Notes under the pieces: generated by a model
The model's database searches: none
What the model saw: the letters and a program-made list of their open reading frames with translations, nothing else
Told to the model about the DNA's origin: nothing
Program-made: the position numbers and the translations under genes
In this document: piece after piece, positions 1-53,236 of the stretch
Numbering within the stretch: the stretch's first letter is position 1
Layout of the letters: every line of letters starts with the position of its first letter
Virus record (IMG/VR): IMGVR_UViG_3300029319_000068
Location: 1 to 53,236 of that record
Origin: a virus
Strand: one strand, 5' to 3'
DNA length: 53,236 nucleotides

Positions 1-211
1 CAAGCTGTTGGTAGTTTTCTATCTCTCTTTCCAAGACATTTTTAGGATAAACTCTGCCGTTTCCATTCTTGGTGCCTGCTTTTTGGCAAATGCCGACAAG
101 AAATACTGATCCATTGTCTCGACGGACTCTTTCGCCTTCAGTTAATACGTCCATGACGCAGTTTCCATCAGGGCAAAGTTCATAAAATTCTCTAATAAGT
201 TGTTTAGTCAT
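1..211 (-). CDS. 21: Prohead core protease (T4 gp21-like), N-terminal part, cut by window edge
   Basis: Only the first 70 codons are present; the gene continues beyond position 1. The translation starts MTKQLIREFYELCPDG and contains the KNGNGRVYPKNVLEREIENY segment, which I recognise as the N-terminal signature of T4-type prohead proteases. This serine protease cuts scaffold and capsid proteins inside the prohead during head maturation. The ATG at 211 has a good ribosome site (AGGAAATAAAAT just upstream). It lies downstream of terminase and portal, where T4 keeps gene 21. The catalytic His and Ser lie outside the window, so activity cannot be judged here. Confidence 0.85.
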   Translation of the reverse strand, partial: MTKQLIREFYELCPDGNCVMDVLTEGERVRRDNGSVFLVGICQKAGTKNGNGRVYPKNVLEREIENYQQL

Positions 212-336
212 ATTTTATTTCCTAAAAAGAAGCAGGGCTCACCCCTGCTTGGTATTACTTCCGCTGCAACAGCGTCTAACTCGGGGGGTGTTTTGTCTTT
301 GCATTTTACTAGACTCCTAAATATAAAATACCACAA
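208..336 (-). CDS. Possible small ORF (42 aa, TTG start) overlapping the prohead protease start
   Basis: A 42-codon frame starts at TTG (336) and ends in a TGA that overlaps the prohead protease ATG as ATGA, a typical coupling arrangement. The peptide begins LWYFIFRSLVKCKDK and ends RGEPCFFLGNKI, with ordinary protein-like composition. Against it: the start is weak, there is no clear ribosome site before it, the frame contains the terminator-like stem-loop at 225-250, and the promoter motif at 337-343 would start transcripts inside it. A competing 21-codon ATG frame (239-304) has a better ribosome site (AGGAG, 9 bases before ATG) but an odd Arg/Cys-rich peptide. I do not recognise either. Confidence 0.3.
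   Translation of the reverse strand: MWYFIFRSLVKCKDKTPPELDAVAAEVIPSRGEPCFFLGNKI
225..250 (-). terminator. Stem-loop with T-run before the prohead protease gene (terminator or attenuator)
   Basis: Read on the minus strand, AAGCAGGG pairs perfectly with CCCTGCTT around a five-base loop and is followed by CTTTTT. This is the form of an intrinsic terminator. It sits between the membrane protein at 365-679 and the prohead protease start at 211. A candidate late promoter at 337-343 lies upstream of it and none is seen between it and the protease, so partial termination (attenuation) is more likely than a full stop. Function is inferred from structure only. Confidence 0.55.
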
Positions 337-343
337 TAAATAG
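337..343 (-). promoter_or_regulatory. Candidate late promoter motif (CTATTTA), site 1
   Basis: Minus-strand reading gives AGATACTATTTATTG. This is one of seven occurrences of the CTATTTA core described in the findings. It lies in the 153-base intergenic region before the prohead protease, so a transcript from here would run through the stem-loop at 225-250. The A-rich tract seen upstream of other copies is weaker here. Confidence 0.4.
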
Positions 344-364
344 TATCTTTAAGCACTTAAAGCA

Positions 365-679
365 TCATTCATTTTTATTTAAAGTGATAGAAACTCCGTC
401 GTCATTCACAAGGCGGTTTAAAATATACGATGCTCCCGACGATAGACACCCTAGAAGAAAAATATTAGCAGCACTAAGTTCATACTGCCACAAAGAACAA
501 AAAGGGCTTAAAAAAGCAAGAAAAACTCCTACCCAAAAGCCCATGCACATCGCGCAGTGAAATAATTTTCCGAAGCCTTTAAGCCAATCTTTAGAAGGTC
601 GGATTTTATTAAAGATAGAGCCATAAAGAATAATCTGCGTCATGCCATAGGCACATAAAATAAAATAAACTAAATCCAT
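365..679 (-). CDS. Small integral membrane protein with CxxC motif (DUF1360-like)
   Basis: 104 residues. A hydrophobic N-terminal helix (MDLVYFILCAYGMTQIILYG) is followed by a basic loop and the motif LFHCAMCMGFWVGVFLAFL (Cys42 and Cys45), then a third hydrophobic stretch around residues 70-85. The CxMCMGFWVG pattern resembles DUF1360-type small membrane proteins found in phages and bacteria. The role is unknown; the cysteine pair could bind metal or be redox-active. It follows the 684-1208 gene with a 4-base gap and lacks a clear ribosome site, which suggests coupling. Its position between portal and prohead protease genes is where T4 carries small prohead core genes 67 and 68, but it does not resemble them. 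Confidence 0.6.
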   Translation of the reverse strand: MDLVYFILCAYGMTQIILYGSIFNKIRPSKDWLKGFGKLFHCAMCMGFWVGVFLAFLSPFCSLWQYELSAANIFLLGCLSSGASYILNRLVNDDGVSITLNKNE

Positions 680-683
680 TCAA

Positions 684-1208
684 TCACATGTTGTATTGTG
701 CAGGTAGACCATAAGGGTTAATGCCTGGAACGATGCTCCCTTTCCTTGGGTCTTGTGGGACCTCTCCAAGTTCTGTTGAGTCCTCTGGTGAAGGATCTGT
801 GAGGTTTTCTTCCTCCTGCTGCATCATCTCATCTTCGTATTTAAAAATTTCTTTTTCTTCAGTCATAAACTTAGAGATAGAGTAGAGTGTTGCATCAATA
901 GAGTTAACTTCTTCTGATTCTGCAATCATAGCTTCCATAGACATAAAAATGTTTCCACCTTTAATGCTGTCGTATTTAATAACACCATCGCGCCTTAAAT
1001 AATTAAATAACTTGTCTTGCGTTGGATAAACGTGCTTGGAATATTCGTTTTTTGGGAATGTAACAACCTTCTTGCTTTCTGTAATGATAACAATATCAAT
1101 ATCTTTATGGTCGAAGATCATGAGATTTCCATCCAAAGACTTCTTGACATCCAAGGCAACTTCAACAAGCTGTTTGTATTTTACTGTTACGTTGATTTCT
1201 TTAGCCAT
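684..1208 (-). CDS. Conserved phage protein of unknown function in the head gene block
   Basis: 174 residues from the ATG at 1208 (MAKEINVTVKYKQL). That start overlaps the stop of the upstream gene by 8 bases and has a weak GGA ribosome site; a longer start at 1223 adds only five residues (MRWNK) and is less likely. The N-terminal two thirds looks like a mixed alpha/beta domain. The C-terminal third is acidic (EDEMMQQEEENLTDPSPEDS) and ends in a proline/glycine-rich tail (PGINPYGLPAQYNM). I do not recognise an enzymatic motif. Neighbours (portal, possible scaffold, prohead protease) point to head assembly. Confidence 0.6.
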   Translation of the reverse strand: MAKEINVTVKYKQLVEVALDVKKSLDGNLMIFDHKDIDIVIITESKKVVTFPKNEYSKHVYPTQDKLFNYLRRDGVIKYDSIKGGNIFMSMEAMIAESEEVNSIDATLYSISKFMTEEKEIFKYEDEMMQQEEENLTDPSPEDSTELGEVPQDPRKGSIVPGINPYGLPAQYNM

Positions 1209-2019
1209 TTTGTTCCATCTCACTTAGCAAGTTCTGTATTTTAAGAATGTTTTTAAGAACATCTTGATTGATAGGTTGGTTTTTTAAAGATTCTACAATC
1301 TCTGTTACTTTTAGGATCTTTTCTTTAATGCCGTCGTTTTCTTTTACAAGCTCTGTCTCAAGAGTTTCTTTTAGTTTTGTCTTGATGCGTCCAACTTCTT
1401 CGTTAAGGAAGACTTTTAATCCAAGTCCGTTGTCTGAAAAGGACGTGATGTATTTATTGAGAAGTGTTTTTTGTTCTTGCAAGAGTCCATCGCCATATTG
1501 CTTGTTATATTTTTTCATAAAAACATTAAAAGTAAGCTGGTCTGTTGGGACTTTCTTTTCTTCTTCAAGTTGTTTTAGTTCCTCTACAAGCTTGCTTTCT
1601 AAAATAACTTTCTTTTTTGGAGCAACATCCAAGTTTAAAAAGTTATAAATCGTAGCTAAGTTCTTGTAGTTAGGGATAAAATTGTTAAAAAGATCTTTTG
1701 TTACATTTTTATTGATTTCGTTGATAAGAGATGTTTGAGAATTAAAAATAGAATCCTTATCAAGCTTGGAGTGTTGAAATCTTGCTTCTTTGATAACCTT
1801 TTCTTTTAACTCTTTATCCATATCTCTTGTTTCCAAGATAGAGTTATAAATTTGCAACTCTTTATAAAGTTCAGTTTCTTTGTTAAAGAATGTTTTAAGT
1901 GTTTTGATTATTTTGTTTTTGCGATCAAGATCTTCAGAAATAACGCTCTTTACAACTTCTCTCACTAAGCTCTCAAATACAAAAGCGGTATTTCTTTTTT
2001 TATTATGTTTAAATTTCAT
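1201..2019 (-). CDS. Helical, charged protein next to portal; possible prohead scaffold or assembly factor
   Basis: 272 residues, Lys/Glu-rich and almost entirely predicted helix, with long coiled-coil-like runs and no cysteines or enzymatic motif. The N-terminus MKFKHNKKRNTAFVFESLVRE resembles a family I associate with the gene after portal in marine T4-like phages. The ATG overlaps the portal TGA (ATGA at 2016-2019) and has a GGAG ribosome site. Composition and position fit a prohead core or scaffold protein (the role of T4 gp22/67/68), but direct similarity to T4 gp22 is not apparent, so this is inference. Confidence 0.55.
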   Translation of the reverse strand: MKFKHNKKRNTAFVFESLVREVVKSVISEDLDRKNKIIKTLKTFFNKETELYKELQIYNSILETRDMDKELKEKVIKEARFQHSKLDKDSIFNSQTSLINEINKNVTKDLFNNFIPNYKNLATIYNFLNLDVAPKKKVILESKLVEELKQLEEEKKVPTDQLTFNVFMKKYNKQYGDGLLQEQKTLLNKYITSFSDNGLGLKVFLNEEVGRIKTKLKETLETELVKENDGIKEKILKVTEIVESLKNQPINQDVLKNILKIQNLLSEMEQNG

Positions 2020-3947
2020 TTAATTTTGTTCTCCAAGCCAGCTATAAGATTATCAATATCTATCTTTGTCTGAAACAAAAGTTCTTCTTCCTTCTTATAA
2101 GTAGTAGCAAGTTCTTCTGTGATACCACGACCTAAGCTTTTCATTGGTTGTGGGATATCTCCTTTGGCTTTTATTTGTCTTTTTCGAGGACCAGAAGACG
2201 TTCTGCGATCGTGACTTACAGGAGTATTCCACTTTCCGTTTGAGGCGGTAGTTGTTTCTTTTTTATTTCCCATTTTATCAACTTTTGTTACTTTATAATT
2301 TTCATCATCTCTTTTGCCAGGAGCTGTTATAAGACCACCTGTTGGAGATTCTTCTTCAGCAGGCGCTTCTTCAGCAGCGGGTTCTTCAAGATCTAGATCG
2401 GCACCTCCGGCATCAGGGGCTTCAAGGTCATCTCCACCGGCATCATCGAACAGATCACCCTCTCCGCCTGTATCAAAACCTGCACCACTGGCTGTGTCTC
2501 CAAGAGCTTCTTCTGTAGTTCCTTCTAAGGCAGTATCATATTTTTTATCGTAAAACTTTTCTCTTTGAACTCTATTGATATCTTCATGTGACATATTGAA
2601 TAAATTCTCGAAAATCCAACGCTTGCTAAAGAAACCTTCTGTGGCAGAAGAAGCAACTTCAAATTTTGTTCTCCAGTGTTCAAGTTCTTGGAGTTCAGCA
2701 ATTTTAGAAGGATTATTTAAAGTCAAGCTAAATGAAACCAAATCCTCTCCTCTGAAGCCAAGCGTATAAAGATGGATAACACCAATCTTTTCAAGCTCAG
2801 AAATGACAGCTCTTTGAAGCCGCTGAATTGTTCTGGCGAAACGAATGTCTTTCTGCGAGAGAGTTGTCTTATCTTCTCCACCTTCGTCGGTGGCAGAGAG
2901 GTAAGATGCAGGGATTTTGATTGCGCTGAATAGTTTATCTCTTAAATATTTAACGTCATCGATGTCGCCTGTATAAGTTCCACCTGGAAGGTTTTCAATA
3001 CGAGTGTTAGTTGCTCCTCTTACGGGAACCCAATAGTCTTCTTCAACAGACATAGGGTTGTAGCGAAGATCGACTCGACCTGTGTCGGCATCTACAACTT
3101 GATTTCGCTTCATCTGAGTCATGACTTTCTGCATGTATTGTTCGACATCTTCGGGAGAAATATTACCAGTATCAATATAAAAAACTCTTCTTTCTGGTGC
3201 TCGAACAATACGATAAGCCATCATGGCGTCTTCAAGAAGTGTAAGTTGTCGCCAAATACGACGAGCGGGGTCGAGGACGGATGTCCCGTAGGGAGCGTGT
3301 TTGTCGTTGCCTAAAATACGAAAATGAGCCATTTGCCAGTTTTCGAAAGTTAGACCGCCCGAGTTCCATTGGAACTGGACGTAGTTTGGATTTGTTGGGT
3401 CTTCGCCTTCTAGGCGCTCAATCTCTTTTGCTGGAAGACCGATGGCGTTTTTAATTCCTTGTTCGTCGTCAATATCAAGGTAAAGGAAATAATCTCCATA
3501 CTTGCACATTGTGCGACACCAGCCAAAAAGATTAAAATCAATGTTTAGGACGTTGTGATAAAGGTTCTCAAGAGTAAAGCGTATTTCTTCGTTAGGACAG
3601 GCGATACCTAAAAGAGGGCTAAACTCGTTAGAAGTTGTCATTTCATCTGCATAAATATCTAAAGCAGAGTGAAGCTCTGGAGAATACTCCATTTGGTCAA
3701 AGTCAAGGTATCTTTCCATACGGCTTTGATTGTTAAAGAAGTTGGCTCCAAGGTTTTTGTATGGGTCATAAGCGCTCTTTTTAAACTCTAACCCACCGGC
3801 AGATTGAAAACTATATTTGTCTAGCTGGCGTCTTCTTTCTTTTCTAGGATTTTGCCTTCTGTAATCTGTGATAGGACCTGAAAATAAACGGGTAAGTTGT
3901 TTAAAGAGGTTACTTTGAGGGTTCCTTGTGTTTTTCTTGCTAGCCAT
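2016..3947 (-). CDS. 20: Portal vertex protein (T4 gp20-like)
   Basis: 643 residues against 524 in T4 gp20. The dodecameric portal forms the special head vertex through which DNA is packaged and to which the tail attaches. Recognisable portal features include the SALDIYADEMTT segment in the N-terminal quarter, the segment RRIWRQLTLLEDAMMAYRI, typical of gp20-like portals, and DKTTLSQKDIRFARTIQRL before the stem/clip region. The C-terminal part carries an extra low-complexity acidic stretch of about 70 residues rich in Gly, Asp, Glu and Ala, followed by a basic segment. This extension accounts for much of the extra length. The ATG has an AAAGGAT ribosome site and follows the terminase stop by 3 bases. 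Confidence 0.93.
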   Translation of the reverse strand: MASKKNTRNPQSNLFKQLTRLFSGPITDYRRQNPRKERRRQLDKYSFQSAGGLEFKKSAYDPYKNLGANFFNNQSRMERYLDFDQMEYSPELHSALDIYADEMTTSNEFSPLLGIACPNEEIRFTLENLYHNVLNIDFNLFGWCRTMCKYGDYFLYLDIDDEQGIKNAIGLPAKEIERLEGEDPTNPNYVQFQWNSGGLTFENWQMAHFRILGNDKHAPYGTSVLDPARRIWRQLTLLEDAMMAYRIVRAPERRVFYIDTGNISPEDVEQYMQKVMTQMKRNQVVDADTGRVDLRYNPMSVEEDYWVPVRGATNTRIENLPGGTYTGDIDDVKYLRDKLFSAIKIPASYLSATDEGGEDKTTLSQKDIRFARTIQRLQRAVISELEKIGVIHLYTLGFRGEDLVSFSLTLNNPSKIAELQELEHWRTKFEVASSATEGFFSKRWIFENLFNMSHEDINRVQREKFYDKKYDTALEGTTEEALGDTASGAGFDTGGEGDLFDDAGGDDLEAPDAGGADLDLEEPAAEEAPAEEESPTGGLITAPGKRDDENYKVTKVDKMGNKKETTTASNGKWNTPVSHDRRTSSGPRKRQIKAKGDIPQPMKSLGRGITEELATTYKKEEELLFQTKIDIDNLIAGLENKIK

Positions 3948-3950
3948 TTA

Positions 3951-5525
3951 CTATCCTTTTAAAAGCCAATTGTAATCTTTGTATTGTTTAACCGTATTCT
4001 GTGTTTTTATTGCTTTATATCCTTGCATTCCTGGGATTGTTGTATTGATTTCTTTTTTTGTAGTCATCATAGAATCCAAAAATGCTTTTTTATATTCTAG
4101 TTCTCTTTTGTTTGTTTCAAAAGCTGTATCTCTCACCCAGCAACTTATCGCACAAGCCATAACCAAGTCATCATTATACTTTCTCATAGCTTGCGGGCGA
4201 CCATTGTGCCAAATGAATGTTTTCATCTCCTCAAGTAATCTTGTCGAATATATCGTAAGTAGTTTATTTCTAATGAATTCTTCCATTTTTGCGATTATTA
4301 GAGGTCTAGTCTTACTAGAGGTTGTAAAACCTGCTATAGCGCTATTAGAATGCTCGGCAGTTACCTGATCTACATACTCGTGAGTAGATTTGTAAGAGTA
4401 ATAAATGTTAGGATATTCTCTTTCCACAAGTTTATCCAATACCGTATGTCCAGCAGCCATATTCTCCACAACAATCATGCAGTCGCCATATTCCTTACCA
4501 GCATCATAAAGTATACCAGAAAAAATGTCTGGTGTTAACTTTCCTTGGTATTCTCCTACAACTTCATTTGTCTCAATTTTTATAACATGAAATGTAGAAT
4601 AATCTTTTCCGTCGCCTCTTGCGACATCGGCTGAAATAAGATAAGTGGAGTCTTCTTGATATTCCTCCCAGATCCAAAAGTTTCTGTCAAAGGCAGTTTT
4701 ATATTTTGGAGGCTTTACACTTTGTTCAATGTAGCTCATGTCGTCAGGGTGGAATACAGTCTCACCAGACATATTAAAATTGCATTCAAGTTCTTGAGCA
4801 ACTTGTCGTCTAGACATGTTTCTTGTTTCTTTTTCAAACCATTCTTGATTGCGCTCTGGGTGGACGTCCCACATTAACTTTGTGGGGAAAAAATCGTTGT
4901 TCTCCGCTGCGGCATCAATATAAGTTTGATGAAACCAGTTTCCACAGCCATTCGGGGTTGAAAGCGCAATACATCGACCACCAGTCGATAGAGTAGAATA
5001 TAGACCAGTCCAAAGGTCGTCAAGACCATCAACATGCGCTGCCTCGTCAATAACAAGGAGAGAGAGCGCTTCTGAACGACCAGCATCTGAAGAAGTAGAA
5101 GACGCTTTAATCTGAGAACCATTAGAAAGTTCAAAAGAAGTTCTATTATCAATATGAATATTAGCAATCTTCATCCAAGGAGGTAGATACTTAATGATTG
5201 CTTTTACTTTCTTTACAAGATTGGCAGCGGTCCCAAACTTTGTAGCAATAACAAGGATATTTTTATCTCGGTGGAACATCATCATCCAAGCAATATATGC
5301 TGCGGTAATAGTTGAAATACCGAGCTGTCTTGCTTTTAAGATAACATTAAACCTGTGGTCATTAAAATCACAAAGAAGCTGATCCTGGAATGGGTACAAC
5401 TTAAACGGAATCAAGCCACGCATAGGGTGTGCGATTTTGGCATAGTTGTTAATAAAGTAAGATGGGTCCTTCCCTGATTTAACAATTTCTGCTAATATTT
5501 CTTTCTTTGTTGGCTTATAAGACAT
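3951..5525 (-). CDS. 17: Terminase large subunit (T4 gp17-like)
   Basis: 524 residues (T4 gp17 is 610). This ATPase-nuclease pumps DNA through the portal and cuts the concatemer. The ATPase domain shows the variant Walker A KARQLGIST (64-72), Walker B LLVIDEAAH (156-164) and the coupling motif LSTP (188-191). The RNase H-like nuclease domain has Asp300 in ISADVARGDGKDYS, Glu354 in IVVENMAAGH and Asp452/453 in KYNDDLVMA, matching the family's acidic triad, so both activities look intact. It is next to the portal gene with no sheath or tube genes between, unlike T4. There is no clear ribosome site before the ATG. Confidence 0.96.
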   Translation of the reverse strand: MSYKPTKKEILAEIVKSGKDPSYFINNYAKIAHPMRGLIPFKLYPFQDQLLCDFNDHRFNVILKARQLGISTITAAYIAWMMMFHRDKNILVIATKFGTAANLVKKVKAIIKYLPPWMKIANIHIDNRTSFELSNGSQIKASSTSSDAGRSEALSLLVIDEAAHVDGLDDLWTGLYSTLSTGGRCIALSTPNGCGNWFHQTYIDAAAENNDFFPTKLMWDVHPERNQEWFEKETRNMSRRQVAQELECNFNMSGETVFHPDDMSYIEQSVKPPKYKTAFDRNFWIWEEYQEDSTYLISADVARGDGKDYSTFHVIKIETNEVVGEYQGKLTPDIFSGILYDAGKEYGDCMIVVENMAAGHTVLDKLVEREYPNIYYSYKSTHEYVDQVTAEHSNSAIAGFTTSSKTRPLIIAKMEEFIRNKLLTIYSTRLLEEMKTFIWHNGRPQAMRKYNDDLVMACAISCWVRDTAFETNKRELEYKKAFLDSMMTTKKEINTTIPGMQGYKAIKTQNTVKQYKDYNWLLKG

Positions 5526-5544
5526 TATTCAGATAAGTTATCTA

Positions 5545-6069
5545 CTATGCCTTCCATGCACCTTCTGCGAGGAAAGAGCGAAAGTTCTCGTCCAATCTCT
5601 TGTTGAGTCCTTTCATATTCGTCTCTCCCTCCACGGCATCAACGCTAGAAAGGTTGCCAACTTCATACATCTTAGTGGCTACAACGAAAGTTCTAACACG
5701 GGAAGTTTGTTGAACTTTTGCGTCTACATCGCCAAGAGATTTAAGGTTAAGAGCTTTTTTAGTAATCTTTTTGAACTCTTCTTTCAAAAAAGAGGATATA
5801 TCATTCATTTTTCTTTCTAAATCATTTTCAAAGCCATTGTCATGTACATCTTTTAAGAACACATCAGACTGATAAGAAACACAAAGATTTTTTCCAAGCA
5901 TCTTGATTTTAAAGCCATCTACAATTCGACTATTAAGAGTAGGGTTTCCTTTTTCTCTGTCCAAACCAATATCGATAGGTTCGCCTTCTTCATTTAAAGC
6001 TCCGTCATAAGCATTAGCTGCTGCCTGACCGATTGCTCTGATTACCTCTAAATCTTCTTTACTAGCCAT
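5545..6069 (-). CDS. Conserved phage protein of unknown function, upstream of terminase
   Basis: 174 residues beginning MASKEDLEVIRAIGQAAANAYDG. It appears to be a compact alpha/beta protein with a Lys/Glu-rich helical middle (about 80-115) and no cysteine cluster or catalytic motif I can name. The start is supported by an AGGAG ribosome site seven bases before the ATG and overlaps the preceding zinc-ribbon gene by 8 bases. Position directly before terminase, and the coupling, suggest a packaging or virion role, but the sequence does not show one. Confidence 0.6.
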   Translation of the reverse strand: MASKEDLEVIRAIGQAAANAYDGALNEEGEPIDIGLDREKGNPTLNSRIVDGFKIKMLGKNLCVSYQSDVFLKDVHDNGFENDLERKMNDISSFLKEEFKKITKKALNLKSLGDVDAKVQQTSRVRTFVVATKMYEVGNLSSVDAVEGETNMKGLNKRLDENFRSFLAEGAWKA

Positions 6070-6460
6070 TGTTTTTGTCTCCTATGTTTGGACGCCATCC
6101 TGTTTCCCAACGTTCTTCTCTATCTTCTACATATTGTATGTAACATCTAAAACAACAATCAAATTTTGTCATGTAGACATCATCTTTTATTTCTAGCGAA
6201 TAACTTTCGCAAACAGGACAGTTTCTTTTTTGTTCTCTATTAAGTAGTTTTTTATTAATCAAAAACCCATTAGTTTCAACCTTTTCTGAGGCGTCTTGTT
6301 TTTGGTTTCTCTTTTCTTTTATTTTCTTTACTTGCTCAATGTATTCTTTTTCTTTCTCGGGTGTCCAGCCAGACTTGGGGTTTTGGATTGCTTCTTTGCC
6401 GTATTTCTCGGCAATCGCCTTCTCTAGCTTGACAACATAATGTGGGTCTTTATCTTTCAT
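6062..6460 (-). CDS. Small zinc-ribbon protein
   Basis: 132 residues from the ATG at 6460 (MKDKDPHYVVKLEKAIAEKYG), which overlaps the upstream stop as ATGA. A longer start at 6538 adds 26 residues inside the upstream gene and is unlikely. The N-terminal half is a basic helix-rich segment. The C-terminal half holds CPVCESYSLE and, about 20 residues later, FDCCFRCYIQYVEDREERW, giving two cysteine pairs in a zinc-ribbon arrangement, then GWRPN. The cysteine-rich motif with EDREERW..GWRP looks like a conserved family of marine T4-like phages. The function is unknown; nucleic-acid or protein binding through a structural zinc is plausible. Confidence 0.6.
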   Translation of the reverse strand: MKDKDPHYVVKLEKAIAEKYGKEAIQNPKSGWTPEKEKEYIEQVKKIKEKRNQKQDASEKVETNGFLINKKLLNREQKRNCPVCESYSLEIKDDVYMTKFDCCFRCYIQYVEDREERWETGWRPNIGDKNNG

Positions 6461-6936
6461 TCTGCGATTTTGATAGCAGCGTAATAAACTCCTATAGAAA
6501 GAAGACACCCTGCTATAATTCCTCCTACAAACCACCAATGATTATAATCGTTGGGGCTTTTTTTAACTAACTCTTGTAGGCGATTTATCTCTTCATCTTT
6601 TATTTTTAACAAAGCAGTATGTTTATCTTTTAATCCATCATGCTTTGCTTGAAGTAAATCAAGCTTTAACTTAAACTCAGAAGTAATAAGTTTCTTCTGT
6701 AAGTCTAACTCTAGTTGGTATTTCTTTAAAGCAAATTCTTTATCTAGTTTTAGCTTGACAGAAGCCTTTAAATCAAAAAGAAGACCCCCATAGGGAGTTT
6801 TCTCTCCTTGCCCTATTACAGTTACCCTACCATTTGAACTTATAGAGTTGTCTGGGTCTGATTCACCAGCCATCACAACAGTCGGCAAGAAAGTTAACAA
6901 ACAACATAGAAATACGGATAGAAGTTTACTCAACAT
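6457..6936 (-). CDS. Signal-peptide protein with C-terminal membrane anchor; spanin-like topology
   Basis: 159 residues from the ATG at 6936, chosen because TTTGGAG lies seven bases upstream; an upstream ATG at 6972 would place 12 residues before the signal peptide. The start MLSKLLSVFLCCLLTFLPTVVMAGES is a standard signal peptide with cleavage expected after the AxA-like VMA. A helical, charged middle (about 55-125) is followed by a C-terminal membrane helix (WWFVGGIIAGCLLSIGVYYAAI). Two membrane-proximal ends joined by a periplasmic helix recall one-piece spanins that fuse the two membranes at lysis, but no convincing lipobox is present, so the role is tentative. Confidence 0.55.
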   Translation of the reverse strand: MLSKLLSVFLCCLLTFLPTVVMAGESDPDNSISSNGRVTVIGQGEKTPYGGLLFDLKASVKLKLDKEFALKKYQLELDLQKKLITSEFKLKLDLLQAKHDGLKDKHTALLKIKDEEINRLQELVKKSPNDYNHWWFVGGIIAGCLLSIGVYYAAIKIAE

Positions 6937-7327
6937 AATCAACTCCAAACATCTCTGCCAGTTCTTTTGCAAGTTCTTCTGGTGTTCCTTCGTATTTCTT
7001 AACCATATTGTCCATTTTTTCTTTCTTTTCTTTGGAAAGATTATCTAAATCTATCTCATGCTCTTTGTTGAGCTTCTTCATTGTTTCAACATACTTAGCG
7101 TAAAGCTCGTCTCTTTTCTTAAGCTCGGTTGCGTGGCTTTCTTCTATGGCTTTGATTTGTTTTTCATAGCTTTCTTTATTAATCTCAAGGAGTTTAATCA
7201 ATTTCTTGTTCCTAGAGAAGCTAAACAAGCTACCAACAATAACTAAAACAAAAAGCACCGGAACATACCAGTGCTTTTTTATCCATGTCCAAGCTTTTTT
7301 TAAAGCTAGCATAGTTTTATTTCCCAT
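6926..7327 (-). CDS. Membrane-anchored coiled-coil protein; inner-membrane spanin (Rz)-like candidate
   Basis: 133 residues from the ATG at 7327; an internal ATG at 7312 (MLALKKAWTW), 4 bases after the upstream stop, is an equally good start. A basic N-terminus is followed by one membrane helix (WYVPVLFVLVIVGSLFSF, about 20-37) and then a long charged coiled coil (about 40-115). This matches the topology of Rz-type inner-membrane spanins, which help disrupt the outer membrane during lysis. It overlaps the holin-like gene upstream and the signal-peptide gene downstream, forming a three-gene membrane cassette. Length and topology support the call; direct sequence similarity to a known spanin was not established. 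Confidence 0.5.
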   Translation of the reverse strand: MGNKTMLALKKAWTWIKKHWYVPVLFVLVIVGSLFSFSRNKKLIKLLEINKESYEKQIKAIEESHATELKKRDELYAKYVETMKKLNKEHEIDLDNLSKEKKEKMDNMVKKYEGTPEELAKELAEMFGVDYVE

Positions 7328-7511
7328 GCTTCCACTGTGTGGCTAAATCAACAAGAGCTTGAGAACCAATATACATAACTGTGACTGCAACCCAGTCACT
7401 TGATTCTAACAAACCATAACCTGCTAGTCCTGTCGCTGTAAGCCAAGCAAGAAACTTGCGGCTGATTACTTTTTCTACTGCTTTATCTAAAGCTGCTTTG
7501 ATTTTTTCCAT
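7317..7511 (-). CDS. Small membrane protein; holin-like candidate
   Basis: 64 residues. A short amphipathic basic N-terminus (MEKIKAALDKAVEKVISRKF) leads into two hydrophobic stretches, LAWLTATGLAGYGLL and WVAVTVMYIGSQALVDLA, with a short turn between and a charged C-terminus. The SRKF...YIGSQALVD layout resembles small phage proteins often annotated as holins. Holins form the membrane lesion that times lysis. It has an AAGGAG-type ribosome site and is followed by the two spanin-like genes. No endolysin is adjacent; hydrolase domains are seen only in the hub protein at 46277-49228. Confidence 0.45.
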   Translation of the reverse strand: MEKIKAALDKAVEKVISRKFLAWLTATGLAGYGLLESSDWVAVTVMYIGSQALVDLATQWKHGK

Positions 7512-7522
7512 TTTTTTCTCCT

Positions 7523-10500
7523 TTATTCGTTTACTTTAGCATAACCATCTTCTTTGTTAATGATTATTTGCTTATCTACAATATCTTTTAAGACTTCTAA
7601 GTGTGAAATAAGAAAGATTGTTTTAAACTCGCTTTTAATTATATCCAAAATGCGAATAAATCCTTCCATATTTTCTTCATCAAGGGCTGTTCCTGGTTCG
7701 TCAAGGATAAATACATCTCCTTTTGGCAATGTAGAGACATTTAAAAGAGCCAAGCGAATAGCCATAGCTGCGATTGTCTTCTCTGCGCCTGAACCCATCT
7801 CAATAGGACGTGCCTCGTACTTAGGATGTTTGATTAAAATATCAAGCTTGTTGTCGTCATTTTCAAACATAACCTCAAACTCAACCACGTTAGATAAAAT
7901 CTTTTGTATTTCTTGGTTAAGAATAGGTAGGCTTTGTTTGATTAAGTCATATGCAATGCCGTTTGAATGGACACACTTCATATACAAGTCGTAAGTTGAA
8001 AAGCTCTTGTTTAAAGTATCATGTTCTTTCTGCTCAAGTTCAATTTGTTTGTATTGTTGTTCTAGAGAGCCGTTTGCTTTGTAAAGATCAAGAAGATCTT
8101 CTGATGCTTTTTCTACTGCAATCTCATTTGTTGAGACGATATGTTTCAGCTTCTTCTTTTCCTTTACAAGAAATTGAAGGTTTTCAATAGCATCCTTGTT
8201 CTCTTCGTATTCTTCTCTTTTTTCTATTAAGTTGTTAAGATCATTATTGATCTGTAGGGATCTTGTCTTGTTCCGTTCAATATCTAATCTAATATCTTTA
8301 ACTTGTTTTTCATATTTGTTCTTTTTCTCTTTTGCCTTTATATATCCGTTGATTCTTTCAATATTCTTATCGTGCTCTAAGTTATCTAATTCGGCTTGTT
8401 TTTGCCCTTTTGAGAGCTTTAGCTCATTTAAAGCCACCTTGGTATTCTCTAGTTGAGAAGATGCGTTATAGGCGTCTTTAATGAACTTGCATGAGGAATA
8501 TTTTGGACCACAAGGAACCTCATTTAAAAGAGATGCTTTTTTGGACTGATTGTTGAACTTTATTTCCAAAACTTCGATATCTCTTGAGAAACTATCAAGC
8601 TCTGAAATCATATCCTCGCCAAACTCTTTGTTTTTTAAAGCATCCTCAATATCAAATACTTTTTGGAAGTTTTCAAACTTCTTTACAAACTCAAGCTTTT
8701 CGGCAATTTCATCCATATAATCTTTTTCTTTGTTTGAAATGCTGTCAAGTTCTTCTTTCTTTTCTTTTATTTCTTCTAAGACTTCTTGGATTTCGATTAT
8801 TTCATCTGGTATAGAGTTAATCTTTGTTTCTAAAGCTAATATGTTTTCTCTAAATCCTAATGTAAGTTCTTTAAGGTCTTCATTTTCTCTTTTTTTGATA
8901 TCAATCTTTGTTTCGCTTAAAGCAAGTTCTTTTCTTTTTTCTTTAAGTTCTGTTACAAAATCTCTATCCTTCATCTTTTTGAGAGCAACCCTCAAATCAG
9001 CAGCGTCGTCTTTTGCTTTTTTAAACTTCTTCTCAAAGACTTCCAAGTCAAGAAACTTAGCAAGAATTTCTTTACGCTTTGTCGAGCCTTCGTTGATGTA
9101 AGCAAGAGACTCTAACTGAGAACCCATAGAAGTTAAAAGAAAGTCTTCTATTGAACCAAAGACAGAACGAATGTTTTTGTCTGTTTGCGCTCTTGTATCG
9201 CCATTAAGAGGTGTTTCTTCGCCTGTAATGTTATCTACCTTGTAGAACTCAATATTTGTCTTGGCTTCTGTTGTAATGTTGCCTTTAAGTTTCTTTTCGT
9301 ATTTCTCGCTTGTTCTTTCAACATGATAAGTGTCAGTTCCAATATCAATACTGACGCTTCCTCTTCCGTTTTCTTTATTCTGGTTAATAATATTGAGGTT
9401 TTTCCTTTCATTCTTGGAGGTTGTGTTGAACAAAGTATAAAGGAATGAATCAACAATAGAAGATTTACCAGAAAAATTCTTGCCAAAAATACCTACTGTT
9501 CCTTCTAGATTATTGAAATCAATAGTATTTGCTTCTCCATAGTTAAAAAGATTGTCCCACTCAAGACTCTTCACAGACCAGTGAACGTTGCGACTTACCT
9601 CTTCTTCTTCTGTAACGAGTTTATTATACTTCTGGTTTAAAGCGAAGATTTGTTGCAGTGTTTCTTCTTCAAGTTCATAGTCCTTTAAATAATCTTGTAT
9701 AAGACCTTCTTGAACTTCTACACTTCGCAAATCGTCTTTAAAGACTGTATTAGATGCGTCGTCTCCACCTTTTCTGTTGCCGACAACTTTAGAATGAAAA
9801 TTGATTGTCTCTGGTTTATACTTTGTCTTCGCAAGTTCAATCGTTCGCTTGATTATGTCCATAGGAAGATTAACTTCTGTTACAAGACGTAACCGGCACC
9901 CTTCTGGGATCTTTGCTTTTGCTGGTATCTTGCCTTTCTTTGTAAGGTTGATAGTGACAAAGGGCTTTGGGTTTTCTAATGCGTAGTGTTTTACTTTAAA
10001 AGTATCAGCATCTTTAATGTCCCAAAGAAGAAATCCTTTTTCTTCTGATTCTCCAAAGTTTTGTTGCACAAGAGAACCAGCATAGCGAATACGCCCTTCT
10101 TTATCTAAGGGTTGATTAGGCTTGTGAATATCGCCAAGAAGAGCATAATCGTATTCTGTAAGGCGATCTAAGTTAATGTCGCCGTGGGTCATTGTCCAGC
10201 CAGTAGAAGTTTGAACACCAGCAACAGAGCCGTGGAAAAGAGCGATATGTACTTTATCCATGTCTGCTGGGAGTGTCCAATTTTCTTCGTCTACAATGGA
10301 TAGGACATGAAAACAAAAGTTATTGCCTATGTCCACTTCCGCAGAATATTTGTGAAAGTGAATGTTAGGGTGGTCCAATGCCGCAACAAGGGGGGAAACG
10401 GCATCTATCTTGGAGAGATTACGAAGGTTTAGATCGTGGTTCCCCAAGATAATATGATAGGGGGCAATATCAGCCAACCTCTCAAACATTCTAACCGCCA

Positions 10501-10675
10501 TATCAAAATAAGACGGGCTAAGGTTAAGTTTAGTATGAGCAGTATCGCCTGTGTTCACGATAAGGTCAGGCTTTAGTTCCTCTAGTTTTGCGTAGAGTTG
10601 TTCAAATACCTGCTCGTATTCGTAGTGATAGCGATAGTTGCGAATGTGAATATCGGAAATATGTGCAATCTTCAT
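7523..10675 (-). CDS. Fused Mre11-Rad50 (SbcD-SbcC; T4 gp47-gp46) recombination nuclease
   Basis: One 1050-residue chain joins two proteins that are separate in T4 and bacteria. Residues 1-370 are a calcineurin-type nuclease with metal motifs DIH (8-10), TGD (Asp44), GNHD (Asn79, His80), FHG (His148) and GDIH (His184). Residues 371-1050 are an SMC-type ATPase with Walker A GKNFSGKSS (about 398-406), a long coiled coil, a hook region with Cys722 and Cys729 (six residues apart rather than the usual CxxC), signature MGSGAEK (960-966), Walker B VFILDEP (988-994) and His1025 of the H-loop. All catalytic motifs are present. The complex processes DNA ends for phage recombination. The gene has no ribosome site but a sigma70-like promoter immediately before it. 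Confidence 0.93.
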   Translation of the reverse strand: MKIAHISDIHIRNYRYHYEYEQVFEQLYAKLEELKPDLIVNTGDTAHTKLNLSPSYFDMAVRMFERLADIAPYHIILGNHDLNLRNLSKIDAVSPLVAALDHPNIHFHKYSAEVDIGNNFCFHVLSIVDEENWTLPADMDKVHIALFHGSVAGVQTSTGWTMTHGDINLDRLTEYDYALLGDIHKPNQPLDKEGRIRYAGSLVQQNFGESEEKGFLLWDIKDADTFKVKHYALENPKPFVTINLTKKGKIPAKAKIPEGCRLRLVTEVNLPMDIIKRTIELAKTKYKPETINFHSKVVGNRKGGDDASNTVFKDDLRSVEVQEGLIQDYLKDYELEEETLQQIFALNQKYNKLVTEEEEVSRNVHWSVKSLEWDNLFNYGEANTIDFNNLEGTVGIFGKNFSGKSSIVDSFLYTLFNTTSKNERKNLNIINQNKENGRGSVSIDIGTDTYHVERTSEKYEKKLKGNITTEAKTNIEFYKVDNITGEETPLNGDTRAQTDKNIRSVFGSIEDFLLTSMGSQLESLAYINEGSTKRKEILAKFLDLEVFEKKFKKAKDDAADLRVALKKMKDRDFVTELKEKRKELALSETKIDIKKRENEDLKELTLGFRENILALETKINSIPDEIIEIQEVLEEIKEKKEELDSISNKEKDYMDEIAEKLEFVKKFENFQKVFDIEDALKNKEFGEDMISELDSFSRDIEVLEIKFNNQSKKASLLNEVPCGPKYSSCKFIKDAYNASSQLENTKVALNELKLSKGQKQAELDNLEHDKNIERINGYIKAKEKKNKYEKQVKDIRLDIERNKTRSLQINNDLNNLIEKREEYEENKDAIENLQFLVKEKKKLKHIVSTNEIAVEKASEDLLDLYKANGSLEQQYKQIELEQKEHDTLNKSFSTYDLYMKCVHSNGIAYDLIKQSLPILNQEIQKILSNVVEFEVMFENDDNKLDILIKHPKYEARPIEMGSGAEKTIAAMAIRLALLNVSTLPKGDVFILDEPGTALDEENMEGFIRILDIIKSEFKTIFLISHLEVLKDIVDKQIIINKEDGYAKVNE

Positions 10676-10681
10676 GCGTAT

Positions 10682-10709
10682 ATTATAATCACTATTTGCA
10701 GTTATTCAA
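10682..10709 (-). promoter_or_regulatory. Sigma70-like promoter predicting a leaderless mRNA for the Mre11-Rad50 gene
   Basis: On the minus strand TTGAAT (10704-10709) and a perfect TATAAT (10682-10687) are separated by 16 bases. Six bases lie between the last T of TATAAT and the ATG at 10675, so the expected start of transcription falls on the A of the start codon. No Shine-Dalgarno sequence precedes the gene, consistent with a leaderless transcript. This host-type promoter differs from the CTATTTA motifs in front of virion genes and suggests early or middle expression. Confidence 0.6.
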
Positions 10710-10717
10710 GAATTAGA

Positions 10718-10804
10718 TTATTTAGGTTTCTCTTGGTTGGCTTTTTTGCGAGCTTTCTGTTTTTTTACGACTTCTGACCCACCTGGCCATTTAAGTTCGT
10801 CGGG
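10718..10804 (-). other. Open frame without its own start, continuing in frame after the 123-aa MKITK gene
   Basis: Directly after the TGA at 10805-10807 the same frame stays open for 28 codons to a TAA at 10718-10720. It encodes a protein-like, strongly basic peptide beginning PDELKWPGGSEVVKK and ending NQEKPK. No ATG, GTG or TTG occurs in it. It could be reached by stop readthrough, by a frameshift at the T-run GGTTTTTAC near 10828 combined with a second shift, or it may be the remnant of a broken C-terminus. A 22-codon ATG frame in another register (10724-10792) lacks a ribosome site and is less convincing. Confidence 0.4.
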
Positions 10805-11176
10805 TCAAATGTGTGGCTCGTAAAAACCGTCTTCTTCTTCAAGAGGTTCTTCTTTTTTAGAGCCGCCTTCGACAGCGCCGCCTGCCATAGCAGACATTTC
10901 TTCAAGTTCTTCTTCTTCTTTCATCATGCCTGGTAGAGATTGATAAAGTTTTCGTAAGATTATCTTTGATCCTCTTACATTCGCGGAGTGAGAGACTATT
11001 TTATCAAGCAAATTAGAGTATTCTTGCGGAGTGTTGATCTTCTCGATATGTTTCAATACCATCACTACGTCTTGAATCTTTGTATCATCTGGTGCTTGTT
11101 TTTCAGCGGGAGGGGCGGATCTTTGTCCTAATTCTTCTTTGATTATTTCTTTTAGTCTTGTCTTTGTGATCTTCAT
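10805..11176 (-). CDS. Possible capsid-targeted internal protein with MKITK leader
   Basis: 123 residues starting MKITKTRLKEIIKEELGQR, a lysine-rich amphipathic leader I associate with many aquatic-phage proteins of otherwise different sequence. It is similar in kind to the short N-terminal targeting peptides of T4 internal head proteins, which gp21 removes after a hydrophobic-x-Glu site; I-K-E at 12-14 would fit. The middle is helical (about 35-85) and the C-terminus is acidic, with EEMSAMAGGAVEGG. A GGAG ribosome site and a CTATTTA motif precede it. The targeting role is inference. Confidence 0.5.
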   Translation of the reverse strand: MKITKTRLKEIIKEELGQRSAPPAEKQAPDDTKIQDVVMVLKHIEKINTPQEYSNLLDKIVSHSANVRGSKIILRKLYQSLPGMMKEEEELEEMSAMAGGAVEGGSKKEEPLEEEDGFYEPHI

Positions 11177-11196
11177 AAAAAATTCTCCGTATTCTA

Positions 11197-11203
11197 TAAA
11201 TAG
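11197..11203 (-). promoter_or_regulatory. Candidate late promoter motif (CTATTTA), site 2
   Basis: Minus strand AACTAACTATTTATAG, preceded by a seven-A run. The predicted start of transcription, by -10 spacing, is near 11190, giving a leader of about 14 bases that contains the GGAG ribosome site of the 10805-11176 gene. This leader geometry supports a promoter role. Confidence 0.5.
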
Positions 11204-11222
11204 TTAGTTTTTTTCTTAAAGA

Positions 11223-12023
11223 CTAAGGAATCCCAACAGAAACATCAGGAGGAACTCCATTTCCATATAAAAAAGATATCTGGTCTGCTGTAAGCTCTAC
11301 ATCCCACATAGAAAGTTCATCTATGGCACCATCCCAAGAGTAAGGATAAGAAGCGGAGCCGTTATAGTTATATCCGATTGCTACGTTATGGCTTCCTTGG
11401 TTAATCTGTGAGGGAACAGCATTTCTCAAGTGAGTAGCGTCTTTTAAAGCGCCATCGATATAGATACGCATTCTATTATTTGCACCAGAATATGTTACCG
11501 CAACATGATGCCACTGATTCAAAGTAATTACTACATCATCAGTCTGAAGCCAGACGCCCGTGCCACCGGCAGGATGCTTCATAACTCCCCACCCTATTTT
11601 TCCATTCCCCTCACCTGAGCCGCCGTGACCAAGGAAAAAAGAATAATTTGATTCAGCGCCTTGCCCTGGCCATGCGGCGATTATATATTTAAAATCACTA
11701 CCAAAATCTTCTGAATATACCCACGCTGATATACTCATGGCAGTATTAGGTTTAAGCGTAGTGCTGGTTCCCAGATCAATATAGTCGGCGTTGCCGTCAA
11801 ATTCTACGGCATAAGGTCCGTTTTTGTACTTAGTAGACGTCCAAGAGGCATTACCTCCTAAAGTTCCGTTAAGATTGTTTCCAGCATTTGAAGAATCTGC
11901 GGCTGTTGTGCCTGATCCTTCGTTCATTCTTAAATAAACTACGGGTGGCGGTGTATAGATATCACTTTGATATTGAAGTTTTAAGTCACCTTGTACGGTA
12001 ACGTCACCATCTACTTGTGTCAT
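11223..12023 (-). CDS. LamG (concanavalin A-like) lectin protein, copy 1 of tandem pair
   Basis: 266 residues. The first 25 (MTQVDGDVTVQGDLKLQYQS) form a beta-type lead-in like those on tail-fibre or decoration proteins. Residues 27-255 are one LamG/LamG_3 jelly-roll: VVYLRMNEGSGTTAADSS, AVEFDGNADYIDLG, MSISAWVYS, WHHVAVTYSGANNRMRIYIDG and DELSMWDVELTADQI are the usual strands. Such domains bind glycans or proteins. The gene follows its paralogue by 13 bases; the two share near-identical first 60 and last 25 residues but differ in the middle. Position outside the main tail block suggests a separately expressed virion surface protein such as a head decoration or fibre tip. That is inference. 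Confidence 0.8.
   Translation of the reverse strand: MTQVDGDVTVQGDLKLQYQSDIYTPPPVVYLRMNEGSGTTAADSSNAGNNLNGTLGGNASWTSTKYKNGPYAVEFDGNADYIDLGTSTTLKPNTAMSISAWVYSEDFGSDFKYIIAAWPGQGAESNYSFFLGHGGSGEGNGKIGWGVMKHPAGGTGVWLQTDDVVITLNQWHHVAVTYSGANNRMRIYIDGALKDATHLRNAVPSQINQGSHNVAIGYNYNGSASYPYSWDGAIDELSMWDVELTADQISFLYGNGVPPDVSVGIP
11887..11933. repeat. 47-bp perfect direct repeat shared by the two tandem LamG genes, copy A
   Basis: A 47-base stretch starting TTTGAAGAATCTGCGGCTG and ending TTCATTCTTAA is identical to 12698-12744. It encodes the conserved LRMNEGSGTTAADSS segment near the N-terminus of each lectin. No synonymous differences occur across it although the gene centres have diverged, which suggests recent duplication or gene conversion. 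Confidence 0.9.
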
Positions 12024-12036
12024 TTTTTATTTTTTC

Positions 12037-12834
12037 CTATGGTATTCCGACAGAAAGATCTGGTGGGACGCCGTTGCCGTAAATGTAAGAAACTTGATCT
12101 GCTGTAAGCTCTACATCCCAAAGAGAGAACTCGTCAAGTGCTCCATCCCAAGAACGATGCATGGCACCGCTTCCATCAAGGTTCATGCCTAAAGATAGGT
12201 TAATGCTTCCTTGAGCGATTGAAGAAGGTGGAGTTGAAGGAGAGCCGCCAGCAGTGGTATCCACTAAAGCTCCATCTATGTAAAGACGCAATCGTGTATT
12301 AGCGCCAGAGTAAGTCGCAACCACATGATGCCAAGTCCCAGCGGTCATGACAACATCATCTGTCTCAATAAAAGTTCCAGAGCCTACATGTGAAGCTTGC
12401 ATTACATAAAAGCGCACTTTTCCGTTTCCGTTGCCGTTCATTAATGTGTATGAATATTTTGGAGATCCCGCGCCGGATTGCCATCTTGAAACCATTCTTT
12501 GGTATACTTGCCCAAAATCATCAGCGAGTGCCCAAATAGAGAGAGACAAAGCTGTATTTGGAGCCAATGTTGTGCTGTTACCTAAGTTAATAAAATCAGA
12601 AGCACCATCAAACTCAACAGCGTAAGGTCCGTTCTTGTACTTGCTGGAGGTCCATGAAGCATCGCCTCCTAGTGCTCCATCAAAACCGTTACCTGCTTTT
12701 GAAGAATCTGCGGCTGTTGTGCCTGATCCTTCGTTCATTCTTAAGTAAGCCACTGGTGGTGGTAAGTAAATGTCGCTTCTATATTGAAGCTTTACATCAC
12801 CTTGGATAGTAGCGTCTCCATCTATTTGTGTCAT
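12037..12834 (-). CDS. LamG (concanavalin A-like) lectin protein, copy 2 of tandem pair
   Basis: 265 residues with the same plan as its neighbour: lead-in MTQIDGDATIQGDVKLQYRS, then one LamG jelly-roll (about 27-255) ending TADQVSYIYGNGVPPDLSVGIP. By eye roughly 60 percent of residues match the downstream copy, concentrated at the two ends and in core strands such as WHHV.ATYSGAN.R.R.YIDGAL. Residues about 105-150 and 190-225, which form surface loops in this fold, differ strongly and contain length changes. An AAGGGAG ribosome site precedes the ATG, and a CTATTTA motif lies about 45 bases upstream in the end of the primase gene. Probable virion adhesin or decoration protein. Confidence 0.8.
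   Translation of the reverse strand: MTQIDGDATIQGDVKLQYRSDIYLPPPVAYLRMNEGSGTTAADSSKAGNGFDGALGGDASWTSSKYKNGPYAVEFDGASDFINLGNSTTLAPNTALSLSIWALADDFGQVYQRMVSRWQSGAGSPKYSYTLMNGNGNGKVRFYVMQASHVGSGTFIETDDVVMTAGTWHHVVATYSGANTRLRLYIDGALVDTTAGGSPSTPPSSIAQGSINLSLGMNLDGSGAMHRSWDGALDEFSLWDVELTADQVSYIYGNGVPPDLSVGIP
12698..12744. repeat. 47-bp perfect direct repeat shared by the two tandem LamG genes, copy B
   Basis: Identical over 47 bases to 11887-11933. The repeat spacing (811 bases) equals the gene period. A further shared run of 23 identical bases (TCTGCTGTAAGCTCTACATC and the next three) occurs near the 3-prime ends of both genes. Confidence 0.9.
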
Positions 12835-12851
12835 TTTAAATGTCTCCCTTG

Positions 12852-13793
12852 TTAAAGACCAAGCGTCTTTTCCATAAGTAAATAGAATTTGTCTTCTACA
12901 AAAGAGGCATTTTCCTTTCTTTTTTTGAAGTCCTCGGGAGACATTTCCCCTACGTCGTCGTAATCATTTAGATTTATCTTGTAAACCTGGATACCGTATT
13001 TTAACAAAAGTTCTATTATTTTGTGCTCTTTTGCTTTTGCATCGGGGTCAAGAGCCATATAGACTGTTGTATCGTTTCTTACAATCTCGTGGAATAACTT
13101 GGATGTCTCACGGAGGGTTGAGCCTAGAAGGGGAACTGCGTTAGGTCCTGCGACGATTGCGTCAAATGCTCCCTCGACTATTGTTAGATCGTCCTCAAAG
13201 TCCAAGAAAAGGTGGTTAAAAACGATGTTACGGGATGCCTTGGGGTTTAGGTATCTTTTCCAGTGCCCATCGTAGGAACGGGCAATAAAGTAGTTGCTAT
13301 GACCATTTAAGGAAAAGGATGGTATGATGATTCGCTTGGCAAATTCTCCGTCTTCACAATAACCAATCTTCCATCTTATAATGTCGTCTTTTTTTATTCC
13401 TCTTTCTCGCAAGTAACGAAGGGCTTGTCCTGCTGAACGAGGAACGGCTTTGTTGGCTAAAGACTTAAACTCTTTTGGAAGTTCGACCCTTTGTTCTGGT
13501 TCTTCTTCCTCGATAGCAAACATCTTTTCTTCAAAAGAAGCAAGTTCGACTTTATTTACAAGTTCTGACCATTTCTTTTTGTGATATAGATCTCCATAGC
13601 GGCGGACAATCTTGGTTAAGTTTCGTCCTGACCAATCGCAAACCCAGCACTTCCAAGCATCCTTTTCTATGTTAATAGAAAGTTTGCGCTTGTGGTGTTC
13701 ACATTTAGGGCAGTGAAACAGCATTTCGGAACCGGAGCCGTAACAAGCCCCAAAGATATCCTTTATGATTGCTGTTTTTCTTCCTGTTGACAT
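12852..13793 (-). CDS. DNA primase (DnaG / T4 gp61-type) with zinc finger and Toprim domain
   Basis: 313 residues. A CHC2-type zinc finger lies at the N-terminus with cysteines at 28, 31, 49 and 52 (FHCPKCEHHK, WKCWVCDWSG). The Toprim core follows: IVEGAFDAIVAGPNAVPLLGS (about 203-225) supplies the catalytic Glu, and VYMALDPDAKAKEH (about 246-259) the Asp pair. The enzyme makes RNA primers for lagging-strand synthesis. Length is close to T4 gp61 (342). There is no fused helicase. The gene overlaps the resolvase by 31 bases, so the two are co-expressed. Position inside the late gene stretch is unusual for a replication gene. Confidence 0.9.
   Translation of the reverse strand: MSTGRKTAIIKDIFGACYGSGSEMLFHCPKCEHHKRKLSINIEKDAWKCWVCDWSGRNLTKIVRRYGDLYHKKKWSELVNKVELASFEEKMFAIEEEEPEQRVELPKEFKSLANKAVPRSAGQALRYLRERGIKKDDIIRWKIGYCEDGEFAKRIIIPSFSLNGHSNYFIARSYDGHWKRYLNPKASRNIVFNHLFLDFEDDLTIVEGAFDAIVAGPNAVPLLGSTLRETSKLFHEIVRNDTTVYMALDPDAKAKEHKIIELLLKYGIQVYKINLNDYDDVGEMSPEDFKKRKENASFVEDKFYLLMEKTLGL
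12879..12885 (-). promoter_or_regulatory. Candidate late promoter motif (CTATTTA), site 3
   Basis: Minus strand AAATTCTATTTACTTATGG, inside the last codons of the primase gene. A start of transcription near 12872 would give the copy-2 lectin gene a 38-base leader carrying its AAGGGAG ribosome site. That would let the lectins be expressed late and independently of the primase. The flanking sequence is less A-rich than at the best sites. Confidence 0.35.
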
Positions 13794-14299
13794 TGTATAA
13801 GCCCTGCTTTAGCAATAACCCAACTATCTGCCTTGTCGTAACAATGAGGCTTGATATTGTTTTGCTTTGTATACTCTATTTGAATTTCTGGGACATTATC
13901 TAGAATGTGCTGTATAACAACTTGTTTTGCTTTTGTTCCTCGTGGAACTTTAATGCCGCATAGCTTGCGAGCAGAAGTCGCAGCTAAGTACTGTGGCTCA
14001 ATCTGCAATATTCGATATACCAGCCATGACACCACCCCATTAAAACGAGCGAGAGTTGACAGAGTTTTAGCCGACGAGAATCCAGATCTGAAAGACTGGA
14101 GAGATTGCTCAATATATACTCTTCTGATTCCGAAGCCGTTATTATGAAGCTTTTTAATGTTCTTCTCAACATACTCTACCTTCTCGAAAAAGTTTTTGTA
14201 TTTTCGTGTGTCCCATGCATCATTATAAACAAGAGTTCCGTCTTTTTCAAGTATTGTTACTCCTGTAATGCTGGTTGAAATGTCTAGGGCTAAAATCAA
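13763..14299 (-). CDS. RuvC-type Holliday junction resolvase
   Basis: 178 residues with an RNase H-like resolvase fold. Metal ligands visible are Asp6 in MILALDISTSITG, Glu64 in VYIEQSLQSF, and Asp155/Asp158 in HCYDKADSWVIA, the order expected for RuvC-like enzymes. It would cut branched recombination intermediates before packaging, the job done by endonuclease VII (gp49) in T4. The start codon is TTG (14297-14299); no ATG is available near the conserved first strand. Its C-terminal codons overlap the primase start by 31 bases in another frame. Confidence 0.85.
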   Translation of the reverse strand: MILALDISTSITGVTILEKDGTLVYNDAWDTRKYKNFFEKVEYVEKNIKKLHNNGFGIRRVYIEQSLQSFRSGFSSAKTLSTLARFNGVVSWLVYRILQIEPQYLAATSARKLCGIKVPRGTKAKQVVIQHILDNVPEIQIEYTKQNNIKPHCYDKADSWVIAKAGLIQCQQEEKQQS

Positions 14300-14308
14300 A
14301 TATCTAAC

Positions 14309-15511
14309 TTATATGTCTACGGACAATTTAAAAGTAAAATCTTTTTCTTCTGTTTTCTTTATTGGATTAGCTAACTTTGCAATCGCAATAAGATTTTTGT
14401 CCTTATCGTATATTCCTATTTCTGAAATGTAAGTTTCTCTTTGAAAACTTGCAGTATAATTATTATAAGGGCTTTTTACGATATTTTTAACACCTAAACT
14501 GTCATATTCTTTATAAATCGTTGAGCCGGTGACATAAGCGTTCGCATTTGTACTTGTTTCAAGAAATGTAGGGTTGTTTGAGTTGTTTAGTTTGTTCTGA
14601 GGTGCGTGGGCAAGCATTGTAATATTAGGAATTTTTTCTGTTCCTTTAAAATCTAGCGTAAAACTAGAGTTCAAAAGGTAATTGTTACCAGCAGACCCTG
14701 ACGCTCCGAAGTAAACCCAAGCAGTATTGTACTGTGTAGCACCATCCCTAAACTGTTCCCTATGACCAGAAATGGTCCAAGAGCCTGTTAGTAAGATAAT
14801 CCCCTGATCGTAAAGGACGGTGCCTGCACATTTTCCGTCATTGGCTGGGACTGCGCCTGAAAACTGTATAAGTTCGCCATTTTTATAGTAATCTAATAAC
14901 TGTCCCGCTAAAGTGCCTGTCGTATAAAATTTTAAGTCCACCGAACCTTTCTTGATTGATGAGCCATAAAAAATAGATGGAATGCTAATCATGGTCATCA
15001 TTTGCCTATCTTTATCCCAACCTCCCAGAGGGTTAGTAAGCGAAGCTGAATATTCATAATGAGGACTTAAGCGCATGTAGTCGTTTGTTGTGTTTTTAAG
15101 TGCCATTATGTGTGGGCGATAAGATACGTTAGAAGCAGGAATAGGCAAGTCGGCTACATATTCTAAATAAAACCTTCTATCGATAGTAGCAGATAAAAAA
15201 TAACTACCAGTGATTGTGTCTCCATAGTCAAAGCCCATGAAATCATTAGTAGATACAGTGTTAAAAGAATCTAAGCTACCTTCTTTGGTAGTAAAAGGAT
15301 AGATAAGGCTATCCGAAGGTCTATCAATGTTTAGCTCATAAAGACTAATGTTCCCAACCGGGACGTTCTTAACAGGGTTTGAAAAAGCACCAGATTGAGC
15401 TGTCTTGCTGTTGTAATAATATGAACCAGAGTAGATTAAAAAATTTGTATGTGGATACGTCTTTAATCTACTAACAAAAACATCGTTTGGTCCAAATTTG
15501 TATAAAGCCAT
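14309..15511 (-). CDS. Virion structural protein, paralogue of the 15522-16667 product
   Basis: 400 residues, beta-rich, with many Thr-Gly-Ser turns and no cysteine cluster or membrane segment. The plan matches the neighbouring gene product: an N-terminal segment with 'DVFVSRLKTYPH', a middle containing SIKKGSVDLKFY and GKCAGTVLYDQGIILLTGSW, and a C-terminus YISEIGIYDKDKNLIAIAKLANPIKKT. Equivalent blocks in the paralogue are EIKKGSFNLQL, GNPCGLVFYQAGIAVISGS and TTVGLYSADNELLAVAKLSEPLKKT. Tail, collar or baseplate location is likely from the surrounding genes; the exact role is unknown. Confidence 0.7.
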   Translation of the reverse strand: MALYKFGPNDVFVSRLKTYPHTNFLIYSGSYYYNSKTAQSGAFSNPVKNVPVGNISLYELNIDRPSDSLIYPFTTKEGSLDSFNTVSTNDFMGFDYGDTITGSYFLSATIDRRFYLEYVADLPIPASNVSYRPHIMALKNTTNDYMRLSPHYEYSASLTNPLGGWDKDRQMMTMISIPSIFYGSSIKKGSVDLKFYTTGTLAGQLLDYYKNGELIQFSGAVPANDGKCAGTVLYDQGIILLTGSWTISGHREQFRDGATQYNTAWVYFGASGSAGNNYLLNSSFTLDFKGTEKIPNITMLAHAPQNKLNNSNNPTFLETSTNANAYVTGSTIYKEYDSLGVKNIVKSPYNNYTASFQRETYISEIGIYDKDKNLIAIAKLANPIKKTEEKDFTFKLSVDI

Positions 15512-15521
15512 AGCATGACGC

Positions 15522-16667
15522 CTAGTAATCCAATCTTACTCTTAGTGTAAGTTCTGTCTCGGGAGTTTTCTTGAGAGGTTCAGAAAGTTTTGCCACAGCG
15601 AGCAACTCATTATCAGCAGAATAAAGACCAACTGTTGTAATATATGAAACAGGTGCATCTGTTGAGAGATTCTTAACCCTAATTTTACTATTATTTAAGT
15701 AAGTTGGATTTGAGCTGTAGTTAAAATCATTATGATTAGCTCTACAGAAATAAATTGTTGAGTTAAGTTCTGTGGTGTTGTTGAACGAAACATTGTAAAT
15801 TCTGTTTCTGATTCCATCAGCAATGGTATTGATAGAAGATCCAGTGACTGCATTAAAGCCTGTTTGCCCAGCGGTAGATCCTAGTCTGCTAGTTCCAAGA
15901 GCATTAGCCAAAACTCCTCCGTCAGCCTCGTCGTTAAAAACAGATCCTGAAATAACTGCAATACCAGCTTGATAGAAAACAAGACCACAAGGATTGCCGT
16001 CGCCAACAAGTCCAGAGCCGCTGATAACTGTACCTTGAGCGTGGTTTGATCCGGTAGCAAACAAGACACCATATTCACCGGCTGGGGAGTTTACTTTATA
16101 GCCGCTTGTTCCGCTAATATCTTGGATTGAAATTAGCTTAGTGGATGTTGTGCCGCCTGGTACTTGACTGTATGCAGGCTCTACTCCCAGTTGAAGATTG
16201 AAAGATCCTTTTTTAATCTCATCCTTATTTAGCAAACGAGAAAAGTTAAGAAAGAAGCAGTTATCTAATTTTGTTCCGCCGTCTACAATATTTCCATCTT
16301 CGTCGAAACGCAAAACAGAACCTGTGGCGTCGTACCCGGCGAGAACTTGAGATAACTCATTGTAAATATTAACTTTCTTAGAGTTTTGCGTGTTGCTTGA
16401 AGCAGAAAGAGAGTTCCCTCCAGTAGAGTAACCAAGTGTAATATCAAAAATATGATTAGCCGAGGAACTAAGGTAAGGATAATCATATACAGATTGGAAC
16501 ATACCGTGAGAATAAGTTTTAATGTTCTCTTCTGAGCCCAAGACAACTGTGCCTGCGCCATTGTAAGTACCTGACACAATAGAGCCAGTGATAGGTATAG
16601 CTTCGTGCAAGAGAGTTCTTGTTGAAGTTACGTCGTTGTTTGTAAGTGTCTTAAAAGTTGTAGCCAT
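15522..16667 (-). CDS. Virion structural protein, paralogue of the 14309-15511 product
   Basis: 381 residues, beta-rich and Ser/Gly/Thr-rich. Shared blocks with the downstream gene (KKGSFNLQLG, CGLVFYQAGIAVISGS, LLAVAKLSEPLKKTPE) show that the two arose by duplication, but most of the sequence has diverged, so both copies have probably been kept for separate positions in the virion. The ATG is 12 bases downstream of the 16680-17609 stop. I do not recognise a named T4 counterpart. A tail or baseplate-peripheral role is inferred from context. Confidence 0.7.
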   Translation of the reverse strand: MATTFKTLTNNDVTSTRTLLHEAIPITGSIVSGTYNGAGTVVLGSEENIKTYSHGMFQSVYDYPYLSSSANHIFDITLGYSTGGNSLSASSNTQNSKKVNIYNELSQVLAGYDATGSVLRFDEDGNIVDGGTKLDNCFFLNFSRLLNKDEIKKGSFNLQLGVEPAYSQVPGGTTSTKLISIQDISGTSGYKVNSPAGEYGVLFATGSNHAQGTVISGSGLVGDGNPCGLVFYQAGIAVISGSVFNDEADGGVLANALGTSRLGSTAGQTGFNAVTGSSINTIADGIRNRIYNVSFNNTTELNSTIYFCRANHNDFNYSSNPTYLNNSKIRVKNLSTDAPVSYITTVGLYSADNELLAVAKLSEPLKKTPETELTLRVRLDY

Positions 16668-16679
16668 TTGTGTTCCTCG

Positions 16680-17609
16680 TTATTGTGCCTTAATGTATCT
16701 AATTGGAATATCAAGTGTGTACCCAGTGGTTCCACCGATAATCCTAATATTCGAATCAATAAAGCGGTAGTTATTAGAACCGATTGGATAACCGGAGCCG
16801 CCAAGAGTTTCAAATAAGTATGTGCTTGTTGCCAAATCCAAAGAAGAAGCAATCATAAACTCAAATCTAGTTCCTTTTGGACCTCGAATGCCTTTGACGT
16901 TTGCTTGAGTGTTTTTGTCTGGATTAATCTTACCCGTCCAACTGTCCATTACATAGTCATTATTCTGCGATAATGAAAAGAAGTAGCTGGCGATATTATC
17001 ATCGTCAATGTAAGAAGGGTTTGCAATGGAGCTATTTTTTGTTGTAGCGACTTTTCCAAATCTATTATCAATCTCAATGATATATTGCGATTCAACAAGA
17101 TCTGAATCGATGGTTACACTATCGGGTATTTCTGTTGTATCAAGACCCTGCTCAAGAAGAATAAAATTTCCTTTTGTAAGTGTTTGTCCTTGGAGAATGC
17201 CACTTGTGTTTGTAGTACCATCGTTAAAAAGCTGAGTTTCGGTTGTTTGGTCAACAGCGACCAAGAAAGAATTGTTTACTGCATATCTGGCGTTTTCAGG
17301 ATTTTGCTCGTTTATCTTGATAATAGGTAGGTAAAGCAAGTTATTTCTAGCCATAGACGTTAATCTAGATTTCATGCTGGATGCGTTATTCGTGAAAGCC
17401 TCAAAAACTGGTGTTTGCATGATATCTAAGTCGTAGTAAGCGGAACCACTTGGGTGGTTCTTGTCATACTTTGAATAATCGATTTCATCGTCACCTAAAG
17501 CAAACTTTGTAATCTTAAAGCTCCCGTCGCCCTTAGCCAAGCGAAAGCGCCCTGTATCTGTTAAAACTGCATCAAGAATGATGTCACCGCTGTTGTCTAG
17601 AAAGCCCAT
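16680..17609 (-). CDS. Virion structural protein with LT-G-LAKG-GDDEI N-terminal module
   Basis: 309 residues. The N-terminus MGFLDNSGDIILDAVLTDTGRFRLAKG, followed by FKITKFALGDDEIDYSKYD, I recognise as a recurring marine-phage virion protein type. The pattern of leucine-threonine, invariant glycine and a final G-D-D/E recalls N-terminal attachment modules of phage tail fibres. The rest is beta-rich and includes GPKGTRFEFMIASS near the C-terminus. A CTATTTA motif and an AAGGAG ribosome site precede it, so it may head its own late transcript with the paralogous pair downstream. Confidence 0.7.
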   Translation of the reverse strand: MGFLDNSGDIILDAVLTDTGRFRLAKGDGSFKITKFALGDDEIDYSKYDKNHPSGSAYYDLDIMQTPVFEAFTNNASSMKSRLTSMARNNLLYLPIIKINEQNPENARYAVNNSFLVAVDQTTETQLFNDGTTNTSGILQGQTLTKGNFILLEQGLDTTEIPDSVTIDSDLVESQYIIEIDNRFGKVATTKNSSIANPSYIDDDNIASYFFSLSQNNDYVMDSWTGKINPDKNTQANVKGIRGPKGTRFEFMIASSLDLATSTYLFETLGGSGYPIGSNNYRFIDSNIRIIGGTTGYTLDIPIRYIKAQ

Positions 17610-17652
17610 TATTTTATCTCCTTGTATAATTAGACATTACACACACTTTTTA

Positions 17653-17659
17653 TAAATAG
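17653..17659 (-). promoter_or_regulatory. Candidate late promoter motif (CTATTTA), site 4
   Basis: Minus strand AATAAAAACAACTATTTATA in the 82-base gap before the 16680-17609 gene. This is the clearest A-tract version. Predicted start of transcription is near 17646, leaving a leader of about 37 bases ending in AAGGAGATAAAATA before the ATG. The extended core CAACTATTTA is shared exactly with the site at 29522-29528. Confidence 0.55.
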
Positions 17660-17691
17660 TTGTTTTTATTCATTTGTAAAAGTTTTTATTA

Positions 17692-20367
17692 CTAGTAAAG
17701 TTTTTCTTGTCTTTGTTTAAATTTGACATTTAAGTCTATTTTTCTGCCCGTCTTTTTAGACGTTAGTCTGATCTTAAATTTCCTGTCTTGTCTGAAGACT
17801 GATTCTTCTGCTTCACCTATTTCAAAATCAGGAATGTCGAATGCACTATCATAGTCTTCTTGGACATATTTTTCTTTCATTATCCACTGGTGGTATGCTG
17901 GTTTAATATGAATATATTTTTTACCTTTTGTTGAAAAGTTTGTTTCTTGTTCTTTTTTCTTTAAAAGATCAGCTTTCGTTTCTTCTTCTATGTTGAAGAT
18001 TCTAATCACCGGATAAGCAAAATTATCTTCTTCTTTTATTTCTACTTCGTAAACATCAGTAGGGTTAGAAAACTTTCCGTGATAATCTATAGCTCGGAAA
18101 GTGAAATAATATTTTTGATTGAAATTTAAGTCTACTTTAACAGAATTATTTGGTCCGTTTAATAGTTGTTTTTCAGAATCTTGAAAATCACTATAACTAG
18201 TTGGTTTTATGACAGTTTGAAAAATCTGCAAATATTGTGATGGCTCTTCGGATTTAAAAAACACTTCATTGTTGAATATGTCGATTTCAGCAAGCTCTTC
18301 TTTGCTTAGGTTATAATCGTTTTTAAGTTGGTTCTCTAGTAAGACTTGGTACTGTTCAACATCTTGTTCTTCTATAGGGCGATAAAGTTGCTTCATTGTC
18401 CCTATGGTGTCTTTTAAATTTATAAGTAATGTAGAGGGAGTTTTGATATAAGGGACAAACTCGATCTCAGGAGGAAGAGGAGCTTCATCTATAACGATAG
18501 TTGTATTATGTGAGGGGGGCGAAAATACTCCAGTCCCTGGACCAGTTATGTCAAGACCAAACTGATCTACATTGTAGTAAGGAACTCTAATGATTCTTAT
18601 CGATGGACTTGTCGTGACTGTTAATAAAGCAGACTTTTTGCTTGGAGTAACAGATATAGAAGCTTCTCCTAGATTATACTGGTATTGTGTGCCGAATACG
18701 ACCTTGTGGGCATATATTCTATACACATAAAATTTATTATATTTTACTTGCGTATCAAACATCTCTATCATATCTGTATCATCATTAGGCAGATAGAAGG
18801 TCTGAACCTTGTTTAGCAATTGTCCGCCGCCGCCTGCGGTCCACTTTTCAACTTCATATACAACTGTTTCTTCGTAACATTCATCTCCTTGTAGAATGTC
18901 TTCCCAGGTTCGTGAAGTGGAGTTTATCAAAGAATTCATTTTTGATTCAAGACCTAATGACATTAATTTCGTAAACAAACTGTTCTGTGGAGCTTCAAAG
19001 TCATACTCATCGTTCGCAGATCCAATGTAGACGTAATCCTTTTTTAAACCAGGGTCGAGTGCTAAGTCTCCGTTTTTAGCTTGTTCGAGAAAATCATTGA
19101 AAGGTAAAGAAGTAAGAGGTGTCTCCTCAGTTATTTCTTCATTTGATGATAAAGAGTCAAAGCCGAGACTTCCTTCGCTAGTGGCAATGTATCTCAACAT
19201 AAAAGGATTATACTTAGTAGCTTTAAGCGCTCTAAACACAGATTTATTTTGCTCAGGTTCAATTTGAATTTGTATATTCATAGGGAACATAGAAGCCGCC
19301 GAGTTATAATTGTCTATTATATTAAAATCAGCTTCAGAAAAAAGTATTTCACTGTATCCCATTTGGGCTTCCTCTAAAAAAGAATCAGCATTCATGTGCA
19401 TCTTGTTTCTGAAAGCTGCGGCATCTGTCCAAAGATCTAAATAATTGCTAATACTGTTGTTTGCCAAATCGAATCTATTATAGGTAAAAGGCTCTTTATC
19501 ATTTTTAGTCTCCTTATAGAACAAAGACTCTGTATCAAAATCTTCAAGTAGTCCATTTAAAGTAAGATGATTTTTAAACTTACCGATTATTTTAGTTGGA
19601 TTCGGGTTGGCGTCTTTCTGGTTTTTATTGGCACTGATAAATTTATTGTTAACGCTCACGACGGACATGTAAGTGTATAGATTTGGAAGAACTTTTTCAT
19701 TAAAAACTTCTGGATCATCATCTAAAACATCATCTCTCAATCCACTGATTAACTTTTCATATCCTAGTTTAAGATAATTGTAGTTTCCTTTAATTTTCAC
19801 AAAGTTTCTTTCGAAAAAAGACGTTTCTTCATTTAGAGTTTTTGTCTCAGGTCTGTTCATACTAAAAACTATGTCTTCATTTATAGCACCATTAGAGAAC
19901 TTTGATAAACACCAGTCTCTCCACCAAGTTACCGGGGCTTCAGCGACAAACGGGCTTGTTTGCGCTATTTCTGCATCTGTGCCATTAATATAAACCTCAT
20001 AAAGCTCCTCAATCTGACCAGGAATGTTATTGTCTATTGTTTGTTGGATTTTTCTTAAAGATACTTTTGCCCCTAAATCAGCACTGAGGAATTTCATTAT
20101 TTTCTTTTTAGAATCGTTTACTGCATACTCTGGAGTCTGAAACATTTGTAAAGGAGTATTGTACGTTACCGGTGCAACCGTTCCCTCTACATCATTCCAT
20201 TTCCAATAGTTCATTACATCGCTTCTAAAGTTGTCTGTTACACTTTCTTTTGATACTAGTCCAGTAGCAGGGTTTATAAACTCTGCAATAGATTTATTGA
20301 CAAACCTGTTTCTTTTATTTTTTGATAAAAGTTGCTTTTCATTTTCAGATGTGTATTGTTCTGGCAT
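17692..20367 (-). CDS. Large virion structural protein of unknown role
   Basis: 891 residues, mixed composition and acidic overall. The N-terminal 250 residues are helical (KRNRFVNKSIAEFINPATG near the start). The centre and C-terminal part look beta-rich; a stretch around residues 740-830, ending QKYYFTFRAIDYHGKFSNPTDVYEVEI, has the look of a fibronectin type III-like strand pattern. The C-terminus is basic (FRQDRKFKIRLTSKKTGRKI). There is no enzymatic motif or signal peptide. It lies 15 bases after the 1193-residue gene and looks like part of the same tail or baseplate set. Confidence 0.65.
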   Translation of the reverse strand: MPEQYTSENEKQLLSKNKRNRFVNKSIAEFINPATGLVSKESVTDNFRSDVMNYWKWNDVEGTVAPVTYNTPLQMFQTPEYAVNDSKKKIMKFLSADLGAKVSLRKIQQTIDNNIPGQIEELYEVYINGTDAEIAQTSPFVAEAPVTWWRDWCLSKFSNGAINEDIVFSMNRPETKTLNEETSFFERNFVKIKGNYNYLKLGYEKLISGLRDDVLDDDPEVFNEKVLPNLYTYMSVVSVNNKFISANKNQKDANPNPTKIIGKFKNHLTLNGLLEDFDTESLFYKETKNDKEPFTYNRFDLANNSISNYLDLWTDAAAFRNKMHMNADSFLEEAQMGYSEILFSEADFNIIDNYNSAASMFPMNIQIQIEPEQNKSVFRALKATKYNPFMLRYIATSEGSLGFDSLSSNEEITEETPLTSLPFNDFLEQAKNGDLALDPGLKKDYVYIGSANDEYDFEAPQNSLFTKLMSLGLESKMNSLINSTSRTWEDILQGDECYEETVVYEVEKWTAGGGGQLLNKVQTFYLPNDDTDMIEMFDTQVKYNKFYVYRIYAHKVVFGTQYQYNLGEASISVTPSKKSALLTVTTSPSIRIIRVPYYNVDQFGLDITGPGTGVFSPPSHNTTIVIDEAPLPPEIEFVPYIKTPSTLLINLKDTIGTMKQLYRPIEEQDVEQYQVLLENQLKNDYNLSKEELAEIDIFNNEVFFKSEEPSQYLQIFQTVIKPTSYSDFQDSEKQLLNGPNNSVKVDLNFNQKYYFTFRAIDYHGKFSNPTDVYEVEIKEEDNFAYPVIRIFNIEEETKADLLKKKEQETNFSTKGKKYIHIKPAYHQWIMKEKYVQEDYDSAFDIPDFEIGEAEESVFRQDRKFKIRLTSKKTGRKIDLNVKFKQRQEKLY

Positions 20368-20382
20368 TATTGTTACCTTTTA

Positions 20383-23300
20383 TTAATAAGAGCCGCCCAT
20401 GCCGCCGCCTCCAGCGCCGCTGTTGAAGCCATCACCCGTGAAGCCTCCCTCAACGCTCAGAGTGGTGCCAAGTTTTTTGCTTTTTTCATTTGCCTTTTTA
20501 CCTTTGGATAGACCACCTGCGCCTAAATTCTCTGAGTCAACGTTATCCATAGTTTTCTTATGCTTTGACATTTTATTAAAATCTTTTATCATCTCATCGC
20601 CGCCTTTGTAATTAGGCAAATAAGTAAGCTCCTTCATAGAAGCTAGAATAAAATACTTATCATATATGGGAAGTTCAACAGAACTATTTCTTGTAACTCC
20701 AAGTTTCTCATTAACATAGTATTTTAGCCTACATAATACTGGCTTATCGGTAGACTTTATCATGTTAAAGACATCTAGTGTTAGCTTGTTCCAAATAAGT
20801 CCTTTAATATCGTTAGAACCAGACGATACTAAATATTCTATCTGAACAAGATTAAAGTAGTTAATAAAAATACCAAAATCGTTTTTACCAGTTGCTAGAT
20901 CGCCTATGTTTTCTATATTTTTTTCAAAAAAGTTTAAGTTATCTTTTAGATAAGTTGTGTCTACTCCTGTATCCTCTGGACTAGGGTCTAATGTGATTAA
21001 CTGTTTAAAATGATTTGGTATTCCTTTAAGATCGTTTTCGTTTAAAGGAAGAAATCCATTTCCTCTTAGTGCTTTCAAGAATGTTGGAAACTGTTTAAAT
21101 AATTTAATATTATCTTTTTTGTTGTCTGCGTTTGACATAAAAAACAGCGCGTCATTGTAGTTTGGCTCTTCTACAAACTCTGGAGGGACTTGTTTTTCTT
21201 CATCTAGTTCTAACTGAGGTATGACAGCCTGAACAAGGGGACCATCGTTCTCTATTAATTGCTGCACAAGGGATTCTTTTGCAGGTATACCTTCTGTTGC
21301 AGCAAGTCCAAATGACAGACCCTTAGCGGATAAAATATTAGTCAAGAGTGATTTTTGTGATTGAGTAGTGTTGTTCTTGTTCAATAACATGCCAGCGTCT
21401 TGACCTGTCAAGAGTTTTTTTATTATTTCTAGATAAAAACTATTCAAAGCTTCATACTGTATGTTTACAGGAGAAGGTTGGGAATTATAGTTGGGGTCTT
21501 CAGGTGAAATAAATGGCAGTGTTGTTATCTTTCCTGACTCTGGCATTTTTATACAAGAAGGCGAGAGAAACGTATATTTATCCTCTATTAAGTTAGATTC
21601 GAATTCAACCCCTTTATTTCGGTAATATAGTTTAATTGGTACTGTCGCAGTTTCATCTGTAAAATACTTTAGATTTTCGGCAAGCGCTCTCTCTTCAAAA
21701 TCTAAATAAGATATTCTTTTAATACCTAGCTTTTGTGGCAGTTCTGATTGTACTCCATAAGATAGATATTCATAGCCACTGTTTCTCATACTAGCGTCAA
21801 ATATTTCACCAAAATAAGTCTCTCCATCTAAAAAGGCTGTTTGCTTTGAAGATTTAACTCCTGAAGGGCTGTATGCGTTCGTCCCTGAGTCTGATATTGC
21901 AGATACACTTTTCAAAGAAAAGATAGACAATATTTTTTCCAAAAACTCTTCAATCATATTGATAATAAACTCTAGTCCATCTGGGGTTCCTGTATTTGGA
22001 GAGGAGATGTTTAGCAAGTTCTCCAAGAAGCCCTCTTTTTTGACACTATTAGTGCTCGTAACTAAAGAGTACATTTGATTAAATTTAGAAAGCAGATCAG
22101 GAATAATGCCAAAATACTCATCGTTTTGTTCTTCTTTATAAAGCTTCGTGTATGTGTCAGATACAAGATTGTAATATTGAGGCTGTGTAGAAATAGTATA
22201 TAATTGTTTTGCAAGCTTTAAGGATGTCTCCAAGCTTCTTATTTTCTTTAAAATTAGTTTTTTTAATGTATCCTCAAAAGTAAACTTTATTCCGTATTGA
22301 TAAAAGCCATCAGATATATCTCTCATAGATTCGTCGTATCCACTGAAAAAACAGTATTCATATCCGGGTGCTCCTCCTAACTCGATAGACAGCTTAGTAA
22401 CGAGTCCGGTTTTAGGAGAAGAATAACCCCGTTTGGCGATTTTTTGAACTGGAATATTTTCATCAAAAAGATTAGTGTCATCAATAGCTTTCACTCTTTT
22501 TCTCACGATTGTTAAGCTTTTGAAAAATTTGCTTATTAATAAGGAGTGTTTATCTTTTTTAGAGAGATTCTCCCATAACTTAGAATATTGAGAATACTTT
22601 ACAAGCAATGCTCTCATGTCAACGCCAAAGCAGAAGTTAAGTCTATTGTCCATATCTCGTGATGCCCAAAAATCAGTATGGAATACAGTTCCGTCTGCTA
22701 TCTTTTGATTTTTGAATTTTTCCTCTGTTATATCTTTTGCTGAGAAAAGCTTGTTTGCTTCAGAAAAATCTATATCTAGTTTGTCTACCACATCTCTTTG
22801 TCTAAAGTCTTGTATTGTAGTGTTGGTTGCTTTCACTTCTGTTAAGAACATGTCCTCTTCGCTGTCTACCGAAGCAAGCCCTTCAGCATGAGTCTTACCT
22901 TTCATTGGAATGCCAACCATATTTGCCAATTGGTCTTCCCTAAGAGCAGCTACTTGTTCTGCTGAAACAAGCCCCTCTTCTGGAAGGTTATACATGAAAT
23001 GAATATCACCAAGCCATACCGCATTATTTCTATCGACATAATAGTACGCATCTGTGATTGTTTTTCCATCCTTGATAACAAACTCGAAAGCTTTTTTGCC
23101 AGTCAAGTGTTTGTTTAGACCTGGAATATTTCCAATATCAATAGAAGGTTCAAAAGAGTCTTCAAAGAATTTCTTATCGACGTTAGCAACAACAAAGTAT
23201 GCCAAGTGATTAACGTTTGGCTTTTCAACGGTAAAAGTAGTAGAGAATGTTATATTATATACTCTTTGTCCTAAATCATTTGTTGTGTATTCGTAGGAGT

Positions 23301-23964
23301 TAAAGCGATTGGGGTCATATTTAATCTTAGTTGAGCCCATTTGGTGTCCTGGGCTTGTCTCTCCTTCTCCATTTGAGGGATATATTTCTCCTAAGTTTAT
23401 TGTTTTTAAGGAAGTTTTTCCTGGGACATTCGCCAGTCCAAACCATCCAGCATCTACAGCAGGGTCTATAGAATCCAGGAAGTCTGTAGATTTTACATCC
23501 GTTGATTGAACAATAGACAAATTAATATATTCCTTTAGCTTTTCTTCATTAAACCAGTTAGATAAAAGTTTGTTTTCTATTACATCTTTTACAACCAAGT
23601 CTACTCTTACCGTGAGTGTTTTATTGTTTTTACCAGGATCATCATTAGAGTAAGTTGAAATGCCAGTTTTCTTTTTTTCTGCACCGTAAAGACCAGAGTA
23701 TACTGATTCGTACAGGGTCGTTTGTCCAAGTTGCATTTGCCCACCTAGACCGTCATTTCCAAGTGGATCTATAGTAGGAGAACCTATTTGCTGTTGAGCT
23801 ACATTTGCCTGATACTGTTCTTTTGTTGGTATATCATAATGAGGACTGTCGCCACGGACTGTTGTTGTTTGAGTACCGTAGCTCAACATAATCCTGCTGA
23901 TATAAACATTAGGAACAAAATCCCCTAAAAGAGTTGCGTTGTCTATTGGTAATGTCATTCGCAA
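20383..23964 (-). CDS. Very large virion structural protein with glycine-rich C-terminus
   Basis: 1193 residues beginning MRMTLPIDNATLLGDFVPNVYISRI. The ATG overlaps the end of the upstream gene by 10 bases. The body is alpha/beta with a long Lys-rich helical section near residues 570-650. The last 40 residues are low-complexity (KGKKANEKSKKLG, then GGFTGDGFNSGAGGGGMGGSY), a flexible tail that may mediate assembly. There is no recognisable catalytic site. Size and neighbours suggest a baseplate or tail component; I cannot assign a T4 equivalent. Confidence 0.65.
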   Translation of the reverse strand: MRMTLPIDNATLLGDFVPNVYISRIMLSYGTQTTTVRGDSPHYDIPTKEQYQANVAQQQIGSPTIDPLGNDGLGGQMQLGQTTLYESVYSGLYGAEKKKTGISTYSNDDPGKNNKTLTVRVDLVVKDVIENKLLSNWFNEEKLKEYINLSIVQSTDVKSTDFLDSIDPAVDAGWFGLANVPGKTSLKTINLGEIYPSNGEGETSPGHQMGSTKIKYDPNRFNSYEYTTNDLGQRVYNITFSTTFTVEKPNVNHLAYFVVANVDKKFFEDSFEPSIDIGNIPGLNKHLTGKKAFEFVIKDGKTITDAYYYVDRNNAVWLGDIHFMYNLPEEGLVSAEQVAALREDQLANMVGIPMKGKTHAEGLASVDSEEDMFLTEVKATNTTIQDFRQRDVVDKLDIDFSEANKLFSAKDITEEKFKNQKIADGTVFHTDFWASRDMDNRLNFCFGVDMRALLVKYSQYSKLWENLSKKDKHSLLISKFFKSLTIVRKRVKAIDDTNLFDENIPVQKIAKRGYSSPKTGLVTKLSIELGGAPGYEYCFFSGYDESMRDISDGFYQYGIKFTFEDTLKKLILKKIRSLETSLKLAKQLYTISTQPQYYNLVSDTYTKLYKEEQNDEYFGIIPDLLSKFNQMYSLVTSTNSVKKEGFLENLLNISSPNTGTPDGLEFIINMIEEFLEKILSIFSLKSVSAISDSGTNAYSPSGVKSSKQTAFLDGETYFGEIFDASMRNSGYEYLSYGVQSELPQKLGIKRISYLDFEERALAENLKYFTDETATVPIKLYYRNKGVEFESNLIEDKYTFLSPSCIKMPESGKITTLPFISPEDPNYNSQPSPVNIQYEALNSFYLEIIKKLLTGQDAGMLLNKNNTTQSQKSLLTNILSAKGLSFGLAATEGIPAKESLVQQLIENDGPLVQAVIPQLELDEEKQVPPEFVEEPNYNDALFFMSNADNKKDNIKLFKQFPTFLKALRGNGFLPLNENDLKGIPNHFKQLITLDPSPEDTGVDTTYLKDNLNFFEKNIENIGDLATGKNDFGIFINYFNLVQIEYLVSSGSNDIKGLIWNKLTLDVFNMIKSTDKPVLCRLKYYVNEKLGVTRNSSVELPIYDKYFILASMKELTYLPNYKGGDEMIKDFNKMSKHKKTMDNVDSENLGAGGLSKGKKANEKSKKLGTTLSVEGGFTGDGFNSGAGGGGMGGSY

Positions 23965-24998
23965 GGCTCCCCTATATCATCTTGTTCGTATATGTCGGCG
24001 TAAACATTAGGATCTACATCGTCGTCACATGTAAATATCTGTCTAACGTAAATAGATTTCTTTTCATCTTCACCAATATTCTGACACAAGATAGTGGTAG
24101 GTATAGCGTCATCTATTAATATATCAAAATAATATTCAACAAAATTAGTGTTCGTGTCAGGGTAGATTCCTTTCTCTTGAAGTTCTGTTCTTTTTTCTTC
24201 ATCTTCTGGGTAAAACTGAAGTGGAATTAGTTTTGTTGTTTTTTGGTTATCGTTCATTCCTGTGCTGGCTTGATCTCCAGTTATAGTTTCTTCCATGAAA
24301 ACCTCTATTTCAAAGTTTTCGTGAAGGAACTCAGTGTTCTTTTCATCTATACCTAGTAACATAAAATCTTGTTGCAAGGCTATGATAGACCCGTCTTCAA
24401 ACTCAAGCGGAGCGCCTTCAAGTTCCTCCTGGTCGCTTGGAACTTCCTCCGTAAAATCAGTGACTGCATCTTCAACAAGACTCGCATCTTTAGACATAAA
24501 TGTTACAAATTCTAACTCGCCTTCTAGTTGAGGTATTTTTATGTTTGGAGTAGTAGATCCTGTTATCATGCTCGCAGAGCTAGACAAGTTTTGATTATAA
24601 AATTTAACTTCCCATGCAGGATTGTACAAACTTCCAACTCTTGTATTACCGACTGCTGAATCTAAAGCAAAATACTTATTTTCTATATCTTGCAACTTCT
24701 CTTTAATATGGACATCTGTATATTTTTCTTCTTTTCTTATAATCTCTTTCAGCTCATGAAACTGTGTTTCAACTCCAATAAAGTTGTGCTGAACTTTTAA
24801 TCGAGGGGTTTCCTCTTTGATTCTTGTTTCTGCATTGTTTTGAGGTTCGGTAAAGCCACCAAATTCAGAGTTGTAAACAATATCTTTATCAAAAAAGGCG
24901 TAGTACATTGGCGAAAACTCACCTTTGGCGAGCAATCTCTTGCCGTATTGAGTTAGCTTGATATCTATTACTTCTTCTTTTTGATTGAAAAATTCCAT
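23955..24998 (-). CDS. Virion structural protein with LT-YGKRLLAKG N-terminal module
   Basis: 347 residues. The start MEFFNQKEEVIDIKLTQYGK, then RLLAKGEFSPMYYAFFDKDI, parallels the opening of the 16680-17609 product (ILDAVLTDTGRFRLAKG, then FKITKFALGDDEI), suggesting a shared attachment module. The remainder is strongly acidic, with a central segment VPSDQEELEGAPLEFEDGS and a C-terminus rich in Asp/Glu (FTCDDDVDPNVYADIYEQDD). It is directly adjacent to the LamG protein upstream (1 base) and overlaps the gene downstream, so the three are probably translated together. The role in the virion is unknown. Confidence 0.65.
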   Translation of the reverse strand: MEFFNQKEEVIDIKLTQYGKRLLAKGEFSPMYYAFFDKDIVYNSEFGGFTEPQNNAETRIKEETPRLKVQHNFIGVETQFHELKEIIRKEEKYTDVHIKEKLQDIENKYFALDSAVGNTRVGSLYNPAWEVKFYNQNLSSSASMITGSTTPNIKIPQLEGELEFVTFMSKDASLVEDAVTDFTEEVPSDQEELEGAPLEFEDGSIIALQQDFMLLGIDEKNTEFLHENFEIEVFMEETITGDQASTGMNDNQKTTKLIPLQFYPEDEEKRTELQEKGIYPDTNTNFVEYYFDILIDDAIPTTILCQNIGEDEKKSIYVRQIFTCDDDVDPNVYADIYEQDDIGEPCE

Positions 24999-27900
24999 TT
25001 AGTCTTCAAATGCCTTCTTTTTTGGTCCAAACTCTATATCTACTTCCATTTTAGCCAATTCGACAAGTGAGAAAAAGTCATATGGCCAGTTATAACTATA
25101 TTCTGGGGCTTTTTCTTCGTTGCCAAACTTAAACTTAAACCTTTGATCGTCTTCTGCATCTGCTGTTACTGCAAAGTAGCTTTTTTCAGCCTTTCTCTTG
25201 ACTTTAAATAGCATCCACCGAGTTGTGTTTGGTAATCTTTTTCCTCCAAAGAACTCTGTATGCCCTGCTTTATGAGAAACAATAACTTCATCTTCTTGAG
25301 CCGTTCTGGATATTTCCGGCATCAAACCTTGCCAGATATCTGTTAGGTCTTGCTGGGTTAAAGAATGCTCAAACTCAAAAATATACATAACAAAAGGCTT
25401 AAGGTCTGGGAATGTAAGGAAATCAAACTGAGGAGGTAAGTTATATTTCTGCATCTTATTGATCATATTGACAATAGATTCGGCAGAAGTCTGTCCAGCA
25501 CCAAGGACCGCTTCTTCGGGAGGTACTCCCTCTTGGCTTAGTTTTAAAGCTTGATTGTAGGTTCCTATTGGTATCCTAAAGAATCTTTTATCGGTCTCAG
25601 GGTACTTTAAGGTTGTTGCGTTGCCTGGTTTATGTGTTTCGTAGGTAAACGGAATAGCAATAATAGCTTCAGAAATGACTTTTTTATGGGCTGGTCTTCC
25701 AATACGCTTTTGATTTGTTTGGAAGCCGCAAATGTTTATTAAAGATCCTGTTAAAGAAGAATCAATAGTATTATTTGAACTCCTAAAAGTAAAACTTTCT
25801 TTAAGATCTAGCCAAACTCCTGTTGTGCCAGTTGGCAAAGTACCATAACCCCCCCACAAGCCTCTCCCCGTAGAGGCGCTATGGAAATCAGTAGAAGCAG
25901 AAAAGTTTAAAGCAGGACATTCAAATTTCGTTCCAATAGACCATGCGTCGAAAGAAAAGGCGTCTGTGTCTTCTATGCTAGTGGGTATGTAATTACCATC
26001 TGGACCTATGTTTGTTGAGTAGTTAACTTTTTTGTAGCGAGATCTTCCAAATAGATTAACAGAAGCGGATATGGTCATTTTTGCTTTTGATGCAATATCG
26101 TTTAGACCAAGCTTTACAGAAGAACCTGTATATTCGGTATTAATCTCTGCGTTTGATAAAATATCTCCCAACGTTGGTTGTCCAGAAGTAGTTGGTGTAT
26201 ATTTGATTCTTGCAATGGAGTCCTCGTAAAAATAAGGCGGTGTATATGGAGCATATGCAGGATCTCTAACATTAGAACCAACATTATCTGCATATGCGGA
26301 AGAAACAGGAGGTCCATAATAAGCCCCTCTTGTTTGACTAAAACTATAGTCTCCAGCCCCAGCAAGGGTTTGTCCTTCGGACAAGAGCATATCGCTAGTT
26401 TTTCTTATAACAACATCCATGTAGTAAGATTTTCCTGCTTCAACTGACTTAAACTGACCTTGCGGCTTGGATATGAAATCAGTAAGTTTTTCATCTTTTA
26501 AGAAAAATCTAGGTATTTCGCCAAAAAAGTTGTTAGCTGCTAGGGAATATATTGGAGAGCCATTACCTATAATTCCAAAAGAAAAAAGAGCGGTAGATAC
26601 ACTATCAAGTGGTTCGTCAATCGCTATTGTTTTTTGAATATAATCTCCTGCTTCTACCTCTGCTGATTTTAATATAGGAATGTAAGTTTCGGGCTGAATG
26701 ATCGTTTCAAATGGAAGCCTGTAGCTAGGTAGTTCTTCTTGTATAAACTTTACGCCGACGCCGAAGCCACCTGCGCTAACTTGATTGTCTCCTCCTACTG
26801 TCATGGGGGCAGATCCTGAATATACAGGATAATCTACTGCCAAAGCAGATTTAAAACTATTAAAAATTATTCCTGGTGATATTAATGGTCTTAAAAATGC
26901 ATTTAAATGCTGAGTGTATATCGATTGGGGTGCAACTAAGACCTGATCTCTTCGGCTTGAACCTGTAAGAGACGGGGCATACGATTGAGACAAAATAGTC
27001 CCTAACTGAAGGGCTCTTTGATGTGGATAAAATCCTTTATATGGAAGAAGCTTTTTTATTCCTTTCATTGAAAATGTATAGCTTTTAACTTCGCCTTCTT
27101 CTTGATGATCGTCAGCAACTTTTTGAAAATATTTGAGAAAATCAGAATGCGAGTATTCAATAAAGAAATTTTCATCAATACCTGGAGGTCTGGTCGATGG
27201 AACATTAATAGTATTCCTACCTCCTGTTGTAGACTCTTCTTGATCTGCGCTAGATGTAATGTTTCCCCCAATCATAGAAAGAAAAGCATCGTTTCTAGCC
27301 AAAAAATTTCCTTCTTTCTGTCTTACATAATAATCCATGTGGTCAGAAATACGAAACTCTGGTAAGATAGAGTAATCTTTACCTATACCTCTGATGTCTT
27401 CCGCGAAATCTTCATAGGAGTTGAAAAAAGGTTTCTTTCCTGATATCTGATCAGTGGCATATAAAGGTATGCCATAAAGAAACTTATCAGTTGGAGTTAA
27501 AGATGAATTTGCTGGGGTTCCTAGAAATCTATATAAAGATACAGATGCAGTACTATCAAACAATCCACCAATGGCAATTGGTGAGATTTGCTGACGTGAT
27601 AAGCCAGTCAGAAGCTCTCCAAATGGTGCTCGCATACCTGTCACTGCGCCAGAGGGCTCGGTTCCTGCTGTATCTAGCGACCATACGCTTTGAACTCGCA
27701 AAGTGGGAAACCCTTGAGAGTTTAAAGACACTTCGTTAGTTCTTAAGTCTCTATCTTCTAAATCATCTTTCCAGAAAGTTCTAAAATCTCTTCTATCATA
27801 ACCATTTGAACCTAAACCTGAAACTTCCGCATATTGGGTTCTTTTTCTTGCTTTTGCAAGGAAAGTGTTTTGTTGCTTTGGAAATACACATTCGGTATAA

Positions 27901-29513
27901 GTCATGTTGACCCATTTTTTAAAAGGAACATCCATTCCGTAAGGGTTTTCTTTTTCTTCTTCTTCGGTTAAGGCTTCGGCAAAGTTCTGAGCAACATCAT
28001 CAAAATCATAAGTAAATTTCTTATCGATGTATATTTCTTTAAGATCATCATAGATTTTTGTGAACTGCTCTGGAAAATCTCCATTAAACTTCAACCTTAT
28101 ATTGATCTTCTCATTTGTATAATGCTCTTCAAGATTTCCATAAGAATGCTTAAGATTTAAATTTACTAGCTCGCCATTTTGTTTTACAACAAACGAGTGT
28201 TGCATTGGTCTATGTTTGCTGGATACACAAGATTCAGTAAGGTTAAAGCCAACTGGATCTTCTGCGAATACAAACGGAAAAGGAGGAGTTCCATATGAAA
28301 ATATATAACCTGTTGATTGTAAAGAGCTTTTTTCAACATAAGAGAATATATTGTTTTTTCTGTGAACTCGATTTACTGGGTGGTTTCCTACACGGACTTG
28401 TTTCCAGCTTGGCCAACCATAAGGACCTTGACGGTGGAGGATAAGGGCGTTTAATACTTGCCCACCTTCAATATAAGAAGGACTGTTAGGGTCCGCAGCT
28501 CGTTGAATAAACGCTGAATTAATATAGCTTGATGTGTGTGGAGAATAACAATCAAAAGAAACCATTCTATTGCTTACTGTAGCGCTATTAGGAAAAGATC
28601 CATTATAGTTATTGCCCGAGCTATCGGCACCACTTAAGTCGTCCAGCTTGTACCAGGCAACCAAGCCGGTATTAGATATACCTACACCATTATTTGCCAG
28701 AGTGGGGCATCCATTATTATATAGAGATAGTGCATCGTCCGCAGACAACTCTCTACTCCAAAGCATAAAATTAGCCAGCTTGCCTTGGAATTCGTTACTA
28801 TTGTTTTCGCGCCCTCTTGCAAGATTTAATTTGGCGTCGGTGACTTCCATTGCAGTATAAGTGCCCGAACTGGCTCCGGTAGTACTAACTGATACGCCAT
28901 TAATATAAATTTTTATACCTGATGCCGACTCGTTGGCGTTATATGTGATTGTTACATGGAAGAACTCTCCTTCGTAAGCGCTCAAGCTGTTGGAGGTGTA
29001 CGCCTGAATATAGGTTCCTGCGCTATCATCATATAACCTAACCTTAAGAGTTCCTGCTGGTGAGTTCTGAATATAAATCTCATATTCGTAATTGGACGGC
29101 GATTGTTCACTTTTAGCAGCAATGTATTGATATGCTCCGCTTGTAAGGTCATCACACTTAATCCAAAAATTAACAGAAAAAACACTATCTTGCGAGCCGT
29201 TACCAAAGCTAAACGCTGTTTGGTTACCTGCATCAAAATATTGATCACTGCCGCTTACAAAGCTTACAGCCCCTTGTTGTGCTTGGAGTATGACAGGGAC
29301 AGACGCAGGATATCCTAAAGTATTAAAGGAAGAAGAGACAGCCTCTTGGATATTTGCATTGATTCCTACAAAATTAGTTGGGACAAATCCTGAGTTTGCT
29401 TTATCTTCATAAGTAGCGCCCCATACTCTATGTGCAGTTGCGTTGACGCTCGAAGAAGCCATATAGCTTCCAAAGTTACTTGCACTTACAAATGTTAAAT
29501 TCTCGTCGTTCAT
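24999..29513 (-). CDS. Large virion protein with N-terminal LamG lectin domain
   Basis: 1504 residues. Residues about 75-300 form a LamG/concanavalin A-like domain: VSFVSGSDQYFDAGNQ, FSVNFWIKCDDL, FFHVTITYNANES, GIKIYINGVSVSTTG, KLANFMLWSRELSADDALSLYNNG and LVAWYKLDD are typical strands. The remaining 1200 residues contain no named domain I can see, but long stretches (for example DFRTFWKDDLEDRDLRTNEVS) look like a conserved marine-phage structural protein. The lectin domain may be an insertion at the N-terminus for surface binding. The ATG is only 2 bases beyond the start of transcription predicted from the CTATTTA motif, and no ribosome site is seen. Confidence 0.75.
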   Translation of the reverse strand: MNDENLTFVSASNFGSYMASSSVNATAHRVWGATYEDKANSGFVPTNFVGINANIQEAVSSSFNTLGYPASVPVILQAQQGAVSFVSGSDQYFDAGNQTAFSFGNGSQDSVFSVNFWIKCDDLTSGAYQYIAAKSEQSPSNYEYEIYIQNSPAGTLKVRLYDDSAGTYIQAYTSNSLSAYEGEFFHVTITYNANESASGIKIYINGVSVSTTGASSGTYTAMEVTDAKLNLARGRENNSNEFQGKLANFMLWSRELSADDALSLYNNGCPTLANNGVGISNTGLVAWYKLDDLSGADSSGNNYNGSFPNSATVSNRMVSFDCYSPHTSSYINSAFIQRAADPNSPSYIEGGQVLNALILHRQGPYGWPSWKQVRVGNHPVNRVHRKNNIFSYVEKSSLQSTGYIFSYGTPPFPFVFAEDPVGFNLTESCVSSKHRPMQHSFVVKQNGELVNLNLKHSYGNLEEHYTNEKINIRLKFNGDFPEQFTKIYDDLKEIYIDKKFTYDFDDVAQNFAEALTEEEEKENPYGMDVPFKKWVNMTYTECVFPKQQNTFLAKARKRTQYAEVSGLGSNGYDRRDFRTFWKDDLEDRDLRTNEVSLNSQGFPTLRVQSVWSLDTAGTEPSGAVTGMRAPFGELLTGLSRQQISPIAIGGLFDSTASVSLYRFLGTPANSSLTPTDKFLYGIPLYATDQISGKKPFFNSYEDFAEDIRGIGKDYSILPEFRISDHMDYYVRQKEGNFLARNDAFLSMIGGNITSSADQEESTTGGRNTINVPSTRPPGIDENFFIEYSHSDFLKYFQKVADDHQEEGEVKSYTFSMKGIKKLLPYKGFYPHQRALQLGTILSQSYAPSLTGSSRRDQVLVAPQSIYTQHLNAFLRPLISPGIIFNSFKSALAVDYPVYSGSAPMTVGGDNQVSAGGFGVGVKFIQEELPSYRLPFETIIQPETYIPILKSAEVEAGDYIQKTIAIDEPLDSVSTALFSFGIIGNGSPIYSLAANNFFGEIPRFFLKDEKLTDFISKPQGQFKSVEAGKSYYMDVVIRKTSDMLLSEGQTLAGAGDYSFSQTRGAYYGPPVSSAYADNVGSNVRDPAYAPYTPPYFYEDSIARIKYTPTTSGQPTLGDILSNAEINTEYTGSSVKLGLNDIASKAKMTISASVNLFGRSRYKKVNYSTNIGPDGNYIPTSIEDTDAFSFDAWSIGTKFECPALNFSASTDFHSASTGRGLWGGYGTLPTGTTGVWLDLKESFTFRSSNNTIDSSLTGSLINICGFQTNQKRIGRPAHKKVISEAIIAIPFTYETHKPGNATTLKYPETDKRFFRIPIGTYNQALKLSQEGVPPEEAVLGAGQTSAESIVNMINKMQKYNLPPQFDFLTFPDLKPFVMYIFEFEHSLTQQDLTDIWQGLMPEISRTAQEDEVIVSHKAGHTEFFGGKRLPNTTRWMLFKVKRKAEKSYFAVTADAEDDQRFKFKFGNEEKAPEYSYNWPYDFFSLVELAKMEVDIEFGPKKKAFED

Positions 29514-29521
29514 CTTATGTC

Positions 29522-29528
29522 TAAATAG
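29522..29528 (-). promoter_or_regulatory. Candidate late promoter motif (CTATTTA), site 5
   Basis: Minus strand GAAAACAACTATTTAGACATAAGATG in the 24-base gap between two giant virion genes. The extended core CAACTATTTA is identical to site 4. By -10 geometry the transcript would begin two bases before the ATG of the 24999-29513 gene, effectively leaderless. Confidence 0.5.
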
Positions 29529-29537
29529 TTGTTTTCA

Positions 29538-32500
29538 CTAAATTACGGATTGTATAATGGAGCCTGTAATCCAAGAATATGCAGAGTCAGTTTGCGGTAT
29601 TTGATGAGTTATAAAGCCATTATCATAATAAGAAGCTGTTATGACGTTCATTATGGACTCAGATCCAGTTAAAGCTACGCCGCCTTCCCATTCAATTCTC
29701 TTTCCTGTGTTTCTTTGTACCTTGTGATAAGAACCAGTTGTTTGAGGTGTTCCAAAACTACTTGTCCCTCCAAATATACTATGATGTTTATTCCAAAGAT
29801 TTAAGTTATTTCGTACAGTTGAATTCCTGTAGTTAAGGCAGTTGTATACAGAATAGGTTTCAGAAGCAACATCTAAAAAGCCGCGACTCATCACTTCTGC
29901 GCCACCAGGAGCAGAAAACCTTTCCACAATAACGGTTTTGTTTCTGCTTCCATCTTGAAGTGTATCTCTATTAGCTAATGCGTAATCAAAAGACGAAGAA
30001 ATAAACACTGACTCGGCAGTGATCGACGCAACATTGCCGCTGTTTTGTACAAACCAGATGTTGTTAATATTACGTCCTGAAGTGTTTACAACTTCATAAT
30101 TGTTAGAGTAGTTTCCAATAATAGTGGGAGAAGATGATGTCATCTTAATGTTTCTAATATTTAGAGGTCTTTTTGCCACCTCATCACGGTAATAAACAGC
30201 ACGCATTGCAGTGAAGCTGTCGTAAGCCGGGTCCAAAAGCTTAAACATAGATCCAGCAGCAGTACCAGAAACCTCAATCGCATCAATAGCAACATCAGAA
30301 AGATATGTAATACCACCTTGGTAGAGGAATCGGAGATAAAATTCTGTTCCTGCGTAAGATGATAAATCTATTTGAGCTTTAATGTAAGCATCACTAGCGT
30401 TAGCTTGTTGTTGCCCAGCAATAAAAGTATTTGCAGTTGTAGGGTCGCCTACAAAATCCCAAACAACAGATAAATCAGTGATACCGCCGCCAAACGTAGG
30501 ATCTTGAGAATGCTGAACTTTTAAGTTACCAACATTTACACCATGCATATGGTAATAGAAAGAAGCACTAAAGTCAGTAACTGCAACATCATCTGCATCA
30601 AGTTTTGGAGTCACAAGTCCAAAGAGTGCGCCGGGGTGGTTTGGTGTCGATGTCTCAGCATAAGCGTAATGAGTTCCATCAAAAGCAGAGTTTGGACCAG
30701 TTCCTGCCGAAGGGGTTGGACCAGAATGCGTTAGAATCCACCCAGAAGGTCCTGTAGCGGTACTTCCAACATTAGTCCAGCCCACAGGGTCAGTTCCACT
30801 AAAAGATTCGCTCAGGAGGCTTAAACTAGAGCCCTCGGTGATTGGAATTTTAAGATACCAACCCTCGGGTCTTGTAGAGGGAGTATCTAAAGATCTTGCG
30901 GTGCTGCCGGGGTTTGTCACAGCAGAGGCAGAATAGTTTAAGGGGGTGTGCCTGTATTGCAATCCACCAACATATTTTTCAGTAAATGGTCCTTGTAACG
31001 GTCTTTGATTATTTCTACCTACAACATCTCTATGCATGTTTTCAAAAGAGGCGCTTGCGCCAGTCTGTAAATACCCAAGATACCCCGTGTTTACTGAAGA
31101 AGAGAAAATTGTAAAAGGAAGAAGAAGATTGGCTTTTCCATCTTGATAATCATTCGCATCTATTGCTTCGCCTTTAGAAGTTGTAGTTGCTTTTAATATT
31201 ACATTTCTTTTTCTAAGTTCTTCTGGAGTTCTATCTTCATCACAGTTTTTATTTGACTGAATCTCTGAAAAAGGAAACTTAATAAAGTCCTGACTGCTAT
31301 TAAACTTAATAGCTTGTCTGTGGAAGTTAAACAGGTTATTCGATTTTATATTAGATCCGCCTTCAATGTCGTTAGATAGTTTTGTAGCAAAACGATAACT
31401 CTTTCCAAGCTTTCTTGTCGCATAGGTTGAGCCAGATACTTCTGTGTTTACAACTGTTTTTATTGTCTCTCTTTGAGAATCTACTGTTGCATCTCCAGAC
31501 GTAATAACAGCGCCTGCTCTTTCAGCAAGTTCATGCCAGTAAGTGCAGTTATCACCCTGCTTGTTGGTTATTGGAGCGTGACCAAACTTCCAGTTGTAGA
31601 GAAGTTCATTTATACCTTGTATAGTAGTTATGGGGTCTGGTTGCTTGCTCTCAAGTGTTGGGAATTTATGATCATATTTATTTCTTTCTAAAACATGACT
31701 TTCAACCATGTTTAAAACCGAATCAGATACATTAGAAGAAGCTGGAATGAGTTGTTCTAACATCTCCTGGATAAAAGAATCAACATGTTTAAAATAATCT
31801 AAATATCTTTCAATATCTGGCTTGTTTTCTACTCTTTCAAAGAAAAGCTGTCTAAGTTTGCCTAAGTCTTTGTATTCTTTTCTATATCTATTGACCGGCT
31901 CTCCGACAAGATTATTAAAATCGATTATAGAAGAAAAGATATTGATTATCTCCTCTGAGATAACTCTATACATACTGTTTTCAATAGAGAAAAAGTAATC
32001 AACAGGTCTTGTATCTTTAGTAAAGATCTGATCACTGTCTTCACCAAATGAAATCATATCAGAGCTAATAAACTCTTCTGGCAATCTGTTTTGAGTTGTA
32101 AGAATAAAATCTGTGATTCCAACATTGTTTTCATTGGCATTTAGTTTATCAACTCGTGCAGTATAAAGTTGTTTTGTAATATTTCCAATCCAGCCATAGC
32201 GGTTAATTAAATCACTAGAACCAGAAGAAAAATCATCAACAAAAATAATCCCACTTGAATCTGCGGAAGATGAGACATTTTTAAAATCCCAATTAAGTGC
32301 TAAGGTTTCAAGTTCCGGTATTTCTACTTGCCCAAGGCTTGTATCGGTTACAGCAGAATTTTTGTAAGGGTTACTCGGACCATATGAGTACATACCAATC
32401 GCATGATCTTTAATAGTGTGATCTTTTATATCATCCATCCAGAATCTTAAATAAGATAGCTTTATATCAGTTAAGTCTAATAAGCTTCCAGAAAAATTAG

Positions 32501-34949
32501 TCCTATGAGCGCCCGCGTATACTCTCTTTGAAGAGCTTAAGAAGCTTTTACCATTATCAACTGACATGGATGAAGATAAGATAAACTCATTTTCAATATT
32601 TCCAAGCCGCTGGTTTACTCCATAAAACTCAACTCTATAGCCAAGAGAACCTCCATCTGATACAAGATTACCAAAAGAAGAAGAAGGTCTAATCCTAACA
32701 GCAAAATTCCACTTCTCCTCATCGTATACATCTTTGTAAACATTTGTTACCATAGGAGAGATAAGAGAGCCAGTTAAGACAAAATAAGCATCTTTTGAAT
32801 TATGTTTATTCCTAACAGCATAAACTTGGAAACCGGCGTGATCCAGCACATTCCATCCTAGATTATTTTCAGGCAGAGAAGTATCTGCGGTGTGTTGTCC
32901 GAACAAAGAAGAAGTTAGGTTTGGAAAGCTATAATACCCATCAATACCTTCCTCTACTTTTCTTGGAAATACGATTTCTGCCTCTACAGTGTTCGCCACG
33001 TACAGACCGCCTGGGTCTGAACCTGAAATATATGAAGTAGTGCCTGATCCTGATTTGTAATTGTATATTGTGGCTAAGTTTCTATCCGGCTTGTCAAAAT
33101 CGATAAGCTTTTTTCTTATTGATTTATACTTGACATTTTTTCTAAACTCATAGTCAGTTTCCTTGCCGTAAACATTTACATTAATGATATCTTCGTTGGC
33201 ACCAAACGCTCTAATAAGATTGTTTATAGATTTTTCAGTTCCTTTCGATTTTAGGATAAACAAAAGATTGTTATAGATATTTTGATATATTAGATTTTTA
33301 GTATTGTAGATTTTATCTTCAAATTTCTTTTCTTCATCGCGAGAGAGAAAGTTTTCAATAATGCTTGTATCAACAAACAACTCAGGAACATCGAGTCCGT
33401 GAGAGGTTAAAAGTCTTTTTGAGAATGGGTAGGGCTTAAAACTACCAGTTAAAACACTGCCTGAAGGGTATTGGATGTTTTTCAAAGATGGTAGATTTTC
33501 AATTTGATTGTGTAGTTCATCAAAATAACTGGACATTATTTGAGTTAGTTTTTTTAATTCTTGTCCTGACTCTTCGTCATCTTCAACAATCCAAGCTGGT
33601 ATGCTCTTGTACATTGAAGAAAAGTTTTGTATATCGTGTCGCTCGCCTAGTGTTGTTTTTAGTTCTTTAAAAGCAACTACATCTGGATGTGAACTATAAA
33701 TAATTGGATCTTTAAACTCAAAATCTGCTTTGCCGGATAAAACCATTGCAGAGCCAGTATTTCTAGAATGGGCGTCGTATCCGGTCCAAGATCCATTACT
33801 TAGGCGACCAGAGTAATCAAGTACAGTGCTATCAATATTGGCTATGTTCGATATACCTTCATTAAACTTGAAATATAATCCTAAATCTACATTGGCATCA
33901 TCTGTGTTCGTGCCGCCGCCGACCTGTGAGATATAATATCTTCCAATGTCTCTTGCGCTTCTTTTGGTTTTCCAGTATCTAAAGTCATCAATAGAGCCAG
34001 ATAGCTTACCTGAGCCTGTAGCTGCTAAAGTATACTTAGGTGGTGTTGTATTTGCGCCAATATAGGCATATATAGAACCTGTGACATGATCAATTCCTGA
34101 ACCAGTTAGCACTGTTTCGACATACGCGCCGTTTCTGTACATTTCCACGGCGATTGTTGAGCCTGTGTTTTGTATAGTAAAGGCATAATGAGACCATTCG
34201 GAACTTGCAACAGTAGACGGCGTTACGGCTGTACCGATGGGAGCATTGTGGAAACCCGTTGCACCTGAAAGAGCTGTTAATCTAAAAACTGGACCTGGGG
34301 ATGTGCCAGACAGTTCAATTCTTAAACGACCATAATCATGCTCATTGCTGTGTTTGCTATTCCATAAATCGAAAATAACTTCTCTGTTTGTAAGGGCGGT
34401 AGCGTAAGCGTCTTTCTTTAACCAAAATTCTATGGTTACTCCGCCAGATAATGCAAACTTTAGATTTTCTTCTCTTTTTTTCCCTTCGTCCCAAATATTC
34501 TTCTTATTAGGTCCACTTTTGAAAGAGATGTATTCTAGATCATTTGGAAGACCGTAGCCACTGTTCGTTGACGCTTGTGTCCCCCATCCATCTGCTGATA
34601 GTAGTGCATATCCATTAGTCCTTGGATATTCTTTATCAAAAATAAAAGTCTCAAAGTAAGTGGCATTATTATACCATTCTTCTTTCTCTTTCAAGGAGCC
34701 ATCATAAGGATAGTAATTGTAGATCGATTCGATGGCAACTTTATAATACTCTTCGGCAGATCCATATTTAGCAAAATTTTCTGGTTTAGAGTAATCTACA
34801 TGAGGTATGAATCTATCTTTATCTCTTTGAACTTCATATGCATAGGATATGGATTCTATTTCTTCTTGAACTTTAGCATGACTCGGTACAGAAGAAGTTG
34901 TAGTAGTGCCTATTCTATTGATATCATTAAATAAATCTTTTATTGGCAC
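29538..34949 (-). CDS. Probable gp7-like baseplate wedge protein with LamG and MAM-like domains
   Basis: 1803 residues. Residues about 160-365 are a LamG domain (GGVTIEFWLKKDAY, SEWSHYAFTIQNTGSTIAVEMYRNG, GSIDDFRYWKTKRSARDIG). Residues 555-583, IYNNLLFILKSKGTEKSINN then LIRAFG, carry a motif typical of phage baseplate proteins of the gpI/gp7 kind, which join gp6 and gp25 in the wedge. Residues about 1390-1555 look like a MAM-type jelly-roll (SFYYHMHGVNVGNLKVQHSQ, FYLRFLYQGGITYLSDVAID). The gene order gp25, gp6, DNRLRE protein, this gene fits a wedge module. T4 gp7 is 1032 residues, so the lectin domains add much of the length. The gp7 assignment is inference. Confidence 0.65.
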   Translation of the reverse strand: MPIKDLFNDINRIGTTTTSSVPSHAKVQEEIESISYAYEVQRDKDRFIPHVDYSKPENFAKYGSAEEYYKVAIESIYNYYPYDGSLKEKEEWYNNATYFETFIFDKEYPRTNGYALLSADGWGTQASTNSGYGLPNDLEYISFKSGPNKKNIWDEGKKREENLKFALSGGVTIEFWLKKDAYATALTNREVIFDLWNSKHSNEHDYGRLRIELSGTSPGPVFRLTALSGATGFHNAPIGTAVTPSTVASSEWSHYAFTIQNTGSTIAVEMYRNGAYVETVLTGSGIDHVTGSIYAYIGANTTPPKYTLAATGSGKLSGSIDDFRYWKTKRSARDIGRYYISQVGGGTNTDDANVDLGLYFKFNEGISNIANIDSTVLDYSGRLSNGSWTGYDAHSRNTGSAMVLSGKADFEFKDPIIYSSHPDVVAFKELKTTLGERHDIQNFSSMYKSIPAWIVEDDEESGQELKKLTQIMSSYFDELHNQIENLPSLKNIQYPSGSVLTGSFKPYPFSKRLLTSHGLDVPELFVDTSIIENFLSRDEEKKFEDKIYNTKNLIYQNIYNNLLFILKSKGTEKSINNLIRAFGANEDIINVNVYGKETDYEFRKNVKYKSIRKKLIDFDKPDRNLATIYNYKSGSGTTSYISGSDPGGLYVANTVEAEIVFPRKVEEGIDGYYSFPNLTSSLFGQHTADTSLPENNLGWNVLDHAGFQVYAVRNKHNSKDAYFVLTGSLISPMVTNVYKDVYDEEKWNFAVRIRPSSSFGNLVSDGGSLGYRVEFYGVNQRLGNIENEFILSSSMSVDNGKSFLSSSKRVYAGAHRTNFSGSLLDLTDIKLSYLRFWMDDIKDHTIKDHAIGMYSYGPSNPYKNSAVTDTSLGQVEIPELETLALNWDFKNVSSSADSSGIIFVDDFSSGSSDLINRYGWIGNITKQLYTARVDKLNANENNVGITDFILTTQNRLPEEFISSDMISFGEDSDQIFTKDTRPVDYFFSIENSMYRVISEEIINIFSSIIDFNNLVGEPVNRYRKEYKDLGKLRQLFFERVENKPDIERYLDYFKHVDSFIQEMLEQLIPASSNVSDSVLNMVESHVLERNKYDHKFPTLESKQPDPITTIQGINELLYNWKFGHAPITNKQGDNCTYWHELAERAGAVITSGDATVDSQRETIKTVVNTEVSGSTYATRKLGKSYRFATKLSNDIEGGSNIKSNNLFNFHRQAIKFNSSQDFIKFPFSEIQSNKNCDEDRTPEELRKRNVILKATTTSKGEAIDANDYQDGKANLLLPFTIFSSSVNTGYLGYLQTGASASFENMHRDVVGRNNQRPLQGPFTEKYVGGLQYRHTPLNYSASAVTNPGSTARSLDTPSTRPEGWYLKIPITEGSSLSLLSESFSGTDPVGWTNVGSTATGPSGWILTHSGPTPSAGTGPNSAFDGTHYAYAETSTPNHPGALFGLVTPKLDADDVAVTDFSASFYYHMHGVNVGNLKVQHSQDPTFGGGITDLSVVWDFVGDPTTANTFIAGQQQANASDAYIKAQIDLSSYAGTEFYLRFLYQGGITYLSDVAIDAIEVSGTAAGSMFKLLDPAYDSFTAMRAVYYRDEVAKRPLNIRNIKMTSSSPTIIGNYSNNYEVVNTSGRNINNIWFVQNSGNVASITAESVFISSSFDYALANRDTLQDGSRNKTVIVERFSAPGGAEVMSRGFLDVASETYSVYNCLNYRNSTVRNNLNLWNKHHSIFGGTSSFGTPQTTGSYHKVQRNTGKRIEWEGGVALTGSESIMNVITASYYDNGFITHQIPQTDSAYSWITGSIIQSVI

Positions 34950-34951
34950 TT

Positions 34952-36484
34952 TTAATCCTCCACTCTAAACTTGAAGGTCTCTGGCTGTTCCTTGTAAACG
35001 CCGTTTAAGTAATAAGCGAACTTTAAGTTATACATATAACCCGATTCCAAAAGAGACATATCAAGATCAAAGTAATTTCCACTAACGTCATATGAGAGCT
35101 TAGTCTGTTGATCACTTCCTGTACCATAAGAGATAACTTCTAAGTCATCAACAACTCGCGTCACTCTGTAATAGGCTTGATTTACAATGTCAGTTTGGAT
35201 TTCAGAATTAGCTACTGTATATATTGTTGGTGACCAATTCTTCTCTCTAGTATACACTCTGAGCTTTGGTTCTTCACTTGTCGTATAAGATGGTTTTAAA
35301 TTTGTAACTTTTGTAACATAAGTTGGCGTGGGGTTTATATTTGAAGAATCAAGCGTATTAGGAATAATATTTCCTGTATGGAACTGGATAGTTGCTTTAG
35401 TCGCATCTGCTGTGGAATGGCTTCCAGTAAACCAAATATCAAATACATCAGTCAAAGTTGTTGAGCCTGTAAAGGCAAAAGAAGCGGTATAGATACCTGT
35501 AGAGACAATTCCGCCTGTCACGACTGTGGGTGCTGCTGCTCTTACTCTGCCATCGTTGTCGGCAGACAAAATCAAAGCATCTCCAGAAGGGGCATCATTA
35601 TTTAATGAGCCAGAAAAAAGACTTACATAGACGTGCTTATCACTGCCCAGCCCAGGGATATCTTGAAGTTGTCCTCTGACGTAGTTGTATAGATAAAGAG
35701 TATTTATATTATTTGCCGCAGTGGCAAGAGAGCTTGAAAAAAAGAAGTTTCCTCTATCATCACCTTCGCAACTGTTCCAGCGTGCTTCGATGACAGGGCG
35801 TTTGAAGAAATATTCGCTACTGCGTGCAAAGAACTTCTTATCATAGTAAGACAACGAAGCGCTTTCCTCAATTGGAGTTAGGGCGACGAGAAATCCGTAG
35901 TTTTCAAAACCGCCGCCGCCAGTTCCTTTGATCCAGGACTCTACATAAGGAGTAACATCGATAGACATATCTTCGTCTCCGTTTTGGAATGTAGCGTTTG
36001 CATTCCAAGGTGCGGCGGAAGCTGTGTTTTGAAAAGAACCACCTGTATTTGACCAAGCTACGTTGTCTACTCTATTGGTCCAGTTGGATGTTCCCTCATC
36101 TTTATATTCTTCCATGTCTAGTCCACTGCCCTCATTCCAAGCAGCATCTAATGCATAGATGTTTAAAGTAAAATCTTTTGGCAACGTGTTGGGAGTTACA
36201 GCATTATACATGTTCAAGTAAAAATTTACATTACCAGATGCTGGTATTAATCCTGAATCTCTATCTGCTTCAATGCCAGAAGTTCCTGTGACTGGGAATT
36301 TAATCAAAATCCTTGAGCGTTCCTTCGTAAAGCCCGAAGAACTTGAAACTTGTCCATAAATGGAGAATACTTCTAATGTATCCGCGAAGCCCATGTTTGA
36401 GCCAGTAGCTGTTCCGCTTAAGTTAGACTTAAAAGCATCAGATATAGTATTATCTTTAGTTGCTGTGTATCTTCTAATAGCCAT
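34952..36484 (-). CDS. Virion structural protein with DNRLRE-like domain
   Basis: 510 residues. The N-terminal 260 residues read as a DNRLRE-type beta domain: ATKDNTISDAF, ERSRILIKFPV, VNFYLNMYNA, FTLNIYALDAAWNEGSGLDM, SIDVTPYVESWIKG and FFKRPVIEARWNS follow the strand order of that family, which is common in surface and fibre proteins. The C-terminal half is a further beta-rich region with FTGSTTLTDVFDIWFTGSHS. The ATG overlaps the gp6 stop by 1 base. It lies where T4 has wedge genes 7, 8 and 10, but it resembles a conserved marine-phage virion protein rather than any of those. Confidence 0.75.
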   Translation of the reverse strand: MAIRRYTATKDNTISDAFKSNLSGTATGSNMGFADTLEVFSIYGQVSSSSGFTKERSRILIKFPVTGTSGIEADRDSGLIPASGNVNFYLNMYNAVTPNTLPKDFTLNIYALDAAWNEGSGLDMEEYKDEGTSNWTNRVDNVAWSNTGGSFQNTASAAPWNANATFQNGDEDMSIDVTPYVESWIKGTGGGGFENYGFLVALTPIEESASLSYYDKKFFARSSEYFFKRPVIEARWNSCEGDDRGNFFFSSSLATAANNINTLYLYNYVRGQLQDIPGLGSDKHVYVSLFSGSLNNDAPSGDALILSADNDGRVRAAAPTVVTGGIVSTGIYTASFAFTGSTTLTDVFDIWFTGSHSTADATKATIQFHTGNIIPNTLDSSNINPTPTYVTKVTNLKPSYTTSEEPKLRVYTREKNWSPTIYTVANSEIQTDIVNQAYYRVTRVVDDLEVISYGTGSDQQTKLSYDVSGNYFDLDMSLLESGYMYNLKFAYYLNGVYKEQPETFKFRVED

Positions 36485-38289
36485 TACAAAATTGTTCCTT
36501 TAATGTCTGTACCTATAAATTTTATCTCCCAAATAACATCATCTGGCACTTTTATAGATCTGCCATCGGGAGAGATATAATTATCCAAATCGATGGTGAA
36601 GTCGGAATAAAGTTCTCCTCTGGGTATGAATATTTCTACGTCGTCGGCATCTACAACTCCTGGTACAGAGTTTATCACATTATAAACATCTGTTATAAAA
36701 AAAGATTCGCCAATTTGTGGATGTTCAATAAATGCCTGACGTAAAGCATCATTTATATCTTGTATTAAATCAAGCTTGTTGACGTTTCTCTGTCCTATCG
36801 CTTTATATTCTATTCCAAGATTTAAAATCTTAGCGTCAATAATATCTATTGTATCGTTTAACATCTTATATTGAGCAAGCCAATTTTTTAAATTTGCTTT
36901 TATTTTTCTTTTTGTAGTAAAGAGAGTTGCGTCAAGACCGAGAGATACAACATAAAGATTAAGATTTCTTTTGAAAGAATCTTTATCTTGCTTTATCATC
37001 GCCCTGGCAACAGAACCAAAACGACTTGGCATAGAATATACTAAAGATAGATAATCTTTTTTAGTAACTGCTCTGTTTTGCGTAGCAAAGCTATTTTTTG
37101 CTCTAATCTTAATTTCTCGTAAGCCTGGGTCTGATATTGTTCCAACAATAGGCTCCTCATTAGAAACTTCGGCAGTTGTAACAATGCCTTGTACTATCGA
37201 GTCTGTTAAAAGTTCAGGATTTTCAAATTCAAAATCAGCAGAGACAAATCTATTGACAGAATCAACCCCTGCGTTTACATTGTTGGTCAAATTAGTTCTA
37301 TAAAAAACACTTACAGTAGTATTTTCAGGAGCAACTCCCAGGTTATTGTTTTTCACCAGCACGGTAGGGTCAAAAGAAGACTCAGAAATATATTTTTTCC
37401 CGTGCATCTTTAAAGCTACTTTATTTGGATCTAATTTATCATCATTTTCAGTTATGGCGTCTGTTGAAGAGCCTTGTCCAAACTGTAACGATACGCTGGT
37501 TGGGTCTTGCTTCAATACAAATCTTCTCGGAACAGAAGCAGGCTTTAAAATATTCGAGACATAATCTCTGTCCTCTGTATTTGTGTTTAAGGAATCAAGA
37601 TAAACTATGTCTTGCGAAAGATAGTCTACTTGATAATAATCATTTCCATCTGAATCTACAACTGAAAGTATTTCTGCCACACTATCTGTTTCCATTGTAA
37701 GTTTTAAAAAAGGCGTATAATCACCTACAACAAATCTTTCAACACCGACATCGCCAGAAATAACTTCGCCATACGCTTTAATAGCATAATGAGTCGGGGT
37801 TCCGGTTGCGGCGTCCACGTCAGAAACAAGCACTTGGTTGTTGGCGTTTTTAAAATCAACATCTGAGGTTAAAATAAAACTAGTGTTTTGTGTAGATGTA
37901 AGTTTTGAATTTCTTTTTAGAATAGGGATATAATCAGTGTCTGGTCCTAATCCTGATGTGTTGGCTGGGACTTTAACAAAAATAGCGACTGTTCCGTATG
38001 CTGTGACCTCTGGTTCATATTTATACCCCATCTGCTCTGCTAGCCTTATAACATTTTTAAACTCAATAGCTGATTCTACAAAAGACTCGTTTGCTTGATA
38101 ATCTAAGTAAAAAGACATTATATCTCCAATATAAGATACCATATCCACCATTAATGCGCCAAAAGAGGCTTCATTAAAATCATTAGAAGTATTAGGGTAA
38201 TATTTTTTTGCGTAGTTTATTAAAGATCTCTTGATTGAATCAAAATCTCTCGATGTATAGTCTATTGGAGGTTTAAATTTTTTTGCCAT
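36484..38289 (-). CDS. 6: Baseplate wedge protein gp6 (baseplate J family)
   Basis: 601 residues (T4 gp6 is 660). The opening PPIDYTSRDFDSIKRSLINY, then NDFNEASFGALMVDMVSYIGDIMSFYLDYQANESFVESA, is the signature of gp6-type wedge proteins. NRAVTKKDYLSLVYSMPSRFGSVARAMIK (about 395-423) matches the conserved core of baseplate J-like proteins, and the C-terminal part has the second alpha/beta domain (AFIEHPQIGESFFITDVYNV). In T4, gp6 dimers form the wedge ring that changes shape when the tail sheath is triggered. It follows gp25, as in many myoviruses. Confidence 0.92.
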   Translation of the reverse strand: MAKKFKPPIDYTSRDFDSIKRSLINYAKKYYPNTSNDFNEASFGALMVDMVSYIGDIMSFYLDYQANESFVESAIEFKNVIRLAEQMGYKYEPEVTAYGTVAIFVKVPANTSGLGPDTDYIPILKRNSKLTSTQNTSFILTSDVDFKNANNQVLVSDVDAATGTPTHYAIKAYGEVISGDVGVERFVVGDYTPFLKLTMETDSVAEILSVVDSDGNDYYQVDYLSQDIVYLDSLNTNTEDRDYVSNILKPASVPRRFVLKQDPTSVSLQFGQGSSTDAITENDDKLDPNKVALKMHGKKYISESSFDPTVLVKNNNLGVAPENTTVSVFYRTNLTNNVNAGVDSVNRFVSADFEFENPELLTDSIVQGIVTTAEVSNEEPIVGTISDPGLREIKIRAKNSFATQNRAVTKKDYLSLVYSMPSRFGSVARAMIKQDKDSFKRNLNLYVVSLGLDATLFTTKRKIKANLKNWLAQYKMLNDTIDIIDAKILNLGIEYKAIGQRNVNKLDLIQDINDALRQAFIEHPQIGESFFITDVYNVINSVPGVVDADDVEIFIPRGELYSDFTIDLDNYISPDGRSIKVPDDVIWEIKFIGTDIKGTIL

Positions 38290-38309
38290 TTGTTTTAATC
38301 CGTATTGTT

Positions 38310-38690
38310 TTAAGGAGCAACTATAATGCTGTCTCTCAGAGAGATACCGGGAACAGAGTAAATTATTCTTACAGCTAGTTCATTGTCATTTAATTGATCG
38401 TTGTCTGCTTTTGTTGCGAAGCTAATATCTTCTACTACTAAAAAACTCATAAAAGAGTTGACCTGTTCTCGTATGACGGAGTTTAATTCGTCAGCTATAA
38501 AAGATGGATCATTTTCAAACAAGTATCTTCTTATGCCGACGCCAAAATTAGGAATCATTACCCTTTCTCCCGGCGAAGTTAGTAATAGGTTTTTAAAATT
38601 TTGTTTTACATTTTTATATATATTGTTGATCATGTCATAATGAGCAACTGTTGTTGTAAGTGGTAATTTTACAGAATATCCTAAAGCCAT
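38310..38690 (-). CDS. 25: Baseplate wedge protein gp25 (GPW/gp25 family)
   Basis: 126 residues (T4 gp25 is 132). The motif LLLTSPGERVMIPNFGVGIR, then RYLFEN (36-60), and the following DELNSVIREQVNSFMSFLVVEDI are diagnostic of GPW/gp25. This small protein links the wedge to the sheath and seeds sheath assembly. A GAGG ribosome site sits before the ATG, and the CTATTTA motif at 38711-38717 is placed to start a 14-base leader. It is the first gene of the gp25-gp6-wedge run. Confidence 0.92.
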   Translation of the reverse strand: MALGYSVKLPLTTTVAHYDMINNIYKNVKQNFKNLLLTSPGERVMIPNFGVGIRRYLFENDPSFIADELNSVIREQVNSFMSFLVVEDISFATKADNDQLNDNELAVRIIYSVPGISLRDSIIVAP

Positions 38691-38710
38691 ACAATGAACC
38701 TCATCTAATC

Positions 38711-38717
38711 TAAATAG
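38711..38717 (-). promoter_or_regulatory. Candidate late promoter motif (CTATTTA), site 6
   Basis: Minus strand AAAAATATAAGCTATTTAGATTAG in the 39-base gap before gene 25. An A/T-rich tract precedes the core. Predicted transcript start near 38704 leaves a 14-base leader with GAGG as ribosome site, a geometry like site 2. Confidence 0.5.
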
Positions 38718-38729
38718 CTTATATTTTTA

Positions 38730-41700
38730 TTATTTATCGTCACATTTTTTATCTGGGTTTTCCATTTCTACAACGTCTTGTGGTGTCTTGCCTGAAGACA
38801 TAACACTATCCATCCCGCCAGCGGCGGTGAGAGCCAGATATATGGCTCCAAGCGCAGTCAAAGGAGTAGTAGGGTCGCCTATTGGAATTGGCGGAGCTGG
38901 TCTAACTCCGAACATGACTATGGGAAGCAAGTTTCCTTCTTCTGCTAGTTTTTGGGAACCTTTCTTAAGGGTTTTGGCAGCTTTTCCAAAGGTGTTATCT
39001 CCATCTGTTTCAGGTGCTTCAACAAGAGACTCGATGCCTCCTTCTATGGCTTCTCCTACTTTCATAGCTCCTACGAGGATGTCTTGTAATTGTTTTCCTC
39101 TGATTATAGCAGGGTCCGTTTTCTCAACAAGATATTTTAATATAATCATTCCTGTTCTGGCTGCGAAGGCTGCGGCGTATCCAAAATCAGGTTCTGGAAA
39201 ACCTTCTTCCGGGGAAGGGGCACCGGTCGTATTTGTCATTTTAACAATGTTGCTTTTCATAATATCTGACATGGTGTTTTCTCTATTAAGATAAGAAAAA
39301 TCCTTACTCTCATAGACAGATTCAAATGCATTTTTAAGGTTAGTTTTTGTTCCCGAAAATATACCAAGATTAAAGTCTTGAAAAATATCTCCAATAGAAT
39401 GTAGTGAAGAATACATCCCAAGAGCTGCAACTATGTCTCCAAAGTTATACATTTCTGATGTTATCATCTTAAATGTGTCGGTATTCATCATTTTTTTCTT
39501 TAAAGAATCTAGTGGAAATTTTTGTACGATTTCCTTTTGTATTATTGGAATTGAGCTATTCTTTTCAGGCTCTTGGTTTGGTCTACCCTCGGTTGGTTTT
39601 GGAGGGAGTGTCTCAAAATAATTGTCTACATCATCTTCAATCTCTATAAGAGGTATTGAGTAGATTTCGACACTATCGACAGTTTGTCTTTCTTCATCTT
39701 TAAAATAAACCTCTTTTATGCTAAAAGACTTTTCATCGTAGTTTCGCGGATCGAATGCTTTTCCTGCCACTTTACTAATATTTTTTCTAATATTCTTAAT
39801 GGTTGGAGAAAATTGTTTAATGGTGCCGGGATATACATAGCTCAACCTAATTCCATATTTTAAAGGCTTAAACATCTCTGTATGTGAACCAAATACTCCG
39901 AGTGTGTTGTAGTCGCCAAAGGCTTTTTGTTGGGCGTTTTCAGCGGCTGCGAGTTGGGAGATAAAAAACTGCCTTGGATCGGTGTCATATGCATAACCAT
40001 CTAGAAAATCTTCCAGTTCATTGTTTTTTTCCACAAGTTTATCAGATATAGTGTCTAGTTCATCGAAATTTTTAACAATATCTATTTCTTCTAGAGTCTT
40101 TATTCTGTTATCAAGTTCTTGAAACTCTTCGAACATACGGGCTATCCCTTCATCGTTAAGAAAGGTAACATCGTCATACTTTCCTTCTTTATATTCTTTA
40201 AATATTAGAGCGTAGGTATCACGTCGTACAATCATCTTTGGATAAAGATCATCAATAATATCTTTTTTGGCTAGTTGTAGTGCTCCGTTAAGAACTCCGT
40301 AAAGCTTATCCGGTTTGGGCGAGAACATTTCCTTTAGTGTAGCTTCAGATTCCTTCCATTTGAAGAAAGGTTCATCTGTAATTGGAGGTAAAGCCGACAC
40401 CCCAGGAATTGGCGGGAATAGCGCTTCGGAAGAGAACGGGAACTTATTTTTCTCAATATATACGTCAAGCTTGTTTGTTAAAATATTATATTCCGCGCTC
40501 CACTCTGCTATTAAATCTTGCACTTCTTCGTTAAGAGTATTGAATATATAAGTAGAATTCGCTAAAGTTTCGTATTTTTCAATACTTGATTCTAGTTTTT
40601 TTGTAAGTTCTGCATTTATATCACTTATTATAAAGTCTTGCATTTCTTCAAATGCAGACAGTTTGACAGCTCCAAGATAGTTTGGATATTCATAAGCAAC
40701 GTTTTCAGCTTCTGGGGTGTAATTTACTTTGTTCAACTCTTCTATAAACTCTTGATAATCAGGAAGTGTCTCTCCAAATTCGTTGCCTTGAGCGCTATAT
40801 TGTGTTTTTATAATATCGTATATTTTATCTTTTGAAAGAACTTTCCACATGCCTCCAACCATTTCCTTATACAAATTATACTTGTTATTATAGAGGTTTT
40901 TGTTTGCTTCTGTCCAGATTTTGTCCGCTGATCTTTTAAAGAATTTATTAGTTAAATCGTTCTCTACTTGCTGTTCACCTCCGCCTATCAACCACATAAA
41001 GTTGCCGTCTAAATCTTGAGATGGTATTTTTAGAATATTTTTTCTTCCAAGAAGGAAATCTGTTAGTTTTTGAATTTGTCTAGTAGGTTGATAATCTACT
41101 CTGATATATCTCTCTAAAATAAAACCGCCTTCATTTCTTAGTGCTGTTAATGGGGATAAAATACTGAACTTTCTCGTAAATCTATTTTTACCGGGAGGGA
41201 CTATCGAGCTTTCAGCAATATCAATGTTAGGGATAATATCTAAAAACTCATTTATTTCAAGTTTTTGTTTATCTGATACAAGCTGTACTGACTTTTGAAA
41301 AGGCTCATATACATTAGAAAGTTGTTCTTTGAAAATATAGTTTATGATAGCGCCGGTATCTGAACTGTTTATATTGTAAAGATCATCTAGATTCTGTTCA
41401 GAGTTTTCCTCTCCAGATAAAGAGTCTTCATCTAGCATGTCTTTCTTTAGCTCTATATATTGTTTTAGATATTCTGAAAATTTATTTCTAAACTCATCAC
41501 CTAATCTTTCCATAGTAAAGAACATGATATCTTGCATAATCTTAAAGTTGTTTTTATCTTTTAACAGGGTATCAATGTTTACTTCTGAAAATACAAACAC
41601 GCCCGATATTAAAAATTCTAAAGCAAGAATCTTAAAAAAACTTTCAGTAATTTCCATTAGCATTGCATTTTCAATATCTGTTCTATTGTATATCTTTTGA

Positions 41701-44700
41701 CCTCGCTCTCTCTGTAAAGAAGAGAAATATCTCCTTCTTTCCTTAAATCTATATTCTATGTCTTCTAATACTATTATTTCTTCTATAAGATCATCTAGGT
41801 TTGTCTGTACCTTTGCAGCTTCTTCTGTTTCAAGTTCATCGCAAGCTAGAGGAGGTACTCTAGTGTCTCCACTGGTTGGAGCAAACTTTAGCTTTTTTAA
41901 AGCTGATATGTTAAAGAATGGAGATTTAGATGCATAGAGAGACATAAAATTGATAAGTTGTCTAGTTGAATAATCAAACAGAGTGTCCTTAAAATCATCT
42001 AAAACCTTATTTATATCTTGTTGCGAAACAGATAAGTCCCCAAAAAAACCAAAATCAGTTCCTTCTTCTAACACTTCTTTTGCAAAAGATAGAAACCCTG
42101 CTTTGCGAGGAGGCATATCCATGTCTTCTTCACTCAAATAACCTTTTTTATGCATTATGGTTTCTTTTAGTTTTATCTCTTTTGTAGAGTCAATAGCTAC
42201 TTTATCGTTTAGACGCGCTTGAAGAGAAAAAGTTGCAAAATCTGGGGTGGGCGGGTCTGTGTCCCACTTATATATTGGCTCTATTAATGATCCCGTTAAA
42301 GGATCAGATTGTGAATCATATGACTTCATATTTGAAAACTTCATAGTTATCTTTTTATCGCCAAATCCTATCCTAAAAGAATTTTCTTCCTCCAAACCGC
42401 CAGGTCCGAGTTCAAGGCTGGTTTGAAGGGCTTTTACATTCTTGTTTAAATCAATAGCAATCTTCTTTTTACCCATATCGGCTTTGTTTTTTAATATTCC
42501 TGCTTTCATTACCCCGTCTTCCTCGTTGCGAAGCCTATTAATTTCTATCTGAATCTCTAAAGGTATCTGTGAGTTTCCAAAAGGATCTGGCACGAGGGTT
42601 TCTTTGAGAAAGACATCTCCAGGTTTCAAGGCTTCCAGTTCATATATTGCCTGGATTGGACCAAAATATGCCTTTACAACCATGTCTAACATTGCATCAG
42701 AACTTCTATTATCTTCAACTATAGAATTTAGTAACTCTTTTATTTTTCCTCCAAATAGAAAATCTTCTATATTACCATTTTCCAGGGCTGTACTAATATC
42801 ATCTATTAAGTTTTTAAGATCTTCTGCACTTTGTTTTCTAACTTCTTCCTGTTCTTTTAAAAATTCTTCTGGGAATCTTCCTGCTAAATGATCTATAAAG
42901 TCTTCCGCTTCGTCATCTCCACAAAAATCTAAAGTTGGAGGTTGCTCTTTCTTTTGTCTAATGCTTTCTTCACCGATAGCCATAGTGACCTCTTCAATGA
43001 TATTTTTTCCCATGATCATCAAGAAATCCTCTTTTTGGTATATTGAGACAAGTTTGCTTGCTAGCGATGGATACTGTTCTGATATCTCTGTGCATATGAT
43101 ATCAATAACTTCTAAATCCCCTCTTCCTTCAAAGATAGCTAATATTTCAAGAGGAGTAGCCAAGCTGGAAATAATATCCAAAATACTAGCGACATCTTTA
43201 TCTTCTAGCAAAGCCGCAGATATAGAATTTATACTATTCTTAACAGAAGCTAAGGAGCTGTTTTTTAGGTTTTCTTTTAGATTAAAAGAACCAATCTTCT
43301 TTATCTTTTCCAGCTCTGATTCGTTAAAATAATTGTTCTTTATTGTTCTAAGTATTGTTTTGACATGTTCAACAACGGTAGAAGTAACTACGTCCTTTAC
43401 TAAAGAGAATATTTCCTCGTCCTTTCCTTCTGTGACATCAAATATTTCGTCTCCGCCATCGGAGAAATCAAAAGATAAGCCTTCGTTGATTTTGTCAGAA
43501 AAGTCAAAAGATTTGCCAAAAAAGTTCTGGTCTACAAAGTCACCTCCCAGTGAAGAATCTTTTAAAACGTCTGCTGAAAAATCCATTGACTCAATATTAT
43601 TTATAGTTTCGGTAGGTCCATCTAAAAAAAGATCCTTTGGAACCTTAGAGGACACGGCGGTCGATGCCATTCGTAAAAGCTTTTCTGTAGGTATTTTATC
43701 CAGGACGGCTCCATATAAAGACTCAATAGAATTTATCTGCTCAATATTGCTAAGAATCCTTTTTATTGTAGGGTCTTCTATTTTTTCAAACATTGTTCTT
43801 TGTATATTTCCAACAGATTGTTTTAAAGCAGGTCCAATTACCCCCAGAGCAGCCTCCTTTTCTGAATGTGTCATCCCGTGAGAAAATTCTTCCTCGGCAG
43901 TTTCTAGTTCTTCTTTTACTTGCTTAGGCTCACTAGCTTCATCTTTCGTCTTTTTTGAAGATGGCTTGTATTCTGGCATATCGAATGTATATTTTGATAT
44001 GATCTCATACCACTTACTACTTTTGGGGTCTGTTTCTCCTATTTCTTTAGCCATTAAGTCAGAATTAATAAGATAAAACAACGACCTTTTCCATTCAAAA
44101 ACCACATTAGTTGTAAAGCTTTTTACAAGCTTAATATCAATTGGCTTAGATAACTCAGCTTTTTCTTCAGGAGTAAGTTCGCCGTCCGATGGAAAAAGAT
44201 GATCCTCGACGTCTTTTGGATACGCTTGTAAGCCGACAACACTAGGACCTTCTCCTCCAAAGAAAATCTTTATTTGCTCATCTTCTCTCGTTGGGTATGT
44301 TTTGTTTGTTTCAAACATTTGAATAACGAACAAGGACAATGCCATAAAGTTATTTGACTCTTTAAGTGCATTTAAATCTATATTTTGTTTCCTTATTTCT
44401 CTAGAAATTCCTCTCATATACTTCGCAATTTTTTTCACATTTTTTCTTAAATCACCAAGCGATGGGCTTTCTAAGGTATGTGTAACATTTACATTAGATA
44501 AATCTTTTATTATATCGTCAGCAGTTAATAATTGCTTAGGTATTCCCACAAGCATCTTGCATTTTGCTTTTGGTCTTTGAGGTACATATATTCCAGCGTC
44601 TTCAGATTTATATAGCATTTCTGCTACGCGCTCTTTTGAGGCTTCAATCTCATAATGCTTTATAAAGAACTCTAATGCAGCTTCTTTAGTTCCAAGGTAA

Positions 44701-45320
44701 ACTGCTCTTTGCTCTACATCATCTTTCCAAGATTGCTTAACAGTTTCTTTGACTACATAAAATGTATCATCAGTTTCTAGAATAGTGTCTGTTGGTTGTT
44801 TATACCAATCTTCTACTTTTTTCTTCTTACCAGTAGAAGCCTCAATAACAACTTTGGCTTGCGGAGGGTCTGTTCTTTCAGGGTCTACCGGATGTAAGAA
44901 TCTTTTTTCAATATAGTACGAGGCATCAAGTACAGGTAAGTCTGCTGGTTTAGGATTATCAGAGATATCTTTTTTAGAAAATACAGGATCGTTATCAACA
45001 ACCTTGACTAATACAACTATCTTTTCTCTTCCTTTTTTATCTGATATTGTAAATTCTATATTATCTGTCTTAACCAAGGTAAAAGGAAGCATTTTAAGTT
45101 GCTTTTTGAGCATCCTTCTTCCTTTGAAGCGTATGGTTCTTTTACTATTCCCGTAAAAGTCTGCAAAATCATCATAAGCATCAACAAGACCGCCCGTATT
45201 GTCTATGTCCGCCATGTTAAACACAAAATAATTTTCTTTATTAGCGTCGAACGTTAACTCAGGTCTATTTTTAAATAAATCTGTTTCTTCTAAAATTTTA
45301 TCTTTTTCGGATGTTGCCAT
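38730..45320 (-). CDS. Giant helical virion protein (2196 aa), probable tail or baseplate component
   Basis: 2196 residues, highly charged and mostly predicted helix, with several coiled-coil-like stretches (for example around 1050-1350 and 1550-1800). The N-terminus has a compact domain (NYFVFNMADIDNTGGLVDAY, TLVKTDNIEFTISDKKGREK). The last 250 residues are different: more hydrophobic, with AAFAARTGMIILKYLVEKTD and a Pro/Gly segment plus a hydrophobic stretch (LTALGAIYLALTAAGG), ending KKCDDK. No enzyme motif or known T4 counterpart is seen. A tape-measure role is possible from size and helicity, but its position between the needle-like and gp25 genes also fits a baseplate component. Confidence 0.65.
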   Translation of the reverse strand: MATSEKDKILEETDLFKNRPELTFDANKENYFVFNMADIDNTGGLVDAYDDFADFYGNSKRTIRFKGRRMLKKQLKMLPFTLVKTDNIEFTISDKKGREKIVVLVKVVDNDPVFSKKDISDNPKPADLPVLDASYYIEKRFLHPVDPERTDPPQAKVVIEASTGKKKKVEDWYKQPTDTILETDDTFYVVKETVKQSWKDDVEQRAVYLGTKEAALEFFIKHYEIEASKERVAEMLYKSEDAGIYVPQRPKAKCKMLVGIPKQLLTADDIIKDLSNVNVTHTLESPSLGDLRKNVKKIAKYMRGISREIRKQNIDLNALKESNNFMALSLFVIQMFETNKTYPTREDEQIKIFFGGEGPSVVGLQAYPKDVEDHLFPSDGELTPEEKAELSKPIDIKLVKSFTTNVVFEWKRSLFYLINSDLMAKEIGETDPKSSKWYEIISKYTFDMPEYKPSSKKTKDEASEPKQVKEELETAEEEFSHGMTHSEKEAALGVIGPALKQSVGNIQRTMFEKIEDPTIKRILSNIEQINSIESLYGAVLDKIPTEKLLRMASTAVSSKVPKDLFLDGPTETINNIESMDFSADVLKDSSLGGDFVDQNFFGKSFDFSDKINEGLSFDFSDGGDEIFDVTEGKDEEIFSLVKDVVTSTVVEHVKTILRTIKNNYFNESELEKIKKIGSFNLKENLKNSSLASVKNSINSISAALLEDKDVASILDIISSLATPLEILAIFEGRGDLEVIDIICTEISEQYPSLASKLVSIYQKEDFLMIMGKNIIEEVTMAIGEESIRQKKEQPPTLDFCGDDEAEDFIDHLAGRFPEEFLKEQEEVRKQSAEDLKNLIDDISTALENGNIEDFLFGGKIKELLNSIVEDNRSSDAMLDMVVKAYFGPIQAIYELEALKPGDVFLKETLVPDPFGNSQIPLEIQIEINRLRNEEDGVMKAGILKNKADMGKKKIAIDLNKNVKALQTSLELGPGGLEEENSFRIGFGDKKITMKFSNMKSYDSQSDPLTGSLIEPIYKWDTDPPTPDFATFSLQARLNDKVAIDSTKEIKLKETIMHKKGYLSEEDMDMPPRKAGFLSFAKEVLEEGTDFGFFGDLSVSQQDINKVLDDFKDTLFDYSTRQLINFMSLYASKSPFFNISALKKLKFAPTSGDTRVPPLACDELETEEAAKVQTNLDDLIEEIIVLEDIEYRFKERRRYFSSLQRERGQKIYNRTDIENAMLMEITESFFKILALEFLISGVFVFSEVNIDTLLKDKNNFKIMQDIMFFTMERLGDEFRNKFSEYLKQYIELKKDMLDEDSLSGEENSEQNLDDLYNINSSDTGAIINYIFKEQLSNVYEPFQKSVQLVSDKQKLEINEFLDIIPNIDIAESSIVPPGKNRFTRKFSILSPLTALRNEGGFILERYIRVDYQPTRQIQKLTDFLLGRKNILKIPSQDLDGNFMWLIGGGEQQVENDLTNKFFKRSADKIWTEANKNLYNNKYNLYKEMVGGMWKVLSKDKIYDIIKTQYSAQGNEFGETLPDYQEFIEELNKVNYTPEAENVAYEYPNYLGAVKLSAFEEMQDFIISDINAELTKKLESSIEKYETLANSTYIFNTLNEEVQDLIAEWSAEYNILTNKLDVYIEKNKFPFSSEALFPPIPGVSALPPITDEPFFKWKESEATLKEMFSPKPDKLYGVLNGALQLAKKDIIDDLYPKMIVRRDTYALIFKEYKEGKYDDVTFLNDEGIARMFEEFQELDNRIKTLEEIDIVKNFDELDTISDKLVEKNNELEDFLDGYAYDTDPRQFFISQLAAAENAQQKAFGDYNTLGVFGSHTEMFKPLKYGIRLSYVYPGTIKQFSPTIKNIRKNISKVAGKAFDPRNYDEKSFSIKEVYFKDEERQTVDSVEIYSIPLIEIEDDVDNYFETLPPKPTEGRPNQEPEKNSSIPIIQKEIVQKFPLDSLKKKMMNTDTFKMITSEMYNFGDIVAALGMYSSLHSIGDIFQDFNLGIFSGTKTNLKNAFESVYESKDFSYLNRENTMSDIMKSNIVKMTNTTGAPSPEEGFPEPDFGYAAAFAARTGMIILKYLVEKTDPAIIRGKQLQDILVGAMKVGEAIEGGIESLVEAPETDGDNTFGKAAKTLKKGSQKLAEEGNLLPIVMFGVRPAPPIPIGDPTTPLTALGAIYLALTAAGGMDSVMSSGKTPQDVVEMENPDKKCDDK

Positions 45321-45337
45321 TTTGTTTTTTCCAAGTT

Positions 45338-46264
45338 CTAGTTCGTATGATTATATTTACTATTTATGTACTTTTTCTGCCCTTTTGTTAAGAAATTAAG
45401 CTTAAACGTTTGCAGTTCTTTTCTATTCACACTTAATGATCTATCAATATTGCTTTGTAGATCTTTCATATTATCGGGTATCTCTATTATTAAGCTTTCT
45501 GACGGAGACGTTATTAACCCCGCAAAAGGACTTACATGAACGTGCTCTGCTACAGCTAGGTTTATTTTATTTTGATACAATAAAAACCCGGCGACAAGCT
45601 TATTTAAATCGGAAACATGTTTTGTTAATTTATTAAAAGCAGATACCAAGTTTTCTCCTTTTGGTATTGGTTGCATATCTGAATCGTCGTTTAGCGCTAT
45701 AAGATCTATGCCTACACGAGTTGGCTCTATGCCTTTGGAGTTAGCGGTGTCTACATTTGTTACAAATTTAATACCTTCTCTAGATAATAATCTAATTCCA
45801 TCGGCTTTCATAGCAATCCCTGACCTGTTTTCAAAGTTTCCAACTTTGCCAGTTGCGATATTAAAGCTTTTATCAATGTCAGTTTTTTGCGAAACATATA
45901 TTCTAGCTGCATCTTTCTCAAAGCTTGGATCTAAAAGTCGAAAGTTGCCATTGCCGTCTGTCTCTGGAATCGCTCCAGAATATCTTCCTACCACTATATC
46001 AATTGAAGCTGCTTTTGCTTCACCCTTCATGCCTCTACCTTGTAGCAGGCTTCCTACTCTGTCTCTGCCTAAGACAATATAAGAATCTGATTTTCCCTGA
46101 ATGACTTTCTCGCAGGTGGCTTGGTTATATTTAGGAATAGATTCAAATAAATCTTCGCCTCCGACGCCTAAATTTGCAGTTACTGCACCCAAATCTCGGT
46201 TTTCAAATTTTTCCTTTTCTGAAGGGTTTTTTCCATCTAAAGGATTATTTTTTATGTAAACCAT
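45338..46264 (-). CDS. Probable baseplate hub/needle-associated virion protein
   Basis: 308 residues beginning MVYIKNNPLDGKNPSEKEKFEN. The middle, FNIATGKVGNFENRSGIAMK followed by ADGIRLLSREGIKFVTN (about 135-175), has the repeating beta pattern and 'GIRLLSREGI' wording that resembles needle or spike beta-structures of hub proteins. The C-terminal third is helical (LVSAFNKLTKHVSDLNKLVAG). It follows the hydrolase-bearing hub gene by 12 bases. It is plausible that T4 gp5 functions are divided here, with the cell-wall hydrolases in the upstream gene and a needle in this one; that is inference. Confidence 0.55.
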   Translation of the reverse strand: MVYIKNNPLDGKNPSEKEKFENRDLGAVTANLGVGGEDLFESIPKYNQATCEKVIQGKSDSYIVLGRDRVGSLLQGRGMKGEAKAASIDIVVGRYSGAIPETDGNGNFRLLDPSFEKDAARIYVSQKTDIDKSFNIATGKVGNFENRSGIAMKADGIRLLSREGIKFVTNVDTANSKGIEPTRVGIDLIALNDDSDMQPIPKGENLVSAFNKLTKHVSDLNKLVAGFLLYQNKINLAVAEHVHVSPFAGLITSPSESLIIEIPDNMKDLQSNIDRSLSVNRKELQTFKLNFLTKGQKKYINSKYNHTN

Positions 46265-46276
46265 TGTTTTTTCCTT

Positions 46277-49228
46277 CTACGCCAAAGGCTTTGTAAACTT
46301 TGTCTTGTTGTTCGCAACATCTCTTTTTCCGTATTTCTTTTTGCCAGTTACAAGGCTAGCATGTTTTTGTGGCCAATTTAAGGGACCGTTTGAGCCCCAT
46401 ATTTTCTTGCCATAGTTTACCATTTTCTGATCTGGAAAGTGTGTAAAATTATTTCTACCGGCGTTTAACTTTGGATTATTCTTTTTGTTAGTTGCAGCTA
46501 AACCTCCAATAGCAGCATAGTACGCCTGCTTAGAAGACATTCCAAGAGCCCTTCCTAAGCAATAAAACTCCTGGAATACTCCATCAGAATGATGCCAGCG
46601 ATGATGAGCCACAAGTCCTTGTTGCCAGTGTTGCTTGGGTTTGAATCTTCTGCCGCTTGGAAGTCCAGTTCTCCAGAACTTTTTCCAAGACGTCTTTGGA
46701 GGCTTGGTTTTAAAACCTTCGACCATAGGATTAAATCTTCCCCATATAAATACTGGTGAGCCGCCGCCTACTGAGCTTTTAAAGCCGGTTGATAGTTTAC
46801 TATGATTTGCTGTTGCCGGAAAAAGAATTGGGATATTTATTACATTTTTATGAGGTCTATTTGGACCTGCGAGCCATACAATCAAATCCCAACACATCCT
46901 GCACTGTCTTTCACTAGGCAACATATATAATCTATTTTTACCGAAAATAGCTGTTCCATGTTTTAGAACTCCATTTCCTTTGCCTGAAGATTGTGCTGTT
47001 CCTCCAACATTGCCTAGAGGATGAAGATACTTATATCCTTCGGTGATGTTATTTCCTATGCGTCCTGGTTTTACTTTTACATTGGACATGTTAATAACCT
47101 CAATGCCAACAGAAATATAGTTACACCAGTTTGCATGACCGCATAGTTTATTTAATGGAGTCGTCAAAGCAGTATCTCCAGCGCGTCCTCCCCAAAAGTG
47201 TACTTGTTTTATGTTTGTATAGGGCTTGTGACCTGTGATATTGCCGTTGTCGTCCTTTACCGCGTACATTTTTCCTTTTTTAATCTTTGATGCTCTTGAA
47301 GCAGCATTGCTATAGGATGTTCCGTGACCAGCGGTTTCGTGAAACACAAACATTTTTACGTGCTGAAGTGTGTAATTCTTTTCTTTTCCTGCGGGATATA
47401 CATCTGTTGATACATTTTCATTTGAATAAAGGGCTTTTGGTTTTCCTTTTGTAGGGAGTTTGATTTTTGTTCCTTGATTAACAACACCAGTCTGGGGAGG
47501 TCCGCTGCCGAGGGCTCCGGTGCCTGTGCCACCTCCAGTGGTTTGACCTGGGGCACAATTTGTTGCTTGCTGAACGGCTATGGCGGCTGCTGCCTGTCCT
47601 GCGGCGGCGGAGGGACTTGTAGATTGAGCTTTTTTGTTTTCTTCTTGTTTTTTTAAAGTATTGTTAATCGCCTTCGTTGCATTCTCGACATTTTCTTTTG
47701 CTTGCTCTGCATCTGTTTTCTTTTTCTTGTCTTTTATTTCCTCTTTCTTTTTCTCTTCTTTTTTAGGTTCAGAGCCTGTGGTTGGTTTTCCTTCTTCTTT
47801 CTTTTTCTTATCTTCAGGTTTTTCGCCTTTTGTGGTAGTTGTAGGAGTATTTTTTGAGGGAGGGACTTCGGCGTTTGGTGCGGGATTATTGTTTGTTTTT
47901 TGCTTATCAACGTTAAGCAACATTTGAATAGTTTGTTCCCAGGTAGGCATTTTAGAATCTGGCGCTGGTAATCCGGCGACTGCTTGCATCGCATATCGAG
48001 GGACGATGGGTCTCTTTAATAAAGCCTGTACAGTTGAAGATTTTTTAACAACTTTTTTATCATTCTTGTGTCCCCAGTACCATTTTCTTTTTGAGTATCC
48101 TTTAGGATTAACAGTTTTGGGGTGTTTAGTTTCTCCTGGTTGTGGATATTCTGGGTCCCAGTGAGGGCATCCTGATGGTGGTAAGCTTGTTCCAAATGTA
48201 GTAGATTTTCCTTTGTTAGGACCTGTATTTGTCTGATAAAAGCCAACACCACCGTCTGGTAGCTTGCCTGTTGATATAAGTTTTATTAATATAGCCCAGG
48301 TCTTTGTATTGCTTATTTTTTTACCATCGACAGTGGCTTTGAAATCTAGACCTGAGCCCCATTTATGAGAGGATTTTGCAGCGTGTCCCCATGTGGTGGC
48401 TGCTTTTGGGTCGTAAATTTTAATCTTTCTGTTAGGATAGAGACTTTCAAGATACCAGTGAAGAACCTCAACCCCAGCGACAAGCCTTTGTAACTGAGAT
48501 TTATACGGCTCTTTTAAAAATCTTCCTGGTTGTTTTGTAAAGTCGGTTAATTTATAACCATGCAATACATACTTGCCTCCTGGAGGAGGAGTAGAGGTAG
48601 TTTTACCTTTTAAGAGAGCCGCATTTCCTCCACCTGGAACTGCTCCACCGGCTGGAGCAGCTTGATTAAATGTAGAAGAGGGTGTAGAAGGCGCAGCTCC
48701 ACAAGGTGGCTGTCCTGCTATCGCTAAGACGCCTTTCAGTGGACCTACATATACAGGCTTTTCTCTATTTTTCTTATCTAGATAATCGACCCAAACAAAA
48801 TCCCCCACCTTTGGAACTTGAGAGGCGGCAGTTTCATTTATAGAAACAAACTCATCGTGTAGATCCAAATAAACTTCATCTTCAACTGGTATTTCTCCAG
48901 GTGGTCCTAATTTTTTCGGCTCGGGAATGTGAGCGTGATAATCTGGCTGCCCAGGTAAATACTTTGATGTTATTCTTCCATAGAGCATCACTCTGTTTAA
49001 AGACTCGAAAGGGTTTGGATCGTCTGGGTTTTCAATAGCAAAATTGTTCTTTAGCTCATCTACCCAAGTAAGATCTCCATCACCGCCAGTGATCTGAGTG
49101 ACTCTTAAAACTTTTGCCAAAAAAGGTCCTTTACCTTCAGTAATATCAGGAGTAAGGGTGTTGGCTGCTACCTTTTCTACAAGATCAAATCCAGAAGACG
49201 CATTATGATAATCTTTAAAATTCGACAT
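46277..49228 (-). CDS. Baseplate hub protein with M15 peptidase and amidase-2 domains
   Basis: 983 residues. Residues about 30-175 look like the OB-type N-terminal domain of gp5-like hub proteins (PFLAKVLRVTQI, RVMLYGRITSKYLPG, VGDFVWVDYLDKKNREKPVY). Residues 220-395 are an M15 (VanY-type) zinc peptidase: SSHKWGSGLDF gives His288 and Asp295, and CPHWD gives His356. A Lys/Glu/Pro/Ala-rich linker follows (about 440-590). Residues about 600-890 resemble an amidase-2 domain: VFHETAGHG (His630), NYISVGIEVIN (Glu710) and a His-rich VAHHRWHHSDG (873-883). Both would cut peptidoglycan, which a tail needs for entry; T4 gp5 carries one lysozyme instead. Confidence 0.8.
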   Translation of the reverse strand: MSNFKDYHNASSGFDLVEKVAANTLTPDITEGKGPFLAKVLRVTQITGGDGDLTWVDELKNNFAIENPDDPNPFESLNRVMLYGRITSKYLPGQPDYHAHIPEPKKLGPPGEIPVEDEVYLDLHDEFVSINETAASQVPKVGDFVWVDYLDKKNREKPVYVGPLKGVLAIAGQPPCGAAPSTPSSTFNQAAPAGGAVPGGGNAALLKGKTTSTPPPGGKYVLHGYKLTDFTKQPGRFLKEPYKSQLQRLVAGVEVLHWYLESLYPNRKIKIYDPKAATTWGHAAKSSHKWGSGLDFKATVDGKKISNTKTWAILIKLISTGKLPDGGVGFYQTNTGPNKGKSTTFGTSLPPSGCPHWDPEYPQPGETKHPKTVNPKGYSKRKWYWGHKNDKKVVKKSSTVQALLKRPIVPRYAMQAVAGLPAPDSKMPTWEQTIQMLLNVDKQKTNNNPAPNAEVPPSKNTPTTTTKGEKPEDKKKKEEGKPTTGSEPKKEEKKKEEIKDKKKKTDAEQAKENVENATKAINNTLKKQEENKKAQSTSPSAAAGQAAAAIAVQQATNCAPGQTTGGGTGTGALGSGPPQTGVVNQGTKIKLPTKGKPKALYSNENVSTDVYPAGKEKNYTLQHVKMFVFHETAGHGTSYSNAASRASKIKKGKMYAVKDDNGNITGHKPYTNIKQVHFWGGRAGDTALTTPLNKLCGHANWCNYISVGIEVINMSNVKVKPGRIGNNITEGYKYLHPLGNVGGTAQSSGKGNGVLKHGTAIFGKNRLYMLPSERQCRMCWDLIVWLAGPNRPHKNVINIPILFPATANHSKLSTGFKSSVGGGSPVFIWGRFNPMVEGFKTKPPKTSWKKFWRTGLPSGRRFKPKQHWQQGLVAHHRWHHSDGVFQEFYCLGRALGMSSKQAYYAAIGGLAATNKKNNPKLNAGRNNFTHFPDQKMVNYGKKIWGSNGPLNWPQKHASLVTGKKKYGKRDVANNKTKFTKPLA

Positions 49229-49231
49229 TCA

Positions 49232-49528
49232 TTAGCCCTCTTCTTCTTCTTGTATGAGGGCGTATAAATCTTCCTTGATGTCGTCAGTCAACCCTACGGA
49301 AGTATCAGTTTTTTTATGCAGTAGAGAGGATATTTTTACAAGCTGTTCATTCGATCTTTGTAAAGTTTCAAGATATTTAGCTGCCGTTAATCCAACTTCT
49401 CTATGGCGTGCATCTTCTTTATTAATATAACTCATCAGGTCAGTTAACAAAGTTAAAGCCAGTGCTCTATCGTTTTCAACATTTTCCAATGCAGATGCCA
49501 AACAATCATCAAGATCAACTTTTGCCAT
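49232..49528 (-). CDS. Small helical protein; possible small terminase subunit (gp16-like)
   Basis: 98 residues, all predicted helix. The pattern LTLLTDLMSYINKEDARHRE followed by TAAKYLETLQRSNEQLVKISSLL resembles the helical-hairpin core of T4-type small terminases, in which a His/Arg-containing turn precedes a helix ending in asparagine-rich heptads. The acidic tail (LYALIQEEEEG) is also common there. The small terminase regulates genome cutting by the large subunit. Against: it is 44 kb from the large subunit gene, and the family is weakly conserved. An AGGAG ribosome site supports the ATG. Confidence 0.4.
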   Translation of the reverse strand: MAKVDLDDCLASALENVENDRALALTLLTDLMSYINKEDARHREVGLTAAKYLETLQRSNEQLVKISSLLHKKTDTSVGLTDDIKEDLYALIQEEEEG

Positions 49529-49545
49529 TTATATGCTCCTATAAA

Positions 49546-50283
49546 TTATTTATTATATTCTCTTTTAAAGTTTCTATATTTTTCTCTTAATCTATTCAAG
49601 TTGTTAACAACCTGCTTTGTATTAAGATTTGTTAGTTCTCTTATATGCATATAAATAGCTTTTTTATTAAAAATTTCGAGATCTTCAACATTATCAAATA
49701 AATCAATAATAGCGTTTAGAACTTTCCTTTCATTTTCTTTTAGATTCTGCTTTTCCCATACGGTAAGTTCGCCCATTAGAGATTGCCAAAACTCATATTT
49801 TTCTCTTTTCTCTAAATAAGATTCACTATGAGCTAAAGAATTTTGTTCTATTTCTCCCACCACATCATCATATCTAACTTCTTTTTTAAGGTTCTTTGAG
49901 TTCTTTTTGACCTTGTGGATAAACCAGTTCTTGGTAATCACACTAAAGTAAGAAAAGGCTTTAGAGCCTTTCTCTGGATCAAACTTATCTAAAATGGTTG
50001 TAAGCCAGATCTTACATTCGTCCTTGAGAACTTCAATGTTTGGTAGTGTAGTAAACTTATAAGTATAAGTAATCTTATCTACCATCTCATCGAAAACAGG
50101 ACCAATGTACTGTATATAGAGATCTGTCCTAATCTTGCGACAATCTGTTAAGGCGTACTCAACTATCGCTTTCTGGTGGACTTCTGTAAAGTATAGATTC
50201 TTTTTCCTCTTGCGAGTTTTCTTCTTTTTCTTCTCTGTCAAAATTTTCTTCCTCTTCCAAGAAATATCTTTCTTGGAGGTCAA
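49546..50283 (-). CDS. 55: RNA polymerase sigma factor for late transcription (T4 gp55-like)
   Basis: Up to 245 residues (T4 gp55 is 185). The segment LDKFDPEKGSKAFSYFSVIT, then KNWFIHKVKKNSKNLKKE (about 97-134), matches sigma region 2 and corresponds to the conserved gp55 core. The C-terminal part has a helix-turn-helix-like stretch (YMHIRELTNLNTKQVVNNLNRLRE). gp55 directs host RNA polymerase to late promoters. No ATG is available: starts are TTG at 50283 or a TTG at 50241 with a better ribosome site (AGAGGAAG). The first 30 residues are almost all Lys/Arg and overlap an acidic tail of the preceding gene. Confidence 0.8.
   Translation of the reverse strand: MTSKKDISWKRKKILTEKKKKKTRKRKKNLYFTEVHQKAIVEYALTDCRKIRTDLYIQYIGPVFDEMVDKITYTYKFTTLPNIEVLKDECKIWLTTILDKFDPEKGSKAFSYFSVITKNWFIHKVKKNSKNLKKEVRYDDVVGEIEQNSLAHSESYLEKREKYEFWQSLMGELTVWEKQNLKENERKVLNAIIDLFDNVEDLEIFNKKAIYMHIRELTNLNTKQVVNNLNRLREKYRNFKREYNK
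49652..49658 (-). promoter_or_regulatory. Candidate late promoter motif (CTATTTA), site 7
   Basis: Minus strand AATAAAAAAGCTATTTATAT, inside the sigma gene near its 3-prime end, with an A-rich tract like sites 4 and 6. It could start a transcript for the 49232-49528 gene and the hub gene beyond, with a leader of about 117 bases. Since it is inside coding sequence (KKAIYMHI), chance is a fair alternative. Confidence 0.35.
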
Positions 50284-50581
50284 TAATCTCGTTTATCATT
50301 TCACGAGAATGTCGGATCAATCCTTGTAAAGTTTGATCTCCATAGAACATTTCCATGCCATGTAGCTGGTCTACATGCTTTTCATATTCGTCCAATTTCT
50401 TAAAAAACTTTTCAAGATCTTCAGACACGTCGGAAAGTTCTGTTCTTAACTTTAAAATATACCATATAAGAGTTACTATAATAATAGTAGCCAAAGAAAG
50501 CAAAAGGGGCAAAAGCCCCACAACAAAAGCCATAAGAATAAGGTTTATGACTAGCGATAAAGTTAAAAATATTTGTATCAT
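50159..50581 (-). CDS. Membrane protein with two hydrophobic helices and acidic coiled-coil tail
   Basis: 140 residues. Two hydrophobic stretches at the N-terminus (IFLTLSLVINLILMAFVVGL and LLLSLATIIIVTLIWYIL) are followed by a charged coiled coil (TELSDVSEDLEKFFKKLDEY, about 48-70) and a C-terminus dominated by glutamate (EEEENFDREEKEENSQEEKE). The topology suggests a small inner-membrane protein with its tail in the cytoplasm, but no function is evident. Its last 125 bases may overlap the 5-prime part of the sigma gene in another frame. It overlaps the zinc-ribbon gene upstream by 4 bases. Confidence 0.6.
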   Translation of the reverse strand: MIQIFLTLSLVINLILMAFVVGLLPLLLSLATIIIVTLIWYILKLRTELSDVSEDLEKFFKKLDEYEKHVDQLHGMEMFYGDQTLQGLIRHSREMINEIIDLQERYFLEEEENFDREEKEENSQEEKESILYRSPPESDS

Positions 50582-50841
50582 TTATATTCTATCTCTCTTA
50601 ATCTTTTCTTTTCATCTTTTAGATCTTGTCTAAAATCTTCAATACTCTTCTTGACAATTGAGCCTGTCTTTTGTTTTTTATCTTCGTCAGTATTTTTAAA
50701 CACACTGACTGTATTCATAGGTACTCTCTCTACACTTCCCGAGCAATACAAACAAATATCAAGCTTTTCTTTCATTGAATGCACAACTTCGATGATTTGC
50801 TTGCAGTCTTCGCTTAGGCATTTGTAGAAGTACTTAGGCAT
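50578..50841 (-). CDS. FmdB-like zinc-ribbon protein
   Basis: 87 residues. The N-terminal 40 residues, starting MPKYFYKC, place cysteines at 8, 13, 30 and 33 (CLSEDC, CLYC), followed by SGSVERVPM, the layout of FmdB-type zinc ribbons found in bacteria and phages, usually annotated as putative regulators. The C-terminal half is a basic, charged helix (KKSIEDFRQDLKDEKKRLRE). Nucleic-acid or protein interaction is likely, but no specific role is known. It overlaps the upstream gene by 8 bases and the downstream membrane protein by 4. Confidence 0.65.
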   Translation of the reverse strand: MPKYFYKCLSEDCKQIIEVVHSMKEKLDICLYCSGSVERVPMNTVSVFKNTDEDKKQKTGSIVKKSIEDFRQDLKDEKKRLREIEYK

Positions 50842-51010
50842 CAGATTCTGTCGCGTTTAACTCAACTTTGGGAGGGTTGGTGCAAATAATCTCTCCATCT
50901 TCAACTTTAAAGTCTAGCTCTTGCAAAATCGGCACAATATCGCTTTGCTCCATGAGAGATTTTTGCAAACACATCATTAATGTGCCCATTCCTTGATTTG
51001 AAAGTTTCAT
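50834..51010 (-). CDS. Small protein of unknown function (58 aa)
   Basis: 58 residues from the ATG at 51010 (MKLSNQGMGTLMMCLQKSLM), which has an excellent AAGGAG ribosome site eight bases upstream; a longer frame from 51055 has no such support. A helical N-terminal half is followed by a short beta-like hairpin (LDFKVEDGEIICTNPPKVEL). The MMCLQKSL...ILQELDF pattern looks like that of small conserved T4-like phage proteins with no assigned function. Located between the sugar cassette and the FmdB-like gene. Confidence 0.6.
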   Translation of the reverse strand: MKLSNQGMGTLMMCLQKSLMEQSDIVPILQELDFKVEDGEIICTNPPKVELNATESDA

Positions 51011-51020
51011 GTTTTTCTCC

Positions 51021-51971
51021 TTACCATTTGAAATTTTCTTTGTAAAACTGAACAAGCTTTACAATCTCTTCGTCGAAAACCTTTGTAGGTTTCCATCCAA
51101 GTGCTTCTAGTTTGTCTCCGTTAAGAGCATATCTAACATCTTGTCCAGGTCTTTTGTGGCTTAAGTCCACGTAATCTTTCCAGTTTACCTCATTATTATA
51201 GTATGCTTCAATGATTTTTTTAACAGTTAACCAATTTTTTTGTTCAAAATCGCCTGGAATGTTAAAGATTTCATCTACTTTACCAGATTCTACAATAGTT
51301 GTAACTGCTTCTGCTGTATCTTCTGCATGAAGCCAGTTACGGATTGGTTCGCCTTCGTCGTGAAGCATAATCTTTTTTCCTCGTTGGAGGAGTTTCACGC
51401 ACAAAGGAATAAGTTTTTCTGGGTATTGTCCTTCGCCATAATTGTTTGTTGGACGAACAATAACATACTTTACACCGTAAGTTCTTGCCCAAGCCAAGAT
51501 AAGCATATCTGATGATGCTTTAGAGGCTGAATAAGGGTTACTTGGGATAAGCGGGTCTGTCTCTACATGTTCACCCTCTGCAATGTCTCCATAGACTTCA
51601 TCAGTGCTGAAATGGAAGAAAACAGGACGCTTCATTGTGTTGTCTGGTTTGCGACGAATAAGATCTAACAGGTTCTTTACTCCATTCACGTTTGTTTCAA
51701 TAAAATCACTACTATCAATGATACTATTACCTACGTGAGATTCCGCAGCAATATTAATAACATAATCACAATCTGGTAAAGATTTAAGTTGTGCTATATC
51801 TTCTTCCAAAAAGGTAAAGTTAGGATCCCTCTTAAATACCTCTAGAAACGATTTGTTTGCCGCATAGGTAAGGTTGTCTACCCCATATACCTTCCAGCCC
51901 TTAGAGAGGCATTTTCTTGTGACGTATGAGCCAATTAAACCTAGACATCCAGTAATAACAACAAGTTTCAT
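51021..51971 (-). CDS. NAD-dependent nucleotide-sugar 4,6-dehydratase (RmlB-like, SDR family)
   Basis: 316 residues (RmlB is about 350). The NAD-binding GCLGLIG (8-14), INIAAESHVGNS (about 73-84), active-site TDE (123-125) in FHFSTDEVYGD, YSASK (Tyr147, Lys151) and RPTNNYGEGQYPEKLIP (about 174-190) are the full signature of dTDP-glucose 4,6-dehydratase-type enzymes. These oxidise C4 of a nucleotide sugar and eliminate water to give a 4-keto-6-deoxy sugar. All catalytic residues are present. The substrate cannot be settled from sequence. The gene is directly adjacent to the cupin (0-base gap), consistent with one pathway. Confidence 0.85.
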   Translation of the reverse strand: MKLVVITGCLGLIGSYVTRKCLSKGWKVYGVDNLTYAANKSFLEVFKRDPNFTFLEEDIAQLKSLPDCDYVINIAAESHVGNSIIDSSDFIETNVNGVKNLLDLIRRKPDNTMKRPVFFHFSTDEVYGDIAEGEHVETDPLIPSNPYSASKASSDMLILAWARTYGVKYVIVRPTNNYGEGQYPEKLIPLCVKLLQRGKKIMLHDEGEPIRNWLHAEDTAEAVTTIVESGKVDEIFNIPGDFEQKNWLTVKKIIEAYYNNEVNWKDYVDLSHKRPGQDVRYALNGDKLEALGWKPTKVFDEEIVKLVQFYKENFKW

Positions 51972-52340
51972 TTAATCTCCTTTTAAAATCCTGTGTGAAT
52001 CAGAGTCAAAGTGCTCAGTCGAAAACTCAAAAAGCTCTGAATCTTTAAGGGCGATCATTTGATGTCGGAGCCCGCGCCATACATGAAAGTTATCTCCAGG
52101 ATTCAAAACAAGCTCTTCAGCCAGTGCGATGTTGTCTTTGTCAGAAAATTTGACCAACATCTTTCCTGATTGTAAATAAAAAACTTCGTCTTTAAGTTCG
52201 TGGTAATGCCAAGAGCATCTTTTACCTTTCATAAAGAAAAGAAGCTTTCCGCAGTATTCGGACTTGTTTACGATCCATTTCTCGTAACCCCAGCCCTTTT
52301 TGACGAACTTCATTTCAAGACCCTGATTCAAAGTAGACAT
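51972..52340 (-). CDS. Sugar cupin (isomerase/epimerase-type)
   Basis: 122 residues from the ATG at 52340, or 113 from a second ATG at 52313 (MKFVKKGWGYE). Neither has a strong ribosome site. The cupin metal site is visible: His45 and His47 in CSWHYHE, Glu52 in DEVFYLQSG, then PGDNFHVWRGLRHQM with His93. Single-domain cupins of this type (GWGYEKWIVN opening, as in mannose-6-phosphate isomerase/guanylyltransferase C-terminal domains) accompany sugar-nucleotide pathways. It overlaps the HAD gene and abuts the dehydratase. Confidence 0.7.
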   Translation of the reverse strand: MSTLNQGLEMKFVKKGWGYEKWIVNKSEYCGKLLFFMKGKRCSWHYHELKDEVFYLQSGKMLVKFSDKDNIALAEELVLNPGDNFHVWRGLRHQMIALKDSELFEFSTEHFDSDSHRILKGD

Positions 52341-52644
52341 GAGCGCTTATTCCTTTATCGTCAATGTAAAAATCTCCAGCAGGTTTACCAAGTATAAGCT
52401 TGTGATACTTAGCTCCCCAAGAGGCAAGTTGTTTTTCGGTTAAGTCATAAAACTGAGCAATGGCTTTTTCAGCGTCATTGTTGTGACGACCCATTCCTCT
52501 TGCAGTAAAATAAATAATCTCACAACCATCATCGTAAAGCTGGTTAATAACCTTTATACGATTGTGTAGTGGCTGTGCTTGTGTGTAGTCGTTACCAGAG
52601 ACCTTTTCACAGATTGTTCCATCGATGTCAACTACATACGTCAT
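52315..52644 (-). CDS. HAD-superfamily phosphatase (sugar biosynthesis type)
   Basis: 109 residues. Motif I DIDGT (Asp6, Asp8), motif II Thr47 in YFTARG, Lys87 in LGKPAGD and Asp95/96 in FYIDDKG complete the HAD active site. The small size and lack of a cap domain fit the group found in capsule and LPS gene clusters, which remove phosphate from small sugar phosphates. It overlaps the nucleotidyltransferase gene upstream by 17 bases and the cupin downstream by about 26 (if the long cupin start is used), so the set is translationally linked. Confidence 0.75.
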   Translation of the reverse strand: MTYVVDIDGTICEKVSGNDYTQAQPLHNRIKVINQLYDDGCEIIYFTARGMGRHNNDAEKAIAQFYDLTEKQLASWGAKYHKLILGKPAGDFYIDDKGISAHVYFESGS

Positions 52645-53032
52645 TGTTTGCCTCCAAAATATTTGTGGTAGAGTATGTTCCTATTCTATCAAAAAATAAA
52701 ACTTTGTTAACTTTTTCCTGTCCTACGACTATCTTGCCTTTCCAATCAGAACCAACAATCATTGTATCTACATTGTTTTCAACAAGTCTTTGTCCTAGTT
52801 CGTTATCGGTTGAAAATAACACAACCTTGTCAATGTATTTGATTGCCTCAAGAAAAAACTTACGATCTTCTTGGCTGTTGAAAGGACGGCTGGGTCCTTT
52901 ACTTTCTTTTACACGACTGTCTGTATCTATACCAACAACAAGATAGTCGCCTTGTGATTTACAAAACTTAAAAAGCTCTACGTGCCCTCGATGAAGAATA
53001 TCGAAGCAGCCATTAGTCCAAATAACTTTCAT
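52628..53032 (-). CDS. HldE-type sugar-phosphate nucleotidyltransferase (cytidylyltransferase-like)
   Basis: 134 residues. The motif GCFDILHRGHVEL (8-20) contains the HxGH nucleotide-binding signature (His14, His17), and YSTTNIL near the end matches the ISSTxI-type motif of this superfamily. Best resemblance is to the adenylyltransferase domain of HldE (heptose-1-phosphate to ADP-heptose) and related glycerol-phosphate cytidylyltransferases. It would activate a sugar phosphate as a nucleotide sugar. No kinase domain is fused. Its product and the HAD phosphatase are steps of the same pathway in ADP-heptose synthesis, but the actual substrate is unproven. Confidence 0.8.
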   Translation of the reverse strand: MKVIWTNGCFDILHRGHVELFKFCKSQGDYLVVGIDTDSRVKESKGPSRPFNSQEDRKFFLEAIKYIDKVVLFSTDNELGQRLVENNVDTMIVGSDWKGKIVVGQEKVNKVLFFDRIGTYSTTNILEANNDVCS

Positions 53033-53236
53033 CTAGTAGTTCGCATACCAAGGAGAGTCAATAATCTTGTAAGCCTTTATAAGCTGCTCAATGCTAGTGT
53101 CGAGGTCGTATAGACACTCAAAGCCTTTGTCGTAGATCTTTTGACTGCTCACAATATAATCTCTTACATCTGGATCTTTTGTGAACTCTGCCTTGATAAT
53201 TTCAAGCGGAGTATGTTCACCAATCTTTTCTGCTAG
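53033..53236 (-). CDS. C-terminal part of an NAD-dependent epimerase/dehydratase (SDR), cut by window edge
   Basis: Only the last 67 codons are inside the window; the stop TAG is at 53033-53035, next to the ATG of the nucleotidyltransferase. The translation contains FTKDPDVRDYIVSSQKIYDK, then GFECLYDLDTSIEQLIKAYK, which matches the C-terminal substrate-binding end of extended SDR nucleotide-sugar epimerases. It extends the sugar cassette to the right of the window. The NAD-binding and catalytic residues lie outside, so the exact reaction cannot be inferred. Confidence 0.75.
   Translation of the reverse strand, partial: LAEKIGEHTPLEIIKAEFTKDPDVRDYIVSSQKIYDKGFECLYDLDTSIEQLIKAYKIIDSPWYANY

Follow-up and report, generated by a model that had tools for sequence, protein, structure and literature searches.

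The stretch of DNA analysed here (the window, 53,236 nt) is a 53-kb virus record from an uncultivated tailed phage with genes for a portal protein, a large terminase and a baseplate wedge as well as late sigma-like, RuvC, primase and SbcCD-like genes, nearly all on the minus strand. By one structural gene, its nearest cultured relatives are Microcystis phage Mel-JY01, Flavobacterium phage immuto and Rhodothermus phage RM378, with 26–30% identity. Downstream of the primase-like gene follow, in this order, two tandem genes designated A and B with a 13-bp spacer, a small gene and the SbcCD gene (Table 1). An earlier note on this DNA took the tandem genes for two adjacent LamG genes, and this identification holds. 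Both products match the Laminin_G_3 profile PF13385 (gene A, E 1e-21; gene B, E 8.9e-26), the pair scoring 91.3 and 77.8 bits against a gathering score of 27.6. The match to Pentraxin PF00354 is much weaker, 29.4 and 26.3 bits, barely above 25.

An AlphaFold2 model of the gene A product built from a 93-sequence alignment reached a mean pLDDT of 86.6 and a pTM of 0.87; a model from just 7 sequences (pLDDT 38) was unusable. The predicted layout is an N-terminal stretch of ~25 aa of low confidence (the first ~22–25 aa, with pLDDT <50 at residues 1–5 and 18–22) followed by a LamG jelly-roll. Foldseek places the model among jelly-roll beta-sandwich proteins (E 1e-16, probability 1.00, against viral LamG-type proteins), several of the viral matches being named LamG/ConA-like. 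Matches in the PDB have the lectin-like fold in common with the model; the clostridial neurotoxin binding domains among them share only this fold and are uninformative on function here. PHROG matches of the lectin genes include the virion structural family phrog_8510 (E 2.5e-15), and the best match is a virion structural protein of the category head and packaging. A tblastn search against annotated phages returned no relative of gene A.

Table 1. Features of the window (positions in nt; identities in the remarks are to phage L005)
Feature	Position	Strand	Remarks
SbcD/SbcC-like fusion	7523–10675	minus	phrog_77 + phrog_100; conserved downstream neighbour of the slot
Variable island	~10400–13100		identity 0.50–0.98 per 100 bp, mostly 0.97–1.00 outside
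Small gene in island	10805–11176	minus	ORF, MKITKTRLKEIIKEEL start; body differs in L005
LamG gene B	11223–12023	minus	ORF, 266 aa; PF13385; orthologues in L005, L006
47-bp repeat, gene B copy	11887–11933	minus	exact match to gene A copy
Gene B 5' end (codons 2–14)	11983–12018	minus	quartet scan, p=3e-4
LamG gene A	12037–12834	minus	ORF, 265 aa; PF13385; allele class A1
Exchanged centre of gene A	12123–12553	minus	quartet site-pattern scan and AU tests
47-bp repeat, gene A copy	12698–12744	minus	codons 31–46; exact match to gene B copy
Primase-like gene	12852–13793	minus	phrog_47, E 3.4e-37; conserved upstream neighbour of the slot
RuvC-like resolvase gene	13763–14299	minus	phrog_159/827
Divergence hotspot	20501–23500		inside giant ORF
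Divergence hotspot	25501–27900		inside giant ORF
Third LamG domain	28695–29270	minus	in 1504-aa ORF 24999–29513, near baseplate genes
Fourth LamG domain	33945–34457	minus	in 1803-aa ORF 29538–34949; PF13385 E 2.1e-11, residues 165–335
Divergence hotspot	38501–44000		inside giant ORF

The genomic slot and the variable island

Close homologues of the lectins were found in four further IMG/VR phages, two genes each in L005 and L006 and one each in L004 and L016. As this gives only five carrier phages, including the window, few exchange events are sampled. The window and L005 are ~98–99% identical over most of the window (97–99% at the nucleotide level in the flanking genes), and such sharp divergence between otherwise near-identical phages places the island of Table 1 among hypervariable loci. 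Its limits are approximate; it spans the 5' end of the SbcCD gene to the 3' end of the primase gene. Synonymous difference between the two phages is 0.24–0.34 at the ends of gene A and 0.24–0.30 in gene B, against 0.03–0.12 in the flanks. The simplest reading is that recombination within core genes next to the island replaced all of it in either the window or L005, bringing in a gene A that was already mosaic. Phages L004 and L006 share flanking genes that are 95–100% identical except for RuvC (L004:4540–4926), at 85%; the replaced stretch in this pair extends into RuvC.

The strongest drops in identity to L005 are four in number, one at the lectin pair and the others within three giant ORFs. 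In the giant ORFs identity falls to 0.67–0.93; these ORFs, of 1193–2196 aa with no family match or only one to LamG, are probably tail-associated. The third LamG domain lies in a stretch conserved between the window and L005, and the C-terminal half of its ORF varies. Ten other contigs of the group encode LamG domains, mostly inside ORFs of 770–4300 aa. Elsewhere in the window, a 983-aa ORF (46277–49228) resembles amidase PF01510 at residues 623–715 with 22.3 bits, below the cut-off of 26, and is possibly a lysozyme-like tail protein.

A search with the neighbouring RuvC gene yielded 57 loci; 58 loci were examined, and the whole RuvC–primase–SbcCD interval was readable in 53. LamG genes occupy the slot in four of the 53 readable contigs, plus the window. 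The order S891-S309-S381-S400-RuvC-primase-SbcCD is otherwise kept, the gaps holding various unrelated ORFs, among them HNH endonucleases, a carbamoyltransferase-like ORF, an Hsp20-like ORF and unknowns; in L023 (2351–4610), the Hsp20-like and carbamoyltransferase-like ORFs, named by eye, follow the primase gene. In Mel-JY01, the succession of large genes, primase-like gene and AAA (SbcC-like) gene is retained, with no LamG gene annotated between them. The lectins directly follow the primase gene in the window, L005 and L016 and lie between RuvC and primase in L004 and L006. Since few loci carry them, and in two slot positions, they are accessory genes that were gained or lost, or moved, more than once.

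The number of lectin genes per phage is 0, 1 or 2, and even the near-identical L004 and L006 have one and two, respectively; the copy-number change that the earlier note had foreseen is thus seen in relatives. An origin of the single genes of L004 and L016 as A/B fusions is rejected. Their bodies are A-type throughout, and only from the stop codon on do they continue with the sequence found behind gene B in two-copy relatives. This arrangement fits either a collapse by recombination in the common last codons or B having been inserted at this very position.

The N-terminal motif M(K/R)(I/L)TK..LK(Q/E)(I/L)IKEE(L) is present in 34 ORFs at 24 of the 58 loci, in proteins otherwise unrelated; carriers are the small gene of the window's island, L016, L019–L021 and L027–L073. 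It looks like a common tag, perhaps for particle packaging with later cleavage. The sequence ACTATTTAT is found on the coding strand at 11196–11204, 17652–17660 and 336–344 of the window (4 matches, 1.2 expected), the copies at 11196 and 17652 lying ~20–45 bp ahead of gene starts, and something similar is found before the first gene of the slot in L020 and L021; it is possibly a phage promoter element. Matches to the T4-type late promoter TATAAATA numbered 9 in the window for 5.4 expected, with 0 upstream of the lectins on their strand.

Old paralogues with exchange at the 5' end

The products of genes A and B are 62% identical. The earlier note had described a perfect repeat of 47 bases, near-identical ends and a diverged centre with length changes. 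The repeat is exact, the per-site comparison is far from uniform along the pair, and direct repeats of 300 nt and 131 nt (72–73%) bracket the diverged middle. The ends are indeed conserved, but near-identity overstates the case, with 47/60 residues shared among the first 60 (78%) and 23/28 among the last 28 aligned columns (82%). In the centre, identity is 17/57 in columns 101–160 and 8/20 in columns 201–220, with length changes of 3 and 2 residues. A consensus of 93 LamG relatives, which come from many bacteria, retains similar end motifs, and the protein conservation at the A/B ends is partly family-wide. Family-wide motifs do not account for silent-site identity within the 47-bp run.

Gene conversion had been proposed for both ends, and the two ends behave differently. 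Synonymous sites of A and B differ by ~0.5 in codons 1–60 and by 0.67–1.05 elsewhere, including the last 28 codons. When only codons encoding the same residue in A and B were considered and codon columns were shuffled, the identical run at codons 31–45 had a permutation p=0.0003, the lowest among 28 gene pairs. The low synonymous difference and this improbable run support A/B sequence exchange at the 5' end; in addition, gene B codons 2–14 track gene A rather than the B orthologue of L005. Conversion at the 3' end is not supported, with synonymous differences of 0.71–0.85, saturated like those of the centre, and because of this saturation the residues shared there are taken as kept by purifying selection.

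A recent duplication followed by diversification of the middle can be discarded, A and B types already coexisting in the distant lineage L006. The data indicate that A and B are old paralogues, under purifying selection within classes, and that the swapping of old allele classes has made gene A vary in its middle from phage to phage.

Exchange of gene A centres between lineages

The quartet site-pattern scan delimits an exchanged block in gene A at alignment nt 282–721, codons 94–241 (permutation p<=5e-5). At both ends of the gene, sites group the window with L005 and L004 with L006, according to lineage; within the block they group the window with L004 and L005 with L006, according to allele class. 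AU tests reject the allele topologies for the ends (p 0.002–0.006) and the lineage topologies for the centre (p ~1e-53 or less). Gene A thus belongs to the mosaic proteins, different parts of which support different trees, and the mosaic shuffling proposed earlier is borne out in relatives.

In the centre of gene A, DNA identity is 57% between the window and L005 and 60% between L004 and L006. The window and L004, with flanks of 53–59% nucleotide identity (RuvC, 77%) and synonymous differences of ~0.8 in most flanks, share a centre with 84% DNA identity and 90% protein identity (synonymous difference 0.48). Two centre classes can be defined, A1 (window, L004) and A2 (L005, L006, L016). Within classes, pS/pN is 0.48/0.06 for A1, 0.51–0.54/0.08–0.09 for A2 and 0.28/0.01 for B (window–L005); between classes, pN/pS is <1. 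As the protein is conserved within classes, the diversity reflects replacement of old alleles rather than recent positive selection visible in pN/pS. These patterns indicate that gene A has one history in its centre and another at its ends, that at least two old centre classes cut across phage lineages, and that the centres were exchanged by recombination at the conserved ends.

It was also suggested that the variation resides in surface loops of the jelly-roll. In the gene A model, A1 and A2 centres differ at 22/67 strand and 32/78 loop positions, and no enrichment in predicted loops over strands was detected (Fisher p=0.39 and 1.0). Because the differences fall on strands and loops alike, the simple variable-loop picture fails, and what is exchanged comprises more than half of the sandwich rather than a group of loops.

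Three other origins of this pattern deserve consideration. A and B could be plain LamG paralogues whose ends are kept as the fold core while the centre drifts, a view with which the end motifs recurring in LamG relatives from many bacteria, the low within-class pN and the between-class pN/pS <1 agree. Drift, however, can yield neither the 47-bp silent run nor a centre of 57% identity against a background of 98–99%, nor different trees for ends and centre at the observed p-values. We therefore consider this explanation very improbable; as a full account, drift alone is rejected by the topology tests, and it stays right for the protein conservation at the A/B 3' end. Chimeric contigs are a legitimate concern, all sequences being metagenome assemblies and assemblers being able to switch at conserved ends, yet the same pattern appears in two independent phage pairs, and the window gene A, with ends 10–15% different from L005 and a centre 16% different from L004, is not a join of the two. 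An assembly artefact is accordingly highly improbable. Finally, programmed switches such as a diversity-generating retroelement or an invertible cassette diversify targets of this sort, lectin-like folds that vary while their ends stay constant. Here, saturated synonymous sites and changes in length are among the differences, no match to reverse transcriptase PF00078 was found in the window, L004, L005, L006 and L016 records (some of them fragments), and the lectin region contains no inverted repeats; such a switch is almost certainly not at work.

With exchange of old alleles as the preferred explanation of gene A diversity, one may ask what keeps the alleles. A possible answer, offered tentatively, is a trans-lineage polymorphism, in which A1 and A2 are maintained in at least two lineages with core proteins now roughly 50% identical, each class being conserved by purifying selection and moved as an intact centre. 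They would be the phage equivalent of balanced allele classes, with host surface types exerting negative frequency-dependent selection and B as the more constant partner.

Possible role of the lectins and comparison with known systems

Genes A and B probably form an accessory cassette, present in some members of an uncultivated T4-like group of tailed phages, whose products are LamG lectins that stand alone and serve in host-surface binding by the virion, gene A having a swappable centre; virion location, ligand binding and host selection are what we infer here. Arguments for host recognition are that the divergence hotspots comprise the lectin pair and giant ORFs, that LamG domains occur in giant ORFs beside baseplate genes, and the phrog_8510 match. 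The position of the lectins next to replication/repair genes, just outside the tail module, and the lack of an assignable late promoter run counter to a virion role. In the proposed mechanism, a short conserved N-terminal tail would anchor the lectin to a phage structure and the jelly-roll core would preserve the fold. The ligand face would be borne by the exchanged centre, which makes up more than half of the protein. Homologous recombination in the first ~60–94 and the last ~27 codons would swap gene A centres between lineages, and such a swap, or the possession of two paralogues, could change or widen the host surface glycan or protein target of the virion.

The main rival to host recognition is that the lectins decorate the head or tail tube, Hoc-like in role, and mediate weak adhesion to the host surface or environmental polymers with host range unaffected. 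Their stand-alone, accessory nature with 0–2 copies, the different copy numbers in the near-identical L004 and L006 and the head-and-packaging category of the best PHROG match are compatible with decoration. The capsid genes show no link to the lectins, though, and the remaining divergence hotspots fall within giant tail-region ORFs; we regard decoration as unlikely. Alternatively, the lectins might act in or on the infected cell, as secreted or surface lectins, in superinfection block or in sugar binding, rather than as part of the particle. Their place among replication/repair genes and the varied cargo in the slots of related phages would agree with this, but the N-terminus (MTQVDGDVTVQGD...) lacks signal-peptide-like hydrophobicity and the other LamG domains of the group reside mostly in giant ORFs, making such action improbable.

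Two pairs of near-identical phages, the members of each carrying different classes of the gene A centre, with breakpoints at conserved codons and 0, 1 or 2 copies in one slot, constitute a natural experiment in how a phage alters its likely host-binding surface. If the lectins are virion adhesins, host surface types offer a direct test of the choice between A1 and A2, and the old question of balancing selection on phage recognition alleles can be addressed with existing metagenomic reads.

The T-even adhesin gp38 combines conserved and hypervariable segments. The lectins likewise have constant ends and exchanged, presumably binding segments, but no sequence relation is seen, the Pfam and PHROG matches comprising LamG-type families only and none of the gp38 family, and the genome position is different. 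Proteins of the same fold are found in Synechococcus phage S-SKS1 (M4QRQ0), Haloarcula vallismortis tailed virus 1 (L7TI36) and uncultured Caudovirales (A0A6J5NKQ5). Some are stand-alone and similar in length to A and B, but identity in structural alignments is ~17–24%. Pseudomonas phage pPa_SNUABM_DT01 carries five LamG genes with a predicted role at the host surface (PMC8541153). No tandem allele-swapping LamG pair is described in the literature consulted on these viral LamG proteins, and one literature search for LamG, tail fibre and diversification together found nothing.

Genes for lectin-like and carbohydrate-binding proteins rank with the most frequent ones of marine phage metaviromic islands, which are defined by under-recruitment of reads (Mizuno et al. 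2014, PMC3909814). In these islands and in the host-recognition cluster of pelagimyophages (PMC7029224), close relatives likewise differ at recognition genes. Here, the setting is replication and repair, the lectins form a paralogous pair, the allele exchange can be dissected, and the locus is known from assemblies, not from read recruitment. Phage receptor-binding proteins display domain mosaicism (PMC10684548), and tail fibres are common to distantly related Alteromonas phages (PMC10579305). The recent swap of a binding part across distant phages is shared with these systems, but the unit exchanged here is the interior of a single jelly-roll with conserved codons on both sides, not a whole domain or fibre module. 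There is precedent, then, both for hypervariable recognition loci and for mosaic receptor-binding proteins (PMC3909814, PMC7029224, PMC10684548, PMC10579305); new here are the stand-alone lectin pair, its slot among replication genes, the centre classes extending across distant lineages and the mapped boundaries of the exchange.
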